Positions 1 through 64,000 of a DNA stretch of 64,000 nucleotides are shown here, in pieces. Under the pieces are notes generated by a model that was not told the origin of the DNA, searched no databases, and saw only the letters and a program-made list of their open reading frames with translations. The stretch comes from Agrococcus terreus (GTDB lineage Bacteria > Actinomycetota > Actinomycetes > Actinomycetales > Microbacteriaceae): the NCBI RefSeq assembly GCF_014645235.1, contig NZ_BMLM01000001.1:682001-746000 (forward strand). The letters run 5' to 3'. The stretch's first letter is position 1. Every line of letters begins with the position of its first letter. The position numbers and the translations under genes are program-made.

Positions 1-843
1 AAGGAGCGGCTCGACGCCGCCAAGGCGCGCACCGGCAAGGCCGGCGCCTCGCAGCCGCCGCGGCACCGCAAGCCCTCGTCGGCGAAGGACGAGTCGGAGC
101 TCGTGACCGGCCGCAACGCCGTGCTCGAGGCGCTCCGCACGAGGATCCCGGCGACCTCGCTCATCCTCGCCGCGCGCCTCGAGATGGACGACCGGGTCAA
201 GGAGATCCTGTCGCTCGCCAACAAGCGCGGCGTGCCCGTGCTCGAGGTGATGCGCCCCGAGCTCGACCGCATCTCGGGGCACGACACCGTGCACCAGGGC
301 GTCGCGCTCAAGGTGCCGCCGTACCAGTACGCGCACCCGATCGACCTGCTCGAGCAGATCGTCGACCGCGACCAGACGCCGCTGCTCATCGCGCTCGACG
401 GCGTGACCGACCCGCGCAACCTCGGCGCGATCATCCGCTCGGCGGCAGCGTTCGGCTCGCAGGGCGTCATCGTGCCGCAGCGCCGCTCGGTGGGCGTCAC
501 CGCGAGCGCGTGGAAGACGAGCGCGGGCGCCGCGGCGCGCGTGCCGGTCGCGATGGCCTCGAACCTCACGGCCACGCTCAAGGAGCTGAAGAAGCAGGGC
601 GTGTTCATCATCGGCCTCGACGGCGACGGCGACGTGCCGCTGCACGAGCTCGACCTCGCCGCGGGCCCGCTCGTGATCGTGGTCGGCAGCGAGGGCAAGG
701 GCCTCTCGCGCCTGGTGGCCGAGACGTGCGACGCGATCGTGTCGATCCCGATCTCGGGGGCGACGGAGTCGCTGAACGCCGGCATCGCGGCGTCCGTCAC
801 GCTCTACGAGGTCGCGAAGCGCCGGGCGGCCTCCGGGCGCTGA
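1..843 (+). CDS. rlmB: 23S rRNA (guanosine-2'-O-)-methyltransferase RlmB, 5' partial
   Basis: SpoU-class tRNA/rRNA methyltransferase that 2'-O-methylates a guanosine of the peptidyl-transferase region of 23S rRNA using S-adenosylmethionine. The frame is open from base 1, so the start lies upstream; 280 residues are visible. A basic Ala/Lys-rich linker (bases 1-100) precedes the substrate-binding domain, which starts with LVTGRNAVLEAL. All three SpoU motifs are present: LDGVTDPRNLGAIIRSA, VVGSEGKGLSRL and IPISGATESLNAGIAAS, the last forming part of the trefoil-knot cofactor site. The stop is 13 bases from the stop of the convergent DUF4032 gene, with no clear hairpin between them. The methyltransferase family is certain from the motifs; the exact target base is inferred from the family. 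Confidence 0.93.
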   Translation, partial: KERLDAAKARTGKAGASQPPRHRKPSSAKDESELVTGRNAVLEALRTRIPATSLILAARLEMDDRVKEILSLANKRGVPVLEVMRPELDRISGHDTVHQGVALKVPPYQYAHPIDLLEQIVDRDQTPLLIALDGVTDPRNLGAIIRSAAAFGSQGVIVPQRRSVGVTASAWKTSAGAAARVPVAMASNLTATLKELKKQGVFIIGLDGDGDVPLHELDLAAGPLVIVVGSEGKGLSRLVAETCDAIVSIPISGATESLNAGIAASVTLYEVAKRRAASGR

Positions 844-856
844 GCCCGAGCGCGGC

Positions 857-2176
857 TCAGACCTTGTCGCGCCAGTCCGGGTCGTCGTCCTCGTCCGAGA
901 GGTCGATCGCCCCGGTCTCGATCGGGACGATCGGCATCGTGACCGTCACCGGCACGCCGAGCAGCGCAGCCTCGTCGCGGCGGTGCGCCAGCTGCGTCTC
1001 GATGTAGGCCGTCGCGGCCTCGGCGAGCGGCACCTCGCGCCGTTCGCGCTCCGACAGGTACCAGCGGTGCTCGAGCACCTCGTGGAACACCTCCGGCGGC
1101 TCGAGCTTGCCCGCGAGGTCGCGCGGCACCGCCTGCACGATCGGCAGGTAGACCTGCTCGAACCACTCGTTCGCGAGCGCGTCGTCGCCCGCCGCCGGCC
1201 GCACCTCGCGCTCGTGCGCGACGTACTGGTCGAGGTCGTTGAGCATCCGTCGCGCCTGGTTCTCCTCGGCGTCGATGCCCGTGAGCGAGTTGAGGCGGCG
1301 GTGGTGGTGGCCCGGGTCGACGACCTTCGGCTGGATGCGCACCGTCGTGCCGCCGTCGCCCGTCGACATCGACAGCTCCTCGATGTCGTAGCCGAGCGCG
1401 TTGAGGCGCTCGAGGCGCGCGTTGATGCGCCACCGCTCCGTCGAGGGCACGAGCTCGTCGCTCGTGATCGTGTGCCACAGCTCGCGGTACTGCTCGACGA
1501 TCGAGCCGGCGACGGCGACCGGATCGATCGAGGGGTCGAGCCGGTCGCCGGCCGCGAGGTCGAGCAGCTCGCCGGCGATGTTGACGCGCGCGACCTCCAG
1601 GTCGTCCTCGCGCCGGCCGTCGGACAGGCCGCCCGCCTCGATCGTGCCGGTCTCGGCGTCGACGAGGTAGGCGGCGAACGCGCCCGCGTCGCGCCGGAAC
1701 AGCGTGTTCGAGAGCGAGACGTCGCCCCAGTAGAAGCCCACGAGGTGCAGGCGCACGAGCAGGCCCGCGAGCGCGTCGACGAGCCGCTGCGCGGTGGAGC
1801 GCTTCAGCGCCGACGAGTAGAGCGCCCGGTAGGGGAGCGAGAAGCGCAGGTGCCTCGTCACGAGCGCCGTCGGCAGCGGCTCGCCGAGCACCGTCGCGCG
1901 GCCGGCGATGACCGCGACCGGCTCCACGCACGGCACGTCGAGGCGCTGCAGCCGCCGCAGCATCCGGTACTCGCCGGTCGCCATCTCCTCGGTCGTCTCC
2001 TTGATGGCGACGACGCGGCCGCCGAGCCGCGCGAAGCGCACGAGGTGGCGCGAGATGCCCTTCGGCAGCGAGACGACGGTGTCGTCGGGCCACTCGTCGA
2101 GCGGCAGGTCCCACGGCAGGTCGAGGAGCGTCGCGTCCATCATCGCCGAGGTGATGCGCAGGTCGGTGGTGGCCAT
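857..2176 (-). CDS. DUF4032 domain protein with kinase-like N-terminal half
   Basis: A 439-residue cytosolic protein of an actinobacterial family of unknown function. The N-terminal half reads like a small protein-kinase/Kdo-kinase fold: VVAIKETTEE carries the Lys-type strand, FYWGDVSLSNTLF resembles the catalytic loop (Asp, Asn), and YLVDAETG resembles the metal-binding DFG position. The C-terminal half, with the HHHRRLNSLTGIDAEENQA stretch, is the DUF4032 region. The start ATG lies exactly 6 bases after a TACGAT hexamer on the minus strand, so the mRNA is probably leaderless. The upstream ABC gene ends in a terminator, so this is an independent unit. The phosphotransfer role is inference from motif order; the substrate is unknown. 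Confidence 0.85.
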   Translation of the reverse strand: MATTDLRITSAMMDATLLDLPWDLPLDEWPDDTVVSLPKGISRHLVRFARLGGRVVAIKETTEEMATGEYRMLRRLQRLDVPCVEPVAVIAGRATVLGEPLPTALVTRHLRFSLPYRALYSSALKRSTAQRLVDALAGLLVRLHLVGFYWGDVSLSNTLFRRDAGAFAAYLVDAETGTIEAGGLSDGRREDDLEVARVNIAGELLDLAAGDRLDPSIDPVAVAGSIVEQYRELWHTITSDELVPSTERWRINARLERLNALGYDIEELSMSTGDGGTTVRIQPKVVDPGHHHRRLNSLTGIDAEENQARRMLNDLDQYVAHEREVRPAAGDDALANEWFEQVYLPIVQAVPRDLAGKLEPPEVFHEVLEHRWYLSERERREVPLAEAATAYIETQLAHRRDEAALLGVPVTVTMPIVPIETGAIDLSDEDDDPDWRDKV

Positions 2177-2182
2177 GCGGCC

Positions 2183-2188
2183 ATCGTA
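2183..2188 (-). promoter_or_regulatory. -10 hexamer TACGAT of the DUF4032 gene
   Basis: TACGAT ends 6 bases before the ATG at 2176, the spacing expected if transcription starts at or next to the start codon. Confidence 0.55.
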
Positions 2189-2230
2189 GGCGCGCCCGTC
2201 CGCGCGCCGAGGGGTGGATGCGCGCAGACG

Positions 2231-2263
2231 ACGACGGCCGGGGCGCAGTGCCCCGGCCGTCGT
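2231..2263 (-). terminator. Hairpin terminator after the ABC ATPase gene
   Basis: A perfect 14-bp stem (ACGACGGCCGGGGC and its complement) closes a 5-base loop, beginning 12 bases beyond the ABC gene stop. No T run follows on the minus strand, as is usual for GC-rich actinobacterial terminators. Confidence 0.75.
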
Positions 2264-2274
2264 GCGGATCGGTG

Positions 2275-3351
<1,077 letters not shown>

Positions 3352-3366
3352 CGTGTGCTCCATTCA

Positions 3367-3384
3367 CCGGCAGGAACGTGCCGG
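3367..3384. promoter_or_regulatory. Dyad CCGGCA-N6-TGCCGG, candidate operator
   Basis: Perfect 6-bp half-sites with a 6-base spacer, 16 bases upstream of the ABC ATPase start. It is the first of three dyads in this divergent region. Confidence 0.45.
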
Positions 3385-3400
3385 ACGATCCGTTGTGAAG

Positions 3401-3418
3401 GCAGGCGACGGTGCCTGC
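3401..3418. promoter_or_regulatory. Dyad GCAGGC-N6-GCCTGC, candidate operator
   Basis: Second dyad, with the same 6+6+6 architecture. Its centre is 34 bp from the first dyad. Confidence 0.45.
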
Positions 3419-3430
3419 TCCGTCGACATC

Positions 3431-3450
3431 CTGGCACGTCCGGGTGCCAG
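3431..3450. promoter_or_regulatory. Dyad CTGGCAC-N6-GTGCCAG, candidate operator
   Basis: Third and longest dyad (7+6+7). Its centre is 31 bp from the second, and it ends 5 bases before the -10 hexamer of the DsbA-like gene, so it overlaps that promoter's -35 zone. Confidence 0.5.
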
Positions 3451-3455
3451 TACCC

Positions 3456-3461
3456 TAGGTT
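3456..3461 (+). promoter_or_regulatory. -10 hexamer TAGGTT of the DsbA-like gene
   Basis: TAGGTT fits the TAnnnT pattern seen at many starts in the window. It would give a leader of about 58 bases before the ATG at 3526. Confidence 0.45.
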
Positions 3462-3525
3462 TCGGCGCATATCCCGTCGCGCCGCACCGCCGACCACCAC
3501 GGCCGAGCCCTCAGGACAGGACCGC

Positions 3526-4416
3526 ATGAGCGAGAAGCTGACGAAGAACGAGCGCCGCGCGCAGGCGCGCGAGCAGGCCCGGAAGATGCAGGAGCAGCGT
3601 CGCCGCAAGGAGCGCGTCCGCAGGGGCCTCACGATCGGCGGCATCATCGTCGGCGCCGTGGCGATCGTCGCGATCGTCGCCGTCGTCATCGTCAACAGCA
3701 TCCGCCCGGCCGGCCCCGGGCCCGAGAACATGGCCTCGAACGGCATCGTCATCGGCCAGGACTTCGTGGCCGAGCGCACCGCCGCGACGCCGCCCGAGGG
3801 CGAGCCGACGCCCACCGAGCCGCGCGACGACATCATCCAGATCGAGATCTACCAGGACTACATGTGCCCGGTGTGCGGCGCGTTCGACGAGGCCAACCGG
3901 GCGACGCTCGAGCAGCTCATGTCCACCGGTGCCGCCACCGTCGAGATCCACCCGATCTCCATCCTCGACCGGGCGTCGCTCGGCACGAAGTACTCCACCC
4001 GCTCCGCCTCGGCCGCCGCGTGCGTCGCGGAGTTCGCGCCGGACCAGTTCTGGGACTTCAACAGCGCGATGTACGACCAGCAGCCGGCCGAGAGCACGGC
4101 GGGCCTGTCGAACGACGAGATCGTGGGCGTCGCCGAGGGCGCCGGGATCGACGTGTCGGGCGGCCTCGCCGACTGCATCCGCGAGACCCGCTTCGGCAGC
4201 TGGGCCGAGGACGCCACGGTGCGCGCCGGCACGCAGCCGCTGCCCGGCACCGACGGCGTCGTCGCCGACCGCACGCCGACGGTGATCGTCAACGGCCAGC
4301 AGTACCCGGGCTCGCCGAGCGACGCCGCCGGCTTCCAGGCCTTCGTCACCGCAGCGGCCGGCCAGCTGTCCGGCGGCACGGGCGCCACGGAGACCCCCGC
4401 TCCGAGCGAGGGCTGA
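3526..4416 (+). CDS. Membrane-anchored DsbA-family thioredoxin-fold protein
   Basis: A 296-residue thiol-disulfide protein predicted to act outside the membrane. Residues 1-34 are a Lys/Arg-rich cytosolic segment, 35-57 form one membrane helix (IIVGAVAIVAIVAVVIV), and the rest is a DsbA/DSBA_2 thioredoxin domain. The redox pair is CPVC at 114-117, preceded by the strand IIQIEIYQDYM; the cis-Pro region is seen at RTPTVIVNGQQYPG. An AGGACAGG ribosome site lies just upstream of ATG. The TGA stop overlaps the next ATG (TGATG), so the two thiol proteins are translationally coupled. Family membership suggests disulfide formation or isomerisation of exported proteins; the partner is not shown. Confidence 0.9.
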   Translation: MSEKLTKNERRAQAREQARKMQEQRRRKERVRRGLTIGGIIVGAVAIVAIVAVVIVNSIRPAGPGPENMASNGIVIGQDFVAERTAATPPEGEPTPTEPRDDIIQIEIYQDYMCPVCGAFDEANRATLEQLMSTGAATVEIHPISILDRASLGTKYSTRSASAAACVAEFAPDQFWDFNSAMYDQQPAESTAGLSNDEIVGVAEGAGIDVSGGLADCIRETRFGSWAEDATVRAGTQPLPGTDGVVADRTPTVIVNGQQYPGSPSDAAGFQAFVTAAAGQLSGGTGATETPAPSEG

Positions 4417-5399
4417 TGCGGGCGCGCGCCTGGCTCGCCGGGTGCGCGGTGCTGGCGCTCGCCGCGTGCGCGGCGCCGGCACCGCCGCCCCAGATCACCA
4501 CGATCGGCGAGCTGGGCGCCGCCTACGTCGCCGCCGGCGGCGCGTGCACCGACCTCGTCGAGCAGTACCGCGCCTCCGACGAGGACCCGGTGGTCGCGGC
4601 GTGCGGCAGCGACACCGAGCTCGTGCTCGCGGCCGACGCCGACCAGGCGCAGGCCGTCGCGACCCAGCGGCAGCTGCAGGAGCAGACCGTGCTCGTGCAC
4701 GACCGCTGGGTGATCCGCGACGCCGACCTCGAGGGGCTCCAGGCGGAGCTCGGCGGGCAGATCCTCACGCTCGCGCCCGCCGACGGTCCCGCGAACATGG
4801 CGGATGCGATCGCGTTCGACGCGGGCGGCGTCGTGCCGGCCGAGCCCGTGCCCGCCGAGGGCGAGCCCGCGGCGCCCGCGCCCGCGGAGGGCGTCCACGA
4901 CGTGCTCGTCGTCATCGACCCGGACTGCGAGTTCTGCGCCCGCGCGCTCCAGGCGAGCAGCGGCCTGCTCGCCTCGCTCGCCGACACCGGCCAGGCACGC
5001 GTCTCGTACCTGCCCGTCTCGCTCGGCGACCGGATCGACAACGGCTACGCGTCGACGCTCGGCGCCAACGCGCTCGCCTGCGTCGCCGACGCGGCGCCCG
5101 AGGCGTACCGGCCGTTCCAGGACGCGCTCGTCGCGCACCTGCAGGAGGAGTCGTTCGAGGCGGCCGCGGTGTCGGCGCTCGCCGCCGAGCAGGGCGCCGA
5201 CGTCGCCCCGTGCATCGAGCAGGCGTCGTTCGCCTGGTGGGTGCGGCAGGCCACGGTGCGCGCGATCGAGCAGCCGCTGCAGGGCGTCGAGCCGCTGCGC
5301 GGGGTGCCGACGATCCTCGTCGACGGCGCGACGTTCGCGGGCGACGTGGGCGATGCGGAGGCGCTGGCCGCCTTCGTCGCCGAGCAGCCGGCGGGGTGA
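4416..5399 (+). CDS. Lipoprotein with DsbA-like thioredoxin domain
   Basis: A 327-residue predicted lipoprotein. The signal peptide ends in the lipobox LAAC with the lipidated Cys at 18. An N-terminal region (about 20-125) unlike any domain I recognise is followed by a Pro/Ala/Glu linker and then a thioredoxin-type domain with CEFC at 171-174 in DPDCEFCARALQ, ending with RGVPTILVDGATFAG, the cis-Pro strand. It overlaps the preceding membrane DsbA-like gene by one base, so both are probably made together as a redox pair on the outer face of the membrane. The last base of its stop coincides with the last base of the convergent tRNA-Thr gene. Confidence 0.85.
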   Translation: MRARAWLAGCAVLALAACAAPAPPPQITTIGELGAAYVAAGGACTDLVEQYRASDEDPVVAACGSDTELVLAADADQAQAVATQRQLQEQTVLVHDRWVIRDADLEGLQAELGGQILTLAPADGPANMADAIAFDAGGVVPAEPVPAEGEPAAPAPAEGVHDVLVVIDPDCEFCARALQASSGLLASLADTGQARVSYLPVSLGDRIDNGYASTLGANALACVADAAPEAYRPFQDALVAHLQEESFEAAAVSALAAEQGADVAPCIEQASFAWWVRQATVRAIEQPLQGVEPLRGVPTILVDGATFAGDVGDAEALAAFVAEQPAG

Positions 5400-5471
5400 G
5401 CCCCCTGTCGGGTTCGAACCGACGACCCCTGCTTTACAAGAGCAGTGCTCTACCAGCTGAGCTAAGGAGGC
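5399..5471 (-). tRNA. tRNA-Thr(TGT)
   Basis: Reads GCCTCCT...AGGGGGC as acceptor arms on the minus strand. The D-arm is TAGCTCAGCTGGTAGAGC, the anticodon stem CTGCT/AGCAG carries loop CTTGTAA (anticodon TGT), and the T-arm is GTCGG TTCGAAC CCGAC. CCA is not encoded; the discriminator is T. It decodes ACA. Confidence 0.95.
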
Positions 5472-5497
5472 GTGCGCCGAGAGGCGCTCGGCCATTC

Positions 5498-5503
5498 TAG
5501 GCT
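5498..5503 (+). promoter_or_regulatory. -10 hexamer TAGGCT, leaderless acetyltransferase promoter
   Basis: TAGGCT is followed after 6 bases by the GTG at 5510; no ribosome site fits in between. Confidence 0.55.
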
Positions 5504-5509
5504 TGTCCG

Positions 5510-6037
5510 GTGCGCCGCCTCCGTCCCTGGCCCCCGATCCAGGACGCGCCCGCCGTCCTCGCCGCGTTCCTCGCGAGCGACGACCTGCACCGCCAGGCGC
5601 CGCCCATCCGCGACCTCGCCGAGGCCCGCGCCCACCTCGAGGCGATCGTCGACGAGGGCTGGGCGATCGACGACGGCACGCCCGACGACCCGCGCGCCGT
5701 CGGATGCGTGCTCGCCTCCGAGCGCGACGCCCGCCACGGCACCGCGTGGCTGTCGTACTGGCTCGCGCCGGCCGCGCGAGGGCACGGGCTCGCGAGCGCG
5801 GGCCTCGACGCCGCATCGCGGCTCCTCCTCGCCGGCGGCCTCCACCGCCTCGAGCTCGGCGCCCGCGCGAACAACCCGGCCTCCATCGCGGTCGCCGAGC
5901 GCGCCGGCTACGTGCGCGAGGGCGTCGAGCGCGAGCGCCTGCGCTACGGCGACGAGCGGTTCGACGTCGTGCGGCTCGCGCGCCTCGCGACCGACCCGGC
6001 CCCCGCATCCGACCCGCTTCCCGTCGAGGAGGCCTGA
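5510..6037 (+). CDS. GNAT-family N-acetyltransferase
   Basis: A 175-residue single-domain GNAT enzyme that would transfer acetyl from acetyl-CoA to an amine. The acetyl-CoA loop is seen in the stretch WLAPAARGHGLASAGL (R/Q-x-x-G-x-G/A pattern), followed by LHRLELGARANNPASIAVAERAGYVREG, the typical beta5 and C-terminal helix of RimJ/RimL-like members. Start GTG is chosen because TAGGCT sits 6 bases upstream, implying a leaderless mRNA. The stop TGA overlaps the ATG of the DUF606 transporter, so both are one operon. The substrate is not identifiable. Confidence 0.85.
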   Translation: MRRLRPWPPIQDAPAVLAAFLASDDLHRQAPPIRDLAEARAHLEAIVDEGWAIDDGTPDDPRAVGCVLASERDARHGTAWLSYWLAPAARGHGLASAGLDAASRLLLAGGLHRLELGARANNPASIAVAERAGYVREGVERERLRYGDERFDVVRLARLATDPAPASDPLPVEEA

Positions 6038-6966
6038 TGCGCACCACGATCGTCTGGGCGCTCGTCGCCGTGCTCGCGGGCGCCGGCATGGCCGTGCAGT
6101 CGCGCGTCAACGGCGAGCTCGGCCTCGCGCTCGAGCACGGCATGCTCGCCGCGCTCATCTCGTTCGGCATCGGCCTCGCGGTGCTCGGCGTCATCGCGCT
6201 CTGCTCGCCCGCGCTGCGCCGGGGCCTCGCGCGGCTCGTCGCGGCGATCCGCACGGGCGAGATGCCCTGGTGGTACGCGACGACCGGCCTCATCGGCGCC
6301 TTCTTCGTCGCCGCGCAGGGGCTCGCGGCAGGCATCACCGGCGTCGCGCTCTTCACCGTCGGCGTCGTCGCCGGCCAGACGATCAGCTCGCTCGCCGTCG
6401 ACCGGATGGGCCTCGGCGGCCTCGCGCGGAAGCCCGTCACCGCGCCGCGCGTCGCGGGCGCGCTGCTCGCGCTCTGCGCCGTGGTGCTCGCCGTCGGCGG
6501 GCAGGGCGGCACGCCCTCCTGGCTGCTCGTGCTGCCGTTCGTCGCCGGCCTCCTGCAGTCGCTCCAGCAGGCGATGGGCGGCGTGGTGCAGCGCACCTCC
6601 GGATCCGCGCTCGCACAGGCGACCTCCAACTTCCTGCTCGGCACGGCGGCGCTCGCCCTCGTCGTGCTCGTGCAGACGATCGCCGGCATGCATGCGCAGC
6701 CCCTGCCGACGAACCCCGTGCTCTACGTCGGCGGCGCGCTCGGGGTGGCGTTCATCGCCACGGCCTCCATCGCGGTGCACCACCTGGGCGTGCTGACGCT
6801 CGGCCTCGCGACCATCTGCGGCCAGGTCGTCGCCTCCGTGCTGCTCGACCTGCTGCTGCCGGTGCACGGCGCGGGGGTCACGCTGCCCGCGATCGGCGCC
6901 GCGGCGCTCACGATCGTGGCGGTCGCGGTCTCGGCGCTCCGCCGTCCGCGGCGCCCGCGCGCCTGA
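6037..6966 (+). CDS. DMT-family membrane protein, two DUF606 (YdcZ) repeats
   Basis: A 309-residue integral membrane protein with about ten hydrophobic helices. It has the internal duplication typical of DUF606/YdcZ proteins: one half begins at TTIVWALVAVLAGAGMAVQS and the other at WLLVLPFVAGLLQSLQQAM, both with the conserved small-residue helix followed by a polar NG or QQ turn. The family belongs to the drug/metabolite transporter clan and no substrate is established. It overlaps the acetyltransferase gene by one base, which suggests a shared small-molecule task such as export of, or resistance to, an amine; that is inference only. Confidence 0.85.
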   Translation: MRTTIVWALVAVLAGAGMAVQSRVNGELGLALEHGMLAALISFGIGLAVLGVIALCSPALRRGLARLVAAIRTGEMPWWYATTGLIGAFFVAAQGLAAGITGVALFTVGVVAGQTISSLAVDRMGLGGLARKPVTAPRVAGALLALCAVVLAVGGQGGTPSWLLVLPFVAGLLQSLQQAMGGVVQRTSGSALAQATSNFLLGTAALALVVLVQTIAGMHAQPLPTNPVLYVGGALGVAFIATASIAVHHLGVLTLGLATICGQVVASVLLDLLLPVHGAGVTLPAIGAAALTIVAVAVSALRRPRRPRA

Positions 6967-7003
6967 CGCGGCGGCCGACCGCCCGCAGGGGGACGGACGG
7001 CGC

Positions 7004-7402
7004 TCAGTCCTCCGGGCGGAACTCCATGGCGAGCGAGTTCATGCAGAAGCGGTCGCCCGTCGGGGTCTGCGGCGCGTCCTTGAAGACGTGGCCGAGGTGG
7101 CTGCCGCACTTCGCGCAGCGCACCTCGGTGCGCACCATGCCGAGCGAGCGGTCCTCGATGAGCTCGACCGCGTCGTCACGCGCGTCGAAGAAGCTCGGCC
7201 AGCCGCAGCCGGAGTCGAACTTCGTCTCGTCGTCGAAGAGCTCGTTGCCGCACGCGCCGCAGGCGTACACGCCCTGCCGCTGCTCGTCGAGCAGCGCGCC
7301 CGTCCAGGGGCGCTCGGTGCCGGCCTCGCGCAGCACGCGGTAGGCGTCGGGAGAGAGGGCTTCGCGCCACTCGGCGTCGGAGCGTTCGATGCGGTCCGTC
7401 AT
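7004..7402 (-). CDS. msrB: Peptide-methionine (R)-S-oxide reductase MsrB
   Basis: A 132-residue cytosolic repair enzyme that reduces methionine-R-sulfoxide in proteins. Zinc ligands are the two CxxC pairs CGACG and CAKCG. The hallmark GCGWPSFF and the catalytic Cys in [12 protein letters not shown] are present, as is HVF after the second zinc pair. Length equals the usual single-domain MsrB. The start ATG lies 6 bases after TACGAT on the minus strand (leaderless). It converges on the DUF606 gene with 37 bases between stops. Confidence 0.96.
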
Positions 7403-7408
7403 GCTCCG

Positions 7409-7414
7409 ATCGTA
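7409..7414 (-). promoter_or_regulatory. -10 hexamer TACGAT of msrB
   Basis: Minus-strand TACGAT, then 6 bases, then the msrB ATG. Confidence 0.55.
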
Positions 7415-7462
7415 CGCCCGTCGCGCTCGCGTTTCGCGGCGGGCGAAGCGCCCGGCAGTGCC

Positions 7463-7468
7463 TAGGAT
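7463..7468 (+). promoter_or_regulatory. -10 hexamer TAGGAT of the DUF3263 gene
   Basis: TAGGAT is followed after 6 bases by ATG at 7475. It diverges from the msrB promoter about 50 bases away. Confidence 0.55.
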
Positions 7469-7474
7469 CGAGCC

Positions 7475-7825
7475 ATGCCGATCGAGCCGCGCGAGCGCCG
7501 GGAGGGGACCGCCGACGAGGCGGCCGCCCTCGCCTTCGCCGCGGCCGTCGACGCGGATGCGGAGATCGGCCCGCTGGACGAGGCCGCCGAGCCCAGCGCC
7601 GACGAGCTCGCGTCCGCGCGCGAGGCCCGCATCCGCCGCATCCTCGACTTCGAGGGGGCGTGGACGAGCCACGGCGGTGCGAAGGCGCGTGCGATCCGCG
7701 CGGAGTTCGGCTGGACGCCCACCCGCTACTACCAGGTGCTCGACGGCCTGCTGGAGACCGCCGAGGCGGTGCGGCACGACCCCATGCTCGTGCGACGCCT
7801 GCTCCGCCTGCGGGAGGCGCGATGA
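7475..7825 (+). CDS. DUF3263 domain protein
   Basis: A 116-residue actinobacterial protein of unknown role. An acidic, Ala-rich N-terminus (1-48) precedes the DUF3263 domain (about 53-116), recognised by [25 protein letters not shown], then [12 protein letters not shown] and [12 protein letters not shown]. The domain has a helix-turn-helix look (short helices around [11 protein letters not shown]), which suggests DNA binding but is not proven. The start is fixed by TAGGAT 6 bases upstream. Its stop overlaps the LytR_C gene (ATGA), so the two are one transcript, an arrangement common in this family of bacteria. Confidence 0.9.
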
Positions 7826-8385
7826 GCCGCGGCACGCAGCAGCGCGTCGGCGCGCACCGAGCGCCTGCCGAGCGCGGATGGCCGTGGTGGGCGATCGCCC
7901 TCGCCGCCGTCGCCGCGGTGGTGCTGCTGACCGCCGCGGGCGTCTTCGCGCTCGAGCTCGCGCGCCCGCGAGCCACGGCGCCCACGATGCCGGTGGAGAC
8001 GGCCCAGGCCGCGATCACCGACCCCGCGCAGATCGACCCGGCGCTCGACGCGTCGATCTCGGTGCTCGACGCCTCCGGCGAGCCGGGCCTCGCCGCGGGC
8101 GTCGGCCAGGCGCTCGCCGATGCCGGCTGGGACGTCGCGGCGACGGGCGGCTCGACCGAGCAGGGCGAGGCGACCGTGGTCTGGTACGACAGCCCCGAGC
8201 TCGAGCCGGTGGCGCTCGGCATCGTGGGCGCCCTCGGCGTCGGCGAGGCGCAGCCGTCGGCGGGGCGCATCTCGGGATCGCCCATCACGATCGTGCTGGG
8301 CGCGGATGCGCCGGGCAGCGTGCCGAGCGTCGCGCCGAGCGACGACGGCGACATCACGAGCTCGCCCGCGCCTCCCGCCCCCTGA
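7822..8385 (+). CDS. LytR C-terminal domain (LytR_C) membrane protein
   Basis: A 187-residue protein with one membrane helix at about 24-44 ([22 protein letters not shown]) and an extracytoplasmic LytR_C domain (about 70-165), seen in [26 protein letters not shown] and a final ITIVLGAD strand. LytR_C domains also form the tail of LCP enzymes and occur in wall-integrity proteins such as mycobacterial VirR. This copy stands alone without a catalytic LCP domain, so an accessory cell-wall role is likely. Translationally coupled to DUF3263. The C-terminus is a disordered Pro/Ser tail. Confidence 0.85.
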
Positions 8386-8425
8386 CCCCGTCGTCGGGCG
8401 GTCGATTCTGCGCGACCCTCCGGTT

Positions 8426-8446
8426 GGGGTACATTCAAGGGGTACA
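8426..8446. promoter_or_regulatory. Direct repeat GGGGTACA x2 at the cold-shock promoter
   Basis: Two identical octamers (8426-8433 and 8439-8446) repeat with a 13-base period. The first contains the start of TACATT (8430-8435), a plausible -10 that would leave a leader of roughly 75 bases before the ATG at 8519. Confidence 0.4.
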
Positions 8447-8518
8447 GGAAGGCGCGGCCGGCGGCCGCACTCGGCCTGCCGCAGCGCGGCGCCGAGCGAG
8501 GTCGGGGGAATCGCGCAG

Positions 8519-8767
8519 ATGAGCATGGACACGTCGGCGAGCGACGAGCGGCTGCTCGGCACCGTCAAGTGGTTCGACCGCGAGAAGGGCTTCGGGTTCA
8601 TCCGCGTCGACGAGACGGACGCCGAGGTGTTCGTCCACTACTCCCAGATCCGGATGGACGGCTTCCGCGTCCTCGACGAGGGCCAGCGCGTCTCCCTCGC
8701 CATCGGCCAGGCCCCCGGCGGCCCCCAGGCCGAGCAGGTCGAGCCGCACCCGCTCGCGCTCGACTGA
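8519..8767 (+). CDS. Cold-shock-domain (CspA-type) protein
   Basis: An 82-residue single OB-fold RNA/ssDNA-binding protein. RNP1 (KGFGFIRV) and RNP2-like (VFVHYSQI) motifs are intact, preceded by [11 protein letters not shown]; the C-terminal strand differs from short Csps and ends in a variable PHPLALD tail. GGGGGA lies 8 bases upstream of the chosen ATG; a second in-frame Met two codons later is a weaker alternative. It lies between the LytR_C gene and groEL and has its own promoter region with a direct repeat. Role by family: RNA chaperone; whether it is cold-induced is not shown. Confidence 0.92.
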
Positions 8768-8851
8768 GCGCGGCCGCGCTCGCCCTCGGCCGCTCGCCTC
8801 CGCGCCCGACGCAGCGCGCCCGTCCGCCCACGGCGGATCGCCCTCCGCTCG

Positions 8852-8878
8852 CTTGCACTCCCATGCGGCGAGTGCCAG
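8852..8878. promoter_or_regulatory. CIRCE operator 1 (HrcA site) of groEL
   Basis: CTTGCACTC-N9-GAGTGCCAG, matching the CIRCE consensus TTAGCACTC-N9-GAGTGCTAA in the core CACTC/GAGTG with exact spacing. Confidence 0.88.
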
Positions 8879-8886
8879 ACTTGCCC

Positions 8887-8913
8887 CTGGCACTCCCTCC
8901 GGTGGAGTGCCAG
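8887..8913. promoter_or_regulatory. CIRCE operator 2 (HrcA site) of groEL
   Basis: CTGGCACTC-N9-GAGTGCCAG, a perfect 9-bp inverted repeat. The centre-to-centre distance from operator 1 is 35 bp, and it ends 36 bases before the ATG. Confidence 0.9.
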
Positions 8914-8922
8914 TGAACGTGA

Positions 8923-10569
<1,647 letters not shown>

Positions 10570-10578
10570 TCCACCGAG

Positions 10579-10610
10579 CGAAGGGCCCCGGCGAACGCCG
10601 GGGCCCTTCG
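10579..10610 (+). terminator. Terminator hairpin after groEL
   Basis: Perfect 14-bp stem CGAAGGGCCCCGGC with a GAAC loop, 9 bases after the stop; no T tail. Confidence 0.85.
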
Positions 10611-10657
10611 TGGTCTCGAGACGGGCCTGCGGCCCTCCTCGGCCCGCGGGTGGGGGC

Positions 10658-10948
10658 CTACGCCGCGAAGAGCCTCGTGTTGCCCGCCTCCACCTCGTCG
10701 TACTGGCGGCCGGCGAGCGCGAGCGCCTCGGTGATGCCGGCGAGCGACTCCTCGACGCGCAGCTGCGTCGCGCGCCAGTCGTGCAGCACCCCCTGGAAGG
10801 CGACCGACGCCTGCCCGCTCCAGCTGTCCTGCAGCGCCTGCAGCTGCGCGTGCATGGAGGCGACCTCCGACTGCACGCGCGCGGCCGTGCCGCGCACCGC
10901 GATGTGGGCGCCCTGGATGGCGTCCGCGTCGACGATGTACCTGCTCAT
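10658..10948 (-). CDS. WXG100-family (ESAT-6-like) protein
   Basis: A 96-residue helical-hairpin protein of the WXG100 type. The WSG turn is in QDSWSGQASVAFQ, flanked by two amphipathic helices, and EVEAGN near the end resembles the YxxxD/E secretion signal region (YDEVE). Such proteins are secreted by ESX/type VII systems, usually as dimers. No EssC/EccC ATPase or partner gene is in the window. The ATG is preceded by GGAGGAGAGGG 3-10 bases upstream, an unusually strong ribosome site, suggesting high expression. Length is canonical. Confidence 0.9.
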   Translation of the reverse strand: MSRYIVDADAIQGAHIAVRGTAARVQSEVASMHAQLQALQDSWSGQASVAFQGVLHDWRATQLRVEESLAGITEALALAGRQYDEVEAGNTRLFAA

Positions 10949-11008
10949 GATCCCTCTCCTCCCGCGCGGAGCCTCCGCGCTGGACGGCACCGTAGGGGAG
11001 CGGGCCCG

Positions 11009-12616
11009 TCAGCCGCGGCGGGCGGCGCGACGCTGTGGATCGTCGAGGGGCGTCGCCGTCGGCAGGTCGCGCCGCAGCCGCTCGCTGAGCGCGATGACCG
11101 CGTCGTCGCCGGCCAGCGGGATGGCGATGCGGAAGGTCGCGCCGCCCCCCTCGGTCTCGACGACGTCGATGCGGCCGCCGTGCGCCCGCACGATGCCCTG
11201 CGCGATCGCGAGGCCGAGGCCCGAGCCGCCCGTCTCGCGCGTGCGGGAGGTGTCGGCGCGGAAGAAGCGCTGGAAGATGCGGCGGCGGATCTCCTTCGGC
11301 ACGCCGTCGCCGTGGTCGATGACGAGCGCGACGGCCTGCCGGCGGCGCGGCGAGACGCCGACGCCCAGCTCGATCGGGGAGCCCTCGGGCGTGTAGCGCA
11401 TGGCGTTGCCGATGAGGTTGGCGATCACCTGCCGCAGCACGTGCTCGTCGCCCAGCACGATCGCGGGCGGCGTGAGCGGCGGCGGCGTGAAGAGCGCGGT
11501 GGGCTGGTCGTCGTCGCCGTCCTCGATGGGCCCCATCTGGTCGGGGTCGATCGCGAGCACGGCGATGCGCCGGTCGGGCGCCTGCACGCGCGCGTCGCTC
11601 GCCGCGTCGTTGACGAGCGGCACGAGGTCGAGCGGCTGCAGGTCGAGCGGCCGCCGCTCGTCGAGCCGCGCGAGCTGCAGCAGGTCCTCGACGAGGCGCG
11701 CCATGCGCTTCGCCTCGCCCTCGATGCGCTCCATGGCGTTCTGGACGTCCTCGGGGCGCGTGATGGCGCCCATCCGGTACAGCTCGGCGTAGCCGCGGAC
11801 CGACACGAGCGGCGTGCGCAGCTCGTGGCTCGCGTCGCCTACGAACTGGCGCATCTGCGCCACCGAGGCGTCGCGCTGCTCGATCGCCGCCTCGATGCGG
11901 TCGAGCATGGTGTTGAGCGAGAGCTGGAGGCTGCCGACCTCAGTGCGCGGGTGCGCCCCGGTGACGCGGGTGTCGTAGTCGCCGTCGGCGAAGCGCTGCG
12001 CCTGCGCGGCGACGCGCCGCAGGCCGCGCAGGGTCGACCCGGCGAGGATGCGGGTGAGCGCCGCGCCGAGGATGATCGCGAGCACCGAGAAGCCCGCGAA
12101 GACGAGCATGAACGTGCCGGTCGTCTGGTCCTGCGACCTCAGGTCGACGGCCACGATCGAGACGAGCAGCTCGCCGGTGCCCTCGACGGTCGACGGCGAC
12201 AGCAGCATCCGGTACTGCGTGAGCCCGTCGTTCGAGAGGGTCGTGAACGCCCGCTCCTGCTGCGCGACGGTGCCGATGGAGAGCTGCGAGATGTCGGGGT
12301 TCGACGGGTCGGGCAGCTTGTTGTCGCACAGGATCGTGCCCTGGGCGTCGGCGACGCCGAGGTAGTAGGTGTTCGGCATCCGCTGCGCGAGGTCGCACTG
12401 CTCCGGCCGGTCGGAGCGGGTGATCGGCTCGCTCGTGAAGGCGCGCATGGCCTGCTCGAGCTCGCCGTCGGCCTCGGCGACCTGCGAGTCGCGGATGATG
12501 CTGAGCGTGCCGACCCCCGCGAGCGCGAGCCCGAGGGCCATCACCACGACGATGAGTCCGCTGATGCGCCCGGCCAGGGAGGTCCGGGCGAGGAGCTCGC
12601 GGAGGCGGGCGAGCAC
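11009..12616 (-). CDS. Sensor histidine kinase (two-component)
   Basis: A 535-residue membrane sensor kinase. Helices at about 17-40 and 170-192 flank an extracytoplasmic sensor domain with two cysteines (ECQCDL region and ILCDNK). HAMP follows, then the H-box DASHELRTPL with phospho-accepting His264, N-box NLIGNAMRYTPEG, G1 DHGDGVPKE, F-box RFFRADTSR and G2 GGSGLGLAIAQGI. An acidic insertion (about 360-385, DPDQMGPIEDGDDD) lies inside the ATP-binding domain. The GTG start abuts the TAG stop of the response-regulator gene with no gap, so translation is coupled. It is similar in build to TrcS/MprB-type kinases; the stimulus is unknown. Confidence 0.93.
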   Translation of the reverse strand: MLARLRELLARTSLAGRISGLIVVVMALGLALAGVGTLSIIRDSQVAEADGELEQAMRAFTSEPITRSDRPEQCDLAQRMPNTYYLGVADAQGTILCDNKLPDPSNPDISQLSIGTVAQQERAFTTLSNDGLTQYRMLLSPSTVEGTGELLVSIVAVDLRSQDQTTGTFMLVFAGFSVLAIILGAALTRILAGSTLRGLRRVAAQAQRFADGDYDTRVTGAHPRTEVGSLQLSLNTMLDRIEAAIEQRDASVAQMRQFVGDASHELRTPLVSVRGYAELYRMGAITRPEDVQNAMERIEGEAKRMARLVEDLLQLARLDERRPLDLQPLDLVPLVNDAASDARVQAPDRRIAVLAIDPDQMGPIEDGDDDQPTALFTPPPLTPPAIVLGDEHVLRQVIANLIGNAMRYTPEGSPIELGVGVSPRRRQAVALVIDHGDGVPKEIRRRIFQRFFRADTSRTRETGGSGLGLAIAQGIVRAHGGRIDVVETEGGGATFRIAIPLAGDDAVIALSERLRRDLPTATPLDDPQRRAARRG

Positions 12617-13312
12617 CTACGCCTTGGGGGACTTCAGCATGTAGCCGAAGCCGCGCTTCGTGACGATCATCGGCTCGGAGGTGGAGCCGTCGATCTTGCG
12701 ACGCAGGTAGGAGATGTACGACTCGACGATGCCGACGTCGCCGTTGAAGTCGTACTCCCAGACGTGGTCGAGGATCTGCGACTTCGAGAGCACGCGGTTG
12801 GCGTTGAGCATGAGGTAGCGGAGCAGCTTGAACTCGGTGGGGGAGAGCTCGACCTCCTCGTCGCCGACGCTCACCTCGTGGGTGTCCTGGTTCATGACGA
12901 GCTCGCCGACGCGGATGGTGGCGTCGTCGGTCTCGGCCATCGTGCGACGGAGGATCGCCTTGATGCGGGCGATGATCTCGTCGAGCGAGAAGGGCTTCGT
13001 GACGTAGTCGTCGCCGCCGACGGTGAGGCCGGTGATCTTGTCGTCGGTGTCGTCCTTGGCGGTGAGGAAGAGGATGGGCGAGGCGAAGCCCGACGCCCGC
13101 AGCCGCTTCGTGACGCCGAAGCCGTTGATGTCGGGCAGCATCACGTCGAGCAGGATGAGGTCGGGCTCGTCCTCGAGGACGGCCGAGATCGCGGCGGCGC
13201 CGGCGCCGACGGCGCGGACGTCGAAGCCTGCGAAGCGCAGGCTCGTGGACAGCAGGTCGCGGATGTGGGGCTCGTCGTCGACGACGAGGATCTTGGCGTT
13301 GGGCTCCGTCAT
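12617..13312 (-). CDS. OmpR/PhoB-family response regulator
   Basis: A 231-residue transcription factor and partner of the adjacent histidine kinase. The receiver domain (about 8-120) has acidic pocket DDEPH, phospho-acceptor Asp56 in LILLDVMLPD, Thr in FLTAKDD and Lys in DDYVTKPFS. The winged-helix domain (about 133-228) ends in TKRGFGYML with the recognition helix IVESYISYLRRKID. It is the first gene of the kinase operon. Its upstream region carries a perfect 8+2+8 palindrome and repeats of GAACG, probably where this or another regulator binds. Confidence 0.95.
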   Translation of the reverse strand: MTEPNAKILVVDDEPHIRDLLSTSLRFAGFDVRAVGAGAAAISAVLEDEPDLILLDVMLPDINGFGVTKRLRASGFASPILFLTAKDDTDDKITGLTVGGDDYVTKPFSLDEIIARIKAILRRTMAETDDATIRVGELVMNQDTHEVSVGDEEVELSPTEFKLLRYLMLNANRVLSKSQILDHVWEYDFNGDVGIVESYISYLRRKIDGSTSEPMIVTKRGFGYMLKSPKA

Positions 13313-13337
13313 GCGTTCAGTCTCTGACCGTTCTCTG

Positions 13338-13355
13338 TGACGTTCCTGAACGTCA
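13338..13355. promoter_or_regulatory. Palindrome TGACGTTC-CT-GAACGTCA upstream of the response regulator
   Basis: Perfect 8-bp half-sites with a 2-base spacer, 25 bases before the regulator ATG and 11 bases past the helicase stop. On the minus strand GAACG recurs downstream at 12- and 15-base steps. Confidence 0.5.
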
Positions 13356-13366
13356 CCGGAATCCGC

Positions 13367-15022
13367 TCAGGCGACGCCCGCGCGGTCGGCCGCGCCGAGC
13401 TCGTGCTCGTCGAGGATCGTGTACGCGTAGCCCTGCTCGGCGAGGAAGCGCTGGCGCCCCAGCGCGAACTCCTGGTCGACCGTGTCGCGCGCGACCACGG
13501 TGTAGAAGCTGGCCGTCCGGCCGCCCTTCGGGCGCAGCAGGCGGCCGAGGCGCTGGGCCTCCTCCTGGCGCGAGCCGAACGAGCCGGAGACCTGCACCGC
13601 GAGCGAGGCATCCGGCAGGTCGACCGAGAAGTTCGCGACCTTCGAGACGACGAGCACCCGCTCGCGGCCCTCGCGGAACGCCTGGAAGAGCACCTCGCGC
13701 TCGGCCACCGGCGTCTCGCCGGTGATGAGCGGCGCCCCGAGCGCCTCGGCGAGGTCGTCGAGCTGGTCGAGGTACTGCCCGATCACGAGGGTCTGCTCGT
13801 CGGGGTGCTGCTCGAGCACGCGGCGCACGGTCTGGATCTTGCGCGGGCTCGAGGCCGCGATCCGGTAGCGGTCGCGGTCGCCTGCGGCGGCGTACTCGAG
13901 CCGCTCGTCCTCGTCGAGGTCGATGCGCACCTCGTAGCACTCGGCCGGGGCGATGAAGCCCTGCGCCTCGATCTCCTTCCACGGGGCGTCGAAGCGCTTG
14001 GGGCCGATGAGGCTGAAGACGTCCGACTCGCGGCCGTCCTCGCGCACGAGCGTCGCGGTGAGGCCCAGCCGGCGGCGCGCCTGGAGGTCGGCGGTGAGCT
14101 TGAAGACGGGCGCGGGCAGCAGGTGCACCTCGTCGTAGACGATGAGCCCCCAGTCGAGCGCGTCGAGCACTCCGAGGTGGGCGTACTCGCCGCCGCGCTT
14201 CACGGTGAGGATCTGGTAGGTCGCGATCGTGACCGGCTTGATCTCCTTGCTCTGCCCGGAGTACTCGCCGATCTCGTCCTCGGTGAGGCTCGTGCGGGCG
14301 AGCAGCTCGGCGCGCCACTGTCGCGCGGAGACGGTGTTCGTCACGAGGATGAGCGTGGTGGTGTCGGTCGCGGCCATGGCGGCGGCGCCGACGATCGTCT
14401 TGCCGGCGCCGCAGGGGAGCACGACGACGCCCGAGCCGGCGTCGGCGAAGTGCTGCACCGCATCCGCCTGGTACGGCCGCAGCTCCCAGCCGTCCTCGTC
14501 GAGGTCGATGTCGAGCGGCGTGCCGGGCGTGTAGCCGGCGAGGTCCTCGGCGGGCCAGCCGAGCTTCACGAGCTCCTGCTTGAGCTCGCCGCGCGCCCAG
14601 TCGACGACGCGGATGCCGCCGTCCGCGGGTCCCGCGAGGAGCGGCTGCACCTTCTTCGAGCGGCGCACCTCCTCGAGCACGGGGCGGTCCTGGCTGCGCA
14701 GCACGAGGCCCTCGTCGTCCCGCTCGATCGTGAGCCGGCCGTAGCGGCCGATGGTCTCGCGGATGTCCTGCGCGACGCCCGCCGGCACCGGGAACTTCGC
14801 GAACCGGTCGAGCGTGCCGACGATCTCGTCGGCGGTGTGGCCGGCGGCGCGGGCGTTCCACAGCCCGAGCCGCGTCACGCGGTAGGTGTGGATGTGCTCG
14901 GGCGCGCGCTCGAGCTCGGCGAAGACCTGGAGCGCCTGGCGCGCGGCCGTGGCATCCGGGTGGGCGACCTCGAGCAGCACCGTCCGGTCGGACTGCACGA
15001 TGAGCGGGCCTGGGAGCGTCAC
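13367..15022 (-). CDS. XPB/Rad25-like DNA repair helicase
   Basis: A 551-residue superfamily 2 DNA helicase of the bacterial XPB family. An N-terminal wHTH-like region (about 1-190) precedes the motor. Walker A is PCGAGKT, motif II is YDEVH, motif III is GLTAT, and motif VI is QRLGRLLRPK in the second RecA domain. XPB unwinds DNA in archaeal and eukaryotic repair; the bacterial role is less clear. The GTG start (VTLPGPLIV) follows TAGGCT on the minus strand by 8 bases. A Helicase_C_3 protein is encoded 113 bases upstream on the same strand, a known companion of this helicase. Confidence 0.92.
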   Translation of the reverse strand: MTLPGPLIVQSDRTVLLEVAHPDATAARQALQVFAELERAPEHIHTYRVTRLGLWNARAAGHTADEIVGTLDRFAKFPVPAGVAQDIRETIGRYGRLTIERDDEGLVLRSQDRPVLEEVRRSKKVQPLLAGPADGGIRVVDWARGELKQELVKLGWPAEDLAGYTPGTPLDIDLDEDGWELRPYQADAVQHFADAGSGVVVLPCGAGKTIVGAAAMAATDTTTLILVTNTVSARQWRAELLARTSLTEDEIGEYSGQSKEIKPVTIATYQILTVKRGGEYAHLGVLDALDWGLIVYDEVHLLPAPVFKLTADLQARRRLGLTATLVREDGRESDVFSLIGPKRFDAPWKEIEAQGFIAPAECYEVRIDLDEDERLEYAAAGDRDRYRIAASSPRKIQTVRRVLEQHPDEQTLVIGQYLDQLDDLAEALGAPLITGETPVAEREVLFQAFREGRERVLVVSKVANFSVDLPDASLAVQVSGSFGSRQEEAQRLGRLLRPKGGRTASFYTVVARDTVDQEFALGRQRFLAEQGYAYTILDEHELGAADRAGVA

Positions 15023-15030
15023 AGCCGACC

Positions 15031-15036
15031 AGCCTA
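15031..15036 (-). promoter_or_regulatory. -10 hexamer TAGGCT of the XPB helicase gene
   Basis: Minus-strand TAGGCT with an 8-base gap to the GTG at 15022; slightly longer than the usual 6. Confidence 0.4.
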
Positions 15037-15135
15037 CTCCCGCGTCCTCCGGGGGCCGAGGGGCGCTCGCTGCGGGCGGACGCTCCGGGCGGGGGAGGGA
15101 GGGCGCGATGCGTGGGCGGATGTCGGCGCGCCGGC

Positions 15136-16791
15136 TCAGGAGGCGACGCCGAGGCCCGCGACGCGCGTGATGGCGCTCAGCGGCAGGGTGCGCTCCACGT
15201 CGCGCGCCGCGTCGCGGGCGCGGAGGCGGCCGTTGGCGACGGCGAGCGGCACGAGCTCGACGTCGACGGGGTCGGTCGAGGTCGTGACGGTGAGCCGCAC
15301 CGGCAGGCGGTCGCGGGCCGCCGCGACGAGCTGGCGCTCGAGCCAGGCGCGCTCCTGCTCGCCGACGTCGAAGCCGGTGTCGCGCAGCCTGGCGACGAGG
15401 CGGCTCGGCTCGCGCTCGCGCGCGGGCGCGCGCTCGGGGAGCCGCACCACCAGCTCGCCCGCCTCGTCCTCGAGCACGGCGGGGTAGCGCTCCTCGAGGA
15501 GCGCCTCGAGGGTCTCCTCGGCGCTGGTGCGGAACGTCGCGCGGTGGGGACCCGCGGCGGCGGCGCCGGTGGCGGCGAGCGCGCGGTCGACGGCGACGGT
15601 GCGGATGAGCTGGGCGTCGTCCGAGCGTGCCTGGGAGCGCGCGCCGCCCTCGGCGAGCGGGTCGACGGCTCGCACGCGCACGGCCCCGAAGCGCGCGGCG
15701 GTGTCGCGCACGAGGTAGGCGACCGGCTGCGGGAGGCCCGTGAGCGAGGCCGCCTCGAGGAACGCCAGCACGTCCTCGACCGACTCGCCGGCGGCGAGGC
15801 CCGCGGCGACCGACCGCGCGGTGATGCGCCACTGCGAGGCGATGCCCGCTCGCTCGATGGCGGCGATGCGGCGCAGCCGGCCCTCCACCTCGGGGGCGAG
15901 CGGACCGGGGGCGACGGCCGAGAGGTCGGGCTGCAGGTAGACGGATGCCGTGGCCGGCGGCACGTGGGTCGCGAGCGCGGCGCGTGCGGCATCCGGATCC
16001 TCGACCGCCTGGACGGCGAGCGTCGTGGGCGCGCCGCGGTCGGCGAGGCCGAGGGCGCGCGCCTGGCGGGCCTGGCGCTCGCGGACGGCCAGCACCTCGG
16101 CGTCGGCGAGCGGGAAGGCGGCGCGGAGGTCGTCGGCGGCGACGGCCGCGGCGTCGGGCACCGCCGCGAGCCAGGCGCGCGCGAGGGCGAGCCAGCGATC
16201 GGGCACGGGCGCGGCCAGCCAGTCGTCGGCGGCGGTGGTGGCGAGCAGGCGGCCGTCGCGGCGGTCGAGGAGGCCCGCGAGCAGCACGGGCTCGAGCCGC
16301 TCCTCGAGCAGCGCGGCGTCGGCGTCGATCGCGCCCGCGAGCTCGCGGGCGGTGGCTGCGGGCAGCTGCGCGCGGCTGCGCAGCCGCACCGGGCGGTCGG
16401 CCACTCGGTGCACGAGCTCGCCCGCCTTGATCGCCTCGTCGATCGCCGTGTGCGGCGCGGTCGGGCTCTCGGCGGGGGCGGGCGGCGCCGGCGGCTCGGG
16501 GAGCCGATCGGTCGCGACGGCCGCGGCCTCCGCGACCGCCGGCAGCGCGGCGCCGTCGACGCCGAGCATCAGCGCGTCGAGGCGGGCGCTCGAGCCGCCC
16601 TCGGCGAGCGTCCGGAGCTCGGACGCGGTGCGCCAGCGCAGCGCCCGCTCGATCGAGGCGGGGGCGACGAGGTGCTCGGCGAGGTCGAAGGTCGAGCCGA
16701 GCTGCGGCGGCGCCTGCCGCTCGACGACGAGCAGGTCGAGGGCCTCGTCCGGGAGCGCCTGGATGCGCGCCGCGAGGGCGACGACGTCCAT
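15136..16791 (-). CDS. Helicase-associated (Helicase_C_3) domain protein
   Basis: A 551-residue Ala/Leu/Arg-rich protein. The middle (about 260-390) matches the XPB/Ssl2-like N-terminal domain called Helicase_C_3: VYLQPDLSAVAPGPL, then RRIAAIERAGIASQWRIT and VEDVLAFLEAASLTGLPQPV. The N-terminal part resembles winged-helix repeats (LLDRRDGRLLATTAADDWL). No ATPase motif is present, so it is probably a partner or loader of the XPB helicase encoded just downstream on the same strand. The ATG is 13 bases from the next gene's stop. Function is inferred from the family. Confidence 0.85.
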   Translation of the reverse strand: MDVVALAARIQALPDEALDLLVVERQAPPQLGSTFDLAEHLVAPASIERALRWRTASELRTLAEGGSSARLDALMLGVDGAALPAVAEAAAVATDRLPEPPAPPAPAESPTAPHTAIDEAIKAGELVHRVADRPVRLRSRAQLPAATARELAGAIDADAALLEERLEPVLLAGLLDRRDGRLLATTAADDWLAAPVPDRWLALARAWLAAVPDAAAVAADDLRAAFPLADAEVLAVRERQARQARALGLADRGAPTTLAVQAVEDPDAARAALATHVPPATASVYLQPDLSAVAPGPLAPEVEGRLRRIAAIERAGIASQWRITARSVAAGLAAGESVEDVLAFLEAASLTGLPQPVAYLVRDTAARFGAVRVRAVDPLAEGGARSQARSDDAQLIRTVAVDRALAATGAAAAGPHRATFRTSAEETLEALLEERYPAVLEDEAGELVVRLPERAPAREREPSRLVARLRDTGFDVGEQERAWLERQLVAAARDRLPVRLTVTTSTDPVDVELVPLAVANGRLRARDAARDVERTLPLSAITRVAGLGVAS

Positions 16792-16804
16792 CAGGCCGGC
16801 TCCA

Positions 16805-17116
16805 TCAGCGCCCGCGCGCCTTGCCCGAGGCGCTGACGAGCACGAGGGTCACGAGCGTGACGACGGCGAGCGGCAGCGAGACGAGCGGCAGCCAGAACGC
16901 GTACTGCCACGCGACGCCCGCGAAGAACGGGTTGCCGTCGCGGAAGGCGATGTGGAGCAGCGTCGCCGCGAAGCCCAGCACCGCGATGCCGCCGAAGGCC
17001 ACGACCAGGGCGGCGAGGGCGCGCTCGACCCCCTCGCGGCGCGATCGGGGCCGCGCCTGCGCGGGGCGCGTGCGCGGCTTGGGACGCTGCGTCGGGTTGC
17101 TGCTCGCCTTCGGCAT
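16805..17116 (-). CDS. Small two-helix membrane protein
   Basis: A 103-residue hypothetical membrane protein. A basic, Pro/Arg-rich cytosolic start (1-30) is followed by two strong hydrophobic segments, about 32-57 (ALAALVVAFGGIAVLGFAATLLHIAF) given by position, and 66-94. Both lengths fit single membrane helices. The ATG lies 6 bases after TATCCT on the minus strand, so it probably has a leaderless mRNA. It is the first gene of a run towards the Helicase_C_3 gene (13-base gap). I recognise no named domain; such small proteins recur next to these helicases in related genomes. Confidence 0.75.
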   Translation of the reverse strand: MPKASSNPTQRPKPRTRPAQARPRSRREGVERALAALVVAFGGIAVLGFAATLLHIAFRDGNPFFAGVAWQYAFWLPLVSLPLAVVTLVTLVLVSASGKARGR

Positions 17117-17122
17117 CCGACC

Positions 17123-17128
17123 AGGATA
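17123..17128 (-). promoter_or_regulatory. -10 hexamer TATCCT of the small membrane protein gene
   Basis: Minus-strand TATCCT, 6-base gap, ATG at 17116. Confidence 0.55.
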
Positions 17129-17212
17129 TCGCGGGACGGGGCCCCCAGGCCCCGCCCACTACGCTGGGAGCCTGCGGCAGGGCGCCGCGCGACGGACACC
17201 ATGGAGGGTGCG

Positions 17213-17593
17213 ATGCCGAGCGGCAGGGTGAAGTTCTTCGACGAGGCCAAGGGCTTCGGCTTCATCGCGGGCGACGACGGCGTCGAGGTCTTCCTCCACG
17301 CCTCCGCGGTCCCCGAGGGCACCCGCATCGCGCCGGGCGCGCGCGTCGAGTACGGCATCGCCGACGGCCGACGCGGCCCCCAGGCGCTCTCGCTGCGCGT
17401 GCTGGGCGCGCCGGCGGGCGCCGCGCGGGCGCAGCGCCGCGACACCGAGGACATGGCGATCATCGTCGAGGACCTCGTGCGCCTGCTCGACACGATCGGC
17501 AACGACCTGCGCCGCGGCCGCTACCCGAGCGCCGCGCACGGCTCGACCATCGCCCAGATGCTGCGGAAGGTCGCCGATGACCTCGACGCCTGA
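17213..17593 (+). CDS. Cold-shock-domain protein, long CspB type
   Basis: A 126-residue protein. The N-terminal cold-shock domain (1-65) has GRVKFFDEAKGFGFI and VFLHASAV, followed by YGIADGRRGPQALSL, which is typical of the long actinobacterial CspB group. The C-terminal half (70-126) is helical and unrelated to short Csps. GGAGGG lies 7 bases before the chosen ATG; an in-frame ATG four codons earlier overlaps that ribosome site. The 3' end overlaps the DUF3027 gene by 17 bases, so both are one operon. Predicted role: RNA or single-stranded DNA binding. Confidence 0.92.
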   Translation: MPSGRVKFFDEAKGFGFIAGDDGVEVFLHASAVPEGTRIAPGARVEYGIADGRRGPQALSLRVLGAPAGAARAQRRDTEDMAIIVEDLVRLLDTIGNDLRRGRYPSAAHGSTIAQMLRKVADDLDA

Positions 17594-18380
17594 CGCCCCC
17601 GCTGAGCAGGACCCCGCCGTCGCGGCCGAGCCGATCGACGAGGCCGTCGCCCGCATCGACGAGGCGGAGGCGCGGGCCGACGAGCCTGCCGCGCCGCTGC
17701 TGGAGGTCGCCGACGTCGACGCCGCGGTCGAGGCGGCGCCGCTCGACGCGCCCGCCCCGGAGGCGGCAGCCGAGGACGACGCCGATGCCGCTCCCGCCGA
17801 GGAGGGCTCGCCGGCCTCGGAGGCGGCTCCTGCTCCCGAGCCGGAGCCCGAGCTCGAGCCCGAGCCGCGGCCGGAGCCGGTGCCCACGACGCCGACGATG
17901 GAGGAGCTCGCGCTCGCCGTCGCCGCGCTCGACGAGATCGCTCCGAAGGGCGCCGTCGGCGAGGTGCTCGACGCGGTCGCCGAGGGCGAGCACGTCGTCG
18001 CCATCCGGCACGCGTCGCTGCTCTCCGGCTACCCCGACTGGACCTGGACCGTGCTGCTCTCGCGCGGCGTCGAGGGCAGCCCGACCGTGCTCGAGGCCAC
18101 GCTCCTGCCCGGCGCCGGATCGCTCCTCGCGCCGGCCTGGGTGCCGTGGGCCGACCGGCTCGCCGACTACCTCGCCGCGAAGGAGGCCGCCTCGGCCGAC
18201 GGCGACGCGGACGACGACGAGCTCGAGGAGGACCTCGAGTCCGACCTCGACGCCGACCTCGACGACGACTTCGACGACGACTTCGACGAGGACGAGGACG
18301 AGGACGACGAGCACGAGGTGGCCGACGGCGACGCCGACGCCGACGACGACCACGAGCCGTACGCGGCGCGCGGGGACTGA
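17577..18380 (+). CDS. DUF3027 domain protein with acidic flanks
   Basis: A 267-residue actinobacterial protein. DUF3027 core (about 105-205) reads GEHVVAIRHASLLSGYPDWTWTVLL, then LEATLLPGAGSLLAPAWVPWADRL, which is very characteristic. It is flanked by an Ala/Glu/Pro-rich acidic N-terminal half and a C-terminal Asp/Glu run (about 205-260) that is close to pure acid. The function of the family is unknown; the fixed pairing with a long Csp gene (17-base overlap here) suggests a shared RNA-related task. The acidic runs are low-complexity and may differ between strains. A hairpin terminator shared with convergent serC follows. Confidence 0.88.
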   Translation: MTSTPDAPAEQDPAVAAEPIDEAVARIDEAEARADEPAAPLLEVADVDAAVEAAPLDAPAPEAAAEDDADAAPAEEGSPASEAAPAPEPEPELEPEPRPEPVPTTPTMEELALAVAALDEIAPKGAVGEVLDAVAEGEHVVAIRHASLLSGYPDWTWTVLLSRGVEGSPTVLEATLLPGAGSLLAPAWVPWADRLADYLAAKEAASADGDADDDELEEDLESDLDADLDDDFDDDFDEDEDEDDEHEVADGDADADDDHEPYAARGD

Positions 18381-18413
18381 CGCGCCGCAGCTGCGGCCCG
18401 CCCCGCCCGTGCG

Positions 18414-18447
18414 AGAGGCCCGCGACGCCGGAGCGTCGCGGGCCTCT
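18414..18447. terminator. Bidirectional terminator between DUF3027 and serC
   Basis: Perfect 15-bp stem AGAGGCCCGCGACGC with CGGA loop between two converging genes (11 bases from the serC stop). Confidence 0.85.
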
Positions 18448-18457
18448 GCGCGTACGG

Positions 18458-19573
<1,116 letters not shown>

Positions 19574-19635
19574 CGAGCGGGCACGGGAACAATAGGGTGG
19601 GTGCGACGCAGGCGGCCGACGGACGGGAGTCGAGG

Positions 19636-20307
19636 GTGACGGATCTCGTCGACACCACCGAGATGTACCTCCGCACCATCCTCGATCTCGAGGAGGAGGG
19701 CATCACGCCCCTGCGCGCCCGCATCTCGGAGCGGCTCGGCCATTCCGGCCCCACCGTCTCGCAGACGATCGCGCGCATGGAGCGCGACGGTCTCGTCGTC
19801 GTCGCCGCCGACCGCCACCTCGACCTCACCGAGGAGGGGCGCGCGCTCGCGACGCGCGTGCTGCGCAAGCACCGCCTCGCCGAGCGCCTGCTCACCGACG
19901 TCATCGGCCTCGACTGGACGCTCGCGCACGACGAGGCGTGCCGGTGGGAGCACGTGATGAGCGAGCAGGTGGAGCGCCGGCTGCTCGCGCTGCTCGGCAA
20001 CCCCACCGAGTCGCCCTACGGCACCCCGATCCCCGGGCTCGCGGAGCTCGGCCTCGCACCGGCTGCGGCGTTCCTCGACGGGGTCGTGCGGGCGACGGAG
20101 GCGCGCGGCGCCCACACCGTGCGGCGGCTCGGCGAGCCGATCCAGTTCGACGTCGAGGGCCTCGCCGAGCTGCAGGCGGCGGGCGTGCTGCCCGGCGCGC
20201 GCGTCGACGTGGCGGCGGCGGGCGACCGCATCCGGATCGCGGTCGAGGGCGGCGCGGCGATCGACCTGCCGGTCGAGCTCGCCCAGCACGTCTACCTCGC
20301 CGCCTGA
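19636..20307 (+). CDS. Iron-dependent transcriptional regulator, DtxR/IdeR family
   Basis: A 223-residue metal-dependent repressor. The winged helix (1-65) contains SGPTVSQTIARMERDGL as recognition helix. All DtxR metal ligands are at the same numbers as in DtxR when counted from the GTG start: Met10, His79, Glu83, His98, Cys102, Glu105 and His106. Presence of Cys102 points to iron rather than manganese as co-repressor. A C-terminal SH3-like FeoA region follows (about 140-223). The GTG has a GGGAG site upstream, and that start reproduces DtxR numbering, which supports it; TAGGGT at 19593 is a likely -10. Confidence 0.92.
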   Translation: MTDLVDTTEMYLRTILDLEEEGITPLRARISERLGHSGPTVSQTIARMERDGLVVVAADRHLDLTEEGRALATRVLRKHRLAERLLTDVIGLDWTLAHDEACRWEHVMSEQVERRLLALLGNPTESPYGTPIPGLAELGLAPAAAFLDGVVRATEARGAHTVRRLGEPIQFDVEGLAELQAAGVLPGARVDVAAAGDRIRIAVEGGAAIDLPVELAQHVYLAA

Positions 20308-20401
20308 CGCGGGCCGTCCGGGCCAGGTCCGGCGCGGAGGCCCATTCCGTCCAGGGCGCTCCCAGGTGCCGCTGAGGCTCGCCGTGGCTGCGTGGGGGAT
20401 T

Positions 20402-20418
20402 GTGACGAAACGGTAACG
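20402..20418 (+). promoter_or_regulatory. Probable MtrA box: GTGACG-N5-GTAACG
   Basis: Two direct hexamers with an 11-bp period, followed 6 bases on by TAGTCT (20425-20430), a likely -10. This matches the layout of MtrA activator sites before cell-wall peptidase genes in actinobacteria. Confidence 0.6.
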
Positions 20419-20491
20419 GTGGGCTAGTCTCCTCGGCAGTCAGCCCCGCACCGGAGCGTGCGCGGGACACCTGATGGAGGACCAGCGCCAC

Positions 20492-21301
20492 ATGACCCAG
20501 CAGCACTCGACGGCCATCGCCGTCCCTTCGATGGCTGATCGACCTGCGCCCGTCTCGCACGCCCTGCGCCGCGGGGCCAAGAGCGTCGGCGTCGTCGGGA
20601 TCGCGGCCGCCCTCATCGGAGCCCTCTCGCTCCCGGCCGCCGCCTTCCAGCCCGCCTCGCCGCAGTTCTCCGAGGGCGAGCTCGCCGCGATCGTCGCCGA
20701 GAACTCGCAGACCGTCACGGTCGACGCCGACGCCCGCATCGAGGGCATCGCCCGCGCCGGCATCGCCGGCACGACCGCCGACGAGCTCGCCGAGCTCCAG
20801 GCGGCCGCGCAGGAAGCCGAGGAGGCCCGCCAGGCCGAGCTCGCCGCCGCCCGCGAAGAGGCTGCTGCGAACACCGCCGCCGCCGGCACGGCACAGGCCG
20901 CCGGGTCGGGCCAGACCACCGCCGCGGCGCCCGCCGCGGTGAACGTGCCGTCGAACGGCTCCATCGTCGGCATCGCCCAGTCGCAGCTGGGCGCCCCCTA
21001 CGTGTGGGGCGGCGCGAGCCCCTCGACCGGCTTCGACTGCTCGGGCTTCACGATGTGGGTCTACGGCCAGGCGGGCTACTACCTGCCGCACTCGTCGAAC
21101 GCGCAGGCCGGCTACGGCACGCCCGTCCCCGCCTCCGCGGTCGCCGCAGGCGACCTGCTGGTGTGGAGCGGCCACGTGGCCATCCACGCGGGCGGCGACT
21201 CGATCATCCACGCCGCGACGAGCGGCAAGCCCGTCAAGTACTCGAGCTACTCGGCGATGGTCGCCGCGTTCGGCACCCCCGAGGTCCGCCGCTTCGGCTG
21301 A
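20492..21301 (+). CDS. Secreted NlpC/P60 (C40) cell-wall peptidase
   Basis: A 269-residue exported endopeptidase predicted to cut peptidoglycan stem peptides during growth. The signal segment at about 33-52 (SVGVVGIAAALIGALSLPAAAF) ends near AAAF; an Ala/Glu-rich coiled spacer (about 90-140) follows. The NlpC/P60 domain (about 155-269) has the catalytic Cys in FDCSGFTMW, the catalytic His in SGHVAIHAG, and a second His in SIIHAATSG. GGAGG lies 11 bases before the chosen ATG, and the ATG upstream overlaps that site. It has the same layout as the next gene, which suggests a tandem duplication. A probable MtrA box controls it. Confidence 0.92.
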   Translation: MTQQHSTAIAVPSMADRPAPVSHALRRGAKSVGVVGIAAALIGALSLPAAAFQPASPQFSEGELAAIVAENSQTVTVDADARIEGIARAGIAGTTADELAELQAAAQEAEEARQAELAAAREEAAANTAAAGTAQAAGSGQTTAAAPAAVNVPSNGSIVGIAQSQLGAPYVWGGASPSTGFDCSGFTMWVYGQAGYYLPHSSNAQAGYGTPVPASAVAAGDLLVWSGHVAIHAGGDSIIHAATSGKPVKYSSYSAMVAAFGTPEVRRFG

Positions 21302-21313
21302 TCTGGGCGACTG

Positions 21314-21341
21314 GTGACAAGACGATAACGATTTGGTAACG
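21314..21341 (+). promoter_or_regulatory. Probable triple MtrA box: GTGACA, ATAACG, GTAACG at 11-bp steps
   Basis: Hexamers at 21314, 21325 and 21336 repeat with a strict 11-bp period, immediately followed by TAGCCG. It is the same motif as before the previous peptidase gene, with one more repeat. Confidence 0.62.
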
Positions 21342-21401
21342 TAGCCGGATGTGCCGCCGCGGCGGCCGCATACGGAACGAGATCTTCAGGAGCATGCAGC
21401 A

Positions 21402-22169
21402 GTGACGACCACCCACGAGACCCAGGCCCAGGAGCCGACCGGGCGTTCGCGCGCCTCGCGCGCTTCGTTCGTCCGCGGTGCGCGCCGTGTCGGCGTGATC
21501 GCCGCAGCGGCGGCCCTCGCCTCCCCCCTCGCCCTGCCGGCGTTCGCCTCCGGCTCCGGCGCCTCCGAGCAGTCGATGTCGGCGCTCGTCGCGCAGGACG
21601 CCCAGACCGTGTCGGGCGTCGTCACGGCGGGTGAGCCCGCCGACGGCCAGCGCCTCGACGTGCAGGCGACCACGCCGCAGGAGCTCGAGCAGATCCGCGC
21701 CGAGATCGAGGCCGAGCTCGAGCGCCAGGAGCAGGCCCGCCAGGAGCAGGCGGCGGCCGCCCAGCAGGCCTCCTCCTCGTCGTCCTCCTCGTCGGCCGCG
21801 TCCTCGTCGGCCGCCTCGACCGGCGCCGGCGCGTCGGCCGGCGCCTCCGGCTCGGTCATCGCCAACGCCGCGCTCGCCCAGGTGGGCGTCTCGCAGGACT
21901 GCGTCGCGCTCGTCCGCAGCTCGATCGCGGCGGCTGGCCTGCCCTACTCGGGCATGGGCTCGCTGTTCAACCTCGGCCCGACCATCCCGATGTCGGCGGC
22001 CTCGCCCGGCGACGTCATCTACTACTCCGACGGCGGCACCGGCCGTGCCCACGTCGCGATCTACATCGGCGGCGGCCGTGCGGTGCACGGCGGCTGGAGC
22101 GGCTACAACACGGTGGTCGCGGGCGTGAACATCGGCGGCTCGGCCCCGGTCTTCATCGACGTCACCTGA
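21402..22169 (+). CDS. Secreted NlpC/P60-like peptidase
   Basis: A 255-residue exported wall hydrolase. The signal peptide ends near LALPAFASG; residues about 100-140 are an Glu/Gln-rich coiled segment, followed by a Ser/Ala run and a C-terminal NlpC/P60-type domain (about 165-255). The catalytic Cys lies in VSQDCVALVR and the His in RAHVAIYIGGG. The family call is a little weaker than for the neighbour because the Cys follows QD rather than FD. The GTG start has AGGAG 9 bases upstream; a nearby ATG is out of frame. It shares N-terminal design and promoter motif with the preceding gene. Confidence 0.88.
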   Translation: MTTTHETQAQEPTGRSRASRASFVRGARRVGVIAAAAALASPLALPAFASGSGASEQSMSALVAQDAQTVSGVVTAGEPADGQRLDVQATTPQELEQIRAEIEAELERQEQARQEQAAAAQQASSSSSSSSAASSSAASTGAGASAGASGSVIANAALAQVGVSQDCVALVRSSIAAAGLPYSGMGSLFNLGPTIPMSAASPGDVIYYSDGGTGRAHVAIYIGGGRAVHGGWSGYNTVVAGVNIGGSAPVFIDVT

Positions 22170-22179
22170 GACGCGTGAT

Positions 22180-22214
22180 CGAGCGCCCGTCCCGCATGCC
22201 GGGGCGGGCGCTCG
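22180..22214 (+). terminator. Terminator hairpin after the second peptidase gene
   Basis: 14-bp stem CGAGCGCCCGTCCC with one G-T pair and a 7-base loop, 10 bases past the stop. Confidence 0.8.
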
Positions 22215-22290
22215 GCCGTCCCGGCCCCGCTGCGCGCGGCAGCAGGGCCGCGGATGCCCCGAGGCGCTCAGGGTAGGATCGTCCGGTCCG

Positions 22291-22365
22291 GCCTCTGTAG
22301 CTCAATGGAAGAGCATCTCCGTCCTAAGGAGCTGGTTGGGGGTTCGAGTCCCTCCAGGGGCACCA
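22291..22365 (+). tRNA. tRNA-Arg(CCT)
   Basis: Acceptor arms GCCTCTG/CAGGGGC, D-arm TAGCTCAATGGAAGAGC, anticodon loop GTCCTAA (anticodon CCT), T-arm around GGTTCGAGTCC, discriminator A and encoded CCA. TAGGAT at 22274 is a likely -10. It decodes AGG. Confidence 0.95.
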
Positions 22366-22474
22366 CGCCGGCGCGGGGGCGCGCCGCATCCCGCCGCTAC
22401 GATCGACCGCGGTGCCGCCGCATCCCGATGCCCGCACCACCACGCAGCAGCCACCCACGCAGAGAGCGAGCGAG

Positions 22475-23524
22475 ATGAGCGCGACCGAGCCGAAGCCCTT
22501 CCGCACCACCGACGGGACGGCCTGGGACGCGCAGGTGCTCGAGGGCCAGGACCGCGGCCACTACATGCAGTCGGACGCGTGGGCCCGCACCCGCGAGGAG
22601 TCGCCGTGGCGGGGACTCCGCGACGTCGTGCCGGTGCCCGCCGAGGGCCGCGAGCTGCCGATCCAGCTGTTCGAGCGCACGGCGCCGCTCGCCGGCCGCA
22701 TCATCTTCCTGCCGCGCGTCAGCGGCATCACGCCCGCCGCGGTCGACGCGATCACCGCACGCGCGAAGGCCTACCCGAAGCGCTGGTTCGGGCTGAAGAT
22801 GGAGACCTTCCAGGCCGAGACGCCCGAGCTCGTCGAGGCCTTCGAGCGCAACGGCTGGGTGCCGGCCGCGTCGAGCCAGTACCAGCACGCCGTCGCGGTC
22901 GACCTCACCGGCACGCTCGACGAGGTCGCCGCCCGCTTCAAGAAGCGCGCCCGCAACTCCTACCGCGCCGCCGAGAACAAGTTCGGCGTCACCGTCACAA
23001 AGGTCGAGATGACGCCCGAGAACGAGGCGGAGATGCACCGCCTCATCGGCGAGACGAAGGTGCGCTCGGGCGGCTACTTCCGCCACCCGGAGTACTTCCA
23101 GCGCATCTGGGACGTCTACAAGACCGTCGGCCAGGGGCACTTCTACGTCGCACACTACGAGGGCGAGGTGCAGTCGATGGCGTTCGTGATCCGCTTCGGC
23201 GACACCGCCTGGTACAAGGACGCCGGCAGCATCCGCGAGAACGCGAAGATCTTCGCGCCGTACCTGATGCAGTGGAAGATCATGCAGGACCTCCACGAGC
23301 AGGGCGTCACCCTCTACGAGCTCGCCAACATCCCCGACCCGGCGTCGTGGGAGACGAGCGACATCAAGGGCCTCTACACGTTCAAGACCGCGTGGGCGCC
23401 CGAGCCGGTGCGCTACATGCCGACCTACGAGCTGCCGCTCACCGGCCGCTACGCGCTGTGGGCGAAGGCCGGCCGCTGGCTGCGCGCCGTCTACACGCGC
23501 CGCACCGGCGACGCCTGGTTCTAG
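22475..23524 (+). CDS. FemAB/FemX-family aminoacyltransferase
   Basis: A 349-residue cytosolic enzyme of the FemAB group, which adds amino acids from aminoacyl-tRNA to the peptidoglycan precursor (interpeptide bridge). Two GNAT-like halves are visible: the N-terminal half has HYMQSDAWARTREESPWRG and the second begins near FKKRARNSYRAAENKFGV, followed by YFRHPEYFQRIWDVYK, YVAHYEGEVQSMAFV and KIFAPYLMQWKIMQDLHEQGV. These are characteristic of actinobacterial FemX-like proteins. GAGCGAGCGAG lies before ATG. The actual bridge residue cannot be read from the sequence. A tRNA-Arg gene just upstream is probably coincidental. Confidence 0.92.
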   Translation: MSATEPKPFRTTDGTAWDAQVLEGQDRGHYMQSDAWARTREESPWRGLRDVVPVPAEGRELPIQLFERTAPLAGRIIFLPRVSGITPAAVDAITARAKAYPKRWFGLKMETFQAETPELVEAFERNGWVPAASSQYQHAVAVDLTGTLDEVAARFKKRARNSYRAAENKFGVTVTKVEMTPENEAEMHRLIGETKVRSGGYFRHPEYFQRIWDVYKTVGQGHFYVAHYEGEVQSMAFVIRFGDTAWYKDAGSIRENAKIFAPYLMQWKIMQDLHEQGVTLYELANIPDPASWETSDIKGLYTFKTAWAPEPVRYMPTYELPLTGRYALWAKAGRWLRAVYTRRTGDAWF

Positions 23525-23594
23525 GCGGCATCCCGCGCGCCGCCGATCCGGCCGACTCCCGCCGCGCCGCCCGCCCTCTCCGGCACCGGGTGAC

Positions 23595-23600
23595 TATCGT
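23595..23600 (+). promoter_or_regulatory. -10 hexamer TATCGT of the DUF4011 gene
   Basis: TATCGT, 6-base gap, GTG at 23607. Confidence 0.55.
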
Positions 23601-23606
23601 GACGAT

Positions 23607-26600
23607 GTGCGTGAGGACGAGGACGAGACCCGGGGCGAGGTGCCCGAGGCGCTGATCGACCCCGCCGGCGAGCACGACGACCGCGTGACGGGCGACGACC
23701 TCGACGACGCCGCTCCGGCGGAGGACGAGGGCGCGCCCCTCCACCTCGGCCCCGACCGCTCGCGCACCGGCGCACCGGCCCCCGCCTCGCCGCCCGCGCC
23801 GCCGTCGCGGCGGCAGGGGGAGTGGCAGGCATGGGCGGATGCGCTGCGGCGCGTCGGCGGCCGCAGTCCGCTCACCGATTTCATCGACACGACCGCGACG
23901 CGCGTCGAGCTCTCGACCACGCACCCCGGCGGGCTCGCGCAGTTCATCACCGGCCGGCCGACGGCGCTGTCGAGCCTCATCCGCGACGACCTCGCCCTCC
24001 GCGCCGCCCGCTCGGCCGCCGCATCGATCGCCTCCAAGGGCATCGAGCTCGCCGCCGCCCGCTCGATCGACGCCGTGCACCTCGGCATCGGCATGGCGCG
24101 CTTCCCGCGCGGCGATCGCGAGGTCTACGGGCCCGTCCTGCTGCGCCCGCTCATCGTGCGCCGCCGCGGCCGCGACTTCGAGCTGCAGCTGCTCGGCCAG
24201 CCGTTCCTCAACCCGCGCATCGCCCGCATCCTCCGCGAGGAGCACGGCGTGCGCCTCGACGACCGGCAGCTCGTCGAGCTCGCCTCGGGCGAGGGCACCT
24301 TCACGCCCAACGCGGTGCTCGACGCCGTGCGGCTCGCCGCCGCCCACGTGCCCGGGTTCGCGCTCGAGGCGCGGCTGCTCGCCTCCACGTTCGCCGACGT
24401 GGGCGAGCCGATGGCCGCCGACCTCGAGCAGCAGCCGCACGACGTGCTCGACGCCGTGCGCGGCGACGAGCAGGCCGCCTGGCGGGTGCGCGAGGGCCGC
24501 AACGGCATCGACGAGACGCCGCAGGACCAGCGCGACCCCGAGGTGGACCGGCTCGTGCTCGACGCCGACGGCGAGCAGGACGCGGTGATCGCCGAGGCGG
24601 GCGCCGGCAACTCCATCGTCGTCGAGGCGCTGCCCGGCACCGGCCTCACGCAGACGATCGTGAACGTCGTCGCCGCGCTCGTCGGCGACGACAAGCGCGT
24701 GCTCGTCGTGAGCCCGCGCCGCGCGACGCTCCGCGACATCGCCGACCGGCTCGCGGCGACGAAGCTCGAGGCGCTCGCCGTCGGCGAGGCGACCCTCCGC
24801 CGCGACCTCATCGCCGCCATCCGTCGCATCGAGCGCACCGAGCGCCCGGACACCGGCGAGATCGACGAGGCGATGCTGCGCCTGCGCAAGGTGCTGCTCG
24901 ACTACCGCGCGGCCCTGCGGCGCGTGGACGGCGAGCTGCAGGTCTCGGTGCTCGACGCCCTGAAGGAGCTCTCGCGCCTCGCCATGCTGCCGACGCCGCC
25001 GTCGACGCGCGCGCGGCTCTCGGAGGCGTCCACGCGGGCGCTCGCCACCGACCGTCCGCGCGTGGCCGCCACGATGCGGAAGGCGGCCGAGCTCGGCCAG
25101 TTCCGCTACGGCCCGAGCGACACCCCCTGGTACGGCGCGACGTTCGCGAGCTCGGCCGACGCATCCACCGCCTACGCCGACGCCGGCGAGCTCGACCGCG
25201 AGCTGCTGGGCGCGCTCGTGGAGCAGGCGCGCGAGGTCGTCGGCTCGACGAAGCTGCGGCCCGCCGCGACGCTCGCCGAGCTCGGCATCCAGGTGGCGCT
25301 GCTCACCGACGTGCGCTCGACCCTCGACGTCATGACGCCCGGCATCTACGACCGCCCGCTCGGCGAGCTCATCACCGCCACGGGCCCGCGCCGCGAGGCG
25401 CTGCAGGCGCTCGGCGCGATGCAGCGTCGCCGCCTGCGCAAGCTCGCCGAGGAGTACGTGCGCCCCGGCGCGCACGTGCCCGACCTCCACGACGTGCTGC
25501 TCGCCGCGCAGCAGCAGCGGCGCCTCTGGGCGAAGTTCGCGCCCGACGGCTCCATCCCGTCGGTGCCCGCGGGCCTCGCGGCGCTCGAGGCGCGCCTGCG
25601 CGACGTCGTCGCGCGGCTCGACCGGCTCGACGCGGGCCTCACGCCCGACGCGCGCAGCGTCGACCTGCCGCTCGACGAGCTGCGCGACCGCGTCGCGACG
25701 CTCGCGGCGCCCAGCGACGCCCTCCAGAACATCCAGGAGCGGGCCGAGCTCATGGGCTCGATCGAGCGCCTCGGCCTCGACGCGCTGCTCGCCGACCTCG
25801 CCGACCGGCACGTCGCCGACGACGAGATCGAGCACGAGCTCGACCTCGCCTGGTGGCAGTCGGCGCTGCAGGCGATGCTCGGCCGCGAGCGTGCGCTGCT
25901 GCGCGGCAACACCGAGGTGCTCGGCCGCCTCGAGCAGGACTTCGCGCTCGTCGACGAGGCGCACGTCGACGCCTCGAGCGCCCGCCTCGCGCACCAGCTC
26001 GCCGAGCAGTGGCGGCTCGCGATCGACGACCACCCCGACGAGGCGCAGGCCGTGCGGCAGCTCATCCGCGCCGGCGGCGTCGCCTCCGACGAGCTGCAGC
26101 GCCACGCGCCGCACCTCACGCGCGCCGTCGCCCCCGTCTGGCTCGCCTCGCCCTACGACCTGCACCGCGTGACGCGCCGCATCCCCTTCGACGCGGTCGT
26201 GCTCGCCGACGCGGGCGCCATCACGATCGCCGAGGCCGCGGGCGCCATCAGCCGCGCGCGCCAGGTGATCGCGCTCGGCGACTCGACGACGCAGACCCCC
26301 TCGCCGTTCGACGTCGGCATCTCGACGCTCGGCGTGCGCCCCAGCGAGGAGCTCGCGACGCCCGACGAGCTGCACGCGGAGTCGGCGCTCTCGCGCCTCG
26401 GCCAGGTGCTGCCGAGCCGTCGCCTCACCCGCTCGTACCGCACGGGCGGCGCCGACCTCGTCGCGGCCGTCAACGACCGCTTCTACGAGGGCCGCATCGA
26501 GGCGCTGCCGTGGGCGGGCACGTACCTGGGCCACGCATCCCTCACCGCCTCCGTCGTGCACGGCGCCCACGGCCTGCCCGAGCAGGGCATGGCGACGGTC

Positions 26601-27383
26601 GAGAGCCCGGATGCCGAGGTCGACCGCGTCGTGCAGCTCGTCGTGCAGCACGCGCGCTCGCGCCCGCAGGAGTCGCTCATGGTCGTGACGGCCAACGAGC
26701 GGCACGAGGTGCGCATCCAGCAGTCGATCATGGCCGCGCTCGCCGCGAGCGGGCCGCTCACGGACTTCGTCGTCGCGGACCGCGAGGAGCCCTTCGTCGT
26801 CGTCGACGTGACGCACGCGAGCGCGCTGAGCCGCGACCGCGTGATCTTCTCGGTCGGCTACGGCCACACGAAGCACGGCCGCAACGTCGACTTCGGCTCG
26901 CTGGGGGAGCCCGGCGGCGAGCGGCTGCTCGCGGTCGCGATGACGCGCGCCCGCAAGGCGATGCAGATCATCACCTCGTTCGACGCGGCGGAGCTCGACC
27001 CGGAGCGGCTCGCGCACGGCGCGGCCCAGCTGCGCGAGATCCTGCTCGACGCCGCATCGCCCCAGCGGCCGCAGCAGCGCTTCGGCGGCGACCCGCTCAT
27101 GGTCGACCTCGCCGCGCGCCTGCGCCGCCGGGGGCTGCGCGCCGACGTCTCGTACGACGGCGCGCTGCCGCTCGTCGTCGCGAACGGCGGCGTGTGCGCG
27201 GCCATCGAGGCCGACCACGACGACGGCGACCGCACCCTGCGCGAGGCGCTGCGGCTGCGGCCCGAGGTGCTGCGCCGGTTCGGCTGGCACACGATGCGTG
27301 TGCACGCCTTCGAGCTGTTCACCGACCCGGAGGCCGTCGCCGATCGCATCGCGGAGCTCGTCGGCGCCGACGCGGCGCGGTGA
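23607..27383 (+). CDS. DUF4011/AAA helicase-like protein with degenerate ATPase motifs
   Basis: A 1258-residue protein. An acidic disordered N-terminus (1-70) precedes DUF4011 (about 75-230, beginning WADALRRVGGRSPLTDFI). An Upf1/AAA_11-12-like SF1 helicase architecture follows: P-loop region about 335-355, motif II region about 862-885, LTRSYRTGGADLVAAVND (motif IV) and VAMTRARKAM (motif VI). A C-terminal restriction-endonuclease-like part spans about 1160-1245. Walker A reads LPGTGLTQT with Leu347 where Lys is expected, and motif II reads LADAGA with Ala869 where Glu is expected, so ATP hydrolysis is doubtful. The GTG is leaderless behind TATCGT. Its TGA overlaps the next GTG. The true role is unknown; defence or repair is possible. 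Confidence 0.85.
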   Translation: MREDEDETRGEVPEALIDPAGEHDDRVTGDDLDDAAPAEDEGAPLHLGPDRSRTGAPAPASPPAPPSRRQGEWQAWADALRRVGGRSPLTDFIDTTATRVELSTTHPGGLAQFITGRPTALSSLIRDDLALRAARSAAASIASKGIELAAARSIDAVHLGIGMARFPRGDREVYGPVLLRPLIVRRRGRDFELQLLGQPFLNPRIARILREEHGVRLDDRQLVELASGEGTFTPNAVLDAVRLAAAHVPGFALEARLLASTFADVGEPMAADLEQQPHDVLDAVRGDEQAAWRVREGRNGIDETPQDQRDPEVDRLVLDADGEQDAVIAEAGAGNSIVVEALPGTGLTQTIVNVVAALVGDDKRVLVVSPRRATLRDIADRLAATKLEALAVGEATLRRDLIAAIRRIERTERPDTGEIDEAMLRLRKVLLDYRAALRRVDGELQVSVLDALKELSRLAMLPTPPSTRARLSEASTRALATDRPRVAATMRKAAELGQFRYGPSDTPWYGATFASSADASTAYADAGELDRELLGALVEQAREVVGSTKLRPAATLAELGIQVALLTDVRSTLDVMTPGIYDRPLGELITATGPRREALQALGAMQRRRLRKLAEEYVRPGAHVPDLHDVLLAAQQQRRLWAKFAPDGSIPSVPAGLAALEARLRDVVARLDRLDAGLTPDARSVDLPLDELRDRVATLAAPSDALQNIQERAELMGSIERLGLDALLADLADRHVADDEIEHELDLAWWQSALQAMLGRERALLRGNTEVLGRLEQDFALVDEAHVDASSARLAHQLAEQWRLAIDDHPDEAQAVRQLIRAGGVASDELQRHAPHLTRAVAPVWLASPYDLHRVTRRIPFDAVVLADAGAITIAEAAGAISRARQVIALGDSTTQTPSPFDVGISTLGVRPSEELATPDELHAESALSRLGQVLPSRRLTRSYRTGGADLVAAVNDRFYEGRIEALPWAGTYLGHASLTASVVHGAHGLPEQGMATVESPDAEVDRVVQLVVQHARSRPQESLMVVTANERHEVRIQQSIMAALAASGPLTDFVVADREEPFVVVDVTHASALSRDRVIFSVGYGHTKHGRNVDFGSLGEPGGERLLAVAMTRARKAMQIITSFDAAELDPERLAHGAAQLREILLDAASPQRPQQRFGGDPLMVDLAARLRRRGLRADVSYDGALPLVVANGGVCAAIEADHDDGDRTLREALRLRPEVLRRFGWHTMRVHAFELFTDPEAVADRIAELVGADAAR

Positions 27384-27634
27384 GCGGCGAGCAGAGTCCG
27401 GGGGAGCAGTCGGCGCCTGAGGCGGCGGCCGAGGCGGCCGCCGAGCCTGCGGCCGAGCCAGCTGCGGCCGAGGCGCCGGATGCGGCGCCCGCCCCGCTCG
27501 TCATCCGTCGCCGCGGGCGTCGCGTGACGACGGAGCCGTCGCCCGGCTGGATCGGCGAGCCCGAGCAGGAGCGCACCCAGTCGCGCGAGAACGACGACCG
27601 CCTGCGCGGCGACGTGCCGCCGCACTGGGGCTGA
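27380..27634 (+). CDS. Small hypothetical protein ending in DVPPHWG
   Basis: An 84-residue soluble protein. An Ala/Glu-rich N-terminus (1-40) is followed by APLVIRRRGRRVTTEP and a distinct C-terminal stretch ENDDRLRGDVPPHWG, a tail I associate with small conserved proteins of Microbacteriaceae. Its GTG overlaps the stop of the DUF4011 gene (GTGA), so it is translated as part of that operon. No domain or localisation signal is seen. It could be an accessory subunit of the large protein; that is inference from coupling. Confidence 0.75.
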   Translation: MSGEQSPGEQSAPEAAAEAAAEPAAEPAAAEAPDAAPAPLVIRRRGRRVTTEPSPGWIGEPEQERTQSRENDDRLRGDVPPHWG

Positions 27635-27663
27635 CGCCCCCGGCTGTCCTCCCCGCTGCGCCT

Positions 27664-28179
27664 CCCGCTGGTCGAGGAGCTGCCGGCGCAGCCGGCCGCG
27701 TCTCGAGACCACCAGCGCGGCGGGGCGTCCGCAGTGCTGTGGCTTCGACTCGCTCAGCGCGCTGCGCGCGCGGAGCGGCTCGACCAGCGGGAACGCCCCC
27801 GCTGGTCGAGGAGCTGCCGGCGGAGCCGGCCGCGTCTCGAGACCGCCGCGTGGCGAGCTGCTCGCCGTGCTGTGGTTTCGACACGCTCAGCGCGCTGGGC
27901 GCGCGGAGCGGCCCAACCAGCGGGTGGCTCGTCCGCTGGTCGAGGAGCTGCCGGCGGAGCCGGCCGCGTCTTGCGCGCGGTTCGCCGTCCTGTGGTTTCG
28001 ACACGCTCAGCGCGCTGCGCGCGCGGAGCGGCCCAACCAGCGGGTGGCTCCCCCGCTGGTCGAGGAGCTGCCGGCGGAGCCGGCGGCGTCTCGAGACCAC
28101 TGCGCGGCGCCCCGTCCGACATGCAGTGGTTTCGACTCGCTCAGCCGCCTGCGGCGGCGGAGCGGCTCAACCAGCGGGT
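27664..28179. repeat. Four tandem units of an inverted intergenic repeat
   Basis: The 590-base gap between 27635 and 28224 holds no gene. Four copies of a left half beginning CCGCTGGTCGAGGAGCTGCC (27666, 27800, 27934, 28054) alternate with four copies of a right half containing GGTTTCGAC, CGCTCAGC and ending in ACCAGCGGG. The halves are imperfect reverse complements sharing the termini CGCTGGTCGAG and TCGA(G/A)ACCAC, so each unit can fold back. The spacing is 134, 134 and 120 bases. It looks like a REP/MITE-type actinobacterial intergenic repeat. Confidence 0.85.
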
Positions 28180-28224
28180 GGGGTGCGGCCGCGGAGCGGC
28201 GCAGCCTGCTGTGGGTCGCAGTGC

Positions 28225-28638
28225 CTACGGGGCAGGCGAAGCGGGCGGGGCCGCCGGGTTCGCGTCCGCCTGCTGCTCGCGCAGCAGGTCGCGGATGTCG
28301 CGCAGCACGTCGACGTCGGTCTCGGCCGGCTCCTCGGGCGTGACGCCGCGCAGGCGGTCGTGCGCCTCGGTGAGCTTCTGCATCGGGAGGATCAGCACGA
28401 AGTAGCAGATCGCCGCGATGATGAGGAAGTTCAGCACGGCGGCCAGCACGAGGCCGATCTTCACGCCGCCGACCTCGAACGCCTCGAGCTCGTCGACCTG
28501 GAACGCGTTCGCCAGCAGCGGGTTGATGATCGCCTCGGTGAACGCGGCGACGATCCCCGTGAACGCGGTGCCGATGACGACCGCGACGGCCAGCTCGACC
28601 ACGTTGCCGCGCATCAGGAAGTTCTTGAAGCCCTGCAT
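28225..28638 (-). CDS. mscL: Large-conductance mechanosensitive channel MscL
   Basis: A 137-residue homopentameric membrane channel that opens under osmotic down-shock. Gate helix TM1 is GNVVELAVAVVIGTAFTGIVAAFTEAII, given here as residues 11-38, with the usual N-terminal MQGFKNFLMRGN. TM2 is about residues 62-86 (VLAAVLNFLIIAAICYFVLILPM region) and the C-terminal helix LRDIRDLLREQ is present. Length is normal. GAGGATCC lies upstream of ATG. It is downstream of the FmdB gene on the same strand, with a 39-base gap, so they may be co-transcribed. Confidence 0.96.
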   Translation of the reverse strand: MQGFKNFLMRGNVVELAVAVVIGTAFTGIVAAFTEAIINPLLANAFQVDELEAFEVGGVKIGLVLAAVLNFLIIAAICYFVLILPMQKLTEAHDRLRGVTPEEPAETDVDVLRDIRDLLREQQADANPAAPPASPAP

Positions 28639-28677
28639 CGGATCCTCCTCGGTGGTACTCGGTGAAGGGAGCGGCCG

Positions 28678-28902
28678 TCAGTCGGACGAGCCGCCACCGC
28701 TGCTCGCGGTGGTCTTCGAGGCGCTCGCGCGCGAGTCGGTGCGGTAGAAGCCCGCGCCGTTGAAGGTGACGCCGACGGCGCCGTACTGCTTGCGCAGCGC
28801 GCCGCCGCACTGCTCGCAGACGGTGAGCGAGGGCTCGCTGAACGACTGCCGGGCCTCGAACGCGTGGCCGCAGGTGGTGCAGGCGTAGGCGTAGGTGGGC
28901 AT
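28678..28902 (-). CDS. FmdB-family zinc-ribbon protein
   Basis: A 74-residue protein with a single zinc ribbon of two CxxC pairs, CTTCGHAFE and CEQCGGALRK, starting with the family signature MPTYAYAC. It ends in a Ser/Thr/Gly tail. The family (FmdB/CxxC_CxxC_SSSS) is widespread, and its role as a regulator is putative. AGGAG in the last codons of the cyclo-ligase gene serves as ribosome site, and only two bases separate that stop from this ATG, so the genes are coupled. Confidence 0.92.
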   Translation of the reverse strand: MPTYAYACTTCGHAFEARQSFSEPSLTVCEQCGGALRKQYGAVGVTFNGAGFYRTDSRASASKTTASSGGGSSD

Positions 28903-28904
28903 GG

Positions 28905-29504
28905 TCAGCTCCTCGGAGTCAGGGTCAGGATGCCGGACGGGGTGACGACGCCGTCGACGGGCTGGTCGTACGCGGCGTGCGGCACGGAGTCGAAGAGCTC
29001 CTCGTCGTGCACGATCGCGTACACCGGTGGACATTCTGCCATCGCGGCGATCGTCCTGTCGAAGAATCCGCGGCCGCCGCCGATGCGGGAGCCGTCGCGG
29101 CCGACCGCGGTGGCGGGGATGAGCATGAGGTCGACCTCGTCGAGCGCCGTCGGCGGCAGCGCGTCGCCGGTCGGCTCGGGCATCCCGAGGGTGTCCTCGA
29201 TCGCCTCGGTGCCGTCGTGCTCGGCCCAGTCGAGCAGGCCGTCGGTGCGGATGATCGGCAGCAGCACCCGGAGGCCCTCGGCCTCCGCCCAGCGCAGCAG
29301 GCCGCGGGTGTCGGGCTCGCCGGGCAGCGACAGGTAGGCCGAGACGGTGCGCGCCCCGAGGGTGCGCACGAGGTTCACGAGGTGCGCGGTGAGCGCTTCG
29401 GAGCCGGCGGCCGAGAGCGTCGCGCCCTGCTCGGCGCGGGCGGTGCGCAGGCGCCGCCGCAGGGCTCGCTTGGCGTCCTCGATGGCTGCCTCGTCCTCGC
29501 TCAC
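28905..29504 (-). CDS. 5-formyltetrahydrofolate cyclo-ligase
   Basis: A 199-residue folate enzyme converting 5-formyl-THF to 5,10-methenyl-THF with ATP. The N-terminal Arg-rich helix KRALRRRLRTARA binds phosphate. YLSLPGEPDTRGLL and GDALPPTALDEVDLMLIPATAVGRDGSR are typical, and IGGGRGFFDR is the conserved GxGxGxxDR nucleotide loop. The GTG start follows TAGCCT by 7 bases, so it is leaderless. It heads a three-gene run with the FmdB gene and mscL. Confidence 0.94.
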   Translation of the reverse strand: MSEDEAAIEDAKRALRRRLRTARAEQGATLSAAGSEALTAHLVNLVRTLGARTVSAYLSLPGEPDTRGLLRWAEAEGLRVLLPIIRTDGLLDWAEHDGTEAIEDTLGMPEPTGDALPPTALDEVDLMLIPATAVGRDGSRIGGGRGFFDRTIAAMAECPPVYAIVHDEELFDSVPHAAYDQPVDGVVTPSGILTLTPRS

Positions 29505-29511
29505 GGGTGCG

Positions 29512-29517
29512 AGGCTA
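29512..29517 (-). promoter_or_regulatory. -10 hexamer TAGCCT of the cyclo-ligase gene
   Basis: Minus-strand TAGCCT, 7-base gap, GTG at 29504. Confidence 0.5.
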
Positions 29518-29594
29518 TCGCGGCGCCCTGGCCGGCCGTCCCCGCCGGGCCGCGCTCGCCGCCGCGGCGCGCGCCTCCGTGCGGCGGCGGGCCA

Positions 29595-29600
29595 TAGGCT
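29595..29600 (+). promoter_or_regulatory. -10 hexamer TAGGCT of the RimJ-like gene
   Basis: TAGGCT, 7-base gap, GTG at 29608. It decides between two in-frame GTG codons (29602 and 29608). Confidence 0.5.
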
Positions 29601-29607
29601 CGTGCTC

Positions 29608-30267
29608 GTGTTCGACACCGCGCCACGGCTCAGCAGCGGCGCCGTGAGCGTGCGCGGCATCCGGATGCGCGACGCGAAGGCGCTCGAGGCCGAGCTCGTC
29701 GGCAACCGGCAGTGGCTCGAGCCGTGGGAGGCGACGCTGCCCGGCTCGCGCTCGAGCGGCCGCTTCGACACCCGGTCTTCCATCCGCTCCCTGCTCGAGA
29801 GCGAGCGCGACGGCACGGGCCTCGCCTTCGCGATCGAGGTCGACGGGCAGTTCGCGGGGCAGCTGAACGTGGCGGGCATCAGCGGCGGCGCGCTCTCGTC
29901 CTCGACGATCGGCTACTGGGTCGCGCAGCGGTTCGCGGGCCGCGGCGCGACGCCGACGGCGGTCGCGCTCGTCGCCGACCACCTGCTCGGCCCGGCCGGC
30001 CTCCACCGGGTGGAGATCTGCATCCGGCCCGAGAACGAGGCGAGCCTGCGCGTGGTCGAGAAGCTCGGCTTCCGCTACGAGGGGTGCCGCCGCCGCTACA
30101 TCCACATCGACGGCGACTGGCGCGACCACCTGTGCTTCGCGCTCGTGCGCGAGGAGCTCGCGGAGTCGATCCTGGAGCGCTGGCAGGGTGGCCGGGTGCC
30201 GCCGTTCGACCGCTCCGTCTACCCCGTGCCGGTCGGCGGCGACCCGCGGCGACGACCTTCGCGCTAG
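29608..30267 (+). CDS. GNAT N-acetyltransferase, RimJ/RimL type
   Basis: A 219-residue acetyltransferase of the ribosomal-protein-alanine type. Conserved parts include GNRQWLEPWEATLP, YWVAQRFAGRGATPTAVALV (acetyl-CoA loop with RGxA), LHRVEICIRPENEASLRVVEKLGFRYEG and the C-terminal HIDGDWRDHLCFAL. RimJ acetylates the N-terminal Ala of ribosomal protein S5 in E. coli; the target here is inferred only to be a protein N-terminus or amine. The second of two GTG codons was chosen from the -10 spacing. Confidence 0.9.
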   Translation: MFDTAPRLSSGAVSVRGIRMRDAKALEAELVGNRQWLEPWEATLPGSRSSGRFDTRSSIRSLLESERDGTGLAFAIEVDGQFAGQLNVAGISGGALSSSTIGYWVAQRFAGRGATPTAVALVADHLLGPAGLHRVEICIRPENEASLRVVEKLGFRYEGCRRRYIHIDGDWRDHLCFALVREELAESILERWQGGRVPPFDRSVYPVPVGGDPRRRPSR

Positions 30268-30329
30268 ACCTCGTCGTCGTCCACCGGCGCGAGCGGCGCG
30301 CCCTCCGCGGAACCGGTCTCCGCCGCCAC

Positions 30330-30335
30330 TACCGT
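30330..30335 (+). promoter_or_regulatory. -10 hexamer TACCGT of the coiled-coil membrane protein gene
   Basis: TACCGT, 7-base gap, ATG at 30343. Confidence 0.5.
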
Positions 30336-30342
30336 GCAGGGC

Positions 30343-31461
30343 ATGCCGGAGTTCGCAGGTCTCGGGACGACACTCGTCCTCGTCGTCGCCGTCGTGCTCT
30401 GGATCGCGTACCTGGTGCCGGTCTGGACGCGGAAGCGCGAGTACCTGGCGACCGAGCGCAACGCCATCCGCCTGCAGCAGACGCTGCGCATCATGGCCGA
30501 GTCGGCGGAGGCGCCCGAGGAGGTCCGCATCGAGGCCGACGCCCGCACGATCGCCGTGCAGCAGCGCGCGGTCGCGAAGGAGGCGCGCCTCAAGCAGGCG
30601 ATGGAGCACGCGAAGGCCGTCGCCCGCGCCCGCGAGCTCGACGACCAGATCAAGGCGGTCGAGCGCGAGGTGCGCGCGGCCGTCCGCACCACCGTCTCGC
30701 GCGCGCAGCGCCTGCGCCGCACGCGGCTCGCGTGCTTCGCGCTCGTCGTCGCGGCGATCGCCGCGGTCGTCGCCGGCGCGCTCGTGCCGGGCCTGCAGCT
30801 GCTGCTCGTCGCCGGCGGCGCGGTCGCCGTGCTGGGCGTCGCGGGCCTCGTGGCCGTGAACGCCTCCGCAGCCCGGATGCGCGTCGTCGCGGCGCGCACC
30901 GCGCCGAGCGTCCGCACGCTCGTCGAGGCTCGCGCGGTGGCGGCGCAGGCCGTCGCCGCCGAGGAGCGCATCGCCGAGCACGTCGTGGCCCGAGCCGGCC
31001 GCACCGAGGAGCTGCTGCGCTCGCGCTCGTGGACGCCCGCGCCGGTGCCCGAGCAGCGCGCCGCGCCGCAGCACCGGGTCGGCGACGACCTGCTGCAGCG
31101 GGCCCGCGCGCAGCTCGCCGAGGACCGCCGCGCGCTCTCCGGGCCGCTCGCGCGCGTCTCGCGCATCAGCTTCGACGAGCTCGTCACGGGCGAGGTGCCC
31201 GACACCGACATCGAGCGGCGCCTCGCGCCCACCGCGCCCGCCGTGCCGATCCGTCGCGTCGAGGTGGGGGAGGCGGTGGAGGCCGCCGTCGCGCTCGACG
31301 TGGTGCGGGCGGAGGATGCGGCGGCTGCGCCCGCTGCGGAGGCGCCCCCGGCACCCGAGCCGGCGAAGCGCGCGCCGTCGCGGTTCGCGGCGATGGGTGT
31401 CATCGAGGACGACCTCGACGGCATGGACGTGCAGGCGGCCTTCCGCCGCCGCGTCGGCTGA
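30343..31461 (+). CDS. Conserved membrane protein with coiled coil
   Basis: A 372-residue protein of unknown function. Helix 1 lies at about 9-25 (TLVLVVAVVLWIAYLVP) followed by a basic WTRKREYL; a long charged coiled coil spans about 35-125; a hydrophobic hairpin of two helices lies at about 128-175; a second helical segment and a Pro/Ala-rich tail end in FRRRVG. AAMGVIEDDLDGMDVQAAFRRR is a conserved C-terminal box I have seen in Microbacteriaceae proteins of this shape. ATG is placed by the leaderless hexamer; an upstream in-frame GTG overlaps that hexamer. The topology suggests an envelope scaffold, but no function is established. Confidence 0.75.
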   Translation: MPEFAGLGTTLVLVVAVVLWIAYLVPVWTRKREYLATERNAIRLQQTLRIMAESAEAPEEVRIEADARTIAVQQRAVAKEARLKQAMEHAKAVARARELDDQIKAVEREVRAAVRTTVSRAQRLRRTRLACFALVVAAIAAVVAGALVPGLQLLLVAGGAVAVLGVAGLVAVNASAARMRVVAARTAPSVRTLVEARAVAAQAVAAEERIAEHVVARAGRTEELLRSRSWTPAPVPEQRAAPQHRVGDDLLQRARAQLAEDRRALSGPLARVSRISFDELVTGEVPDTDIERRLAPTAPAVPIRRVEVGEAVEAAVALDVVRAEDAAAAPAAEAPPAPEPAKRAPSRFAAMGVIEDDLDGMDVQAAFRRRVG

Positions 31462-31473
31462 CGCCGCCTCCAC

Positions 31474-31571
31474 GGCTGGTCGAGGAGCGCGCGGCCCTCT
31501 CCGCTGGTCGAGGAGCGCGCGGCGGAGCCGCACGCGTCTCCAGACCACAGCTCGGCGGGCTCGACCAGCGG
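31474..31571. repeat. Fifth dispersed copy of the GGTCGAGGAGC intergenic repeat
   Basis: Contains GGCTGGTCGAGGAGC and CGCTGGTCGAGGAGC (left termini), GTCTCCAGACCAC and GCTCGACCAGCGG (right terminus), related to the array at 27664-28179 but with different internal bases. It occupies the gap between the coiled-coil gene and tRNA-Ala. Confidence 0.75.
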
Positions 31572-31593
31572 CGCAGGGGCGTCGCGATTTCGC

Positions 31594-31613
31594 ACCGGAC
31601 AGCATCGTCCGGT
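31594..31613. promoter_or_regulatory. Dyad ACCGGAC-N6-GTCCGGT over the tRNA-Ala promoter
   Basis: A 7-bp inverted repeat whose right arm runs into TATGGT (31613-31618), the likely -10 of tRNA-Ala. Confidence 0.4.
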
Positions 31614-31628
31614 ATGGTGATCCGGTCC

Positions 31629-31704
31629 GGGCCCATGGCGCAGTTGGTAGCGCGCTTCGTTCGCAATGAAGAGGTCGGGGGTTCGAATCCCCCTGGGTCC
31701 ACCA
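31629..31704 (+). tRNA. tRNA-Ala(CGC)
   Basis: Acceptor arms GGGCCCA/TGGGTCC with one G-T pair, D-arm TGGCGCAGTTGGTAGCGC, anticodon loop TTCGCAA (anticodon CGC), T-arm GGGGG TTCGAAT CCCCC, discriminator A and encoded CCA. It decodes GCG. Confidence 0.95.
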
Positions 31705-31738
31705 GCACCGGTCCACCAGCACTGGTCCATCAGCACCG
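31697..31738 (+). repeat. Three 14-base copies of the tRNA-Ala 3' end
   Basis: GGTCCACCAGCACC, GGTCCACCAGCACT and GGTCCATCAGCACC follow one another without gap; the first contains the terminal GGTCCACCA of the tRNA. It may be slipped-strand duplication or remnants of integration at the tRNA. Confidence 0.7.
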
Positions 31739-31741
31739 GCT

Positions 31742-31771
31742 CGAAGGCCCCGCCAGCAGGCGGGGCCTTCG
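31742..31771 (+). terminator. Terminator of tRNA-Ala
   Basis: Perfect 13-bp stem CGAAGGCCCCGCC with AGCA loop. Confidence 0.85.
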
Positions 31772-31921
31772 GCGTGTCGGGCCGCCTCGCTCCGGTCGCC
31801 CGCCGCGGCCCGCCGCGGCGCCGGGCGCGGCGTTGGCCCACCGGCCTCCCGCCGTTCACCCGCGGGCCACCTCCGGTGCCTAGGTTCGCGGCGTCCCCCT
31901 TCCCCTCGCCGAGGAGCACCC

Positions 31922-34900
31922 GTGACGCCGCGCACCCCATCCGTCCGTCGAACGAGGACGGGGGCCGCCGCGGTCGCCCTCGTCGCGCTCGGCGCCAGCC
32001 TGCTCGTGCCCGCCACCGCGGCCACGGCCGCGCCCGCGGCCACCTGGCCGCTCGTGGTCACCGAGATCGTGCCGAACCCGACCGGCGCCGACCACTTCGA
32101 GTACGTCGAGGTCGTGAACACGACGGATGCGCCGCTCACGCTCGGCGACGGCGGCTACGAGCTGGCGTACGGCTACGCCGACGACGACGACACCTCGCGC
32201 GACGTGCCGCTCAGCGCTCCCGCCGGCACCGTGATCCCCGCGGGCGGCGCGGCCGTGCTGTGGCTGTCCTACACGAGCTCGAACGGCTCGGTCGACTCGC
32301 CGTCGTTCAGCGAGGACGACTTCCGCGCCTTCTGGGCCGAGCGCGGCGGCGCTGAGGACTACCAGCTCGTGCGCGTCACCGGCCAGGCCGGGATGGCGAA
32401 CGGCGGCGGCCGCTCGATCCGCGTGCTCGGCCCCGACGGCGCGATCGTCGGATGGTCGTTCTACCCGTCCGGCTCGACCGGCGAGGACGAGGCGGCGCAG
32501 TTCCGCACGCCCGAGGACGCCGGCGAGCGCTCCATGCCGCTGCTCGCGGGCAACGCCGCGCCGAGCCCCGGCATCGTCGACCCGGCGCAGCTCGAGGACC
32601 GCAGCCCGGCGCCGGAGCCGGAGCCCGAGCCCGAGCCGCAGCCCGAGCCGGGCGAGCCCATCCCCGGCCCCGCCCCCGACTCGACGGTCGGCACGCTCCT
32701 GCTCACCGAGCTCGTCGTCGACTCGACGAACGTCGGCGGCAGCGACGGCTACGAGTTCATCGAGCTGTACAACACCACGACCGAGCCCGTCCCGATGGCC
32801 GACCACCGCCTCCGCTACCTCTACCCCGACAGCGGCAGCTCGGCGCTCTGGGCGCTCGAGCCCTCGGATGCGGTCATCGCCCCGGGCGGGGCGCTCGTGA
32901 TCTGGGTGAAGAACGGCGGCAACGCCGACCTCGACCGCGACGACTTCAACGCCTTCTGGGGCACGAGCATCCCGGAGGCGGGGCTCGTCGAGACCGCCGT
33001 CGGCGGCATGGCGAACGGCAGCGCGCGCGGCATGGAGGTCATCACCGCGACCGGCGTGCCCGTGAGCACCGGCTTCTACAACATGGGCGGCGCGCGCGAC
33101 GTCGAGACCGACCGCGGCCTCGCGTACGGCGTCGACCCGGAGGACTTCGGGCAGCAGCGGCTGCTCGGCTCGCGCGCGGCGACGCCGGGCGCGGTCGAGG
33201 CCGATCAGGTGCCGACCGAGCTCACCGTGCCGGCGCCCGACGCTGCGGCGCCGACGGTGGACGACCGCACGGTCGACCGCATCCAGCCCGGCGAGGCCTT
33301 CGCGATCGAGGCGACCATCGCCGACGACACCCTCGTGCGCCGCGTCACGCTGCAGCTGCGCTCCGACCTCGACGAGGGCTTCACGGACGTGAACCTCGAG
33401 CGCGGCGAGGGCGACGCCTACGCGCACGCGATCGAGGCCGTCGACCTCACCGGCAAGGCCTGGTACGAGTACCGCTTCGTCGCGAGCGACGGCCGGAACG
33501 TCGCCGAGACCGAGGTCGTGCGCGTCCCGGTCGAGGGCGTCGACACGTCGCCCGTGCGCCTGAGCGTCGAGGACGGCGACCTGCTCTCGGGCACCGCCTC
33601 CGTCTCGGCGGCGGGGGAGTCGTACCCGTCGGGCGTCGAGCTCGCGATCGACGGCGCCGCCGTCTCGCCGACCGCGCCGCAGCTCGAGCGCGCGCCGGTC
33701 TTCGCGATCGACGTCACCGCGACCGACGCGCGCTTCCGCAACGCGATCGTGCTGCCCGGCGAGGGCGCCACGGTCGACGAGCGCTGCCGCGCGGGCGATG
33801 TGCTCACGATCTTCGAGCGCGGCACCTACGCCGCGACCGAGACGATCACCGCGGAGGTGCCGCTCGACGCGATCGCGCTGGGCGAGGGCCTCGAGCTGCT
33901 CGTCTCGGCCGGCACGAAGGCGTGGCCCTGCGAGGACGCGAACGAGAACAACGACGACTTCTCGTTCTCGAACCCGCGCCTCGTGCTGCCCGACGGCCGC
34001 ACCCTGCAGCCCGACGGCTACGCGGGCGGCTCGATCGCGATGGGCGACTCGAACGACGGCCAGTACGACACCTACCCGGCGTCGTTCGCCATCCCCGACG
34101 ACGCGTTCGTCGCGGTCGCGCATGCCTGGGACACGACCGTCGCGGCCGACGGCGAGCACGTCGTCTCGGCCACCGACGGGTCGGCGAGCGCAGAGGCGCA
34201 CGTCGTGGTCGACAACACGGCCCCCGAGGTGACCACGACGGCCACCGCCGACCGCGTCGACGGCGAGCGCCTGCAGGGCGCGATCGTGCTCGACGCGGAG
34301 GCGACGGATGCGACGAGCGAGGTCGCCGAGGTCGTCGCGACCCTCGACGGCGTCGAGGTGGCGCTGCCGCACGAGACGTCCACGACCGAGCTGGCGGCGG
34401 GCGAGCACCGCCTCGTCGTGACCGCGACCGACGCCGCGGGCAACGCATCCGAGGAGACGCGCACCTTCACGACCGCGGTCGAGGACCCGGCGGTCGAGCT
34501 GCTCTCGCCCGCGGACGGCGCGACGGTCGCCGGCGACGAGGTCGAGCTCTCGGCGCGCGCCACCGACCCCACGGGCGACGACCTCGACGTCGTCTTCCGC
34601 GAGGGCCACGCCTTCGACGCCGCCGATGCGGCCGTCACGGCGAGCGCCGGCGAGACCCGCGACGCGCTCGCGCCGCCCGCGGACCGCGAGGGCGTCGAGC
34701 TCGACGCGGCGCAGCGCGAGGCGCTCGCCGCGATCGGCGGCGGCACGGTGGCGACGGCGAGCGCCGACGCGCTGCCGTACCAGGCGTTCGACGTCGCGGT
34801 GCCCGAGGGCGCCTCGGATGCGACGCTGCGCGTGCGCTGGGACGGCTCGGCGAACGCCGGCGCGAAGGTGCTCCTCCACGTCTGGAACGCGGCTGGGGGG

Positions 34901-36418
34901 GCCTGGGAGCGGGTGGACGAGCACAGCACGACCGCCGAAGGCGAGACGTTCGCGCTCGCGGCCGAGGTTGCCGCCGCAGACCGGGTCGTCGACGGCACCG
35001 CGCGCTTCCTCGTGCAGCACTCCGAGGGCTGGGCCGGCGCGCCGCAATCGGACCGCGGCACGGCGGTGACGCCCGCGCATCCGGACGACACCCCGCGCGG
35101 CGACTACGACTTCACGCTCGGCTGGGAGTCGGACACGCAGTACTACAACGAGGAGTTCTACGACCACCAGCTCGCGATCCACCAGTACTTCCTCGAGCAG
35201 CGCGAGGCGATCGACCTGCAGTACGTGTTCCACACCGGCGACATCGTCGACGAGCGCGACCAGGGCTACCAGTGGGAGAACGCGGATGCCGCGTACCGGA
35301 TGCTCGACGAGGCGCGCCTGCCGTACGGCGTGCTCGCCGGCAACCACGACGTCGGCAACTTCGAGGAGGACTACGGCACCTACGGCCAGTACTTCGGCGA
35401 GGCGCGGTACGCGGGCAGCCCCTGGTACGCGGAGTCGTACGAGGACAACCGCGGCCACGTCGACCTCTTCACGGCGGGCGGCATCGACTTCGTCGTCGTC
35501 GCGATGAGCTGGGATCCGGGCGACGCCGAGATCGCCTGGATGAACGAGGTGCTCGCGCAGCACCCCGAGCGCGTGGGCATCATCAACCTCCACGAGTACC
35601 TGCTCACGACGGGTGGGCTCGGCCCCGTGCCGCAGCGCGTGCAGGACGAGGTCGTGGCGACGAACCCGAACGTCTCGATGGTCATGTCGGGGCACTACCA
35701 CGACGCCTACACGCGCTTCGACTCGTTCGACGACGACGGCGACGGCGTCGACGACCGCACGGTCACGCAGATGCTGTTCGACTACCAGGGCCTGCCGGAG
35801 GGCGGCCTCGGCTACCTGCGGCTGCTGCAGTTCGACAACGAGGGCGCTGAGATGCGCGTGCGCACGTACTCGCCCTCGCTCGAGGACTACGACGCCGACG
35901 ACCCCTCGCTGCCGGCCGAGGACCAGGACTTCGTGGTCTCGTACGAGACGCTCGGCATCGAGCCGCGCGACAAGGAGCTCGTCGGCGACGGATTCCGCGC
36001 GGAGGTGCTCACGGGCGCCGCGATCGACGGGGCGGATGCGGCGGAGGACGGCGCCGTGATCGGCGAGGCGCTGGATGCCGCGAGCGGCGAGGTGGTCTCG
36101 GTCGCCTGGGCGCCGGGCGAGGGCACGCACGGCTGGTACGTGACGGCGACGGACGCGTTCGGCGGCGAGGTCCGCTCGGAGGTGCGCACCGTGACGCTCG
36201 AGGCGGGCGACGGCGGGCCCGGCGGCGGCGACCAGGGCGGTGACGACCAGGGCGGCGGCGACCAGGGCGGCGGCGACCAGGGCGGCGTCGGCTCGGACGC
36301 GCAGGGCGAGGACGGGCTGCCGCGCACGGGCGCGGAGCCGTGGGGCCTCGGGCTCGCGGTGCTGCTGCTCCTCGCGGGGCTCGCGCTCGTGCTCTCGCGC
36401 AGGCTGCGCCGCAGCTGA
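31922..36418 (+). CDS. Giant LPXTG-anchored lamin-tail/metallophosphoesterase protein
   Basis: A 1498-residue surface protein. The Sec signal ends near TAATAAPAAT. Two lamin-tail domains (about 45-190 and 260-390) carry LVVTEIVPNPTG and LLLTELVVDSTN starts, joined by a Pro-Glu repeat. Ig/PKD-like regions span about 430-900. A calcineurin-type phosphoesterase (about 1055-1330) has ESDTQYYN, HTGDIVD (1104-1110), AGNHDVG and SGHYHD metal motifs. A Gly/Asp/Gln repeat then leads to the sortase signal LPRTG (about 1466-1470), a membrane helix and RRLRRS. GAGGAG precedes GTG. Probable role: wall-anchored hydrolysis of phosphoesters, for phosphate scavenging or glycopolymer turnover. No sortase gene is in the window. 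Confidence 0.93.
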   Translation: MTPRTPSVRRTRTGAAAVALVALGASLLVPATAATAAPAATWPLVVTEIVPNPTGADHFEYVEVVNTTDAPLTLGDGGYELAYGYADDDDTSRDVPLSAPAGTVIPAGGAAVLWLSYTSSNGSVDSPSFSEDDFRAFWAERGGAEDYQLVRVTGQAGMANGGGRSIRVLGPDGAIVGWSFYPSGSTGEDEAAQFRTPEDAGERSMPLLAGNAAPSPGIVDPAQLEDRSPAPEPEPEPEPQPEPGEPIPGPAPDSTVGTLLLTELVVDSTNVGGSDGYEFIELYNTTTEPVPMADHRLRYLYPDSGSSALWALEPSDAVIAPGGALVIWVKNGGNADLDRDDFNAFWGTSIPEAGLVETAVGGMANGSARGMEVITATGVPVSTGFYNMGGARDVETDRGLAYGVDPEDFGQQRLLGSRAATPGAVEADQVPTELTVPAPDAAAPTVDDRTVDRIQPGEAFAIEATIADDTLVRRVTLQLRSDLDEGFTDVNLERGEGDAYAHAIEAVDLTGKAWYEYRFVASDGRNVAETEVVRVPVEGVDTSPVRLSVEDGDLLSGTASVSAAGESYPSGVELAIDGAAVSPTAPQLERAPVFAIDVTATDARFRNAIVLPGEGATVDERCRAGDVLTIFERGTYAATETITAEVPLDAIALGEGLELLVSAGTKAWPCEDANENNDDFSFSNPRLVLPDGRTLQPDGYAGGSIAMGDSNDGQYDTYPASFAIPDDAFVAVAHAWDTTVAADGEHVVSATDGSASAEAHVVVDNTAPEVTTTATADRVDGERLQGAIVLDAEATDATSEVAEVVATLDGVEVALPHETSTTELAAGEHRLVVTATDAAGNASEETRTFTTAVEDPAVELLSPADGATVAGDEVELSARATDPTGDDLDVVFREGHAFDAADAAVTASAGETRDALAPPADREGVELDAAQREALAAIGGGTVATASADALPYQAFDVAVPEGASDATLRVRWDGSANAGAKVLLHVWNAAGGAWERVDEHSTTAEGETFALAAEVAAADRVVDGTARFLVQHSEGWAGAPQSDRGTAVTPAHPDDTPRGDYDFTLGWESDTQYYNEEFYDHQLAIHQYFLEQREAIDLQYVFHTGDIVDERDQGYQWENADAAYRMLDEARLPYGVLAGNHDVGNFEEDYGTYGQYFGEARYAGSPWYAESYEDNRGHVDLFTAGGIDFVVVAMSWDPGDAEIAWMNEVLAQHPERVGIINLHEYLLTTGGLGPVPQRVQDEVVATNPNVSMVMSGHYHDAYTRFDSFDDDGDGVDDRTVTQMLFDYQGLPEGGLGYLRLLQFDNEGAEMRVRTYSPSLEDYDADDPSLPAEDQDFVVSYETLGIEPRDKELVGDGFRAEVLTGAAIDGADAAEDGAVIGEALDAASGEVVSVAWAPGEGTHGWYVTATDAFGGEVRSEVRTVTLEAGDGGPGGGDQGGDDQGGGDQGGGDQGGVGSDAQGEDGLPRTGAEPWGLGLAVLLLLAGLALVLSRRLRRS

Positions 36419-36423
36419 GCGCA

Positions 36424-36462
36424 CGACGACGGGCCCGGCGATCGTCGCCGGGCCCGTCGTCG
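36424..36462. terminator. Bidirectional terminator after the giant surface protein gene
   Basis: 18-bp perfect stem CGACGACGGGCCCGGCGA with TCG loop, between converging stops (36418 and 36465). Confidence 0.9.
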
Positions 36463-36464
36463 CG

Positions 36465-36851
36465 TCAGAGCACGAAGGGCAGGAACGAGACGAGGAGGCC
36501 CAGGAGGCCGACCGCGGCGAGGATCGTGCCGATGATCGCGATCGCGCGCGCCGCGGGGGAGTGCGGCGCGAGCTCCATGCGCCACGGGCGTCGGCTCGCG
36601 AACCAGGCCGGGCCCTCGTCGCCGAGCCGCTCGCGCTCCTCGCCCGTGATGCCGCGCTCGTGGAAGTCGCCGCCCGCGAACCAGCGGCCGAGCAGGCGCC
36701 CGCCGCGCTCGACCACGACGACGTCGACGGGCAGCCACTCGCCGTCGCGGAGCCGCAGGAGCCACGCGATCGCGAGCGCCGGGAGACCCAGCAGCAGGCC
36801 GATCCACGAGACGAGCTCGCCGACCGACCCTGCGGCATCGATGAGCTCCAC
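36465..36851 (-). CDS. Two-helix membrane protein, unknown
   Basis: A 128-residue protein with a first helix at about 11-32, a soluble middle (RDGEWLPVDVVVVERGGRLLGRW plus FHERGITGEERERLGDEGPAWF) and a second helix at about 102-126. The middle has the look of a small PH-like or beta-rich sheet between two membrane anchors. The GTG start is 6 bases behind TAGCGT, so it is leaderless. No named family is recognised. It converges on the giant surface protein gene, with a strong terminator between. Confidence 0.72.
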   Translation of the reverse strand: MELIDAAGSVGELVSWIGLLLGLPALAIAWLLRLRDGEWLPVDVVVVERGGRLLGRWFAGGDFHERGITGEERERLGDEGPAWFASRRPWRMELAPHSPAARAIAIIGTILAAVGLLGLLVSFLPFVL

Positions 36852-36857
36852 GCTGTC

Positions 36858-36863
36858 ACGCTA
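36858..36863 (-). promoter_or_regulatory. -10 hexamer TAGCGT of the two-helix membrane protein gene
   Basis: Minus-strand TAGCGT, 6-base gap, GTG at 36851. Confidence 0.55.
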
Positions 36864-36950
36864 GCGGCCGTGCGGCCCGTGCCGCGCATCCGGCCTGCAG
36901 GCGCGCAGGGATCGTCCGGCGCGCTCTATGCGAACACTGTTGTGAAACTG

Positions 36951-36956
36951 TATCGT
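36951..36956 (+). promoter_or_regulatory. -10 hexamer TATCGT of phosphatase paralogue 1
   Basis: TATCGT, 6-base gap, ATG at 36963. CGAAC/GTTCG inverted pentamers flank it (36931-36935 and 36955-36959). Confidence 0.55.
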
Positions 36957-36962
36957 TCGTCC

Positions 36963-37598
36963 ATGTCGCACGCAGCGCCGACGGGGCAGCGAGGGGCCGG
37001 GCAAGCGTTCCGGGTGCTCGTGGTGTGCTCCGCCGACCGCTGGAGGGCGCCGCTCGCCGCGAGGCTCCTCGCGCGCGAGCTCGAGGGCGTCGAGGGCGTC
37101 GAGATCGCGTCGGCCGGCACCGCGGCCGAGCCGGGGGTGCCGCTCGAGACGCTCGCGGCCGCGGAGGCCGCCCGGCTCGGCGTCGAGGCCGCAGGGCACA
37201 CGAGCCGCCCGCTCCTGCCGGCGGAGGTCGAGCGCGCCGACCTCGTCATCGCGCTGGAGCGCGAGCATCGGGCGGTCGCGGTCACGTTCGCGCCGTCGGC
37301 CGCGCGGCGCACGTTCACGCTCGTCGAGCTCGCCCGCGCGCTCGCCGCCGTCGCGACGAGCAGCGACGGGACGGGGCCGGGTCGCGCGCTGGGGCTCCAG
37401 GACGCCGTCGCCGCCGCCGCCGACATGCGCGGCCTGCTGCCGCCGGTGCGGGGCCCGGAGCTCGACATCCCCGATCCCATGCGCCGCTCGCCCGTAGGGC
37501 ACCGACGGACGGGCGACGCGATCCGCGCCCGGGTCGCCGAGGTCGCGGCCGCCCTGCGCGCGCTGCGCGCGCTCCCGGGCCACGTGCCCCCGACGTGA
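36963..37598 (+). CDS. Low-molecular-weight phosphotyrosine phosphatase-like protein, altered P-loop
   Basis: A 211-residue member of the LMW-PTP fold. The P-loop is VCSADRWRAPLA in place of the classical VCTGNxCRSP: the nucleophile Cys and the Arg (C-x5-R) remain, but Gly-Asn and the Ser after Arg are replaced. ASAGTAAEPG and ERADLVIALEREHR match the rest of the fold, and the general-acid Asp may be in LDIPDPMRR. It is clearly a paralogue of the phosphatase at 40416. Such enzymes usually control exopolysaccharide tyrosine kinases (Wzb type). Activity may be weak or specialised. The promoter is leaderless with TATCGT, shared with the paralogue. Confidence 0.82.
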   Translation: MSHAAPTGQRGAGQAFRVLVVCSADRWRAPLAARLLARELEGVEGVEIASAGTAAEPGVPLETLAAAEAARLGVEAAGHTSRPLLPAEVERADLVIALEREHRAVAVTFAPSAARRTFTLVELARALAAVATSSDGTGPGRALGLQDAVAAAADMRGLLPPVRGPELDIPDPMRRSPVGHRRTGDAIRARVAEVAAALRALRALPGHVPPT

Positions 37599-37696
37599 CG
37601 TGATCGAAGGGGCCTCGGCCGCATCGCGAGGCAGCGGGCTCCGCCGGATCTGCGGACGGCGCCGGCCACCGTCCGATCCGGATCCGGCTGCGCCCG

Positions 37697-38287
37697 TCAG
37701 TCCTGCGGCACCACGGTGAGCACGCGACGCACGAAGCCGTCGAACGAGCGCATGTAGTCGGTGAGGAATTCGCGGGTGGAGTCGACCGTCACGCGGTCGT
37801 CGTCGTCGACGAGCCCGTCGGCGTACTGGACGTACGCCTCGATCTCGTTCATGAGCGGCGCGTTGCAGTAGGCGAGGATGGACTTGAGGTGCTGCTGCCC
37901 GACCGCCGTGGCGATCCCGCCGGGCGAGGTGCCCACGATGCCCACCGGCTTCCGGCTCAGCGCGTTCTCGCCGTAGGGCCGCGACGCCCAGTCGATGGCG
38001 TTCTTCAGCGTGCCGGGGATGGATCGGTTGTACTCGGGCGTCACGAAGAGCAGGCCGTCGGCCTCGTCGATGGCGCGCTTCAGCTCGCGCGCCTCCTGCG
38101 GGTAGTCGTCGTCGCGGTCGCGGTCGTAGAGCGGCAGCCGGTCGATCTCGATGAAGTCGCACTCCAGCGCGGCGGGGGCGAGCGCCATGAGGGCGCGGGC
38201 GAGGCGACGGTTGATCGAGGAGGCGGCGATGCTGCCGACGATCACGCCGATGCGGTACGGGGGCTCGTGGTGGTAGGTCTCAGCCAT
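37697..38287 (-). CDS. NADPH-dependent FMN reductase family protein
   Basis: A 196-residue flavodoxin-fold oxidoreductase. The FMN phosphate loop is VGSIAASSINRRLARAL, and the isoalloxazine contact is in FVTPEYNRSIPGTLKNAIDW, followed by KPVGIVGTSPGGIATAVGQQHL. These are diagnostic of the azoreductase/chromate reductase group. The ATG was chosen at MAETYHHEPPYRIG; no good ribosome site or hexamer lies just upstream, so the start is less sure than the family. Physiological substrate (quinone, azo compound, metal) unknown. It lies downstream of galE on the same strand with a 94-base gap. Confidence 0.9.
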   Translation of the reverse strand: MAETYHHEPPYRIGVIVGSIAASSINRRLARALMALAPAALECDFIEIDRLPLYDRDRDDDYPQEARELKRAIDEADGLLFVTPEYNRSIPGTLKNAIDWASRPYGENALSRKPVGIVGTSPGGIATAVGQQHLKSILAYCNAPLMNEIEAYVQYADGLVDDDDRVTVDSTREFLTDYMRSFDGFVRRVLTVVPQD

Positions 38288-38381
38288 GGGCCGAGGATGC
38301 CGTGCCCGCTCCAGCGCCAGGTGGCAGCGGCCTGTGCGAGGGCCGGGAAGACGTGCGCGCGCTCGGGCGCGAGCGGCGTGC

Positions 38382-39392
38382 TCAGCCCCGGTAGCCGCGC
38401 GGGTTCGCGGACTGCCACCGCCATGCATCGGCAGCGGCGTCCTCGAGCGATCGCGCGGCCCGCCAGCCGAGGCGCTCGTGCGCGAGCGACGGGTCGGCGG
38501 TGCTGACCGCGGCGTCGCCCGGCCGCCGTGCGACGACCTCGTGCGGGAGGGCCCGCCCGACCGCGGCCTCGAACGCGGCGAGCACCTCGCGCACGCTCGC
38601 GCCGCGACCGGTGCCGAGGTTGACGGTCAGCACCCCGGGCTCGAGGGCCTCGAGCGCGGCGACGTGGCCCTCGGCGAGGTCGACGACGTGGATGTAGTCG
38701 CGGACGCCCGTGCCGTCGGCCGTGGGGTAGTCGTCGCCGAAGATCCGCAGGCGCTCGCGCTCGCCGCTCGCCACCTGCGCGATGAAGGGCGCGAGGTTGT
38801 TCGGGATGCCGTGGGGGTCCTCGCCGATGCGGCCCGACTCGTGCGCGCCGATCGGGTTGAAGTAGCGCAGCACCGCCGCCTCGAGCGCCGGGTCGGCGGC
38901 CGCGGCGTCGGCGACGACCGCCTCGATCATCGCCTTCGTGCGCCCGTAGGGGTTCTCGAGCGCGATGCCGACAGGGGCGTCCTCGCGGAGGTCTGGCCCG
39001 GGCTGCTCGTACACGGTGGCCGACGAGCTGAACACGAAGCGGCGCACCCCGTGCTCGGCCATCGCCTCGAGCGTCGCGACCGCCGAGCCGACGTTCACGC
39101 GGTAGTACTCGAGCGGCTTCGCCACCGACTCGCCGACGGCCTTCCTGCCGGCGAAGTGGATGACGGCCTCGATGCGGTGCTCGGCGAGCAGGCGGCCGAC
39201 GAGCTCGCGGTCGCCGGCGTCGCCGACGACGAGCGGGATCTCGCGCCCGGCGAGCTCGGACGCGCGCCGCACGGCCTCGGCGCTGGCGTTCGAGAGGTCG
39301 TCGAGCACCACCGGCTCGTGCCCGTGCGCGATGAGCGCGATGGCGGTGTGCGATCCGATGTACCCGGCTCCGCCGGTGAGCAGCACGCGCAT
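38382..39392 (-). CDS. galE: UDP-glucose 4-epimerase GalE
   Basis: A 336-residue extended short-chain dehydrogenase interconverting UDP-glucose and UDP-galactose. The NAD loop is TGGAGYIGSH; catalytic residues are Ser in VFSSSATVYEQ and Tyr/Lys in NPYGRTKAMIE. PNNLAPFIAQVASGERERLRIFGDDYPTADGTGVRDYIHVVDLA (shown in fragments: PNNL, GDDYPTADGTGVRDYIHV) contacts the sugar nucleotide. GGAGGACGGGAG lies just before ATG. It supplies galactosyl donors for the polysaccharide locus to the right. Length is normal. Confidence 0.96.
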   Translation of the reverse strand: MRVLLTGGAGYIGSHTAIALIAHGHEPVVLDDLSNASAEAVRRASELAGREIPLVVGDAGDRELVGRLLAEHRIEAVIHFAGRKAVGESVAKPLEYYRVNVGSAVATLEAMAEHGVRRFVFSSSATVYEQPGPDLREDAPVGIALENPYGRTKAMIEAVVADAAAADPALEAAVLRYFNPIGAHESGRIGEDPHGIPNNLAPFIAQVASGERERLRIFGDDYPTADGTGVRDYIHVVDLAEGHVAALEALEPGVLTVNLGTGRGASVREVLAAFEAAVGRALPHEVVARRPGDAAVSTADPSLAHERLGWRAARSLEDAAADAWRWQSANPRGYRG

Positions 39393-39471
39393 GGATCTCC
39401 CGTCCTCCGATGCCGTCGCCAGCCTACTGGCGCCGTGGCGCGCGGGACGTCGTCCGGCCTCGCACGACCGG

Positions 39472-39489
39472 CGCCGGGGATGCCCGGCG
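39472..39489 (-). terminator. Small hairpin after the HAD gene
   Basis: 7-bp stem CGCCGGG with GATG loop, 8 bases beyond the HAD phosphatase stop on the minus strand; a modest terminator candidate. Confidence 0.4.
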
Positions 39490-39497
39490 TGCGCTCG

Positions 39498-40253
39498 TCA
39501 GGCGCGCTCGAGCAGCTCCTCGATGATCTGCACCGTGTGCTCCCAGCCGGTCACGGCGAGCGTGGGCACGCCCGTGCCGACGACCGGGTAGTCGTTGCCG
39601 TCGGGGTCGAGGCGGTCGCCGATGAACAGCATGTCGGTGAGCGGGATGCCGGTGGCGATCTCGAGCTTGCGCATGCCGTAGGCCTTGTCGATCCCGCGGC
39701 GCGTGATGTCGACCGACGTCGAGCCGCCCGAGCGGACCTCGAGGTCAGGCACGTCGAGGGCGACCGCGTCGCGCAGGCGGCTCTTCTTCTCGCCGGTGGG
39801 ATCCCACGCGGTCTTCGCGTCGACGGGCGCCGACTGCCCGAGGGCCGAGAACGTCACCTGGGTCTGGCGGTCCTCGATGCGAGGGCCCCACGTCTCGGGC
39901 TCCCACAGGCCGAGCTCCTTGGCGCGGCGCTCGACCGCCTCCGAGGCGCGATCGATCTCGTCCTGCGTCAGCAGCTCCGCGTACACGCGCTGCCACTCGC
40001 CGTCGACGGAGCGGAAGTACTGCGTGCCGCAGGTGGGCATCAGGTGGAGGTCCTCGAGGCCCGTCGCGCCGGCCGCCGTGAGGGGCTCGACGACCTGCTT
40101 CTGGAACTGCGCGTAGTTGCCGCCGGAGATGATGCAGACCGGCGTGCTCGCGACGAGGCGGCCGAGCGCCTCGATCATCGGCTGCTCGAGCGGCGACTTC
40201 GAGGGGGCGAGGGTGTCGTCGAGGTCGAAGGCGATGAGGGCGGGGAGCGGCAC
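39498..40253 (-). CDS. HAD-IIB phosphatase (phosphomannomutase/sucrose-phosphatase-like)
   Basis: A 251-residue haloacid-dehalogenase hydrolase with a C2B cap. Motif I is LIAFDLDDTLA, motif II is IISGGN, the Lys of motif III is in RGIDKAYGM, and motif IV is FIGDRLDPDGNDYPV. The cap has MPTCGTQYFRSVDGEW. Members include eukaryotic-type phosphomannomutase and sugar phosphatases; a mannose/sugar-phosphate role fits the galE neighbourhood. The start is GTG at VPLPALIAFDLDDT, with AGGA upstream; no other start lies close to the fold. Exact substrate unknown. Confidence 0.88.
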   Translation of the reverse strand: MPLPALIAFDLDDTLAPSKSPLEQPMIEALGRLVASTPVCIISGGNYAQFQKQVVEPLTAAGATGLEDLHLMPTCGTQYFRSVDGEWQRVYAELLTQDEIDRASEAVERRAKELGLWEPETWGPRIEDRQTQVTFSALGQSAPVDAKTAWDPTGEKKSRLRDAVALDVPDLEVRSGGSTSVDITRRGIDKAYGMRKLEIATGIPLTDMLFIGDRLDPDGNDYPVVGTGVPTLAVTGWEHTVQIIEELLERA

Positions 40254-40403
40254 AGGGGGTCCTGACGGAGGGGAGCGGGGGACGGGCGACCACGATACCG
40301 TCGGCCGGCCGGTGCTGGAGAATGGGGGCCGCCCGGGCCGTCCATGACGGATTCCTCGACGGCAGCACAGGGAAGCCTCGGCCGGAGGGTGCGCGGGGCG
40401 GGC

Positions 40404-40409
40404 TATCGT
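40404..40409 (+). promoter_or_regulatory. -10 hexamer TATCGT of phosphatase paralogue 2
   Basis: TATCGT, 6-base gap, ATG at 40416; the same hexamer and gap as paralogue 1. Confidence 0.55.
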
Positions 40410-40415
40410 CGGCCC

Positions 40416-41084
40416 ATGCCCCCGGTGAGCCGTCGCGAGACCGAGCTCGACGGCGCGTCGGCGCCCTTCGAGGTGCTGGTCGTGTGCACCGGCAACCTCT
40501 GCCGCTCGCCCCTGGCGGCGCTGCTGCTCGAGGCGCGGCTGCCGGGCGCTGCGGGCCTGCCCGGACGGGGGCTGCGCGTGGCGAGCGCCGGGACGCTGGC
40601 GCGTCCGGGCGCGCCGATGGATCCGGCTGCGGCCGTCGAGGCCGCGCGACTCGGGCTCGACCCGTCGGCGCATCGCGCCCGCCGGCTCTCCGCGCAGGCG
40701 GTGGAGCGGGCGGACCTGGTCGTCGGGCTCGCGCGCGAGCATCGGGCGGCCGCGGTGCGGCTCGCCCCTGCGGCCGTGCGGCGCGCCTTCACGCTGCTCG
40801 AGCTGGCGGACCTCCTGCGAGGCCTGCCCGTGGAGGGCGCGGTCGCGTCAGCGTCGGAGGACCCGGCCACCCGGCTGCGCAGCCTCGTGGAGGCCGCGGC
40901 CATGCGCCGCTCGCTCGCGCCGCTCGACGACCCGCACCGGATCGACGTGCCCGATCCGTACCGGCGCGGCGCGGCCGCCTACGGTCGGTCGGCGCGCGAG
41001 ATCGCCTCGGCGATCGATGGCGTCGAGGGCGCGATCCGCCGGCTCGTCGCGGATCCGCTCGCCCTCCGAGGTCACGGCGCGTAG
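40416..41084 (+). CDS. Low-molecular-weight protein-tyrosine phosphatase
   Basis: A 222-residue LMW-PTP with an intact P-loop VCTGNLCRSP (nucleophilic Cys, second Cys, Arg, Ser) and the general acid in IDVPDPYRRG. It is longer than typical Wzb-type enzymes because of an N-terminal extension (1-18) and an insert between about 130 and 165. It is expected to dephosphorylate a polysaccharide-assembly tyrosine kinase or wall-teichoic regulator; no such kinase is in the window. It is paralogous to 36963. Its end overlaps the end of the convergent LCP gene by 13 bases. Confidence 0.92.
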   Translation: MPPVSRRETELDGASAPFEVLVVCTGNLCRSPLAALLLEARLPGAAGLPGRGLRVASAGTLARPGAPMDPAAAVEAARLGLDPSAHRARRLSAQAVERADLVVGLAREHRAAAVRLAPAAVRRAFTLLELADLLRGLPVEGAVASASEDPATRLRSLVEAAAMRRSLAPLDDPHRIDVPDPYRRGAAAYGRSAREIASAIDGVEGAIRRLVADPLALRGHGA

Positions 41085-42073
41085 GACGTGCCGAAGCGCT
41101 CCACGTAGGGCTGGATGTCGCCTGCGCGGAGCGCGTCGCCCAGCGCAGCGGTCTGCGCCGCGTCGACCTCGTTGACCGACTGACCGCCGCGGCTGCCGAA
41201 GCCCTCGATGGGCGCCATGAGGCTGACGACGTCGTCGCGCTCGAGGTCCTGGCTGATGCTCGCGAGCGCGATCATGTCGTCGATGCTGAGCTCGCCCGTG
41301 ATCTTGAGCCGGCCCGCGAAGTGGCCGAAGAGCTCGGGCAGCGCGCCGGGGTCGTCGGTCGCGATCTCGTCGATCCGCTCGAGCATGCCGATCACGGCGG
41401 CGCGCTGCCGCTCGGCGCGGTCGAGGTCGCCGAGGGGCAGGCCCTTGCGCTGGCGCACGTAGATGAGGCCGTCGGTGCCGGAGAGGTGCACCGGGTCGGC
41501 GGTGAGGTCGACGACGCGGCCGGTGCTCTGCACGGTCACCCGCGTGGGGTGCTGGTTCTCGGCGTCGAAGCCGTCGAGCGCGCGCGTGAGGCCGATGAAG
41601 CCCTCGAAGTCGGCCTGGACGACGTAGTCGATGTCGATGCCGCCGAAGAGCCCGGAGACGGTGTCGCGCATGAGCGGCGTGCCGCCGATCGCGAAGGCGG
41701 CGTTGATCTTGCCCTCGCCGGCGCCTGGGATCGCGACCCAGGTGTCGCGCGTGATCGAGACGAGCGTGAGCGACTGCCGGTCTGCGGAGATCTGCGCGAG
41801 CATGATGGCGTCGGCGTTGCCGGTCATCGCGCCCGGGGTGCGCGAGTCGGTGCCGAGCAGGAGCGCGGTGACCGCGCCGTCGGGGAGCGGATCGGCGGGC
41901 TCCGTCGGCGTCGGCGTCGGGGCGGGCGCCGTGGGGCTGGGGCGTGCGTCGGCCGTCGCGGTGGGCGTCGGCTGCGGCTCCGCCTCCGGGCCGCACGCCG
42001 ACAGGGCGAGCACGGCCACGACGGCGCCTGCGAGGATCGTGCGCGCTCGGCGCGTCCCGGTCCGGTGGGTCAT
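41072..42073 (-). CDS. LytR-CpsA-Psr (LCP) family lipoprotein transferase
   Basis: A 333-residue LCP enzyme that transfers lipid-linked glycopolymers to peptidoglycan. The lipobox LSAC sits at about 24-27, then a Pro/Thr-rich linker to 60. The LCP domain has LLLGTDSRTPG, DAIMLAQISADRQSLTLVSITRDTWV (in two parts: DAIMLAQ and LVSITRDTWV), GKINAAFAIGG and VRQRKGLPLGDLDRAERQ with the catalytic Arg/Asp set. A lipoprotein signal is less usual than a membrane helix in this family. AGAGGA 6 bases before ATG decides the start among three in-frame Met codons. It probably anchors the capsule made by the locus to the right. Confidence 0.92.
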   Translation of the reverse strand: MTHRTGTRRARTILAGAVVAVLALSACGPEAEPQPTPTATADARPSPTAPAPTPTPTEPADPLPDGAVTALLLGTDSRTPGAMTGNADAIMLAQISADRQSLTLVSITRDTWVAIPGAGEGKINAAFAIGGTPLMRDTVSGLFGGIDIDYVVQADFEGFIGLTRALDGFDAENQHPTRVTVQSTGRVVDLTADPVHLSGTDGLIYVRQRKGLPLGDLDRAERQRAAVIGMLERIDEIATDDPGALPELFGHFAGRLKITGELSIDDMIALASISQDLERDDVVSLMAPIEGFGSRGGQSVNEVDAAQTAALGDALRAGDIQPYVERFGTSYAP

Positions 42074-42113
42074 GCTGCGTCCTCTCGCTGGGGCCATCGT
42101 GGTGCGGGGCGGG

Positions 42114-43634
42114 TCAGGCGTCGGCATCCACCAGGCCCGCCGCGAAGCGGTAGACCTCGGCCGATTCGCGCTGCGGCTTGGGCAGCGACAGCGCCGCCAC
42201 GAGGAGCCGCCGCGAGCTCAGCACCGGGGCGGGCGTGGTGGCGAGGTCGTACTCGGCGTACCCGGCGCCGCCCCACTTCGTCATGCGGTGCTCCCAGTGG
42301 TACAGGTCGTAGAAGTCGTAGCCGCGGAGGCGGTCGACCGAGAACCCGGTGTGGTCCATCCAGCGCGCGAGCTCCTCGTGCAGCTGCGGGTCGCGGTGGA
42401 AGGCGGAGTCGGTGTACTTCGCGGCGAGCAGCTCGGGGCGCAGGTGCCGGTCGGAGGTGTCGCGCCACATGCCGGTGATGATGGCGCCGCCGACGCCGAA
42501 GATCGTCGACGCCTTGGCGGGGGAGTGCAGGTAGAGGGCGTTCGCGAGGTTCGCGTAGCGCTGCCAGGCGGGGAAGGTGGCGCCGTAGAGCCGTGCCATC
42601 GCGGAGCCCGGCTTCATGGGAGCCACGTCGATGCCGAGGTGCGGCAGCCCGGCCGCGGCCGAGATCCTGCCGGCCGAGAGCATGTCGTCGTAGGTGCTCT
42701 TCCTGGCGAAGTGGAACGGGTGGTAGGTCATCGTGAGCGCGTCGGCCGCCTGCAGGTCGGGCAGGCCGGCCTCCAGGATCGCGCGGGAGTCGCGGCCCGC
42801 GGTGAGGGTGAGCACCGTCACGGGCGAGACGTCGATCCAGCTGCGGATCTGTCGGCGCAGGTCGTCGACGAAGCGCTCGCCTGCCTCCTGGGTCGTGAGC
42901 TCGGCGCGGTCGGCGGCCGGGAAGAACCGCTCGCCGGTGACCGCGGTGCCCTCCACGGTGAGTCGCTGGTTCGCGTAGATCTGGCCGACGCCGTCGTGGG
43001 GCGTGATGAGCCCCGGCAGCCAGCGGCCGGCGGGCGAGCGGTAGTCGGGGTGGTCGAGCACCCAGCGGAGGCGGCTGCTGTCGAGCCCGCCGGCGAGCTC
43101 GGCGAGCAGGGCGGAGTGCGAGGCGAGGGCGACGCCGTGGTCGCCCCGGCGCCAGTAGAGCGAGCGTGTGGCGAGCGGGTCGCCCCAGGCGTCGAGCCGG
43201 TCGCCGCGCGCGACGAGCACGACGTAGCGGCCGGACAGCCAGGTGACGGCCTCGTCGAGGGCAGCCGTCTGGGCCGTTTCGCCGCCCGGCGCGTCGGCGG
43301 CCCGCAGCAGCCGCTCGGCGACGCGATGCCGCGTGCCCGCGCCGCCGTCGTCGAAGGCATGGCCGAGCACGAGCACCGCGGCGCTCGCGGATCGGGCGGC
43401 GGCATGCTCCAGGACCGGATCGCGTCGGATGTGCCAGGAGCCGAGCGCCTCGTCGACCCACCGCTGCGGTCCCACCGTCGTCGGCGCGCGCGTGACGAGG
43501 AACCCCTTGGCGAAGTCGTTCGTGTAGCCCCACACCTTGTAGCCGGGCCGGAGCAGCTGCTCGCGGCGCCGCATGCCCTGCAGCGCGATGCGCCGTCGTC
43601 GCTCGTCGCGGTCGCGGCGCAGGCGATCGAGCAT
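42114..43634 (-). CDS. Asparagine-synthase-like PP-loop protein 1
   Basis: A 506-residue protein with the build of class B asparagine synthase. An N-terminal region (about 30-225) resembles the glutaminase fold (YVVLVARGDRLDAWGDPLATRSLYW) but starts MLDRL, so no catalytic Cys follows the Met; ammonia release from Gln is unlikely. The C-terminal synthetase has LTLTAGRDSRAILEAG, an ATP PP-loop with Ala-Gly-Arg in place of Gly-Gly-Leu. GAGGGG precedes ATG by 5 bases. It is adjacent to VanZ and LCP genes on the same strand. Role probably amide or peptide-bond formation on an envelope glycan; substrate unknown. Confidence 0.82.
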   Translation of the reverse strand: MLDRLRRDRDERRRRIALQGMRRREQLLRPGYKVWGYTNDFAKGFLVTRAPTTVGPQRWVDEALGSWHIRRDPVLEHAAARSASAAVLVLGHAFDDGGAGTRHRVAERLLRAADAPGGETAQTAALDEAVTWLSGRYVVLVARGDRLDAWGDPLATRSLYWRRGDHGVALASHSALLAELAGGLDSSRLRWVLDHPDYRSPAGRWLPGLITPHDGVGQIYANQRLTVEGTAVTGERFFPAADRAELTTQEAGERFVDDLRRQIRSWIDVSPVTVLTLTAGRDSRAILEAGLPDLQAADALTMTYHPFHFARKSTYDDMLSAGRISAAAGLPHLGIDVAPMKPGSAMARLYGATFPAWQRYANLANALYLHSPAKASTIFGVGGAIITGMWRDTSDRHLRPELLAAKYTDSAFHRDPQLHEELARWMDHTGFSVDRLRGYDFYDLYHWEHRMTKWGGAGYAEYDLATTPAPVLSSRRLLVAALSLPKPQRESAEVYRFAAGLVDADA

Positions 43635-43683
43635 GGGGTCCCCTCGGTCGGCGGCCCGCCCGAGACGAGTCGTCCTCAGGAGG

Positions 43684-44172
43684 CTAGCGGACGCCCGCGC
43701 GCGGGGATCCGGCGCGGCGAGCCCGAGCCCACCGCTCGAGCGCGAGCGCGAGGAGCGCACCGAGGAGGGCGCCCGCGGAGTTCGCGACGACGTCGAGCGG
43801 CGAGGCGATCCGGCCGGGCATGGCGTGCTGCGCCAGCTCGACGGCGAGGCTGAGGCCCGCGCAGGCCGCGACCGCCAGCAGCCAGCGGCGGCCGCCGATC
43901 GCGAGCACGAGCGCGAGCCCGACCGGCACGAGCATCGCGACGTTGGCGAGCACCTCGAGGCGCACCCAGGTGAGCGGCTCGAGGATGCCGCGGTCGTGCA
44001 GCGCGGTGAGCCCTCGCACGACGACGGGCTTGAGGCGCAGCAGCGCGTGGGTGGGCCAGAGGGTGATGAGCAGCACCACGGGCAGGAGCACCAGCAGCCC
44101 CGTGATGCCCGCGCGGCGGAGCGGCGCCACGGCGTCCGCCGTCGCGCTCGGACGCCTCGCGGTCTCGGTCAC
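43684..44172 (-). CDS. VanZ-family membrane protein
   Basis: A 162-residue membrane protein with four helices and the VanZ features NVAMLVPVGLALVLAI, SLAVELAQ and the stretch ASPLDVVANSAGALLGALLA. VanZ confers low-level teicoplanin resistance in enterococci, but most members act in the envelope by unknown means. GTG start; the following gene on this strand is the asparagine-synthase-like protein 49 bases on. Likely part of the wall/polysaccharide functions grouped here. Confidence 0.92.
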   Translation of the reverse strand: MTETARRPSATADAVAPLRRAGITGLLVLLPVVLLITLWPTHALLRLKPVVVRGLTALHDRGILEPLTWVRLEVLANVAMLVPVGLALVLAIGGRRWLLAVAACAGLSLAVELAQHAMPGRIASPLDVVANSAGALLGALLALALERWARARRAGSPRAGVR

Positions 44173-44325
44173 GCATCCAGCCTGCCGCGCCCGGCTGTGC
44201 GGGCGCCCTGCCTAGGATGTTCGGAGCACCCGGCGCCGTCTCCGGCGGGACGGGGCGGGCGCGACCCGGTCGGGCGCGATGACGAAGGGGATCCCGATGG
44301 CAGCCGCTCCCGCAGGAAAGCGCCG

Positions 44326-46206
44326 ATGAGCCTGCGCACCGTGCGCACGGGGCTCTGGCACCTGCGCACCGGCGGTGTGCCGCAGCTGCGCCGCTGGCTG
44401 CGTCGGCGCGGCACGTCGGCCCGGAACGCCGCGATCGCGCCGGCGCCGCTGGCCCTCACGCTCGAGGAGCGGTTCCCCGTCTGGCCCGTCGCCGACCGCC
44501 CGACGCGACGGCCCGGACTGCGCGTCGGCGTCATCATGGACACCTTCTCGGCGAGCGCCTGGGGCTACGAGTTCGACGTCGTCGAGCTCACCCCCGCCGG
44601 CTGGCGCGAGGAGCTCGAGCGCACGCCGATCGACCTCCTCTTCGCGGAGTCGGCCTGGGCCGGCTCCGGCGGGGCGTGGCGGTACCAGCTCACCGGCTCG
44701 AAGGCGCCGAGCGAGCCGCTGCGCGAGCTCGTCGCCCACTGCCGCGAGCACGGCATCCCGAGCGCGTTCTGGAACAAGGAGGATCCGCCCCACTTCGACG
44801 ACTTCCTCGACACCGCGCGCATCTTCGACCTCGTCTTCACGACCGACGAGGCGCTCCTCGACCGCTACCGCGAGGCGCTGGGCCACGACCGCGTCGACGT
44901 GCTCGGCTTCGCCGCGCAGCCCGCCCTCCACCACCCGATGCGGCAGCAGGGCATGCACCAGGTGGGCGACGTGGCGTTCGGCGGCAGCTACTGGTCGCAC
45001 AAGTTCCCCGAGCGGCAGGCGCAGATGGACCTGCTGCTCGGCGCGGCCGCTGCCGTGGCGGAGCGCCGCGGCATCGGGTTCGACATCTTCTCGCGCTTCG
45101 AGAGCGACCCGAAGTACCGCTTCCCCGAGGCGTTCCAGGGCTTCGTGCGCGGCTCGCTCGACTACGACCGCATGCTCACCGCCTACCGCGGCTACAAGGC
45201 GATGCTCAACGTCAACTCCGTCGTCGACAGCCCCACGATGCTGGCGCGCCGCGTGTTCGAGGTGCTCGCGTCCGGCACGCCCGTCGTCACGACGCGCAGC
45301 CCGGCGGTCGAGCACTGGTTCCGCGACGGCGAGGTCTCGATCGTCGACTCGCACGAGGAGGCCGAGCTCGTGCTCCGCGCCCTCGTGCGCTCCCCGCAGC
45401 TGCGCGACCGCCAGGTGCACCTCGCGCAGCGCCGCATCTGGCGCGAGCACACGTTCTCGCACAGGGCCGCGCAGGTGCTCGGCGCGGCCGGCATCGCGGA
45501 TCCGGCCCCGCCGCGGCAGCCTCGAGTGAGCGCGATCGCGCCGACGATCCGGCCGCACCTCGTGCGCGGCATCGTCGAGACCGCTGCGCGCCAGGAGGGC
45601 GTCGACGTGCAGCTGGTGCTCCTCGGGCACGGCTTCGAGCCCGACGAGTCGGAGCTGCGGGCGCTGGCGCGCGAGCTCGGGCTCGCCGAGCTCGTCGTGC
45701 TCACCGCCGACCGCAGCACGTCGCTCGGCACCAATCTCAACCGCCTCGTCGCGGCGAGCGACGGCGACGTCATCGCGAAGCTCGACGACGACGACCTCTA
45801 CGGCCGCCACTACCTCGCCGACTCCTGCTTCGCGCTCGACTACTCCGGCGCCGAGCTCGTGGGCAAGGAGGCGCGGCACCTGCACCTCGCATCGTTCGAC
45901 GCGACCGTGCTGCAGAACCCGCACCGCGAGCACCGCTGGGCCGACCTGGTCGGCGGGCCGACGATGGTGGGGCCGCGCTCGACCTTCCTCGCGCATCCGT
46001 TCGAGGATCGGACGCTCGGCGAGGACACGGCCTTCCAGCGCGCGATCGTCGAGGCCGGCGGCGGCATCTACAGCGCCGACCGCTTCGGGTTCATCCAGAT
46101 GCGCGGTGCGGGCTCGGGCCACACCTGGCACACCGAGGACGAGCGGATCCTCGCCAACAGCGACGTGATCGCCTACGGCCTCGCCGAGGCGCACGTCATG
46201 GTCTGA
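44326..46206 (+). CDS. Fused CgeB-like and GT2 glycosyltransferase
   Basis: A 626-residue cytosolic protein with two catalytic modules. Residues about 65-400 form a CgeB/DUF3880-type transferase: LRVGVIMDTFSASAWGYEF, HCREHGIPSAFWNKEDPPHFDDF, VAFGGSYWSHKFPERQ, MLARRVFEVLASGTPVVTT. Residues about 402-620 form a family-2 fold, with VSAIAPTIRP, SLGTNLNRLVAASDGDVIAKLDDDDLYG (DDDD at about 485-488) and GEDTAFQRAIVEAGG. The fusion could extend and cap a glycan in one protein. AGGAAAG lies before ATG; TAGGAT at 44213 is a possible -10. Donor and acceptor unknown. Confidence 0.88.
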   Translation: MSLRTVRTGLWHLRTGGVPQLRRWLRRRGTSARNAAIAPAPLALTLEERFPVWPVADRPTRRPGLRVGVIMDTFSASAWGYEFDVVELTPAGWREELERTPIDLLFAESAWAGSGGAWRYQLTGSKAPSEPLRELVAHCREHGIPSAFWNKEDPPHFDDFLDTARIFDLVFTTDEALLDRYREALGHDRVDVLGFAAQPALHHPMRQQGMHQVGDVAFGGSYWSHKFPERQAQMDLLLGAAAAVAERRGIGFDIFSRFESDPKYRFPEAFQGFVRGSLDYDRMLTAYRGYKAMLNVNSVVDSPTMLARRVFEVLASGTPVVTTRSPAVEHWFRDGEVSIVDSHEEAELVLRALVRSPQLRDRQVHLAQRRIWREHTFSHRAAQVLGAAGIADPAPPRQPRVSAIAPTIRPHLVRGIVETAARQEGVDVQLVLLGHGFEPDESELRALARELGLAELVVLTADRSTSLGTNLNRLVAASDGDVIAKLDDDDLYGRHYLADSCFALDYSGAELVGKEARHLHLASFDATVLQNPHREHRWADLVGGPTMVGPRSTFLAHPFEDRTLGEDTAFQRAIVEAGGGIYSADRFGFIQMRGAGSGHTWHTEDERILANSDVIAYGLAEAHVMV

Positions 46207-46236
46207 GCGCTCAGGCCAGCGCCTTACGCTGACCGC

Positions 46237-46434
46237 TCAGCCGGCGAGCGCGCGGAATCGGGCGCGCACGCGCTCCGCCTGCTCGGGCGCGAGCTCCCAG
46301 CGCTGCCGGTAGAGGTGACCGGTGAATTCGCCGCCGCCGTCGTCGGGGTGGCGGAGGAAGCGGCGGATGGCGTAGCCGCCGTCGATGTGCCCGAGCTCGT
46401 AGGCGAGCTGGACGGGGTTCACGGTGGCGTCCAT
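46237..46434 (-). CDS. Small hypothetical protein, 65 residues
   Basis: A short soluble protein (MDATVNPVQLAYELGHIDGG start) rich in Arg and aromatic residues: YAIRRFLRHPDDGGGEFTGHLYRQRWELAPEQAERV. No recognised domain. The ATG lies 6 bases after TACCCT, so it has the same leaderless promoter layout as other true genes here, which supports it as real. It lies between two glycosyltransferase/DUF genes without overlap. Confidence 0.65.
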   Translation of the reverse strand: MDATVNPVQLAYELGHIDGGYAIRRFLRHPDDGGGEFTGHLYRQRWELAPEQAERVRARFRALAG

Positions 46435-46440
46435 GCGGTC

Positions 46441-46446
46441 AGGGTA
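46441..46446 (-). promoter_or_regulatory. -10 hexamer TACCCT of the small hypothetical gene
   Basis: Minus-strand TACCCT, 6-base gap, ATG at 46434. Confidence 0.5.
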
Positions 46447-46517
46447 GCCCTCCGGTCGGGCGATGTCAGATCCGGGATGTCACGGAGCGACGCGCAGCGG
46501 AGTCGGCGACGAGCTGC

Positions 46518-47291
46518 TCACTCCGCGGGGCGCAGGGTCGTCAGCCCGTGCTCCTCGCGGAGCTGGCGGAGGATCTCGCGGTAGGCGTCGGGGGAGTAGT
46601 GGAACGGCGCGAGCCCCCACCGATGCGAAGGGTCGGCGAGCACCTGGTCGTCGCGGAGGGTGACCATGCGGTGCCCCCGCCGACGCAGCAGGTCGTAGTA
46701 GCGGCGGTACAGGGCGTTCGCATCTTTCGCCCGCACGCCCATGCTCCACGGCGACGGCTTGCCCTCGGTCGTGCGCACCGCCCACGGCACCTCGAGCACG
46801 ACGAGCCGGTCGAGCAGGTCGTGCTCGCGCAGGAACTGCTCGAACGCCTCGACCCGCTGCGACCACAGCGCGAAGTGCTCGTCGGTGCCGAACGCGAGGT
46901 GCTCCGCGGCGTCGACCGCCTCGACGACCGCGTCGGCCTTGATCGTGTCGATGCTCCGCGTCACGAATGAGCTGTCGGCGAAGCGGTGCACGCCGTGACG
47001 CTCGTCGGCAAGATCCCAGATGATCGCGTCGGTCTCGGTGCCATCGGTCGCGAGTCGCTCGAGGAGCGTCCCTGCGAAGTCAGCACGGATCATGCGCGCC
47101 TGAAACTTCGATGGAACACCAAGCTCGCGAGGCAGGTGCTCGGATGCATCCGACCCGGCTGAGAGCAGCGATTGTCGTGCGATGTAACCGACGAGATCGA
47201 CACCAGCCGACTCCGCGAACTCGACCGTGTCGCGGGCGACGCAACTGCCGTAGACGAGGATCCGCGCGGGGCGGTCGTCGGGTTCTGGCAC
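46518..47291 (-). CDS. DUF6270 (SGNH-like) protein
   Basis: A 257-residue protein of the DUF6270 family. It has ARILVYGSCVARDTVEF at the start, a GSC block typical of SGNH-fold esterases/acyltransferases, and the C-terminal PFHYSPDAYREIL, which could supply the His of a triad. It is found with capsule genes in other bacteria; acyl modification of a glycan is a reasonable guess but not established. The GTG here has GGAG 4 bases upstream; a TTG at 47315 (in frame, eight codons earlier) sits 6 bases after TACCCT and is the alternative start. It diverges from the WecC-like gene. Confidence 0.8.
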   Translation of the reverse strand: MPEPDDRPARILVYGSCVARDTVEFAESAGVDLVGYIARQSLLSAGSDASEHLPRELGVPSKFQARMIRADFAGTLLERLATDGTETDAIIWDLADERHGVHRFADSSFVTRSIDTIKADAVVEAVDAAEHLAFGTDEHFALWSQRVEAFEQFLREHDLLDRLVVLEVPWAVRTTEGKPSPWSMGVRAKDANALYRRYYDLLRRRGHRMVTLRDDQVLADPSHRWGLAPFHYSPDAYREILRQLREEHGLTTLRPAE

Positions 47292-47388
47292 GGTGCTCCG
47301 GACTTTGGGTGGCAAGTCTCCAGGGTAGCGGCCGCTCTTCGAGCTTCACCGCGACGACCTGGGCGACGGCCTGATCACACGAAACCTG

Positions 47389-47394
47389 TAGGTT
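47389..47394 (+). promoter_or_regulatory. -10 hexamer TAGGTT of the WecC-like gene
   Basis: TAGGTT would start transcription near 47401, directly at a CGGGGGC-N6-GCCCCCG hairpin (47402-47421) in the leader. Confidence 0.45.
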
Positions 47395-47458
47395 CGACGT
47401 GCGGGGGCCTCAGCGCCCCCGGTGCCAGCGCTCAGGTCATGCAAGGGATTGCTCGCTT

Positions 47459-48703
47459 ATGGATCACACACAGACAGTCTGCGTCGTCGGCCTCGGCTAC
47501 ATCGGCCTCCCCACTGCTGCGATCCTCGCGTCGCACGGTCACGACGTGATCGGCGTCGACGTCAACCCGCGCCATGTCGACGAGGTCAACGAAGGCCGTG
47601 TCCCGTTCATCGAGCCGGACCTCGAGACTGTCGTTGCTGGCGCGGTCGCCCGTGGCCGGCTTCATGCGCAGGCTCACATGCCATGGGCCGACGCCTACAT
47701 CGTCGCGGTCCCGACCCCCTTCGCCGATACCTACGACGTCGACCCGAGGCACATCAAGGCCGCAGCCGAAGCTATCGCTCCGCAGCTGCGGGGTGGCGAA
47801 CTCATCATCCTGGAGTCGACGTCTCCTCCTGGCCTCACAGAGCAGATGGGTCAGTACATACTCGACGCGCGCCCCGACCTGACGCTTGAGCCCGGCGAGC
47901 ACAACACCCTGTACCTCGCGCACTGCCCGGAGCGGGTGCTGCCTGGACGCGTGATGATCGAGATCGTCGACAACGACCGCATCATCGGCGGCGTCACGGA
48001 CGAGGCGGCGATCAAGGCGCGCGATCTGTACGCGACGTTCTGCAAGGGCGAGCTGCTCATCACGGATGCCCGCACAGCCGAGATGGCGAAGCTGGTCGAG
48101 AATTCGTACCGCGACGTCAACATTGCCTTCGCGAACGAGCTCTCTATCATCAGCGATCGCCTCGGCATCGACGTGTGGGAGCTCATCGAGCTCGCCAACC
48201 ACCACCCGCGCGTGAACATCCTGCAGCCCGGTCCCGGTGTCGGCGGGCACTGCATCGCCGTCGATCCCTGGTTCATCGTCGCGGCTGCGCCGGAGGAGGC
48301 GAAGCTCGTCCGCCTCGCGCGCGAGGTCAACGACGCGAAGCCCGACTTCGTGCTCGAAAAAGTCATGTCGAAGGCGGCGAAGTTCCGCGAGCCGGTCATC
48401 GCTGCCCTTGGCATCGCGTTCAAGGCCGACATCGACGACCTTCGCGAGTCGCCCTCGAAGGCGATCGTCGAGCGGCTCGCCGGCGAGGTCGAGCACGCGA
48501 AGCTGCTCATCGCCGAGCCCAACGTCGACGCGCTACCGTCTTCGCTCGCCGACCGCCCCAACGTCGAGCTCGCTTCGGTTGAGGACGCGATCGAGCGCGC
48601 AGACATCGTGCTCGTGCTTGTGGACCACCACGAGTTCAAGACCCTCGACCGCGAGCTGCTCGCGGAGAAGATTGTGGTGGACACGAAGGGGCTCTGGCGC
48701 TGA
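47459..48703 (+). CDS. wecC: UDP-N-acetyl-D-mannosamine dehydrogenase (WecC-like)
   Basis: A 414-residue NAD-dependent nucleotide-sugar 6-dehydrogenase. Rossmann start VCVVGLGYIGLPTAAIL, catalytic Cys in GPGVGGHCIAVDPWFIV (the VDPWFIV ending is that of WecC enzymes), AHCPERVLPG and the tail ALGIAFKADIDDLRESPSKAIVERL (fragments GIAFKADIDDLRESP). Reaction: UDP-ManNAc plus 2 NAD+ to UDP-ManNAcA. It would need the 2-epimerase at 59746 for its substrate. A hairpin leader lies upstream. First gene of the polysaccharide locus on the plus strand. Confidence 0.9.
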   Translation: MDHTQTVCVVGLGYIGLPTAAILASHGHDVIGVDVNPRHVDEVNEGRVPFIEPDLETVVAGAVARGRLHAQAHMPWADAYIVAVPTPFADTYDVDPRHIKAAAEAIAPQLRGGELIILESTSPPGLTEQMGQYILDARPDLTLEPGEHNTLYLAHCPERVLPGRVMIEIVDNDRIIGGVTDEAAIKARDLYATFCKGELLITDARTAEMAKLVENSYRDVNIAFANELSIISDRLGIDVWELIELANHHPRVNILQPGPGVGGHCIAVDPWFIVAAAPEEAKLVRLAREVNDAKPDFVLEKVMSKAAKFREPVIAALGIAFKADIDDLRESPSKAIVERLAGEVEHAKLLIAEPNVDALPSSLADRPNVELASVEDAIERADIVLVLVDHHEFKTLDRELLAEKIVVDTKGLWR

Positions 48704-48775
48704 GCGCGCGCTGCTGCCGGTTCGATGAAGCAAAGCGGGGCTAGCGTGAGCACCGCAGCAGACGAAGGTCGAAGC

Positions 48776-50998
48776 ATGAAATCTCGCATCCTGTTCTTCT
48801 CGGCCGTGGCGATCGCCTTCGCGGGTGCGGCGCTCGTGATGTTGCTCAGCTGGAGCGAGCCGCTGTCGGCCCGCGCCGTTTCCGCGCTCGCGGTCGCGTC
48901 GCTGACGCTCGTGGCCCTGCTCGGGCTTGCAGCCGCTTGGGGTTTCGGCGTGCGCCGGAACGTCAACGAGCGAGCGACGAGGCTCGCCAACGTCGAGCGT
49001 CGGATGACGGCGCTGCAGGATCGGATGTTGGCGCTCGGAGCAGCCCAGATCGAGGCGGACTCGTCGACGGCTGTCAAGTCCGAGGTGCGGCAACTGAGGG
49101 GACAGGTCGAGACGCTTCGGCGGCTCGGTGATGAGCGTGTCGTCGCTCAAGCGGCGGTGTCGAGCGATCTCGCTGCTTCCGTGCTCGTGCTCGCGCGATC
49201 GCATGCTTTGCCCCTTGCCGATCTCTTATCGCCGTCGCAGGCGCTCAACTGCATCCGATCCGCCGTCACGGCACGGCGCATCCTGGATGCGATGCCGTAC
49301 GTCGATGCGTTTCCGACGGCGCTCCCAGAGCTTGACGACGCAGTTGCGAAGAAGCTGTTCGGCGGCTTGCGTCGCCTGGGCTACTTGAGCCGATCGGTCA
49401 CGGTCGCGGAAGCGATCGCCGCTCGCTCCGGTGATGCCGCCGATGAGCGTGCGGCCGCGATCTACGCGTCGGAGCTCGCTCTGTACCGTGGCGAGATCGA
49501 GCTCGACATTGAGCTGCCCCCGCTCAGGGACGACCCCCGCAGTGACGTGGTGCTCCACCTCGTCGGCAAGGCGCTGCCCGAGACCCAGTCGGGGTATACG
49601 CTGCGAACGCAGTACACCGTCGAAGCGCAAAGGCGCGCAGGTATGGAGCCCGTCGTGGTCGCGCAGGCCGGGTCAAGCGAGAGGGTGCTCGATCGCATCG
49701 AGACCTACGAGCACGGCGGTATCCCGCATTACCTACTGGCTGGGCCGCAGCGGGGCTCGGTTACTTGGGACGAGTGGCTCCGGGCGAACGTAGTTTCGCT
49801 CGCCGAGGTGGTGCGGCACGTGCGCCCGGCTGTCATCCATACGCACTCCGACTTCGTGAACGCGACGATTGCGCTGCCCGTGGCTCGGATGTACGGCATC
49901 CCCGTTGTGAACGAGACTCGTGGCTTCTGGGAGGAAAGCTGGCTCTCTCGCGTAGCTGCGGCAGAGGGCTGGGTGGACGTCGATCAGATCGCCGCCCGAT
50001 ATGGAGAGCCCGACATGCACCGGCTCCGAGTAGAGCGCGAAGCAGACACGCGCAGCCGATCCGACGCTGTCGTCACGTTGGCACGCGTGATGCAGGAGCA
50101 CATCGAGAGGACGGGCGAACGGCTCGGCATGGCCGCTCCGGCGATCAGCATCGCGCCGAACTCCGTGCGAGCCGCCGACTTCCCGGTCGTGGAGCCCGAT
50201 CACGATGTGCGGGAGACGCTCGGTCTGCCAGTCGGCGGCCTCGTGGTCGGATACGTCTCCTCCATCGTCGAGTACGAGGGCATCGACACACTCATTCGCG
50301 GCATGTTCGAGCTCGAGATCGCGATGCGCGCGGCCGGTGCGCTCGAGGCACAGGCGAGCTCCGCCGACCGGGCGAGCGCGGATGCTCTCAGCCTCCCCGA
50401 AGAGGCGCTCACCGGCCTCATCGCGCAGCTTCGACTGGTGCATCCGAGCATGCACGACGGCCAGCTGCGGGACGCCGCGGAGGCGCTGGTCGGTGCGGTG
50501 CAGCCGTTCTCCGGGACGCCGCTGCACCTGCTCATCGTGGGTGACGGCCTCGAACTCGCCAACCTCCGAGCGCTCGCGAAGGGGCTCGGTTTGAGGAGCG
50601 TGCACTTCACGGGTCGAGTCCCGCACGAGGAGGTGCTCTCCTACTACAGCCTGATCGACCTGTTCGTCGTGCCTCGCAAGCACTCAGCGGTGACGGAGCT
50701 CGTCACGCCGCTGAAGCCGTTCGAGGCGATGTCGACAGGCCGCCCGTGCGTCTTCTCGGATGTGTCGGCACTCGCCGAGATCGCCCGGGATAGCGGGTGC
50801 GTCGCGATGTTTCGCGCGGACGACCATCATGACTTGGCACTCACGGTCGCGCGGCTGCTCAGTGATCCCGAGCAGCTCGAGCAGATGGCGACGGAGGGTG
50901 CGCGCTGGGTCCGGGAGGAGCGGACCTGGGACGACAACGCTCGCCGCTACCTCGACGTGTACCGGCGGCTCGGTCTCTGGATGGCTTCCAGTGCGTAG
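48776..50998 (+). CDS. Membrane-anchored GT4 glycosyltransferase with coiled coil
   Basis: A 740-residue protein. Two N-terminal membrane helices (about 5-25 and 33-58) are followed by a coiled coil (about 62-115, NVERRMTALQDRMLALGAAQ), a linker with no clear domain, then a GT-B fold from about 255: VIHTHSDFVNATIALPVARM, ETRGFWEESWL, NSVRAADF, VGYVSSIVEYEGIDTLI, LLIVGDGLELANLR and the EX7E motif in VTELVTPLKPFEAMSTGRP. The start at MKSRILFF has GAAGG 7 bases upstream; an ATG at 48725 in frame lacks a site. It is unusual to carry both anchor and coiled coil. Donor unknown. Confidence 0.87.
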   Translation: MKSRILFFSAVAIAFAGAALVMLLSWSEPLSARAVSALAVASLTLVALLGLAAAWGFGVRRNVNERATRLANVERRMTALQDRMLALGAAQIEADSSTAVKSEVRQLRGQVETLRRLGDERVVAQAAVSSDLAASVLVLARSHALPLADLLSPSQALNCIRSAVTARRILDAMPYVDAFPTALPELDDAVAKKLFGGLRRLGYLSRSVTVAEAIAARSGDAADERAAAIYASELALYRGEIELDIELPPLRDDPRSDVVLHLVGKALPETQSGYTLRTQYTVEAQRRAGMEPVVVAQAGSSERVLDRIETYEHGGIPHYLLAGPQRGSVTWDEWLRANVVSLAEVVRHVRPAVIHTHSDFVNATIALPVARMYGIPVVNETRGFWEESWLSRVAAAEGWVDVDQIAARYGEPDMHRLRVEREADTRSRSDAVVTLARVMQEHIERTGERLGMAAPAISIAPNSVRAADFPVVEPDHDVRETLGLPVGGLVVGYVSSIVEYEGIDTLIRGMFELEIAMRAAGALEAQASSADRASADALSLPEEALTGLIAQLRLVHPSMHDGQLRDAAEALVGAVQPFSGTPLHLLIVGDGLELANLRALAKGLGLRSVHFTGRVPHEEVLSYYSLIDLFVVPRKHSAVTELVTPLKPFEAMSTGRPCVFSDVSALAEIARDSGCVAMFRADDHHDLALTVARLLSDPEQLEQMATEGARWVREERTWDDNARRYLDVYRRLGLWMASSA

Positions 50999-51121
50999 CC
51001 GACAGCTGCGCATCCTTGCGGTCGCTCGAGCGGCCGCGTCTTTCGGCGTGCGAGCCGGCAATGGCGAGCGCTGTCATCGATGCAGTGAGCGAGCGCACCG
51101 GTTCGACGTCGCGAGGCGACG

Positions 51122-52537
51122 ATGATGTCGCGCCATGTGCACGAGATCGTTCCGTCGGATCGGTTTCACCCCGAGACAGTGAAGCCGTCGGACTGGGGGA
51201 TCGATCAGGACTGCTTCGTGAGGCTCCACGAGCCGACCACGAACGTCATCCGCGTGCAGCGGTTCGCCGGCGCCGGAGAGAGCGTCTCGTGGCAACATGA
51301 CGGCAGCGACGATCGGCTCGTCCTCACGTTCCGGCGAGTGGATGCGACCCGCCGACCCGGATCCGCGATCGGCCATCCGCACGCGTGGGTGCCTCGAGGG
51401 CTGCGGGGCGCCATGCCGGCGGACATCCTCAACCCAGACGGGGCGCTGCGCGCGAGCGTCCGCCGAGACGTGACGCTGGCGCGCCTCGTGTCGCGCGCTC
51501 TGGGGTCCGGGACGCTGACCTCGCGCGGATTCGTCGGGGCTTGGGTCGACGGGGAGCCGGTCGTCGAGGTGCTCGACTTCGCGCTCGGTCGGCAGTATTA
51601 CCACTTCCGCCCGTCGGTCGATGCCCGTGAGCGGCTGGACGGCCCAGTCATCTACCTCGGAGGCACTCGAAAGGGCTGGGGGCACTTCCTCACCCAGGGC
51701 CTCGCTCGCATCTGGTTCGCCCTCGAGCATCCGGAGATCCCCGTCCTGTGGGACGGCTCGCGACTCCTCCCGTACCAGCAGGAGGTCCTCGACCTCATCG
51801 GGCTCCGAAATCCGCAGCGGTTCCTCAAGGGCCCGGTGTCGTGCGCGGAGCTCATCATCCCGTTTCCGGGCCTCTGCATCGGGGAGTTCGCGCTGCCCGA
51901 GTTCACTCGAGCCATCGGTCGCGTCGAGCCCAGCGCCCAGGTGCCCGGCAGGCGAGTATTCCTGTCCCGCTCCGCCCTGGGCGAGGCTCTCTCCGACGAC
52001 GAGGTCCGGCTCGACGAGCTGGCGGTCCGCTTCGGCTTCGAGATCTTCCGACCGGAGCAGCACACGGTGCGTGAGCAGCTCGATGCGATGTCGTCCGCGG
52101 AAGCGGTCCTCGGCATCGAGGGGTCAGCGTTCCACACCCCGCTCTTGCTGCAGGACCGAGTGCAGACACGATTTTGGGCACTCACTCGGCACCGAGGGGG
52201 CTCGGGCGTCTTCGAGCACATCCGGCGCGCGAAGGGCCTCAGGTACGAGACCCTCAACTTCTCGAGGTCGATGCAGCTGGGAGGGCATCGGTCGCCGATC
52301 GAGCTCGACGTCGAGGCGCTCGAGGCAGCGTTGCACGCGACGGACGGTCTCACCTCAAGCTTCGAGAGCGTGCGAGACCGCATCGAACGCCCATGGTCAG
52401 GGCAGACGTCCTTCGAGACCCATCTGCAGCACGCCCAGGTGCGGCCAAGCCGCTCCGTGGATGTGATCATGCGAGCGCATCTTGCTCTGCACGACAGGGA
52501 GCCGGACGTCGCCGCCCTCCTCGCGGCGGCCCTCTGA
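51122..52537 (+). CDS. GT61 (DUF563) glycosyltransferase
   Basis: A 471-residue transferase of the GT61/DUF563 group: VIYLGGTRKGWGHFLTQGLARIWFA, then PGRRVFLSRSALGEALSDDEV, FEIFRPEQHTVREQLDAMSSAEAVLGIEGSAFHTPLLL (in parts: LGIEGSAFHTP), which is the conserved end of the family, often active with xylose or GlcNAc donors in eukaryotes; bacterial donors vary. Two ATG codons in tandem (51122, 51125) start it; no strong ribosome site. The stop lies inside the left arm of a 14-bp inverted repeat (52530-52601), and the next gene starts 172 bases on. Confidence 0.85.
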   Translation: MMSRHVHEIVPSDRFHPETVKPSDWGIDQDCFVRLHEPTTNVIRVQRFAGAGESVSWQHDGSDDRLVLTFRRVDATRRPGSAIGHPHAWVPRGLRGAMPADILNPDGALRASVRRDVTLARLVSRALGSGTLTSRGFVGAWVDGEPVVEVLDFALGRQYYHFRPSVDARERLDGPVIYLGGTRKGWGHFLTQGLARIWFALEHPEIPVLWDGSRLLPYQQEVLDLIGLRNPQRFLKGPVSCAELIIPFPGLCIGEFALPEFTRAIGRVEPSAQVPGRRVFLSRSALGEALSDDEVRLDELAVRFGFEIFRPEQHTVREQLDAMSSAEAVLGIEGSAFHTPLLLQDRVQTRFWALTRHRGGSGVFEHIRRAKGLRYETLNFSRSMQLGGHRSPIELDVEALEAALHATDGLTSSFESVRDRIERPWSGQTSFETHLQHAQVRPSRSVDVIMRAHLALHDREPDVAALLAAAL

Positions 52538-52601
52538 TGGTCGAGGAAGATTCGTGCGGGCGCGCCGCAACGGTTCGGGGCGGGAGGCGACCATCAGAGG
52601 G
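52530..52601. repeat. Nested inverted repeat after the GT61 gene
   Basis: CCCTCTGATGGTCG at 52530-52543 pairs with 52588-52601 (14 bp, 44-base gap). Inside it TGCGG (52555-52559) pairs with CCGCA (52565-52569). It spans the GT61 stop. It may act as terminator, RNA-processing site or a small mobile-element remnant. Confidence 0.6.
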
Positions 52602-52631
52602 GTCGGCATGGCCGTTGCGTTCCCAAAGGGC

Positions 52632-52637
52632 TATCGT
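52632..52637 (+). promoter_or_regulatory. -10 hexamer TATCGT upstream of the WbuB-like gene
   Basis: TATCGT is the most frequent hexamer of the set in this window. Its start would be about 65 bases before ATG at 52710. Confidence 0.35.
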
Positions 52638-52709
52638 GTGCTTGACGAATTCTCGCGAAAGGACCGCTGCGTCCGGTGACCATCACGGTGCCGGCGTCCG
52701 CCCACATCG

Positions 52710-53948
52710 ATGCAGATCCTCCTCCTGACGCACTACTTCGAGCCCGAGAACGGCGCCCCGCAGCGGCGCTGGAGCGCGCTCATCGAAGGGCTCGTCGCGC
52801 AGGGGCACTCGGTCCGAGTCATCGCCCCCGTCCCGCACTACCCGACCGGTCGATCGCCGGCGCAGCTGCGCCCTCATCTTCGACCGGGCGCGACGAGCGT
52901 CGGTGTGCACGGCGCCTCGGTGCTCCGAGTGAGCTTCCTCAGGCACAACAGCTCGATCGTCTCGAGGACCGTCGATCACGTCTGGGTGGCATGGCAGAGC
53001 GTCCGCGCGGCGATTCGCCTCGTCGAGGCGGGGCTGCTCAGTCCGGATGTCGTCATCGCGACCGCGCCGGGCTTGCCGACGCTGGCGGCGGGACGAGCGG
53101 TCGCTCGCCGCCTCGGCATCCCGCTCGTCGCCGAGATGCGAGACGCATGGCCCGACCTGGTCTCGCACACCCCTGGGCTAACAGAGGCGCGCGGGCTGGT
53201 GGCTCGGGTCAAGCGGAGCGTGCACGAGGCAGTGACGGGATTGCAACGGGGTGCTGCGACGGTCGTGACGACGACCGAGAGCTTCGCGCGCGTGCTGCGG
53301 AGTCGAGGCGTCGACAGCGTCCACGTCATTCGCAACGGCACGCTCCTCGAGCGCTATGCGAGCATCCCTGCGACCGTGCACGACCACGACGAGTTGCGTG
53401 TGCTGTACATGGGAACGATCGGGCGGAGCCAGGGGCTCGAGCTGCTCATCCGCGCCGCGGCGCGCGCGCGGGGTCGCGGTCTGCCTGTCGACGTGCGGAT
53501 CGTGGGCTATGGGGCCGACTTCAAGCACTTGAGCGAGTTGAACGTCTCGCTTGGTTCGCCCGTCGACCTCCGAGGCAAGGTCGACGCCGACGAGGTGTTC
53601 GATCACTACGTCTGGGCCGACACGACGGTCGTCTCGCTGCGCGCATGGGAGCCCTTCGAATGGACAGTGCCGTCGAAGCTCTACGAGCTCATGGCGACCG
53701 GGAAGCACGTGAGTGCAATGGTCGCTGGAGAGGCTGCGGACCTCGTGCACGCGTCGGGCTGCGGCGACGTCCTGGCGCCCGGTTCGGTCGAGGCGATCGT
53801 CGCGCTCTGGGAGCGTCTGCTCGCTGACCGGCAGATGGTCAGCAGCCGCAAGGGAGGGCGCGCGTGGGTAGCTGCGAACGTCGACTACGACATCCTCGCC
53901 GAGCGCTACGAGCGAGTGCTCGAAGACGCCATTCGCTCGGGACGCTGA
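52710..53948 (+). CDS. GT4 glycosyltransferase, WbuB-like
   Basis: A 412-residue family-4 transferase resembling WbuB-type enzymes of O-antigen and capsule loci. N-terminal MQILLLTHYFEPENGAPQRRW and AEMRDAWPDLVSHT; C-terminal VLYMGTIGRSQGLELLIRAAA, VDVRIVGYG and the EX7E region in WTVPSKLYELMATGKHV. The family typically uses UDP-linked N-acetylamino sugars, which fits the amino-sugar pathway that follows. No strong ribosome site precedes ATG. Probably co-transcribed with the downstream set, although its stop and the next start are 70 bases apart with a TATCGT in between. Confidence 0.9.
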   Translation: MQILLLTHYFEPENGAPQRRWSALIEGLVAQGHSVRVIAPVPHYPTGRSPAQLRPHLRPGATSVGVHGASVLRVSFLRHNSSIVSRTVDHVWVAWQSVRAAIRLVEAGLLSPDVVIATAPGLPTLAAGRAVARRLGIPLVAEMRDAWPDLVSHTPGLTEARGLVARVKRSVHEAVTGLQRGAATVVTTTESFARVLRSRGVDSVHVIRNGTLLERYASIPATVHDHDELRVLYMGTIGRSQGLELLIRAAARARGRGLPVDVRIVGYGADFKHLSELNVSLGSPVDLRGKVDADEVFDHYVWADTTVVSLRAWEPFEWTVPSKLYELMATGKHVSAMVAGEAADLVHASGCGDVLAPGSVEAIVALWERLLADRQMVSSRKGGRAWVAANVDYDILAERYERVLEDAIRSGR

Positions 53949-54018
53949 ACCGCGCTCCACTCTCGACTATCGTCGAACCTGCGCCTAGTCGCGCACAAAA
54001 GCCGTTGGAAGGACCTCC

Positions 54019-55344
54019 GTGAGAGTTGCCGTTGTCGCCTTGGGCAAGATCGGACTGCCGCTCGCGGTGCAGTTCGCCGATGCAGGGCACGAGGTCATCG
54101 GGGTCGATGTGAACCCCCGTCAGGTTGCGTTGATCAATCAGGCCCTCGAGCCATTCCCCGGTGAGGCGCTCCTGCAGGACAAGCTCTCCGAGCTTGTCCC
54201 GGCCGGGAGGCTTCGCGCCACCACCGACTACGCCGAGGCGATCCCCGGGGCGGACGCGGTCGTGATCGTGGTGCCGCTGTTCGTGGACGACGCCACGTGG
54301 GAGCCGGACTTCGCGTGGATGGATGCCGCGACCCGATCGCTCGCAGAGCACCTCACTCCCGGCACCCTGGTCTCCTACGAGACCACGCTTCCCGTGGGAA
54401 CGCTGCGCACCAGGTTCGTGCCGATGATCGAGGAGATCTCTGGGCTGAAGGAGTCCGAGGGGTTCTTCGCCGCTTTCTCGCCGGAGCGGGTACTGACCGG
54501 TCGCGTGTTCGAGGACTTGCGCAAGTACCCCAAGCTCGTCGGCGCACTCTCCGAGGCTGGCTCGGCTCGAGCGCGGGACTTCTACGAGTCGGCTCTGACC
54601 TTCGACGAGCGGCCCGACCTGCGGCGCCCGAACGGAGTGTGGGACCTCGGGTCGCCCGAGGCGTCCGAGCTGGCCAAGCTCGCCGAGACCACGTACCGAG
54701 ATGTGAACATCGCGCTGGCGAACGAGTTCGCCCTCTTCGCGCAGGACCACGGGATCGATGTGTACCGGGTCATCGAGGCGTCGAACTCCCAGCCCTATTC
54801 ACATATCCACCGACCCGGCATCGCCGTTGGCGGCCACTGCATCCCCGTTTACCCCAGGCTGTACCTGTCCACCGACCCTGATGCGACGACGGTCCGGACC
54901 GCGCGCACCCTCAACGCCTCGGTCCCGGCCTTCCTCGTGCAGCGGGCCGCGAGTCTGCTCGGCTCGCTGTCGGGGCTGAGGGCGGTGGTGCTCGGCGCTT
55001 CCTACCGGACAGGGGTCAAGGAGACCGCCTTCTCCGGCGTGTTCCCGGTCGTGGAGGCGCTGCGGGAGCAGGGCGCCGAGGTCGCGGTCCACGACACCTA
55101 CTACGACGACGATGAGATCGCGGGCTTCGGCTGGGCGCCCTACCGCGTCGGCGATCCGGCCGACCTGGTGATCGTCCAGACCAACCATCCGGAGTATGCG
55201 CAGTTGTCCGCGAGCGATGTTCCTGGCGTCAAGCTCCTCGTGGACGGGCGCAACATCACCACTGCCGAGTACTGGGCAGGCACCCCCCGCCTCGTCCTCG
55301 GCGACGGCTCCGCCTCCACCCACGAACAGGCTGATCGGGCCTGA
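54019..55344 (+). CDS. Nucleotide-sugar 6-dehydrogenase (WbpA-type candidate)
   Basis: A 441-residue NAD-dependent dehydrogenase related to UDP-GlcNAc/UDP-GalNAc 6-dehydrogenases. Rossmann start VAVVALGKIGLPLAVQF, catalytic Cys in GIAVGGHCIPVYPRLY, SPERVLTGRVFEDL and LGASYRTGVKETAFSG near the end. The Gly-rich loop has GKIG where GYVG is usual, and the Cys loop ends in VYPRLY, unlike the WecC-like gene at 47459. In this gene order (WbpA-D-E-B then I) the likely reaction is UDP-GlcNAc to UDP-GlcNAcA. GGAAGGA lies before GTG. Substrate is inferred from context. Confidence 0.85.
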   Translation: MRVAVVALGKIGLPLAVQFADAGHEVIGVDVNPRQVALINQALEPFPGEALLQDKLSELVPAGRLRATTDYAEAIPGADAVVIVVPLFVDDATWEPDFAWMDAATRSLAEHLTPGTLVSYETTLPVGTLRTRFVPMIEEISGLKESEGFFAAFSPERVLTGRVFEDLRKYPKLVGALSEAGSARARDFYESALTFDERPDLRRPNGVWDLGSPEASELAKLAETTYRDVNIALANEFALFAQDHGIDVYRVIEASNSQPYSHIHRPGIAVGGHCIPVYPRLYLSTDPDATTVRTARTLNASVPAFLVQRAASLLGSLSGLRAVVLGASYRTGVKETAFSGVFPVVEALREQGAEVAVHDTYYDDDEIAGFGWAPYRVGDPADLVIVQTNHPEYAQLSASDVPGVKLLVDGRNITTAEYWAGTPRLVLGDGSASTHEQADRA

Positions 55345-55368
55345 GGTCGTGCGGAAGAGCGACGATCG

Positions 55369-56064
55369 ATGAACGGACCTGGAGTCCCTCCCAACGCTCG
55401 TGCCTACCGGGTCGCCCCGGGTGCCGACATCGCTGATAGCGCGATCATCGGCGCCCGCAGCTCCGTGTGGCACCTGGCGCAAGTGCGCGAGCATGCACGG
55501 CTCGGCACCGACTGCGTGGTCGGCCGGGGCGCCTACGTCGGGTCCGGCGTGCAGATGGGCAACGGCTGCAAGGTGCAGAACTACGCGCTCGTGTATGAGC
55601 CCGCGAGGCTTGCCGACGGTGTCTTCGTCGGCCCGGCCGCGGTCTTCACCAACGACCACTTCCCGCGCGCGGTCAACCCCGATCTCACCGCGAAGTCAGC
55701 CTCCGACTGGGAGCCCGTCGGCGTGACGTGCGAGATAGGAGCCTCGATCGGGGCCCGTGCGGTCTGCGTCGCCCCGGTGACGATCGGCGCCTGGGCGATG
55801 GTCGCCGCCGGCGCCACCGTGGTGAAGGACGTCCCGCCGCACGCGCTCGTGGCAGGCGTGCCCGCCCGCCGCCTGGGGTGGGTCGGCCGCTCCGGGGCGA
55901 GGCTTGTCGCGGCCGCGGACGGCAGCGACGCCTGGACGTGTCCCACGACGGGGGAGCGCTACATCCCCGACGACTCGACAGGCGGGCTGCTGCTCGCCTC
56001 ATCGCCGCGCTCGGTAGCGCCGCGCGCGAGCGCCCACGACGATCAGGACGGACCCGCAGCATGA
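55369..56064 (+). CDS. wbpD: Hexapeptide N-acetyltransferase, WbpD/WlbB type
   Basis: A 231-residue left-handed beta-helix acetyltransferase. Repeats of I/V-G-x-x-x-x such as IIGARSSVW, VVGRGAYVGSG, VQMGNGCKVQNYA and TNDHFPRAVNPDL form the helix; the NDHFPRA block is specific to WbpD/WlbB-like enzymes. Reaction: N-acetylation of UDP-GlcNAc3NA to UDP-GlcNAc(3NAc)A. C-terminal residues about 180-231 form an extension (WTCPTTGERYIPDD). Its TGA overlaps the ATG of the aminotransferase gene by four bases (ATGA), so they are coupled. Confidence 0.9.
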   Translation: MNGPGVPPNARAYRVAPGADIADSAIIGARSSVWHLAQVREHARLGTDCVVGRGAYVGSGVQMGNGCKVQNYALVYEPARLADGVFVGPAAVFTNDHFPRAVNPDLTAKSASDWEPVGVTCEIGASIGARAVCVAPVTIGAWAMVAAGATVVKDVPPHALVAGVPARRLGWVGRSGARLVAAADGSDAWTCPTTGERYIPDDSTGGLLLASSPRSVAPRASAHDDQDGPAA

Positions 56065-57170
56065 CCAGTGAACTGACCATGATCCCTCCGGCGAAGCCGG
56101 TCATCGGGCAGGAGGAGCGGGATGCGGTGGACCGCGTCCTCGCCTCGGGCATGGTGGCGCAGGGGCCGGAGGTCGCGGCGTTCGAGCAGGAGTTCTCCGC
56201 GGCGCTCGCCGGTGGCCGCGAGGTGGTCGCGGTGAACTCGGGCACCTCCGGGCAGCACCTGGGGATGCTCGCGCTGGGGCTGCAGCCCGGCGACGAGGTG
56301 ATCGTCCCGTCGTTCACCTTCGCGGCGACCGCGAACACGGTCGCGGTGTGCGGCGCGACGCCGGTGTTCGTCGACGTGGATCCCGAGACGTTCACGATCG
56401 ATCCCGCGGCGATCGAAGCGGCGATCACGGAGCGCACGGTCGGCATCCAGCCGGTGCACCTGTACGGGCACCCGGCGCCGATGGACCGGATCCTCTCGAT
56501 CGCGCAGGAGCACGGCCTGTGGGTGTTCGAGGATGCGGCGCAGGCGCATGGTGCGACGTGGCAGGGTGCTCAGGTCGGCACGTTCGGGCAGGGCGGCATG
56601 TTCTCGCTGTACCCCACGAAGAACATGACCTCCGGCGAGGGCGGGATGGTCTCGTGCGCGTCGCCCGAGCTCTCCCGCCAGGTGCGGCTGCTGCGGAACC
56701 AGGGCATGGAGAAGCAGTACGCGAACGAGGTCGCGGGGTTCAACAACCGCATGACCGACATCCACGCGGCCATCGGGCGTGTGCAGCTCGGCAGGCTACC
56801 GGGCTGGAACGCGACGCGGCAGAAGAACGCGGCCTTCTTCGACGCGAACCTGCAGGGCGTGGTGACGCCCGTGGTGCGCGACGAAGCTTCGCACGTCTAC
56901 CACCAGTACACGATCCGGATCGAGGGCGCATCCGCTGAGGAGCGCGACGCCTTCGCGACCGCGCTGCGGGAGGAGCACCGGGTGGGGTGCGGCGTGTACT
57001 ACCCGACCCCCGTGCACCGGCTCGCGACCTTCCGCTCCGAGGCGGATCTCCCGGTGACGGAGGTGCTGGCCCGAGAGGTGCTCTCGCTGCCGGTGCACCC
57101 GAGCCTGTCCGAGGGCGATCGCGAGCGGATCGTCGCGGCCGTCAACGACGTCGCGAAGGCAGGTGCGTGA
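56061..57170 (+). CDS. wbpE: DegT/DnrJ aminotransferase, WbpE/WlbC type
   Basis: A 369-residue PLP-dependent sugar aminotransferase. NSGTSGQHLGMLALG binds the phosphate, FEDAAQAHGA holds the stacking Asp, and the Schiff-base Lys is in SLYPTKNMTSGEGG. RNQGMEKQYANEVAGFNNRMTDIHAAIGRVQL (fragments FNNRMTDIHAAIG) forms the substrate loop. Reaction: transfer of amino from Glu to the 3-keto nucleotide sugar. The ATG overlaps the preceding stop. Gene order wbpD-wbpE-wbpB strongly supports the assignment. Confidence 0.92.
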   Translation: MTSELTMIPPAKPVIGQEERDAVDRVLASGMVAQGPEVAAFEQEFSAALAGGREVVAVNSGTSGQHLGMLALGLQPGDEVIVPSFTFAATANTVAVCGATPVFVDVDPETFTIDPAAIEAAITERTVGIQPVHLYGHPAPMDRILSIAQEHGLWVFEDAAQAHGATWQGAQVGTFGQGGMFSLYPTKNMTSGEGGMVSCASPELSRQVRLLRNQGMEKQYANEVAGFNNRMTDIHAAIGRVQLGRLPGWNATRQKNAAFFDANLQGVVTPVVRDEASHVYHQYTIRIEGASAEERDAFATALREEHRVGCGVYYPTPVHRLATFRSEADLPVTEVLAREVLSLPVHPSLSEGDRERIVAAVNDVAKAGA

Positions 57171-57172
57171 GC

Positions 57173-58195
57173 ATGGCGAAGGACCTCAGGGCCGGGCTCA
57201 TCGGTCTCGGCATGATGGGGCGGCATCACGCCCGCATCCTGCAGGGGCTCGACGGCGTGGAGCTGGTCGCCGTCTCGGACGCCCAAGGCGATCCGCACGG
57301 CGCTGCTCCCGGTCTCGACGTGCTGCCGGATGTGCAGTCGCTCATCGCCGCGGGCGTCGACTACGCGGTCGTCGCGGTGCCCACGCAGTTCCACCGCGAC
57401 GTCGCGCTGACCCTCGCGGAAGCGGGCATCCACACGCTGGTGGAGAAGCCGCTCGCCTTCGACGTTGAGGAGGCCGAACAGATCGCCGAGGCCTTCGAGA
57501 GGGCCGGCCTTGTCGGAGCGGTCGGCTACATCGAGCGGTACAACCCGGCGCTGCAGGAGATGCGGAAGCGCATCGCCGACGGGCAGCTGGGGGAGATCTA
57601 CCAGATCGCCACGCGCCGTCAGGGCGTGTTCCCCGCCCGGATCCGCGACGTCGGGGTGGTCAAGGACCTCGCCACCCATGATCTCGACCTCACGGCGTGG
57701 GTCGCGCAGTCCCAGTACGAGACGGTGTCAGCGGCGGCCACTCGCCGCTCCGGCCGCGAGGACGAGGACATGGTGTCGATCGCCGGCGTGCTCGTCGACG
57801 GGACGATCACGAGCCACCTGGTGAACTGGCTGTCGCCGTTCAAGGAGCGGATGACCGTGGTGACGGGCGAGAAGGGCGCGCTCGTGGGCGACACCATCAA
57901 CGCGGATCTCACCTTCCACGCCAATGCGGAGGCCGCCACCAACCTGTGGGAGCCGATGGCCTCGTTCCGCGGCGTCAGCGAGGGCGACGCAGTGCGCTAC
58001 TCGCTGCGCCGCACCGAGCCGCTCGCCGCCGAGCACGAGAGCTTCCGCGATGCGGTCCTCGGCGACAGCTCGAACATCGTCACGATGCGCGAGGGGCTGC
58101 ACACCGTGCACGCCGTCGAAGCGGTCCTGGAATCGGCTCGGACGGACAGCACCGTCGGCCTGGCCCGGTTCGCCGGAGCCACCACGACGCCCTGA
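57173..58195 (+). CDS. wbpB: Gfo/Idh/MocA 3-oxidoreductase, WbpB/WlbA type
   Basis: A 340-residue NAD-dependent oxidoreductase. Rossmann loop GLIGLGMMGRHHARIL, the family block VVAVPTQFHRDVALTLAEAGIHTLVEKPLA (seen as HTLVEKPLAFD), catalytic-domain Tyr/His in GYIERYNPALQEM and DLATHDLDLTAWV. Reaction: oxidation of UDP-GlcNAcA at C3 to the 3-keto sugar, feeding WbpE. GTG two codons earlier overlaps the preceding TGA and is an alternative start. Gap to wbpE is 2 bases, so these are one operon. Confidence 0.9.
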   Translation: MAKDLRAGLIGLGMMGRHHARILQGLDGVELVAVSDAQGDPHGAAPGLDVLPDVQSLIAAGVDYAVVAVPTQFHRDVALTLAEAGIHTLVEKPLAFDVEEAEQIAEAFERAGLVGAVGYIERYNPALQEMRKRIADGQLGEIYQIATRRQGVFPARIRDVGVVKDLATHDLDLTAWVAQSQYETVSAAATRRSGREDEDMVSIAGVLVDGTITSHLVNWLSPFKERMTVVTGEKGALVGDTINADLTFHANAEAATNLWEPMASFRGVSEGDAVRYSLRRTEPLAAEHESFRDAVLGDSSNIVTMREGLHTVHAVEAVLESARTDSTVGLARFAGATTTP

Positions 58196-58256
58196 TCGGG
58201 CGACCGTCGAGGCCCGCGACGCGGGCGTGCGACAGCGCGAGCAGATTGCGACACCG

Positions 58257-59723
58257 ATGACCGAACTGCCTTCCCGGCCCGAGCCCCGGAGCGGGCTCCG
58301 AGCCGTCGTCGTCGCCATGAAGCCGCAGATCGCGGGTAGGATCCGGCGCAACATCCTGACGCTCCTCGAGCTCGGCTTCGAGGTGACCGTGGTCAACTCC
58401 ACGCCGCGCCCGGACTTCTTCCAGGGTCTCGAGCACCCCCGGTTGAGCGCCGACTTCGTGGAGGTTCGGTCGTTGGCCGTCCGCTACCAGGCCCGCATGA
58501 CGCGCAAGAAGGACGAGCGGCAAGCCAGGTGGGAGCGGGAGAAGGAGCGGCGCGCCCAGAGCCTTCGCGCACCGGCACCGGACGCGCCCGGATGGATGAA
58601 GGGCGAGCTGCCCTGTGCCGAGACCATCTACCGGGCATGGACCTCTAAGCGGGTCCGCCAGGTCAGGAAGGAGTTCGATGCCGCTCGGAGGAAGGCCGAC
58701 CGGCGCGCCACCAAACTGCTCAGGTCGACCCGCCGGAAGCGCGACCTGACGATCCGCGACCAGCTGAAGCAGATCCACCTCGTGAATCGCTTCGTCGAGT
58801 TCTGGCGGCTCTCGCCTGATCGGATCGCCGAGCACCGGCCGGATCTCGTGGTGAGCTCCGACCTGCCGGGTCTCGTCGGCGCGAGCATCGCCGCCCGACG
58901 GCTCGGGGTCCCGCACTTGCACGACTGCCATGAGCTCTACCTCGAGAGCACGACGCTACGGCCCTTCGAGAAGAAGGTGCTCGAGCCGGTCGAGAAGGCG
59001 TACATGAGGCGGGCGGATGCCGTCGTCGTCGTCAACGAGACGATCCGCGACGAGTACGAGCGGCGCTACGGTGTCCGAGGGACCGTGCTCCGGAACGCGG
59101 CTCCCGCCGTCCCGGAGAAGGTGCGAGCCGATCCCGTCGACCTCCGCGCACGGGCAGGCATCCCCGAGAGCTCGAATGTGGTCCTCTACCAGGGCGGGCT
59201 CGTGCCGGGGCGCGGGCTCGACGTCTGCGTCCGCGCGGCCACCGGCTTCGCCGACGGAGTGCACCTGATCCTCATCGGCAGGGGGAAGTCGCTCGACGAG
59301 CTCACCGCTCTCGCCCACGAGCTCCGCGTGACCGATCGCGTCCACTTCCTGCCCGCGGTGGAGCCGGCCGAACTGCCGGCGTACACGGCCGCCGCCGATG
59401 TCGGCGTCATCCCGTACCAGCCGGTGTCGCGCAACAACGAGTACGCGCTGCCCAACAAGGTCTTCGAGTACACCGGTGCGGGGATCCCGTTCGTCGCCGC
59501 CGACCTGCGGGAACTCCGCCGCGTCGCGACGACGGCGCGTTGCGGCGAGGTCTACGACCCCTTCGACTCCGAGGCGCTCGCGGCAGCGGTGGGTGCAGTG
59601 CTGGATGGGGACGCGTACTCGACCTACCGACGGAATGCGGTGGCGTTCGGTCGGGAGAATACCTGGGAGACCGAGCGGACGATCCTCGTCTCCGAGATCG
59701 AGCGCCTCACCGCCCGCGGATGA
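58257..59723 (+). CDS. GT4-type glycosyltransferase with charged insert
   Basis: A 488-residue GT-B transferase. N-terminal domain (about 15-230) is interrupted by a very basic coiled-coil insert at about 80-175 (MTRKKDERQARWEREKERR and RKADRRATKLLRSTRRKR). HLHDCHELYLESTTLR is a donor-domain hallmark; C-terminal VLYQGGLVPGRGLDVCV, FLPAVEPAELPAYTAAADVG and KVFEYTGAGIPFVA complete the fold. The insert may bind membrane phospholipid. Related to the truncated glycosyltransferase at 62922 (IWDAHEIYED). Placed between wbpB and the epimerase, it probably adds the diacetamido-mannuronic acid or its neighbour. Confidence 0.87.
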   Translation: MTELPSRPEPRSGLRAVVVAMKPQIAGRIRRNILTLLELGFEVTVVNSTPRPDFFQGLEHPRLSADFVEVRSLAVRYQARMTRKKDERQARWEREKERRAQSLRAPAPDAPGWMKGELPCAETIYRAWTSKRVRQVRKEFDAARRKADRRATKLLRSTRRKRDLTIRDQLKQIHLVNRFVEFWRLSPDRIAEHRPDLVVSSDLPGLVGASIAARRLGVPHLHDCHELYLESTTLRPFEKKVLEPVEKAYMRRADAVVVVNETIRDEYERRYGVRGTVLRNAAPAVPEKVRADPVDLRARAGIPESSNVVLYQGGLVPGRGLDVCVRAATGFADGVHLILIGRGKSLDELTALAHELRVTDRVHFLPAVEPAELPAYTAAADVGVIPYQPVSRNNEYALPNKVFEYTGAGIPFVAADLRELRRVATTARCGEVYDPFDSEALAAAVGAVLDGDAYSTYRRNAVAFGRENTWETERTILVSEIERLTARG

Positions 59724-59745
59724 TCCGCCCGTCTGCGAGCGCGGC

Positions 59746-60810
59746 TCAGGCGCGGTCGACGAGCGCCGCGACGCTGCGCGCGGCGGCCCTCCCGTCGCCG
59801 TAATGCGGCGCGCGTGCCGCGGTGGGGGCGGGGCGCATGACGGCGCCGGCCAGAGCGGCCGGATCCGCGACGAGCTGGTTCCAGCCGTCCTCGAGCGTCT
59901 CGACCCACTCGGTCTCGGTGCGTACGGTCGAGCAGGGCGTGCCGAGGAGGTAGGCCTCCTTCTGCAGGCCGCCTGAGTCGGTGACCACGGCGCGTGCGCG
60001 CTTGACCGCGTTGACGAGATCGGGGTACGCGACCGGGGCACCGACGTGGACCGCGCCGCCCACCAGCTCGATGCCGGCCTCCTGCGCCTTAGCCACGAGC
60101 CGGGGGTGCGCGAAGAGCGCCACCGGCATCGCAACCGCCTGGAGCGACTCAATGATGTCCCGCAGCCGCTCCGGGGAATCGGTGTTGTCGGCGCGGTGGA
60201 TGGTCGCGACCGCGAAGTCCCCTGTGGGGTCGATCCCGGCGGGCAGGGCGAGCTCGGTGCTTTGGACGGAGGCTGCGACTCGCAGGCAGACGTCGGTCAT
60301 GACGTCGCCCGTGACGAGGGTGCGATCGGCGAGGCCCTCGTCGGCGAGGTGCTGACGAGCGACCTCGGTGGGCGCGAGCAGCAGATCTGCGGCGTGGTCC
60401 GTGACGACGCGGTTGTGCTCCTCGGGCATGCGTCGGTTGAACGAGCGCAGTCCGGCCTCGAGGTGCGCGACCTTGAGATGCATCTTCACGGCGGAGAGCG
60501 TCCCGGCGAGGGTCGAGTTCGTGTCCCCGTAGACGAGGGTCCAGTCGGGGAGGTGCTCCTCGAGCACCTCGTCCATGCCCGCGAGCATCGCGCCGGTCTG
60601 GCGGCCGTGGGAGCCGGAGCCGATGGCGAGGTTCACGTCCGGAGCCGGGATCCGCAGGTCCGCGAAGAAGACGTCGCTCATGGCGGTGTCGTAGTGCTGT
60701 CCGGTGTGGACGATGACGTGCTCGACGTCGTCCCGCTGCGCGACCGCGTCGGCGATCGCGGCGAGCTTGACGAACTGCGGGCGGGCGCCCACGACTGACA
60801 GGATCTTCAT
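59746..60810 (-). CDS. wecB: UDP-GlcNAc 2-epimerase type (WecB/WbpI)
   Basis: A 354-residue non-hydrolysing nucleotide-sugar 2-epimerase. GARPQFVKLAAI, HTGQHYDTAMSDVFF, VYGDTNSTLAGTL, EAGLRSFNRRMPEEHNRVVTDH (the SFNRRMPEE form is closer to WbpI-like epimerases than to classical WecB, as far as I recall) and TDSGGLQKEA near the end. Reaction: UDP-GlcNAc to UDP-ManNAc, or UDP-GlcNAc3NAcA to UDP-ManNAc3NAcA. AGAGG lies 9 bases before ATG. It is transcribed against the rest of the locus, so its regulation is separate. It may serve both the WecC and Wbp routes. Confidence 0.9.
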   Translation of the reverse strand: MKILSVVGARPQFVKLAAIADAVAQRDDVEHVIVHTGQHYDTAMSDVFFADLRIPAPDVNLAIGSGSHGRQTGAMLAGMDEVLEEHLPDWTLVYGDTNSTLAGTLSAVKMHLKVAHLEAGLRSFNRRMPEEHNRVVTDHAADLLLAPTEVARQHLADEGLADRTLVTGDVMTDVCLRVAASVQSTELALPAGIDPTGDFAVATIHRADNTDSPERLRDIIESLQAVAMPVALFAHPRLVAKAQEAGIELVGGAVHVGAPVAYPDLVNAVKRARAVVTDSGGLQKEAYLLGTPCSTVRTETEWVETLEDGWNQLVADPAALAGAVMRPAPTAARAPHYGDGRAAARSVAALVDRA

Positions 60811-61018
60811 CGGGTGAACCTCTCGAGAAGCGAAAACGACGTCGTCATGAAGAAGACGCGAAGCGGCACATGTCCATTTTTGCCCATGATTGGCTCTTCA
60901 GCCTCGCGCCGCTCCGCCGCGCGGTCGCCCGCGGTAAGACGAGGAGCGCCGACGCTAGCTGCAGCCCCTGTGGCGGCTTCGCTCCGCGCCATTTCCCCGC
61001 CGCGCATCATTCCTGCCG

Positions 61019-61024
61019 TATGGT
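61019..61024 (+). promoter_or_regulatory. -10 hexamer TATGGT upstream of asparagine-synthase-like protein 2
   Basis: TATGGT would give a leader of about 55 bases before the TTG at 61085. The rest of 60811-61084 (274 bases) shows no gene. Confidence 0.35.
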
Positions 61025-61084
61025 CGGCATTCGGAACCCGGTCTTCGACGGACGGCGGGAACCCGAGGGAAGAGGCGAGGTTTC

Positions 61085-62830
61085 TTGAACATCAATTTCG
61101 GCGTGGCTGCGATCTCAGAGCGCGGCCGATCCCTTCTAAGCCCGTTGTGGGATGCCGCGATGCGCATGGCTGGCGAGGCGTACGACATGCATCGTGCCAT
61201 CGTGGAGAAGACCGAGCGGCGGGCAGTCGTCAACGCGCGCTCACTCGAGGAGACCTGGCAAGCACCGACCTGGCTCGAGGACGAGCACGGCGTGCTGGCG
61301 CTCTCGCAGCCCCCGGTGTCGTTCGTGACCGACGTGGGCCAACCCGCATGGTCGGCGTGGGCGCTGGCGACGCTTCGGAGCGATGAGGGGCGTCGCGGCG
61401 TTCACCCGGGCTACACGGGCATCTCCCTCTGGCGTGATGGGGGGATGGAGATGTGGTGCGACGTCTTCGGCTTCTCGCGCAACTACATCGTGCAGAACCA
61501 CGACTTCGTCGCGGTCGGCAACCACATCGGCATGGTCTCGCTGTTCTCGTCCGACCGGCTCGAGGTCGATCAGTTCGGTGCCGACGTCCTGTCGCAGGTC
61601 GGATTCTGGCCGTTAAACAACTCGCCGATCAAGAGCGTCCGTCGGCTGGGGCCGGCTGAGGTCGTCGCCATCGGCATGCACGACGAGGTCTCGCGGCGGA
61701 GCTACGCGACGGAGGAGGAGTTCTTCGGATACGGGGACCCCGGCCCCGACCTCGACTCGGTCGCGGCGTCGCTGGCGCTCTCGACCTCGAATGCGGGAGC
61801 CCTGATGGTGAGCGTCCCGACCATCCATCTCTCCGGAGGCCAGGACTCTCGGCTGACCGCTGCGGCTTGGATCGCTGGCGGGCGGCCCGGGCGGCTCAGC
61901 ACGGTCGGCAATCTGCAGGGGGAGACCGACGTCGCAACCTCTCTGGTGGGCGCCCTGGAGGCGGAGAAGTCGCTGACGGCGAGAGGTCTCACGCACCGGA
62001 TCACGACGACCAACCCGAAGCGCACGGCCACGTTCTCCATCGAGGAGCGTCTGGTGGCCGGTCTCCGGCAATGGGACGGCGACTTCGCACCCGGCAACCT
62101 TCGAGCACCGATCGTACGGCCTCCGCGCAAGAGCGTCCTGACGATCGGGGGTGGCAACGGCGAGATCATGCATCCGATGTACTACGGCAACGAGCGGATC
62201 TTGAGCCTCGTCCGTGCCATGGATCATCCTGTGCTCCGCATCTCCAAGGCCTTCGCCCCGCGATACAACGTCACACGCGTCGCGGAGAGCACGCAGGGCT
62301 TCCTGGAAGACAGGGCGCAGTTCATGCGCGGCATCGGCCAGAATGATGCGACGGCGCTCAACGTGTTCCAGATGATGTCGAAGTATCGACGGTGGCTGAA
62401 CTCGCAGCTGACCGGCACCTCCTTCGTGCTCTTGGCCAATCCTCTCTTCGTGCGGGCGGCGATGTCGCTCACACCGGAACAGAGGCTCGAGCGCTTCATG
62501 CAGGGAGAGATGGCGAGGAGGCTGGTGCCGCAGTGGGAAGGGCATGCCTACTACAAGGCGTCTCCGGGTGACTTCAAGCAGTCCGACATCGTGCAGGACA
62601 GCCGGATCTGGAAGACATCGCCAGGGTCGATGGAGCGGATGCTGCAGGACGACGAGGCGTGGAAGATGTGGTTCGACGAGTCACTGATGCTTGCGCTGCA
62701 GGAGGAGGTTCGGTCGGGGAACGGTGCGACTGTCCACGAATCCACACTGTCGAAGGCTTTCGTGGTGAACGGTCTGCCTTCACACGTGGGCGCGCTCGAG
62801 GGGGTCAGGCGCGGCCTCTGGGATCACTGA
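61085..62830 (+). CDS. Asparagine-synthase-like PP-loop protein 2
   Basis: A 581-residue protein with synthetase PP-loop IHLSGGQDSRLTAAAWIA at about 246-263 (SGGxDS with Arg following), and the N-terminal half (about 70-220) resembling the glutaminase sandwich (GISLWRDGGMEMWCDVFGFSRNYI) without a Cys at position 2, so it probably uses free ammonia or an amine. GNGEIMHPMYYGN is a later conserved block. TTG start with GAGGCGAGG upstream; ATG codons further in would lose the N-terminal strand. Paralogue of the gene at 42114. Role in a polysaccharide locus suggests amidation or amide bonding of a uronic acid; that is inference. Confidence 0.82.
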   Translation: MNINFGVAAISERGRSLLSPLWDAAMRMAGEAYDMHRAIVEKTERRAVVNARSLEETWQAPTWLEDEHGVLALSQPPVSFVTDVGQPAWSAWALATLRSDEGRRGVHPGYTGISLWRDGGMEMWCDVFGFSRNYIVQNHDFVAVGNHIGMVSLFSSDRLEVDQFGADVLSQVGFWPLNNSPIKSVRRLGPAEVVAIGMHDEVSRRSYATEEEFFGYGDPGPDLDSVAASLALSTSNAGALMVSVPTIHLSGGQDSRLTAAAWIAGGRPGRLSTVGNLQGETDVATSLVGALEAEKSLTARGLTHRITTTNPKRTATFSIEERLVAGLRQWDGDFAPGNLRAPIVRPPRKSVLTIGGGNGEIMHPMYYGNERILSLVRAMDHPVLRISKAFAPRYNVTRVAESTQGFLEDRAQFMRGIGQNDATALNVFQMMSKYRRWLNSQLTGTSFVLLANPLFVRAAMSLTPEQRLERFMQGEMARRLVPQWEGHAYYKASPGDFKQSDIVQDSRIWKTSPGSMERMLQDDEAWKMWFDESLMLALQEEVRSGNGATVHESTLSKAFVVNGLPSHVGALEGVRRGLWDH

Positions 62831-62921
62831 TCCTGACGGCTTCCGGGTGCGGCTGTATGATCGGAAGCGGTGACCAGGTCGGCCCCGATCTGCGTGCGCC
62901 ATGACGAGAAGAGATCAGAAC

Positions 62922-64000
62922 ATGCGTATCGCGGCTGTCGTACACAACGAGGTTCGGCACGACGCGAGAGTACTCAAGAGTGCCTCGACGATGAAGGCCC
63001 GGGGGCACGACGTTCGCTTGTTCGGACTCACCGCGGGTGAATCGGAGAGCTTCTCGCTCCCCAATGGGATCCCCGTACGACTCGAGCATCGAGACCTCTC
63101 GGACCGGACCCCGAGAATCGTTCGTGAGCAGCTCCCGAGGGGGCGCGACAGCGCGATCTGGACATCGTTCCGGATCCAGGGCGAGACGGTGTTCCAGGCT
63201 GTGAAGGCCGAATTCGTTCCGGACATCGTGCACATCCATGATCACCTCGCTCTCGCGGCAGCAGGCCTCTACAAGGAGGCGTTCGACTGTCCGTTGATCT
63301 GGGATGCGCACGAGATCTACGAGGACCTCGCCAGCATCGAAGATGTTCGCGCTGTGGTGAACGCTCGGATCATCGAGCAGAACGCCGGCCATGTCGACGG
63401 CTTCGTCACGCTCAACCGGAGCATCGCTCAGTTCTACCGGGAGCAGTACGCCTCACTTCCGGAAGCAGTGCTGGTGCCGAACGCTGTCGAACGAGTCGCC
63501 CAGACGAGCTACGACGGCCGTCTGCACGCTGCGGCTGGAGTCGAGCCTGGTCAGAAGATCCTGCTGTTTCAGGGTGGGTTCTCGCCGCACCGAGGCATTC
63601 CAAACCTGCTGGAGGCAGCGGCGCTCCTCGACGAGCAGTGGACGGTCGTCTTCATGGGATGGGGCAAGCTCGAAGAGGAGATCCGCGCTGTCGCGGAGGA
63701 GACCTCGTCGCGCCCAGCCGGGCGGCCTCGGGTGGCGATCGTGCCTGGAGCTCCCCAAGACGAACTGCTGAGCTGGACTGCCGGCGCCGCTCTCGGCGCC
63801 ATCCCCTACGAGAACACCGGACTCAATCACCTCTACTGCTCACCGAACAAGCTCTGGGAGTACCCGGCAGCGGGAGTGCCGATCCTCGCCACCGACATGC
63901 CCGAGATGAAGCACAAAATCGAGACGCATGGGATTGGTTTCACGGTGGGCCGCGAGCTCGACCCGCGTGAGATCGCCGCCAAGGTCAACGCGCTCACGGA
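62922..64000 (+). CDS. GT4-type glycosyltransferase, 3' partial
   Basis: The frame runs to the end of the window without a stop; 359 residues are visible. MRIAAVVHNEVRHDARVLKSAS at the start, ARGHDVRLFGLTAG, PLIWDAHEIYEDL, then VLVPNAVERVA, ILLFQGGFSPHRGI, VFMGWGKLEEEIR and SPNKLWEYPAAGVPIL complete most of a GT-B fold; only the last helices are missing. An in-frame ATG at 62901 has no ribosome site, so the downstream ATG is chosen. It continues the polysaccharide locus beyond the window. Donor unknown, similar to the transferase at 58257. Confidence 0.9.
   Translation, partial: MRIAAVVHNEVRHDARVLKSASTMKARGHDVRLFGLTAGESESFSLPNGIPVRLEHRDLSDRTPRIVREQLPRGRDSAIWTSFRIQGETVFQAVKAEFVPDIVHIHDHLALAAAGLYKEAFDCPLIWDAHEIYEDLASIEDVRAVVNARIIEQNAGHVDGFVTLNRSIAQFYREQYASLPEAVLVPNAVERVAQTSYDGRLHAAAGVEPGQKILLFQGGFSPHRGIPNLLEAAALLDEQWTVVFMGWGKLEEEIRAVAEETSSRPAGRPRVAIVPGAPQDELLSWTAGAALGAIPYENTGLNHLYCSPNKLWEYPAAGVPILATDMPEMKHKIETHGIGFTVGRELDPREIAAKVNALT

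What the first reader, a model, noticed from the sequence alone, without database searches (positions are those of the whole stretch)
23607..27383. DUF4011 SF1-helicase-like protein with both catalytic ATPase residues replaced
Walker A reads PGTGLTQT (Leu347 instead of Lys) and motif II reads LADAGA (Ala869 instead of Glu), while the helicase frame and arginine motif TRARKAM remain. A 1258-residue protein kept intact with a coupled small partner argues for selection on a non-ATPase function, possibly as nucleic-acid clamp or defence protein.
Basis: seen in the sequence. Interest (0 to 1): 0.62.

Follow-up and report, generated by a model that had tools for sequence, protein, structure and literature searches.

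The report
Order-wide core pseudo-helicase with tail partner
A large helicase-and-nuclease-like bacterial protein has lost the residues expected to burn ATP and cut DNA, yet nearly every sampled member of its order keeps it, usually at the same chromosomal spot and with a small conserved tail protein beside it or fused to it, so it probably does an important job without being an enzyme.

Summary
The 1258-residue ORF is real and intact. Walker A Lys is Leu347 as reported; motif II was read one residue out of register (Walker B Asp is Ala867, catalytic Glu is Asp868). The losses are family-wide: in 98 Microbacteriaceae rows Lys, Asp and Glu are each 0 of 98, while most P-loop neighbours stay nearly invariant. 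The C-terminal MTES_1575-type nuclease domain has lost catalytic positions too. It does not look like an accessory defence gene: matches occur in 149 of 150 family and 97 of 99 order genomes, mostly at one conserved locus, under purifying selection (codon-model omega about 0.05). Only 5 of 180 aligned order sequences (families f5, f18) keep K, D and E, at the same locus. The coupled 84-aa partner ends in a conserved tail (PPHW or PPHY). Across 180 order loci this element is a separate downstream ORF (142) or is fused to the large protein's own C-terminus (24), never both; 9 show neither, 5 are cut off by contig ends. So the two very probably work together. Best reading: an anciently inactivated DUF4011-SF1 helicase-nuclease turned core non-enzymatic protein, perhaps a nucleic-acid scanner or scaffold like RecC/AddB; that function is inferred.

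The parts
23607..27383 (+). large DUF4011 / SF1-helicase-like / MTES_1575-type-nuclease-like protein, 1258 aa, catalytically degenerate
   Evidence: relatives
23814..24536 (+). N-terminal DUF4011-like region, residues about 70-310 (limits approximate); holds order-wide conserved W76, G162, P176, N202
   Evidence: DUF4011 seen in relatives, not in the query itself; conservation
24633..24656 (+). degenerate Walker A, PGTGLTQT, residues 343-350; Leu347 stands for Lys
26187..26219 (+). degenerate motif II, FDAVVLADAGA, residues 861-871; Ala867 stands for the Walker B Asp, Asp868 for the catalytic Glu
26943..26954 (+). motif VI TRAR, residues 1113-1116, retained (R1116 in 96 of 98)
27099..27356 (+). 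C-terminal MTES_1575-type REase domain (limits approximate), degenerate: Asp positions 1188 and 1215 lost, E1201 and D1203 kept
27380..27634 (+). small coupled partner, 84 aa, ending ENDDRLRGDVPPHWG; its GTG overlaps the TGA of the large gene
   Evidence: order-wide separate or fused
28225..28638 (-). MscL, part of the conserved downstream neighbourhood
28678..29034 (-). zinc-ribbon ORF, FmdB-like (name recalled, no family scan was run), part of the conserved downstream neighbourhood
28905..29879 (-). ORF holding 5-formyltetrahydrofolate cyclo-ligase, part of the conserved downstream neighbourhood
22412..23524 (+). upstream neighbour, FemAB-type protein; this cluster was seen in 9 of 129 loci, all family loci

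Best explanation
This is the Microbacteriaceae form of an order-wide core protein that descends from an active DUF4011 - SF1 helicase - MTES_1575-type nuclease (ProA/PDC-S37-like). In most families its ATPase and nuclease sites decayed while the rest stayed under purifying selection. Shown here: homology, loss of catalytic residues in a retained frame, near-ubiquity, a mostly fixed chromosomal place, purifying selection in Agrococcus, and a tail element that is either a separate coupled ORF or fused to the large protein. Inferred: the tail acts with the large protein in one complex; the protein now works without ATP hydrolysis or cutting, as a nucleic-acid scanner or scaffold comparable to the inactivated helicase domains of RecC and AddB, with the PPHW tail as a contact for another factor. 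What it binds and which process it serves are not known.
For: Lys347 0 of 98, Asp867 0 of 98, Glu868 0 of 98 (Asp in 97), while Q324, G344, G346, Q349, N353, R945 and R1116 are 96-98 of 98. Column 347 is at the 68th and 867 at the 54th percentile of variability; 344, 346, 349 and 353 lie at 0-3. Matches in 149 of 150 family and 97 of 99 order genomes. The five active order copies have the same downstream MscL and FmdB-like genes as dead ones and all have the tail, four separate and one fused. Tail element: separate 142, fused 24, both 0, neither 9, cut off 5 of 180 order loci, against 24 of 14379 control ORFs ending in PPH; fused forms occur in f1, f6, f10, f14, f16, f18 and f19. Omega 0.056 and 0.052; neighbouring FemAB gene 0.039. 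All 8 longer ProA-like paralogues examined have GTGKSQT and DEASQ, so an active ancestor is likely. Precedent for an inactivated SF1 helicase domain used as an ssDNA scanner: AddB/RecC (PMC4824097, passages).
Against: No binding, ATPase or nuclease data. Both AlphaFold models failed (mean pLDDT 38.7 and 43.0), so the fold rests on sequence profiles, which are below the Pfam cut-offs for the query. Catalytic columns are not uniquely lost: among 200 columns identical in six active rows, E868 is kept at 0.04 in dead rows, but F967, S946, H943, I375 and I351 are at 0.00-0.05 too, and D867 is at 0.39. R945 is lost in f3, f4, f9, f10, f14, f15 and f20 and in 4 of 6 rows of f12, Q324 in all 6 rows of f4 and part of f3, f10 and f12, so no nucleotide-bound state can be required everywhere. 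The smallest family genome (L041) shows neither partner nor tail. Nothing links the protein to a RecB/AddA-type enzyme; PF12705 matches were found in 5 of 6 genomes tested, which is no link.
Confidence: 0.5

Rival explanations
1. It is still an enzyme: Asp868 stands in for the catalytic Glu, the P-loop binds phosphate without Lys, and E1201/D1203 support nuclease activity.
For: In 98 family rows Asp868 97, D1203 98, E1201 75 Glu plus 22 Asp, R945 98, R1116 96.
Against: Walker A Lys and Walker B Asp are both gone in all 98 rows; in other dead families position 868 is often Ala, Gly, Val or Ser; nuclease positions 1188 (1 Asp of 22 rows) and 1215 (0 of 22) are lost in the family.
Confidence: 0.15
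2. It is a core antiphage protein that senses or blocks phage nucleic acid without catalysis.
For: The nearest named families are antiphage or candidate antiphage: ProA 8.7e-87, Hhe 3.5e-35, PDC-S37 5.9e-92.
Against: Scores are far below the NCBIfam cut-offs (292 of 1500; 120.8 of 2000). Near-universal and mostly at a fixed locus, also in a 927-kb genome.
Confidence: 0.2
3. It regulates or antagonises an active ProA-like paralogue in the same cell.
For: Some genomes carry a second, longer frame with GTGKSQT and DEASQ (for example G154, G162, G172).
Against: The window's genome has one match only at E 0.001.
Confidence: 0.05
4. It is a pseudogene in progress.
For: Loss of catalytic residues. 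One aligned orthologue, L177 of f12, is split over two frames, and unaligned G135 and G112 show short frames of 1089 and 840 aa.
Against: The other aligned orthologues are single open frames apart from those cut by contig ends; codon-model omega about 0.05; substitutions shared by the whole family.
Confidence: 0.01

Closest known systems
ProA (NCBIfam NF058533) and PDC-S37 (PADLOC)
   Same: Homologous over about residues 653-1253; the active orthologue L118 scores 789.9 bits to ProA.
   Different: 292 bits against a cut-off of 1500; about 650 residues shorter than the ProA model; catalytic residues lost; near-universal in the order; PPHW partner or tail.
Hhe (NCBIfam NF042953, DUF4011 antiphage protein)
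   Same: Shared segment, residues 689-1131.
   Different: 120.8 bits against a cut-off of 2000; catalytic residues lost.
MTES_1575 of Microbacterium testaceum (PMC3710099, passages seen)
   Same: SF1 helicase plus the same Vsr-type REase family (PF18741).
   Different: By the passages it reaches at least residue 2161 and carries HEPN, transglutaminase and wHTH domains; one search lists none of these for this protein.
RecC and AddB (PMC4824097, passages seen)
   Same: Works-like comparison only: SF1 helicase fold without most motifs, kept in a core protein and used as a scanner.
   Different: Homology at family level was not tested; no RecB/AddA-type partner shown; different nuclease family.
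Core DUF4011 gene flanking Pseudomonas aeruginosa cDHS1 (PMC10250203, passages seen)
   Same: A large DUF4011 gene in every isolate, next to a conserved small hypothetical gene.
   Different: Not compared by sequence here; its catalytic state was not examined.

Membership tests
ProA antiphage protein (NF058533) | score at or above the curated cut-off of 1500 bits | tested here: not met
   292 bits; the active orthologue L118 has 789.9
Hhe antiphage protein (NF042953) | score at or above 2000 bits | tested here: not met
   120.8 bits
PDC-S37 (PADLOC candidate) | match to the model | tested here: inconclusive
   E 5.9e-92, best stretch 655-1253 on positions 730-1339 of 1550; no cut-off given
SF1 helicase (active) | Walker A Lys | tested here: not met
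   Leu347; 0 of 98 family rows
SF1 helicase (active) | motif II Asp-Glu | tested here: not met
   Ala867-Asp868; 0 of 98 Asp, 0 of 98 Glu
SF1 helicase (fold) | Q motif, P-loop glycines and motifs III, IV, VI in order | tested here: met
   by sequence only; Pfam helicase models stay below cut-off for the query and no confident structure was obtained
MTES_1575 REase domain (PF18741) | score at or above the gathering cut-off 38.2 | tested here: not met
   27.5 bits; 33 of 39 relatives match at E 0.01 or better; active orthologue L118 70.7 bits
DUF4011 (PF13195) | match to the domain | tested here: not met
   no hit for the query at E 1 or better; 25 of 39 relatives; active orthologue L118 27.3 against cut-off 22.2
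Accessory defence gene | patchy presence in variable islands | tested here: not met
   149 of 150 and 97 of 99 genomes; conserved neighbours in most families, not in f11, f12
RecC/AddB-type scanner | subunit of a RecB/AddA-type helicase-nuclease that reads a DNA signal | not testable with these tools
   needs biochemistry; analogy only

The most novel reading that the evidence does not exclude
An order-wide core machine built on a dead helicase-nuclease with a PPHW tail supplied in trans by a coupled small protein or in cis by fusion, which reads or holds a nucleic-acid feature without ATP: a RecC-like function evolved separately from an antiphage-type helicase.
Probability: 0.3. Interest if true: 0.85.

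Novelty: new variant of a known kind. Interest (0 to 1): 0.72.

Why it matters
A 1200-residue pseudoenzyme kept by nearly every sampled member of a bacterial order, down to a genome under 1 Mb, points to an important function with no known mechanism. Active and dead versions sit at the same locus with the same tail element, and that element switches between separate gene and fusion, which gives a natural series for testing how a defence-type helicase-nuclease can become a non-enzymatic core protein.

Tried and rejected
Structure: two AlphaFold jobs, on alignments limited to the window and nine search for related loci Agrococcus loci, gave mean pLDDT 38.7 and 43.0; no fold search was run on them. 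Searches of solved structures gave only weak matches, mainly SF1 helicases of the NAM7/IGHMBP2/UPF1 kind, with malate dehydrogenase entries also listed.

Register: the first parsimony run scored position 869 as the catalytic Glu and so showed 0 of 110; redone at 867/868, where 8 of 110 have Glu and 6 of 110 Lys.

Partner: my first filter found a separate partner at 139 of 180 order loci and I took L041-L047, f10 and others to lack it. A looser look showed the tail fused to the large protein in 24 of them and three separate copies missed by the filter (L083, L163, L171, the last partly masked by N); one search gives the final count. L191 has a weaker candidate (LPPHF) and is counted as neither. 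One fusion, L065, could also be a sequencing error.

Selection: codon-model fits of segments 311-430 and 1160-1258 printed exactly 1.000, which I take as an unfitted start value because pairwise NG86 gives 0.247 and 0.064; this is a judgement. The cyclo-ligase control (6.331) is invalid since I cut the ORF out of frame, and the DtxR control had too few sequences. NG86 omega for the whole gene is 0.267, higher than the codon model.

Tree: the rooted tree needs at least two irreversible losses of Lys, one inside f18 and one below the other dead families; slowly evolving active rows may be drawn to the root, and f25 and f38 of other orders fall inside, so this is a lower bound. Different motif II routes (Asp lost with Glu to Asp in f1, f6, f7, f12; Asp kept with Glu lost in f4, f9, f14, f20 and most of f3) suggest further separate decay.

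Rows dropped: L012 (same contig range as L004), L101-L107 and L131-L134, L142, L143 (repeats of genomes already held), L126 (partial, used for the partner only), L123 left out of the trees (near-copy of L122), L169, L177, L189 and L246 left out of the rooted tree. The 98 family rows are the window, 9 named Agrococcus loci and 88 of the 147 other matching family genomes. 82 of the 90 matching non-family order genomes were aligned. Of order families, f13 has only a partial row and f17 none in the motif table. In one search L126 was counted under f1 by default; searches put it in f13.

Literature: searches of the open-licence PMC library; judged from the listings and passages of three papers (PMC3710099, PMC10250203, PMC4824097), none describes this inactive family. 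Subscription journals were not searched.
Full report
Observation. The ORF 23607-27383 (+) is one open frame of 1258 aa in a 2.83-Mb genome. Nine of the ten loci found in named genomes are Agrococcus, 82-86% identical in the best segment. Leu347 stands at the Walker A Lys. Motif II must be shifted by one: aligned without gaps to active orthologues and to NAM7/IGHMBP2, Ala867 stands at the Walker B Asp and Asp868 at the catalytic Glu. Motif VI is kept.

Domains. The query matches MTES_1575 REase and SF1 helicase models weakly and below their cut-offs, and ProA at 8.7e-87, Hhe at 3.5e-35 and PDC-S37 at 5.9e-92. The active orthologue L118 passes the Pfam cut-offs for DUF4011, AAA_11, AAA_12 and MTES_1575, and so does L225, the f45 copy. 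This suggests the ancestral architecture DUF4011 - RecA1 - insert - RecA2 - nuclease.

How fixed is the loss. In 98 Microbacteriaceae rows position 347 is G54 L14 A10 Y6 S5 V5 I2 T1 R1, 867 is V55 L26 A12 M3 I2 and 868 is D97 G1. Around them G344 is 98, G346 97, Q349 97, N353 97, Q324 97, R945 98 and R1116 96 of 98; T345 is less kept, 80 of 98. The nuclease keeps D1203 (98 of 98) and E1201 (75 Glu, 22 Asp, 1 Gln) but has lost positions 1188 (1 Asp of 22 rows) and 1215 (0 of 22).

How widespread. Matches at E 0.001 were found in 149 of 150 family genomes, 85 of 85 genera, and in 97 of 99 order genomes, 52 of 53 genera. The misses are G094 (82% complete), G202 (62%) and G216 (92%). In a class-wide sample 34 of 98 genomes gave some match, many short or to longer frames; matches over the whole profile, in one or two pieces, were limited to the six order members drawn, 5 of 5 genomes of f38, 1 of 1 of f25 and 1 of 5 of f45. 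The 927,303-base genome G015 keeps a 1175-aa open frame; from memory that length is Tropheryma whipplei Twist's, which no call confirmed.

Active and dead orthologues. Of 187 aligned sequences (98 family, 89 others) six keep Lys, Asp and Glu: L118 and L119 (f5), L120, L130 and L219 (f18), and L139 (f45, outside the order); so 5 of 180 within the order and 2 of its 18 families in the motif table. The five order copies have MscL and the FmdB-like gene downstream as the dead ones do. The f45 copy has none of the five marker genes and no partner or tail. Eight longer ProA-like paralogues all have GTGKSQT and DEASQ, so an active ancestor is likely. On the rooted tree at least two losses of Lys are needed.

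Specificity. Of 200 columns identical in the six active rows, median retention in 104 dead rows is 0.70. K347 has 0.00, but dead rows were defined by its absence. E868 has 0.04, D867 0.39, D1188 0.23; a few columns without known catalytic role are as low (F967, S946, H943, I375, I351). Retention is 0.98 or more at G153, G162, P176, N202, W508, A591, R607, L631, G723, P843, D862, G1104, G1138 and D1203.

Selection. Codon-model omega among ten Agrococcus sequences is 0.056 (1205 codons) or 0.052 (1190 codons), against 0.039 for the neighbouring FemAB gene and 0.107 for the ORF at 30334-31461. NG86 gives 0.267 overall.

The partner and the tail. A strict filter (ORF of 35-260 aa ending in PPH within its last 13 residues, start codon from 80 bases before to 300 after the stop) found a separate partner at 139 of 180 order loci; 24 of 14379 control ORFs in the flanks end so. 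More than one ORF per locus was tried, so the chance per locus is a few times the control rate. Taking the earliest start codon, 118 of 140 begin no later than 5 bases past the stop. One search adds what the filter missed: in 24 further order loci the large protein itself ends in the tail, for example EDTDIAWGDRGDSNDMRLEQDKPPHWG in L042. Final count in the order: separate 142, fused 24, both 0, neither 9, cut by a contig end 5. Fused forms occur in f1 (8), f6 (3), f10 (6), f14 (3), f16 (2), f18 (1) and f19 (1). Outside the order f38 has it separate in 5 of 5, f25 and f45 not. The nine with neither are L041, L166, L182, L191, L192, L195, L214, L220 and L233. That one element is found either in trans or in cis, never both, is strong evidence that it acts with the large protein. 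The separate forms scanned had no convincing Pfam or NCBIfam match.

Neighbourhood. Of 67 family loci with 3 kb downstream, 65 have the cyclo-ligase, 51 the FmdB-like gene, 49 GalU (name recalled) and 45 MscL. One or more markers follow in most other families, but not in f11 (1 locus) or f12 (5 loci), and in few of f20.

Mechanism. The likeliest reading is a non-enzymatic nucleic-acid protein with an obligatory tail. The precedent is AddB/RecC, where inactivated SF1 helicase domains are proposed to scan ssDNA (PMC4824097, passages). Every functional step beyond sequence is inference.

Noticed in passing
27664-28178: Four copies of a GC-rich repeat, spaced 120-134 bases and with inverted arms, lie between the partner and MscL. 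Its 22-base core occurs 54 times in the genome at up to 3 mismatches (14 exact) against 13 for the reversed control.
   Followed up: partly
38382-55344: A polysaccharide gene cluster (epimerase, glycosyltransferases, UDP-sugar dehydrogenase, DUF6270); from about 46 kb on the GC is 63-71% against 70-78% before.
   Followed up: no
L241, L243, L244, L247, L248: Longer paralogues of about 2000-2430 aa with an intact ATPase site have a degenerate C-terminal nuclease-like segment, so nuclease decay also occurs in ATPase-active relatives.
   Followed up: no
L179 and L211 (f18): Orthologues that keep Glu868 but have lost Lys (V, M) and Asp867 (L), possible intermediates of inactivation.
   Followed up: no
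L177 (f12): The orthologue is split over two overlapping frames, a frameshift or a sequencing error.
   Followed up: no
22291-22365, 31629-31704: tRNA-Arg(CCT) and tRNA-Ala(CGC) genes lie on either side of the region.
   Followed up: no
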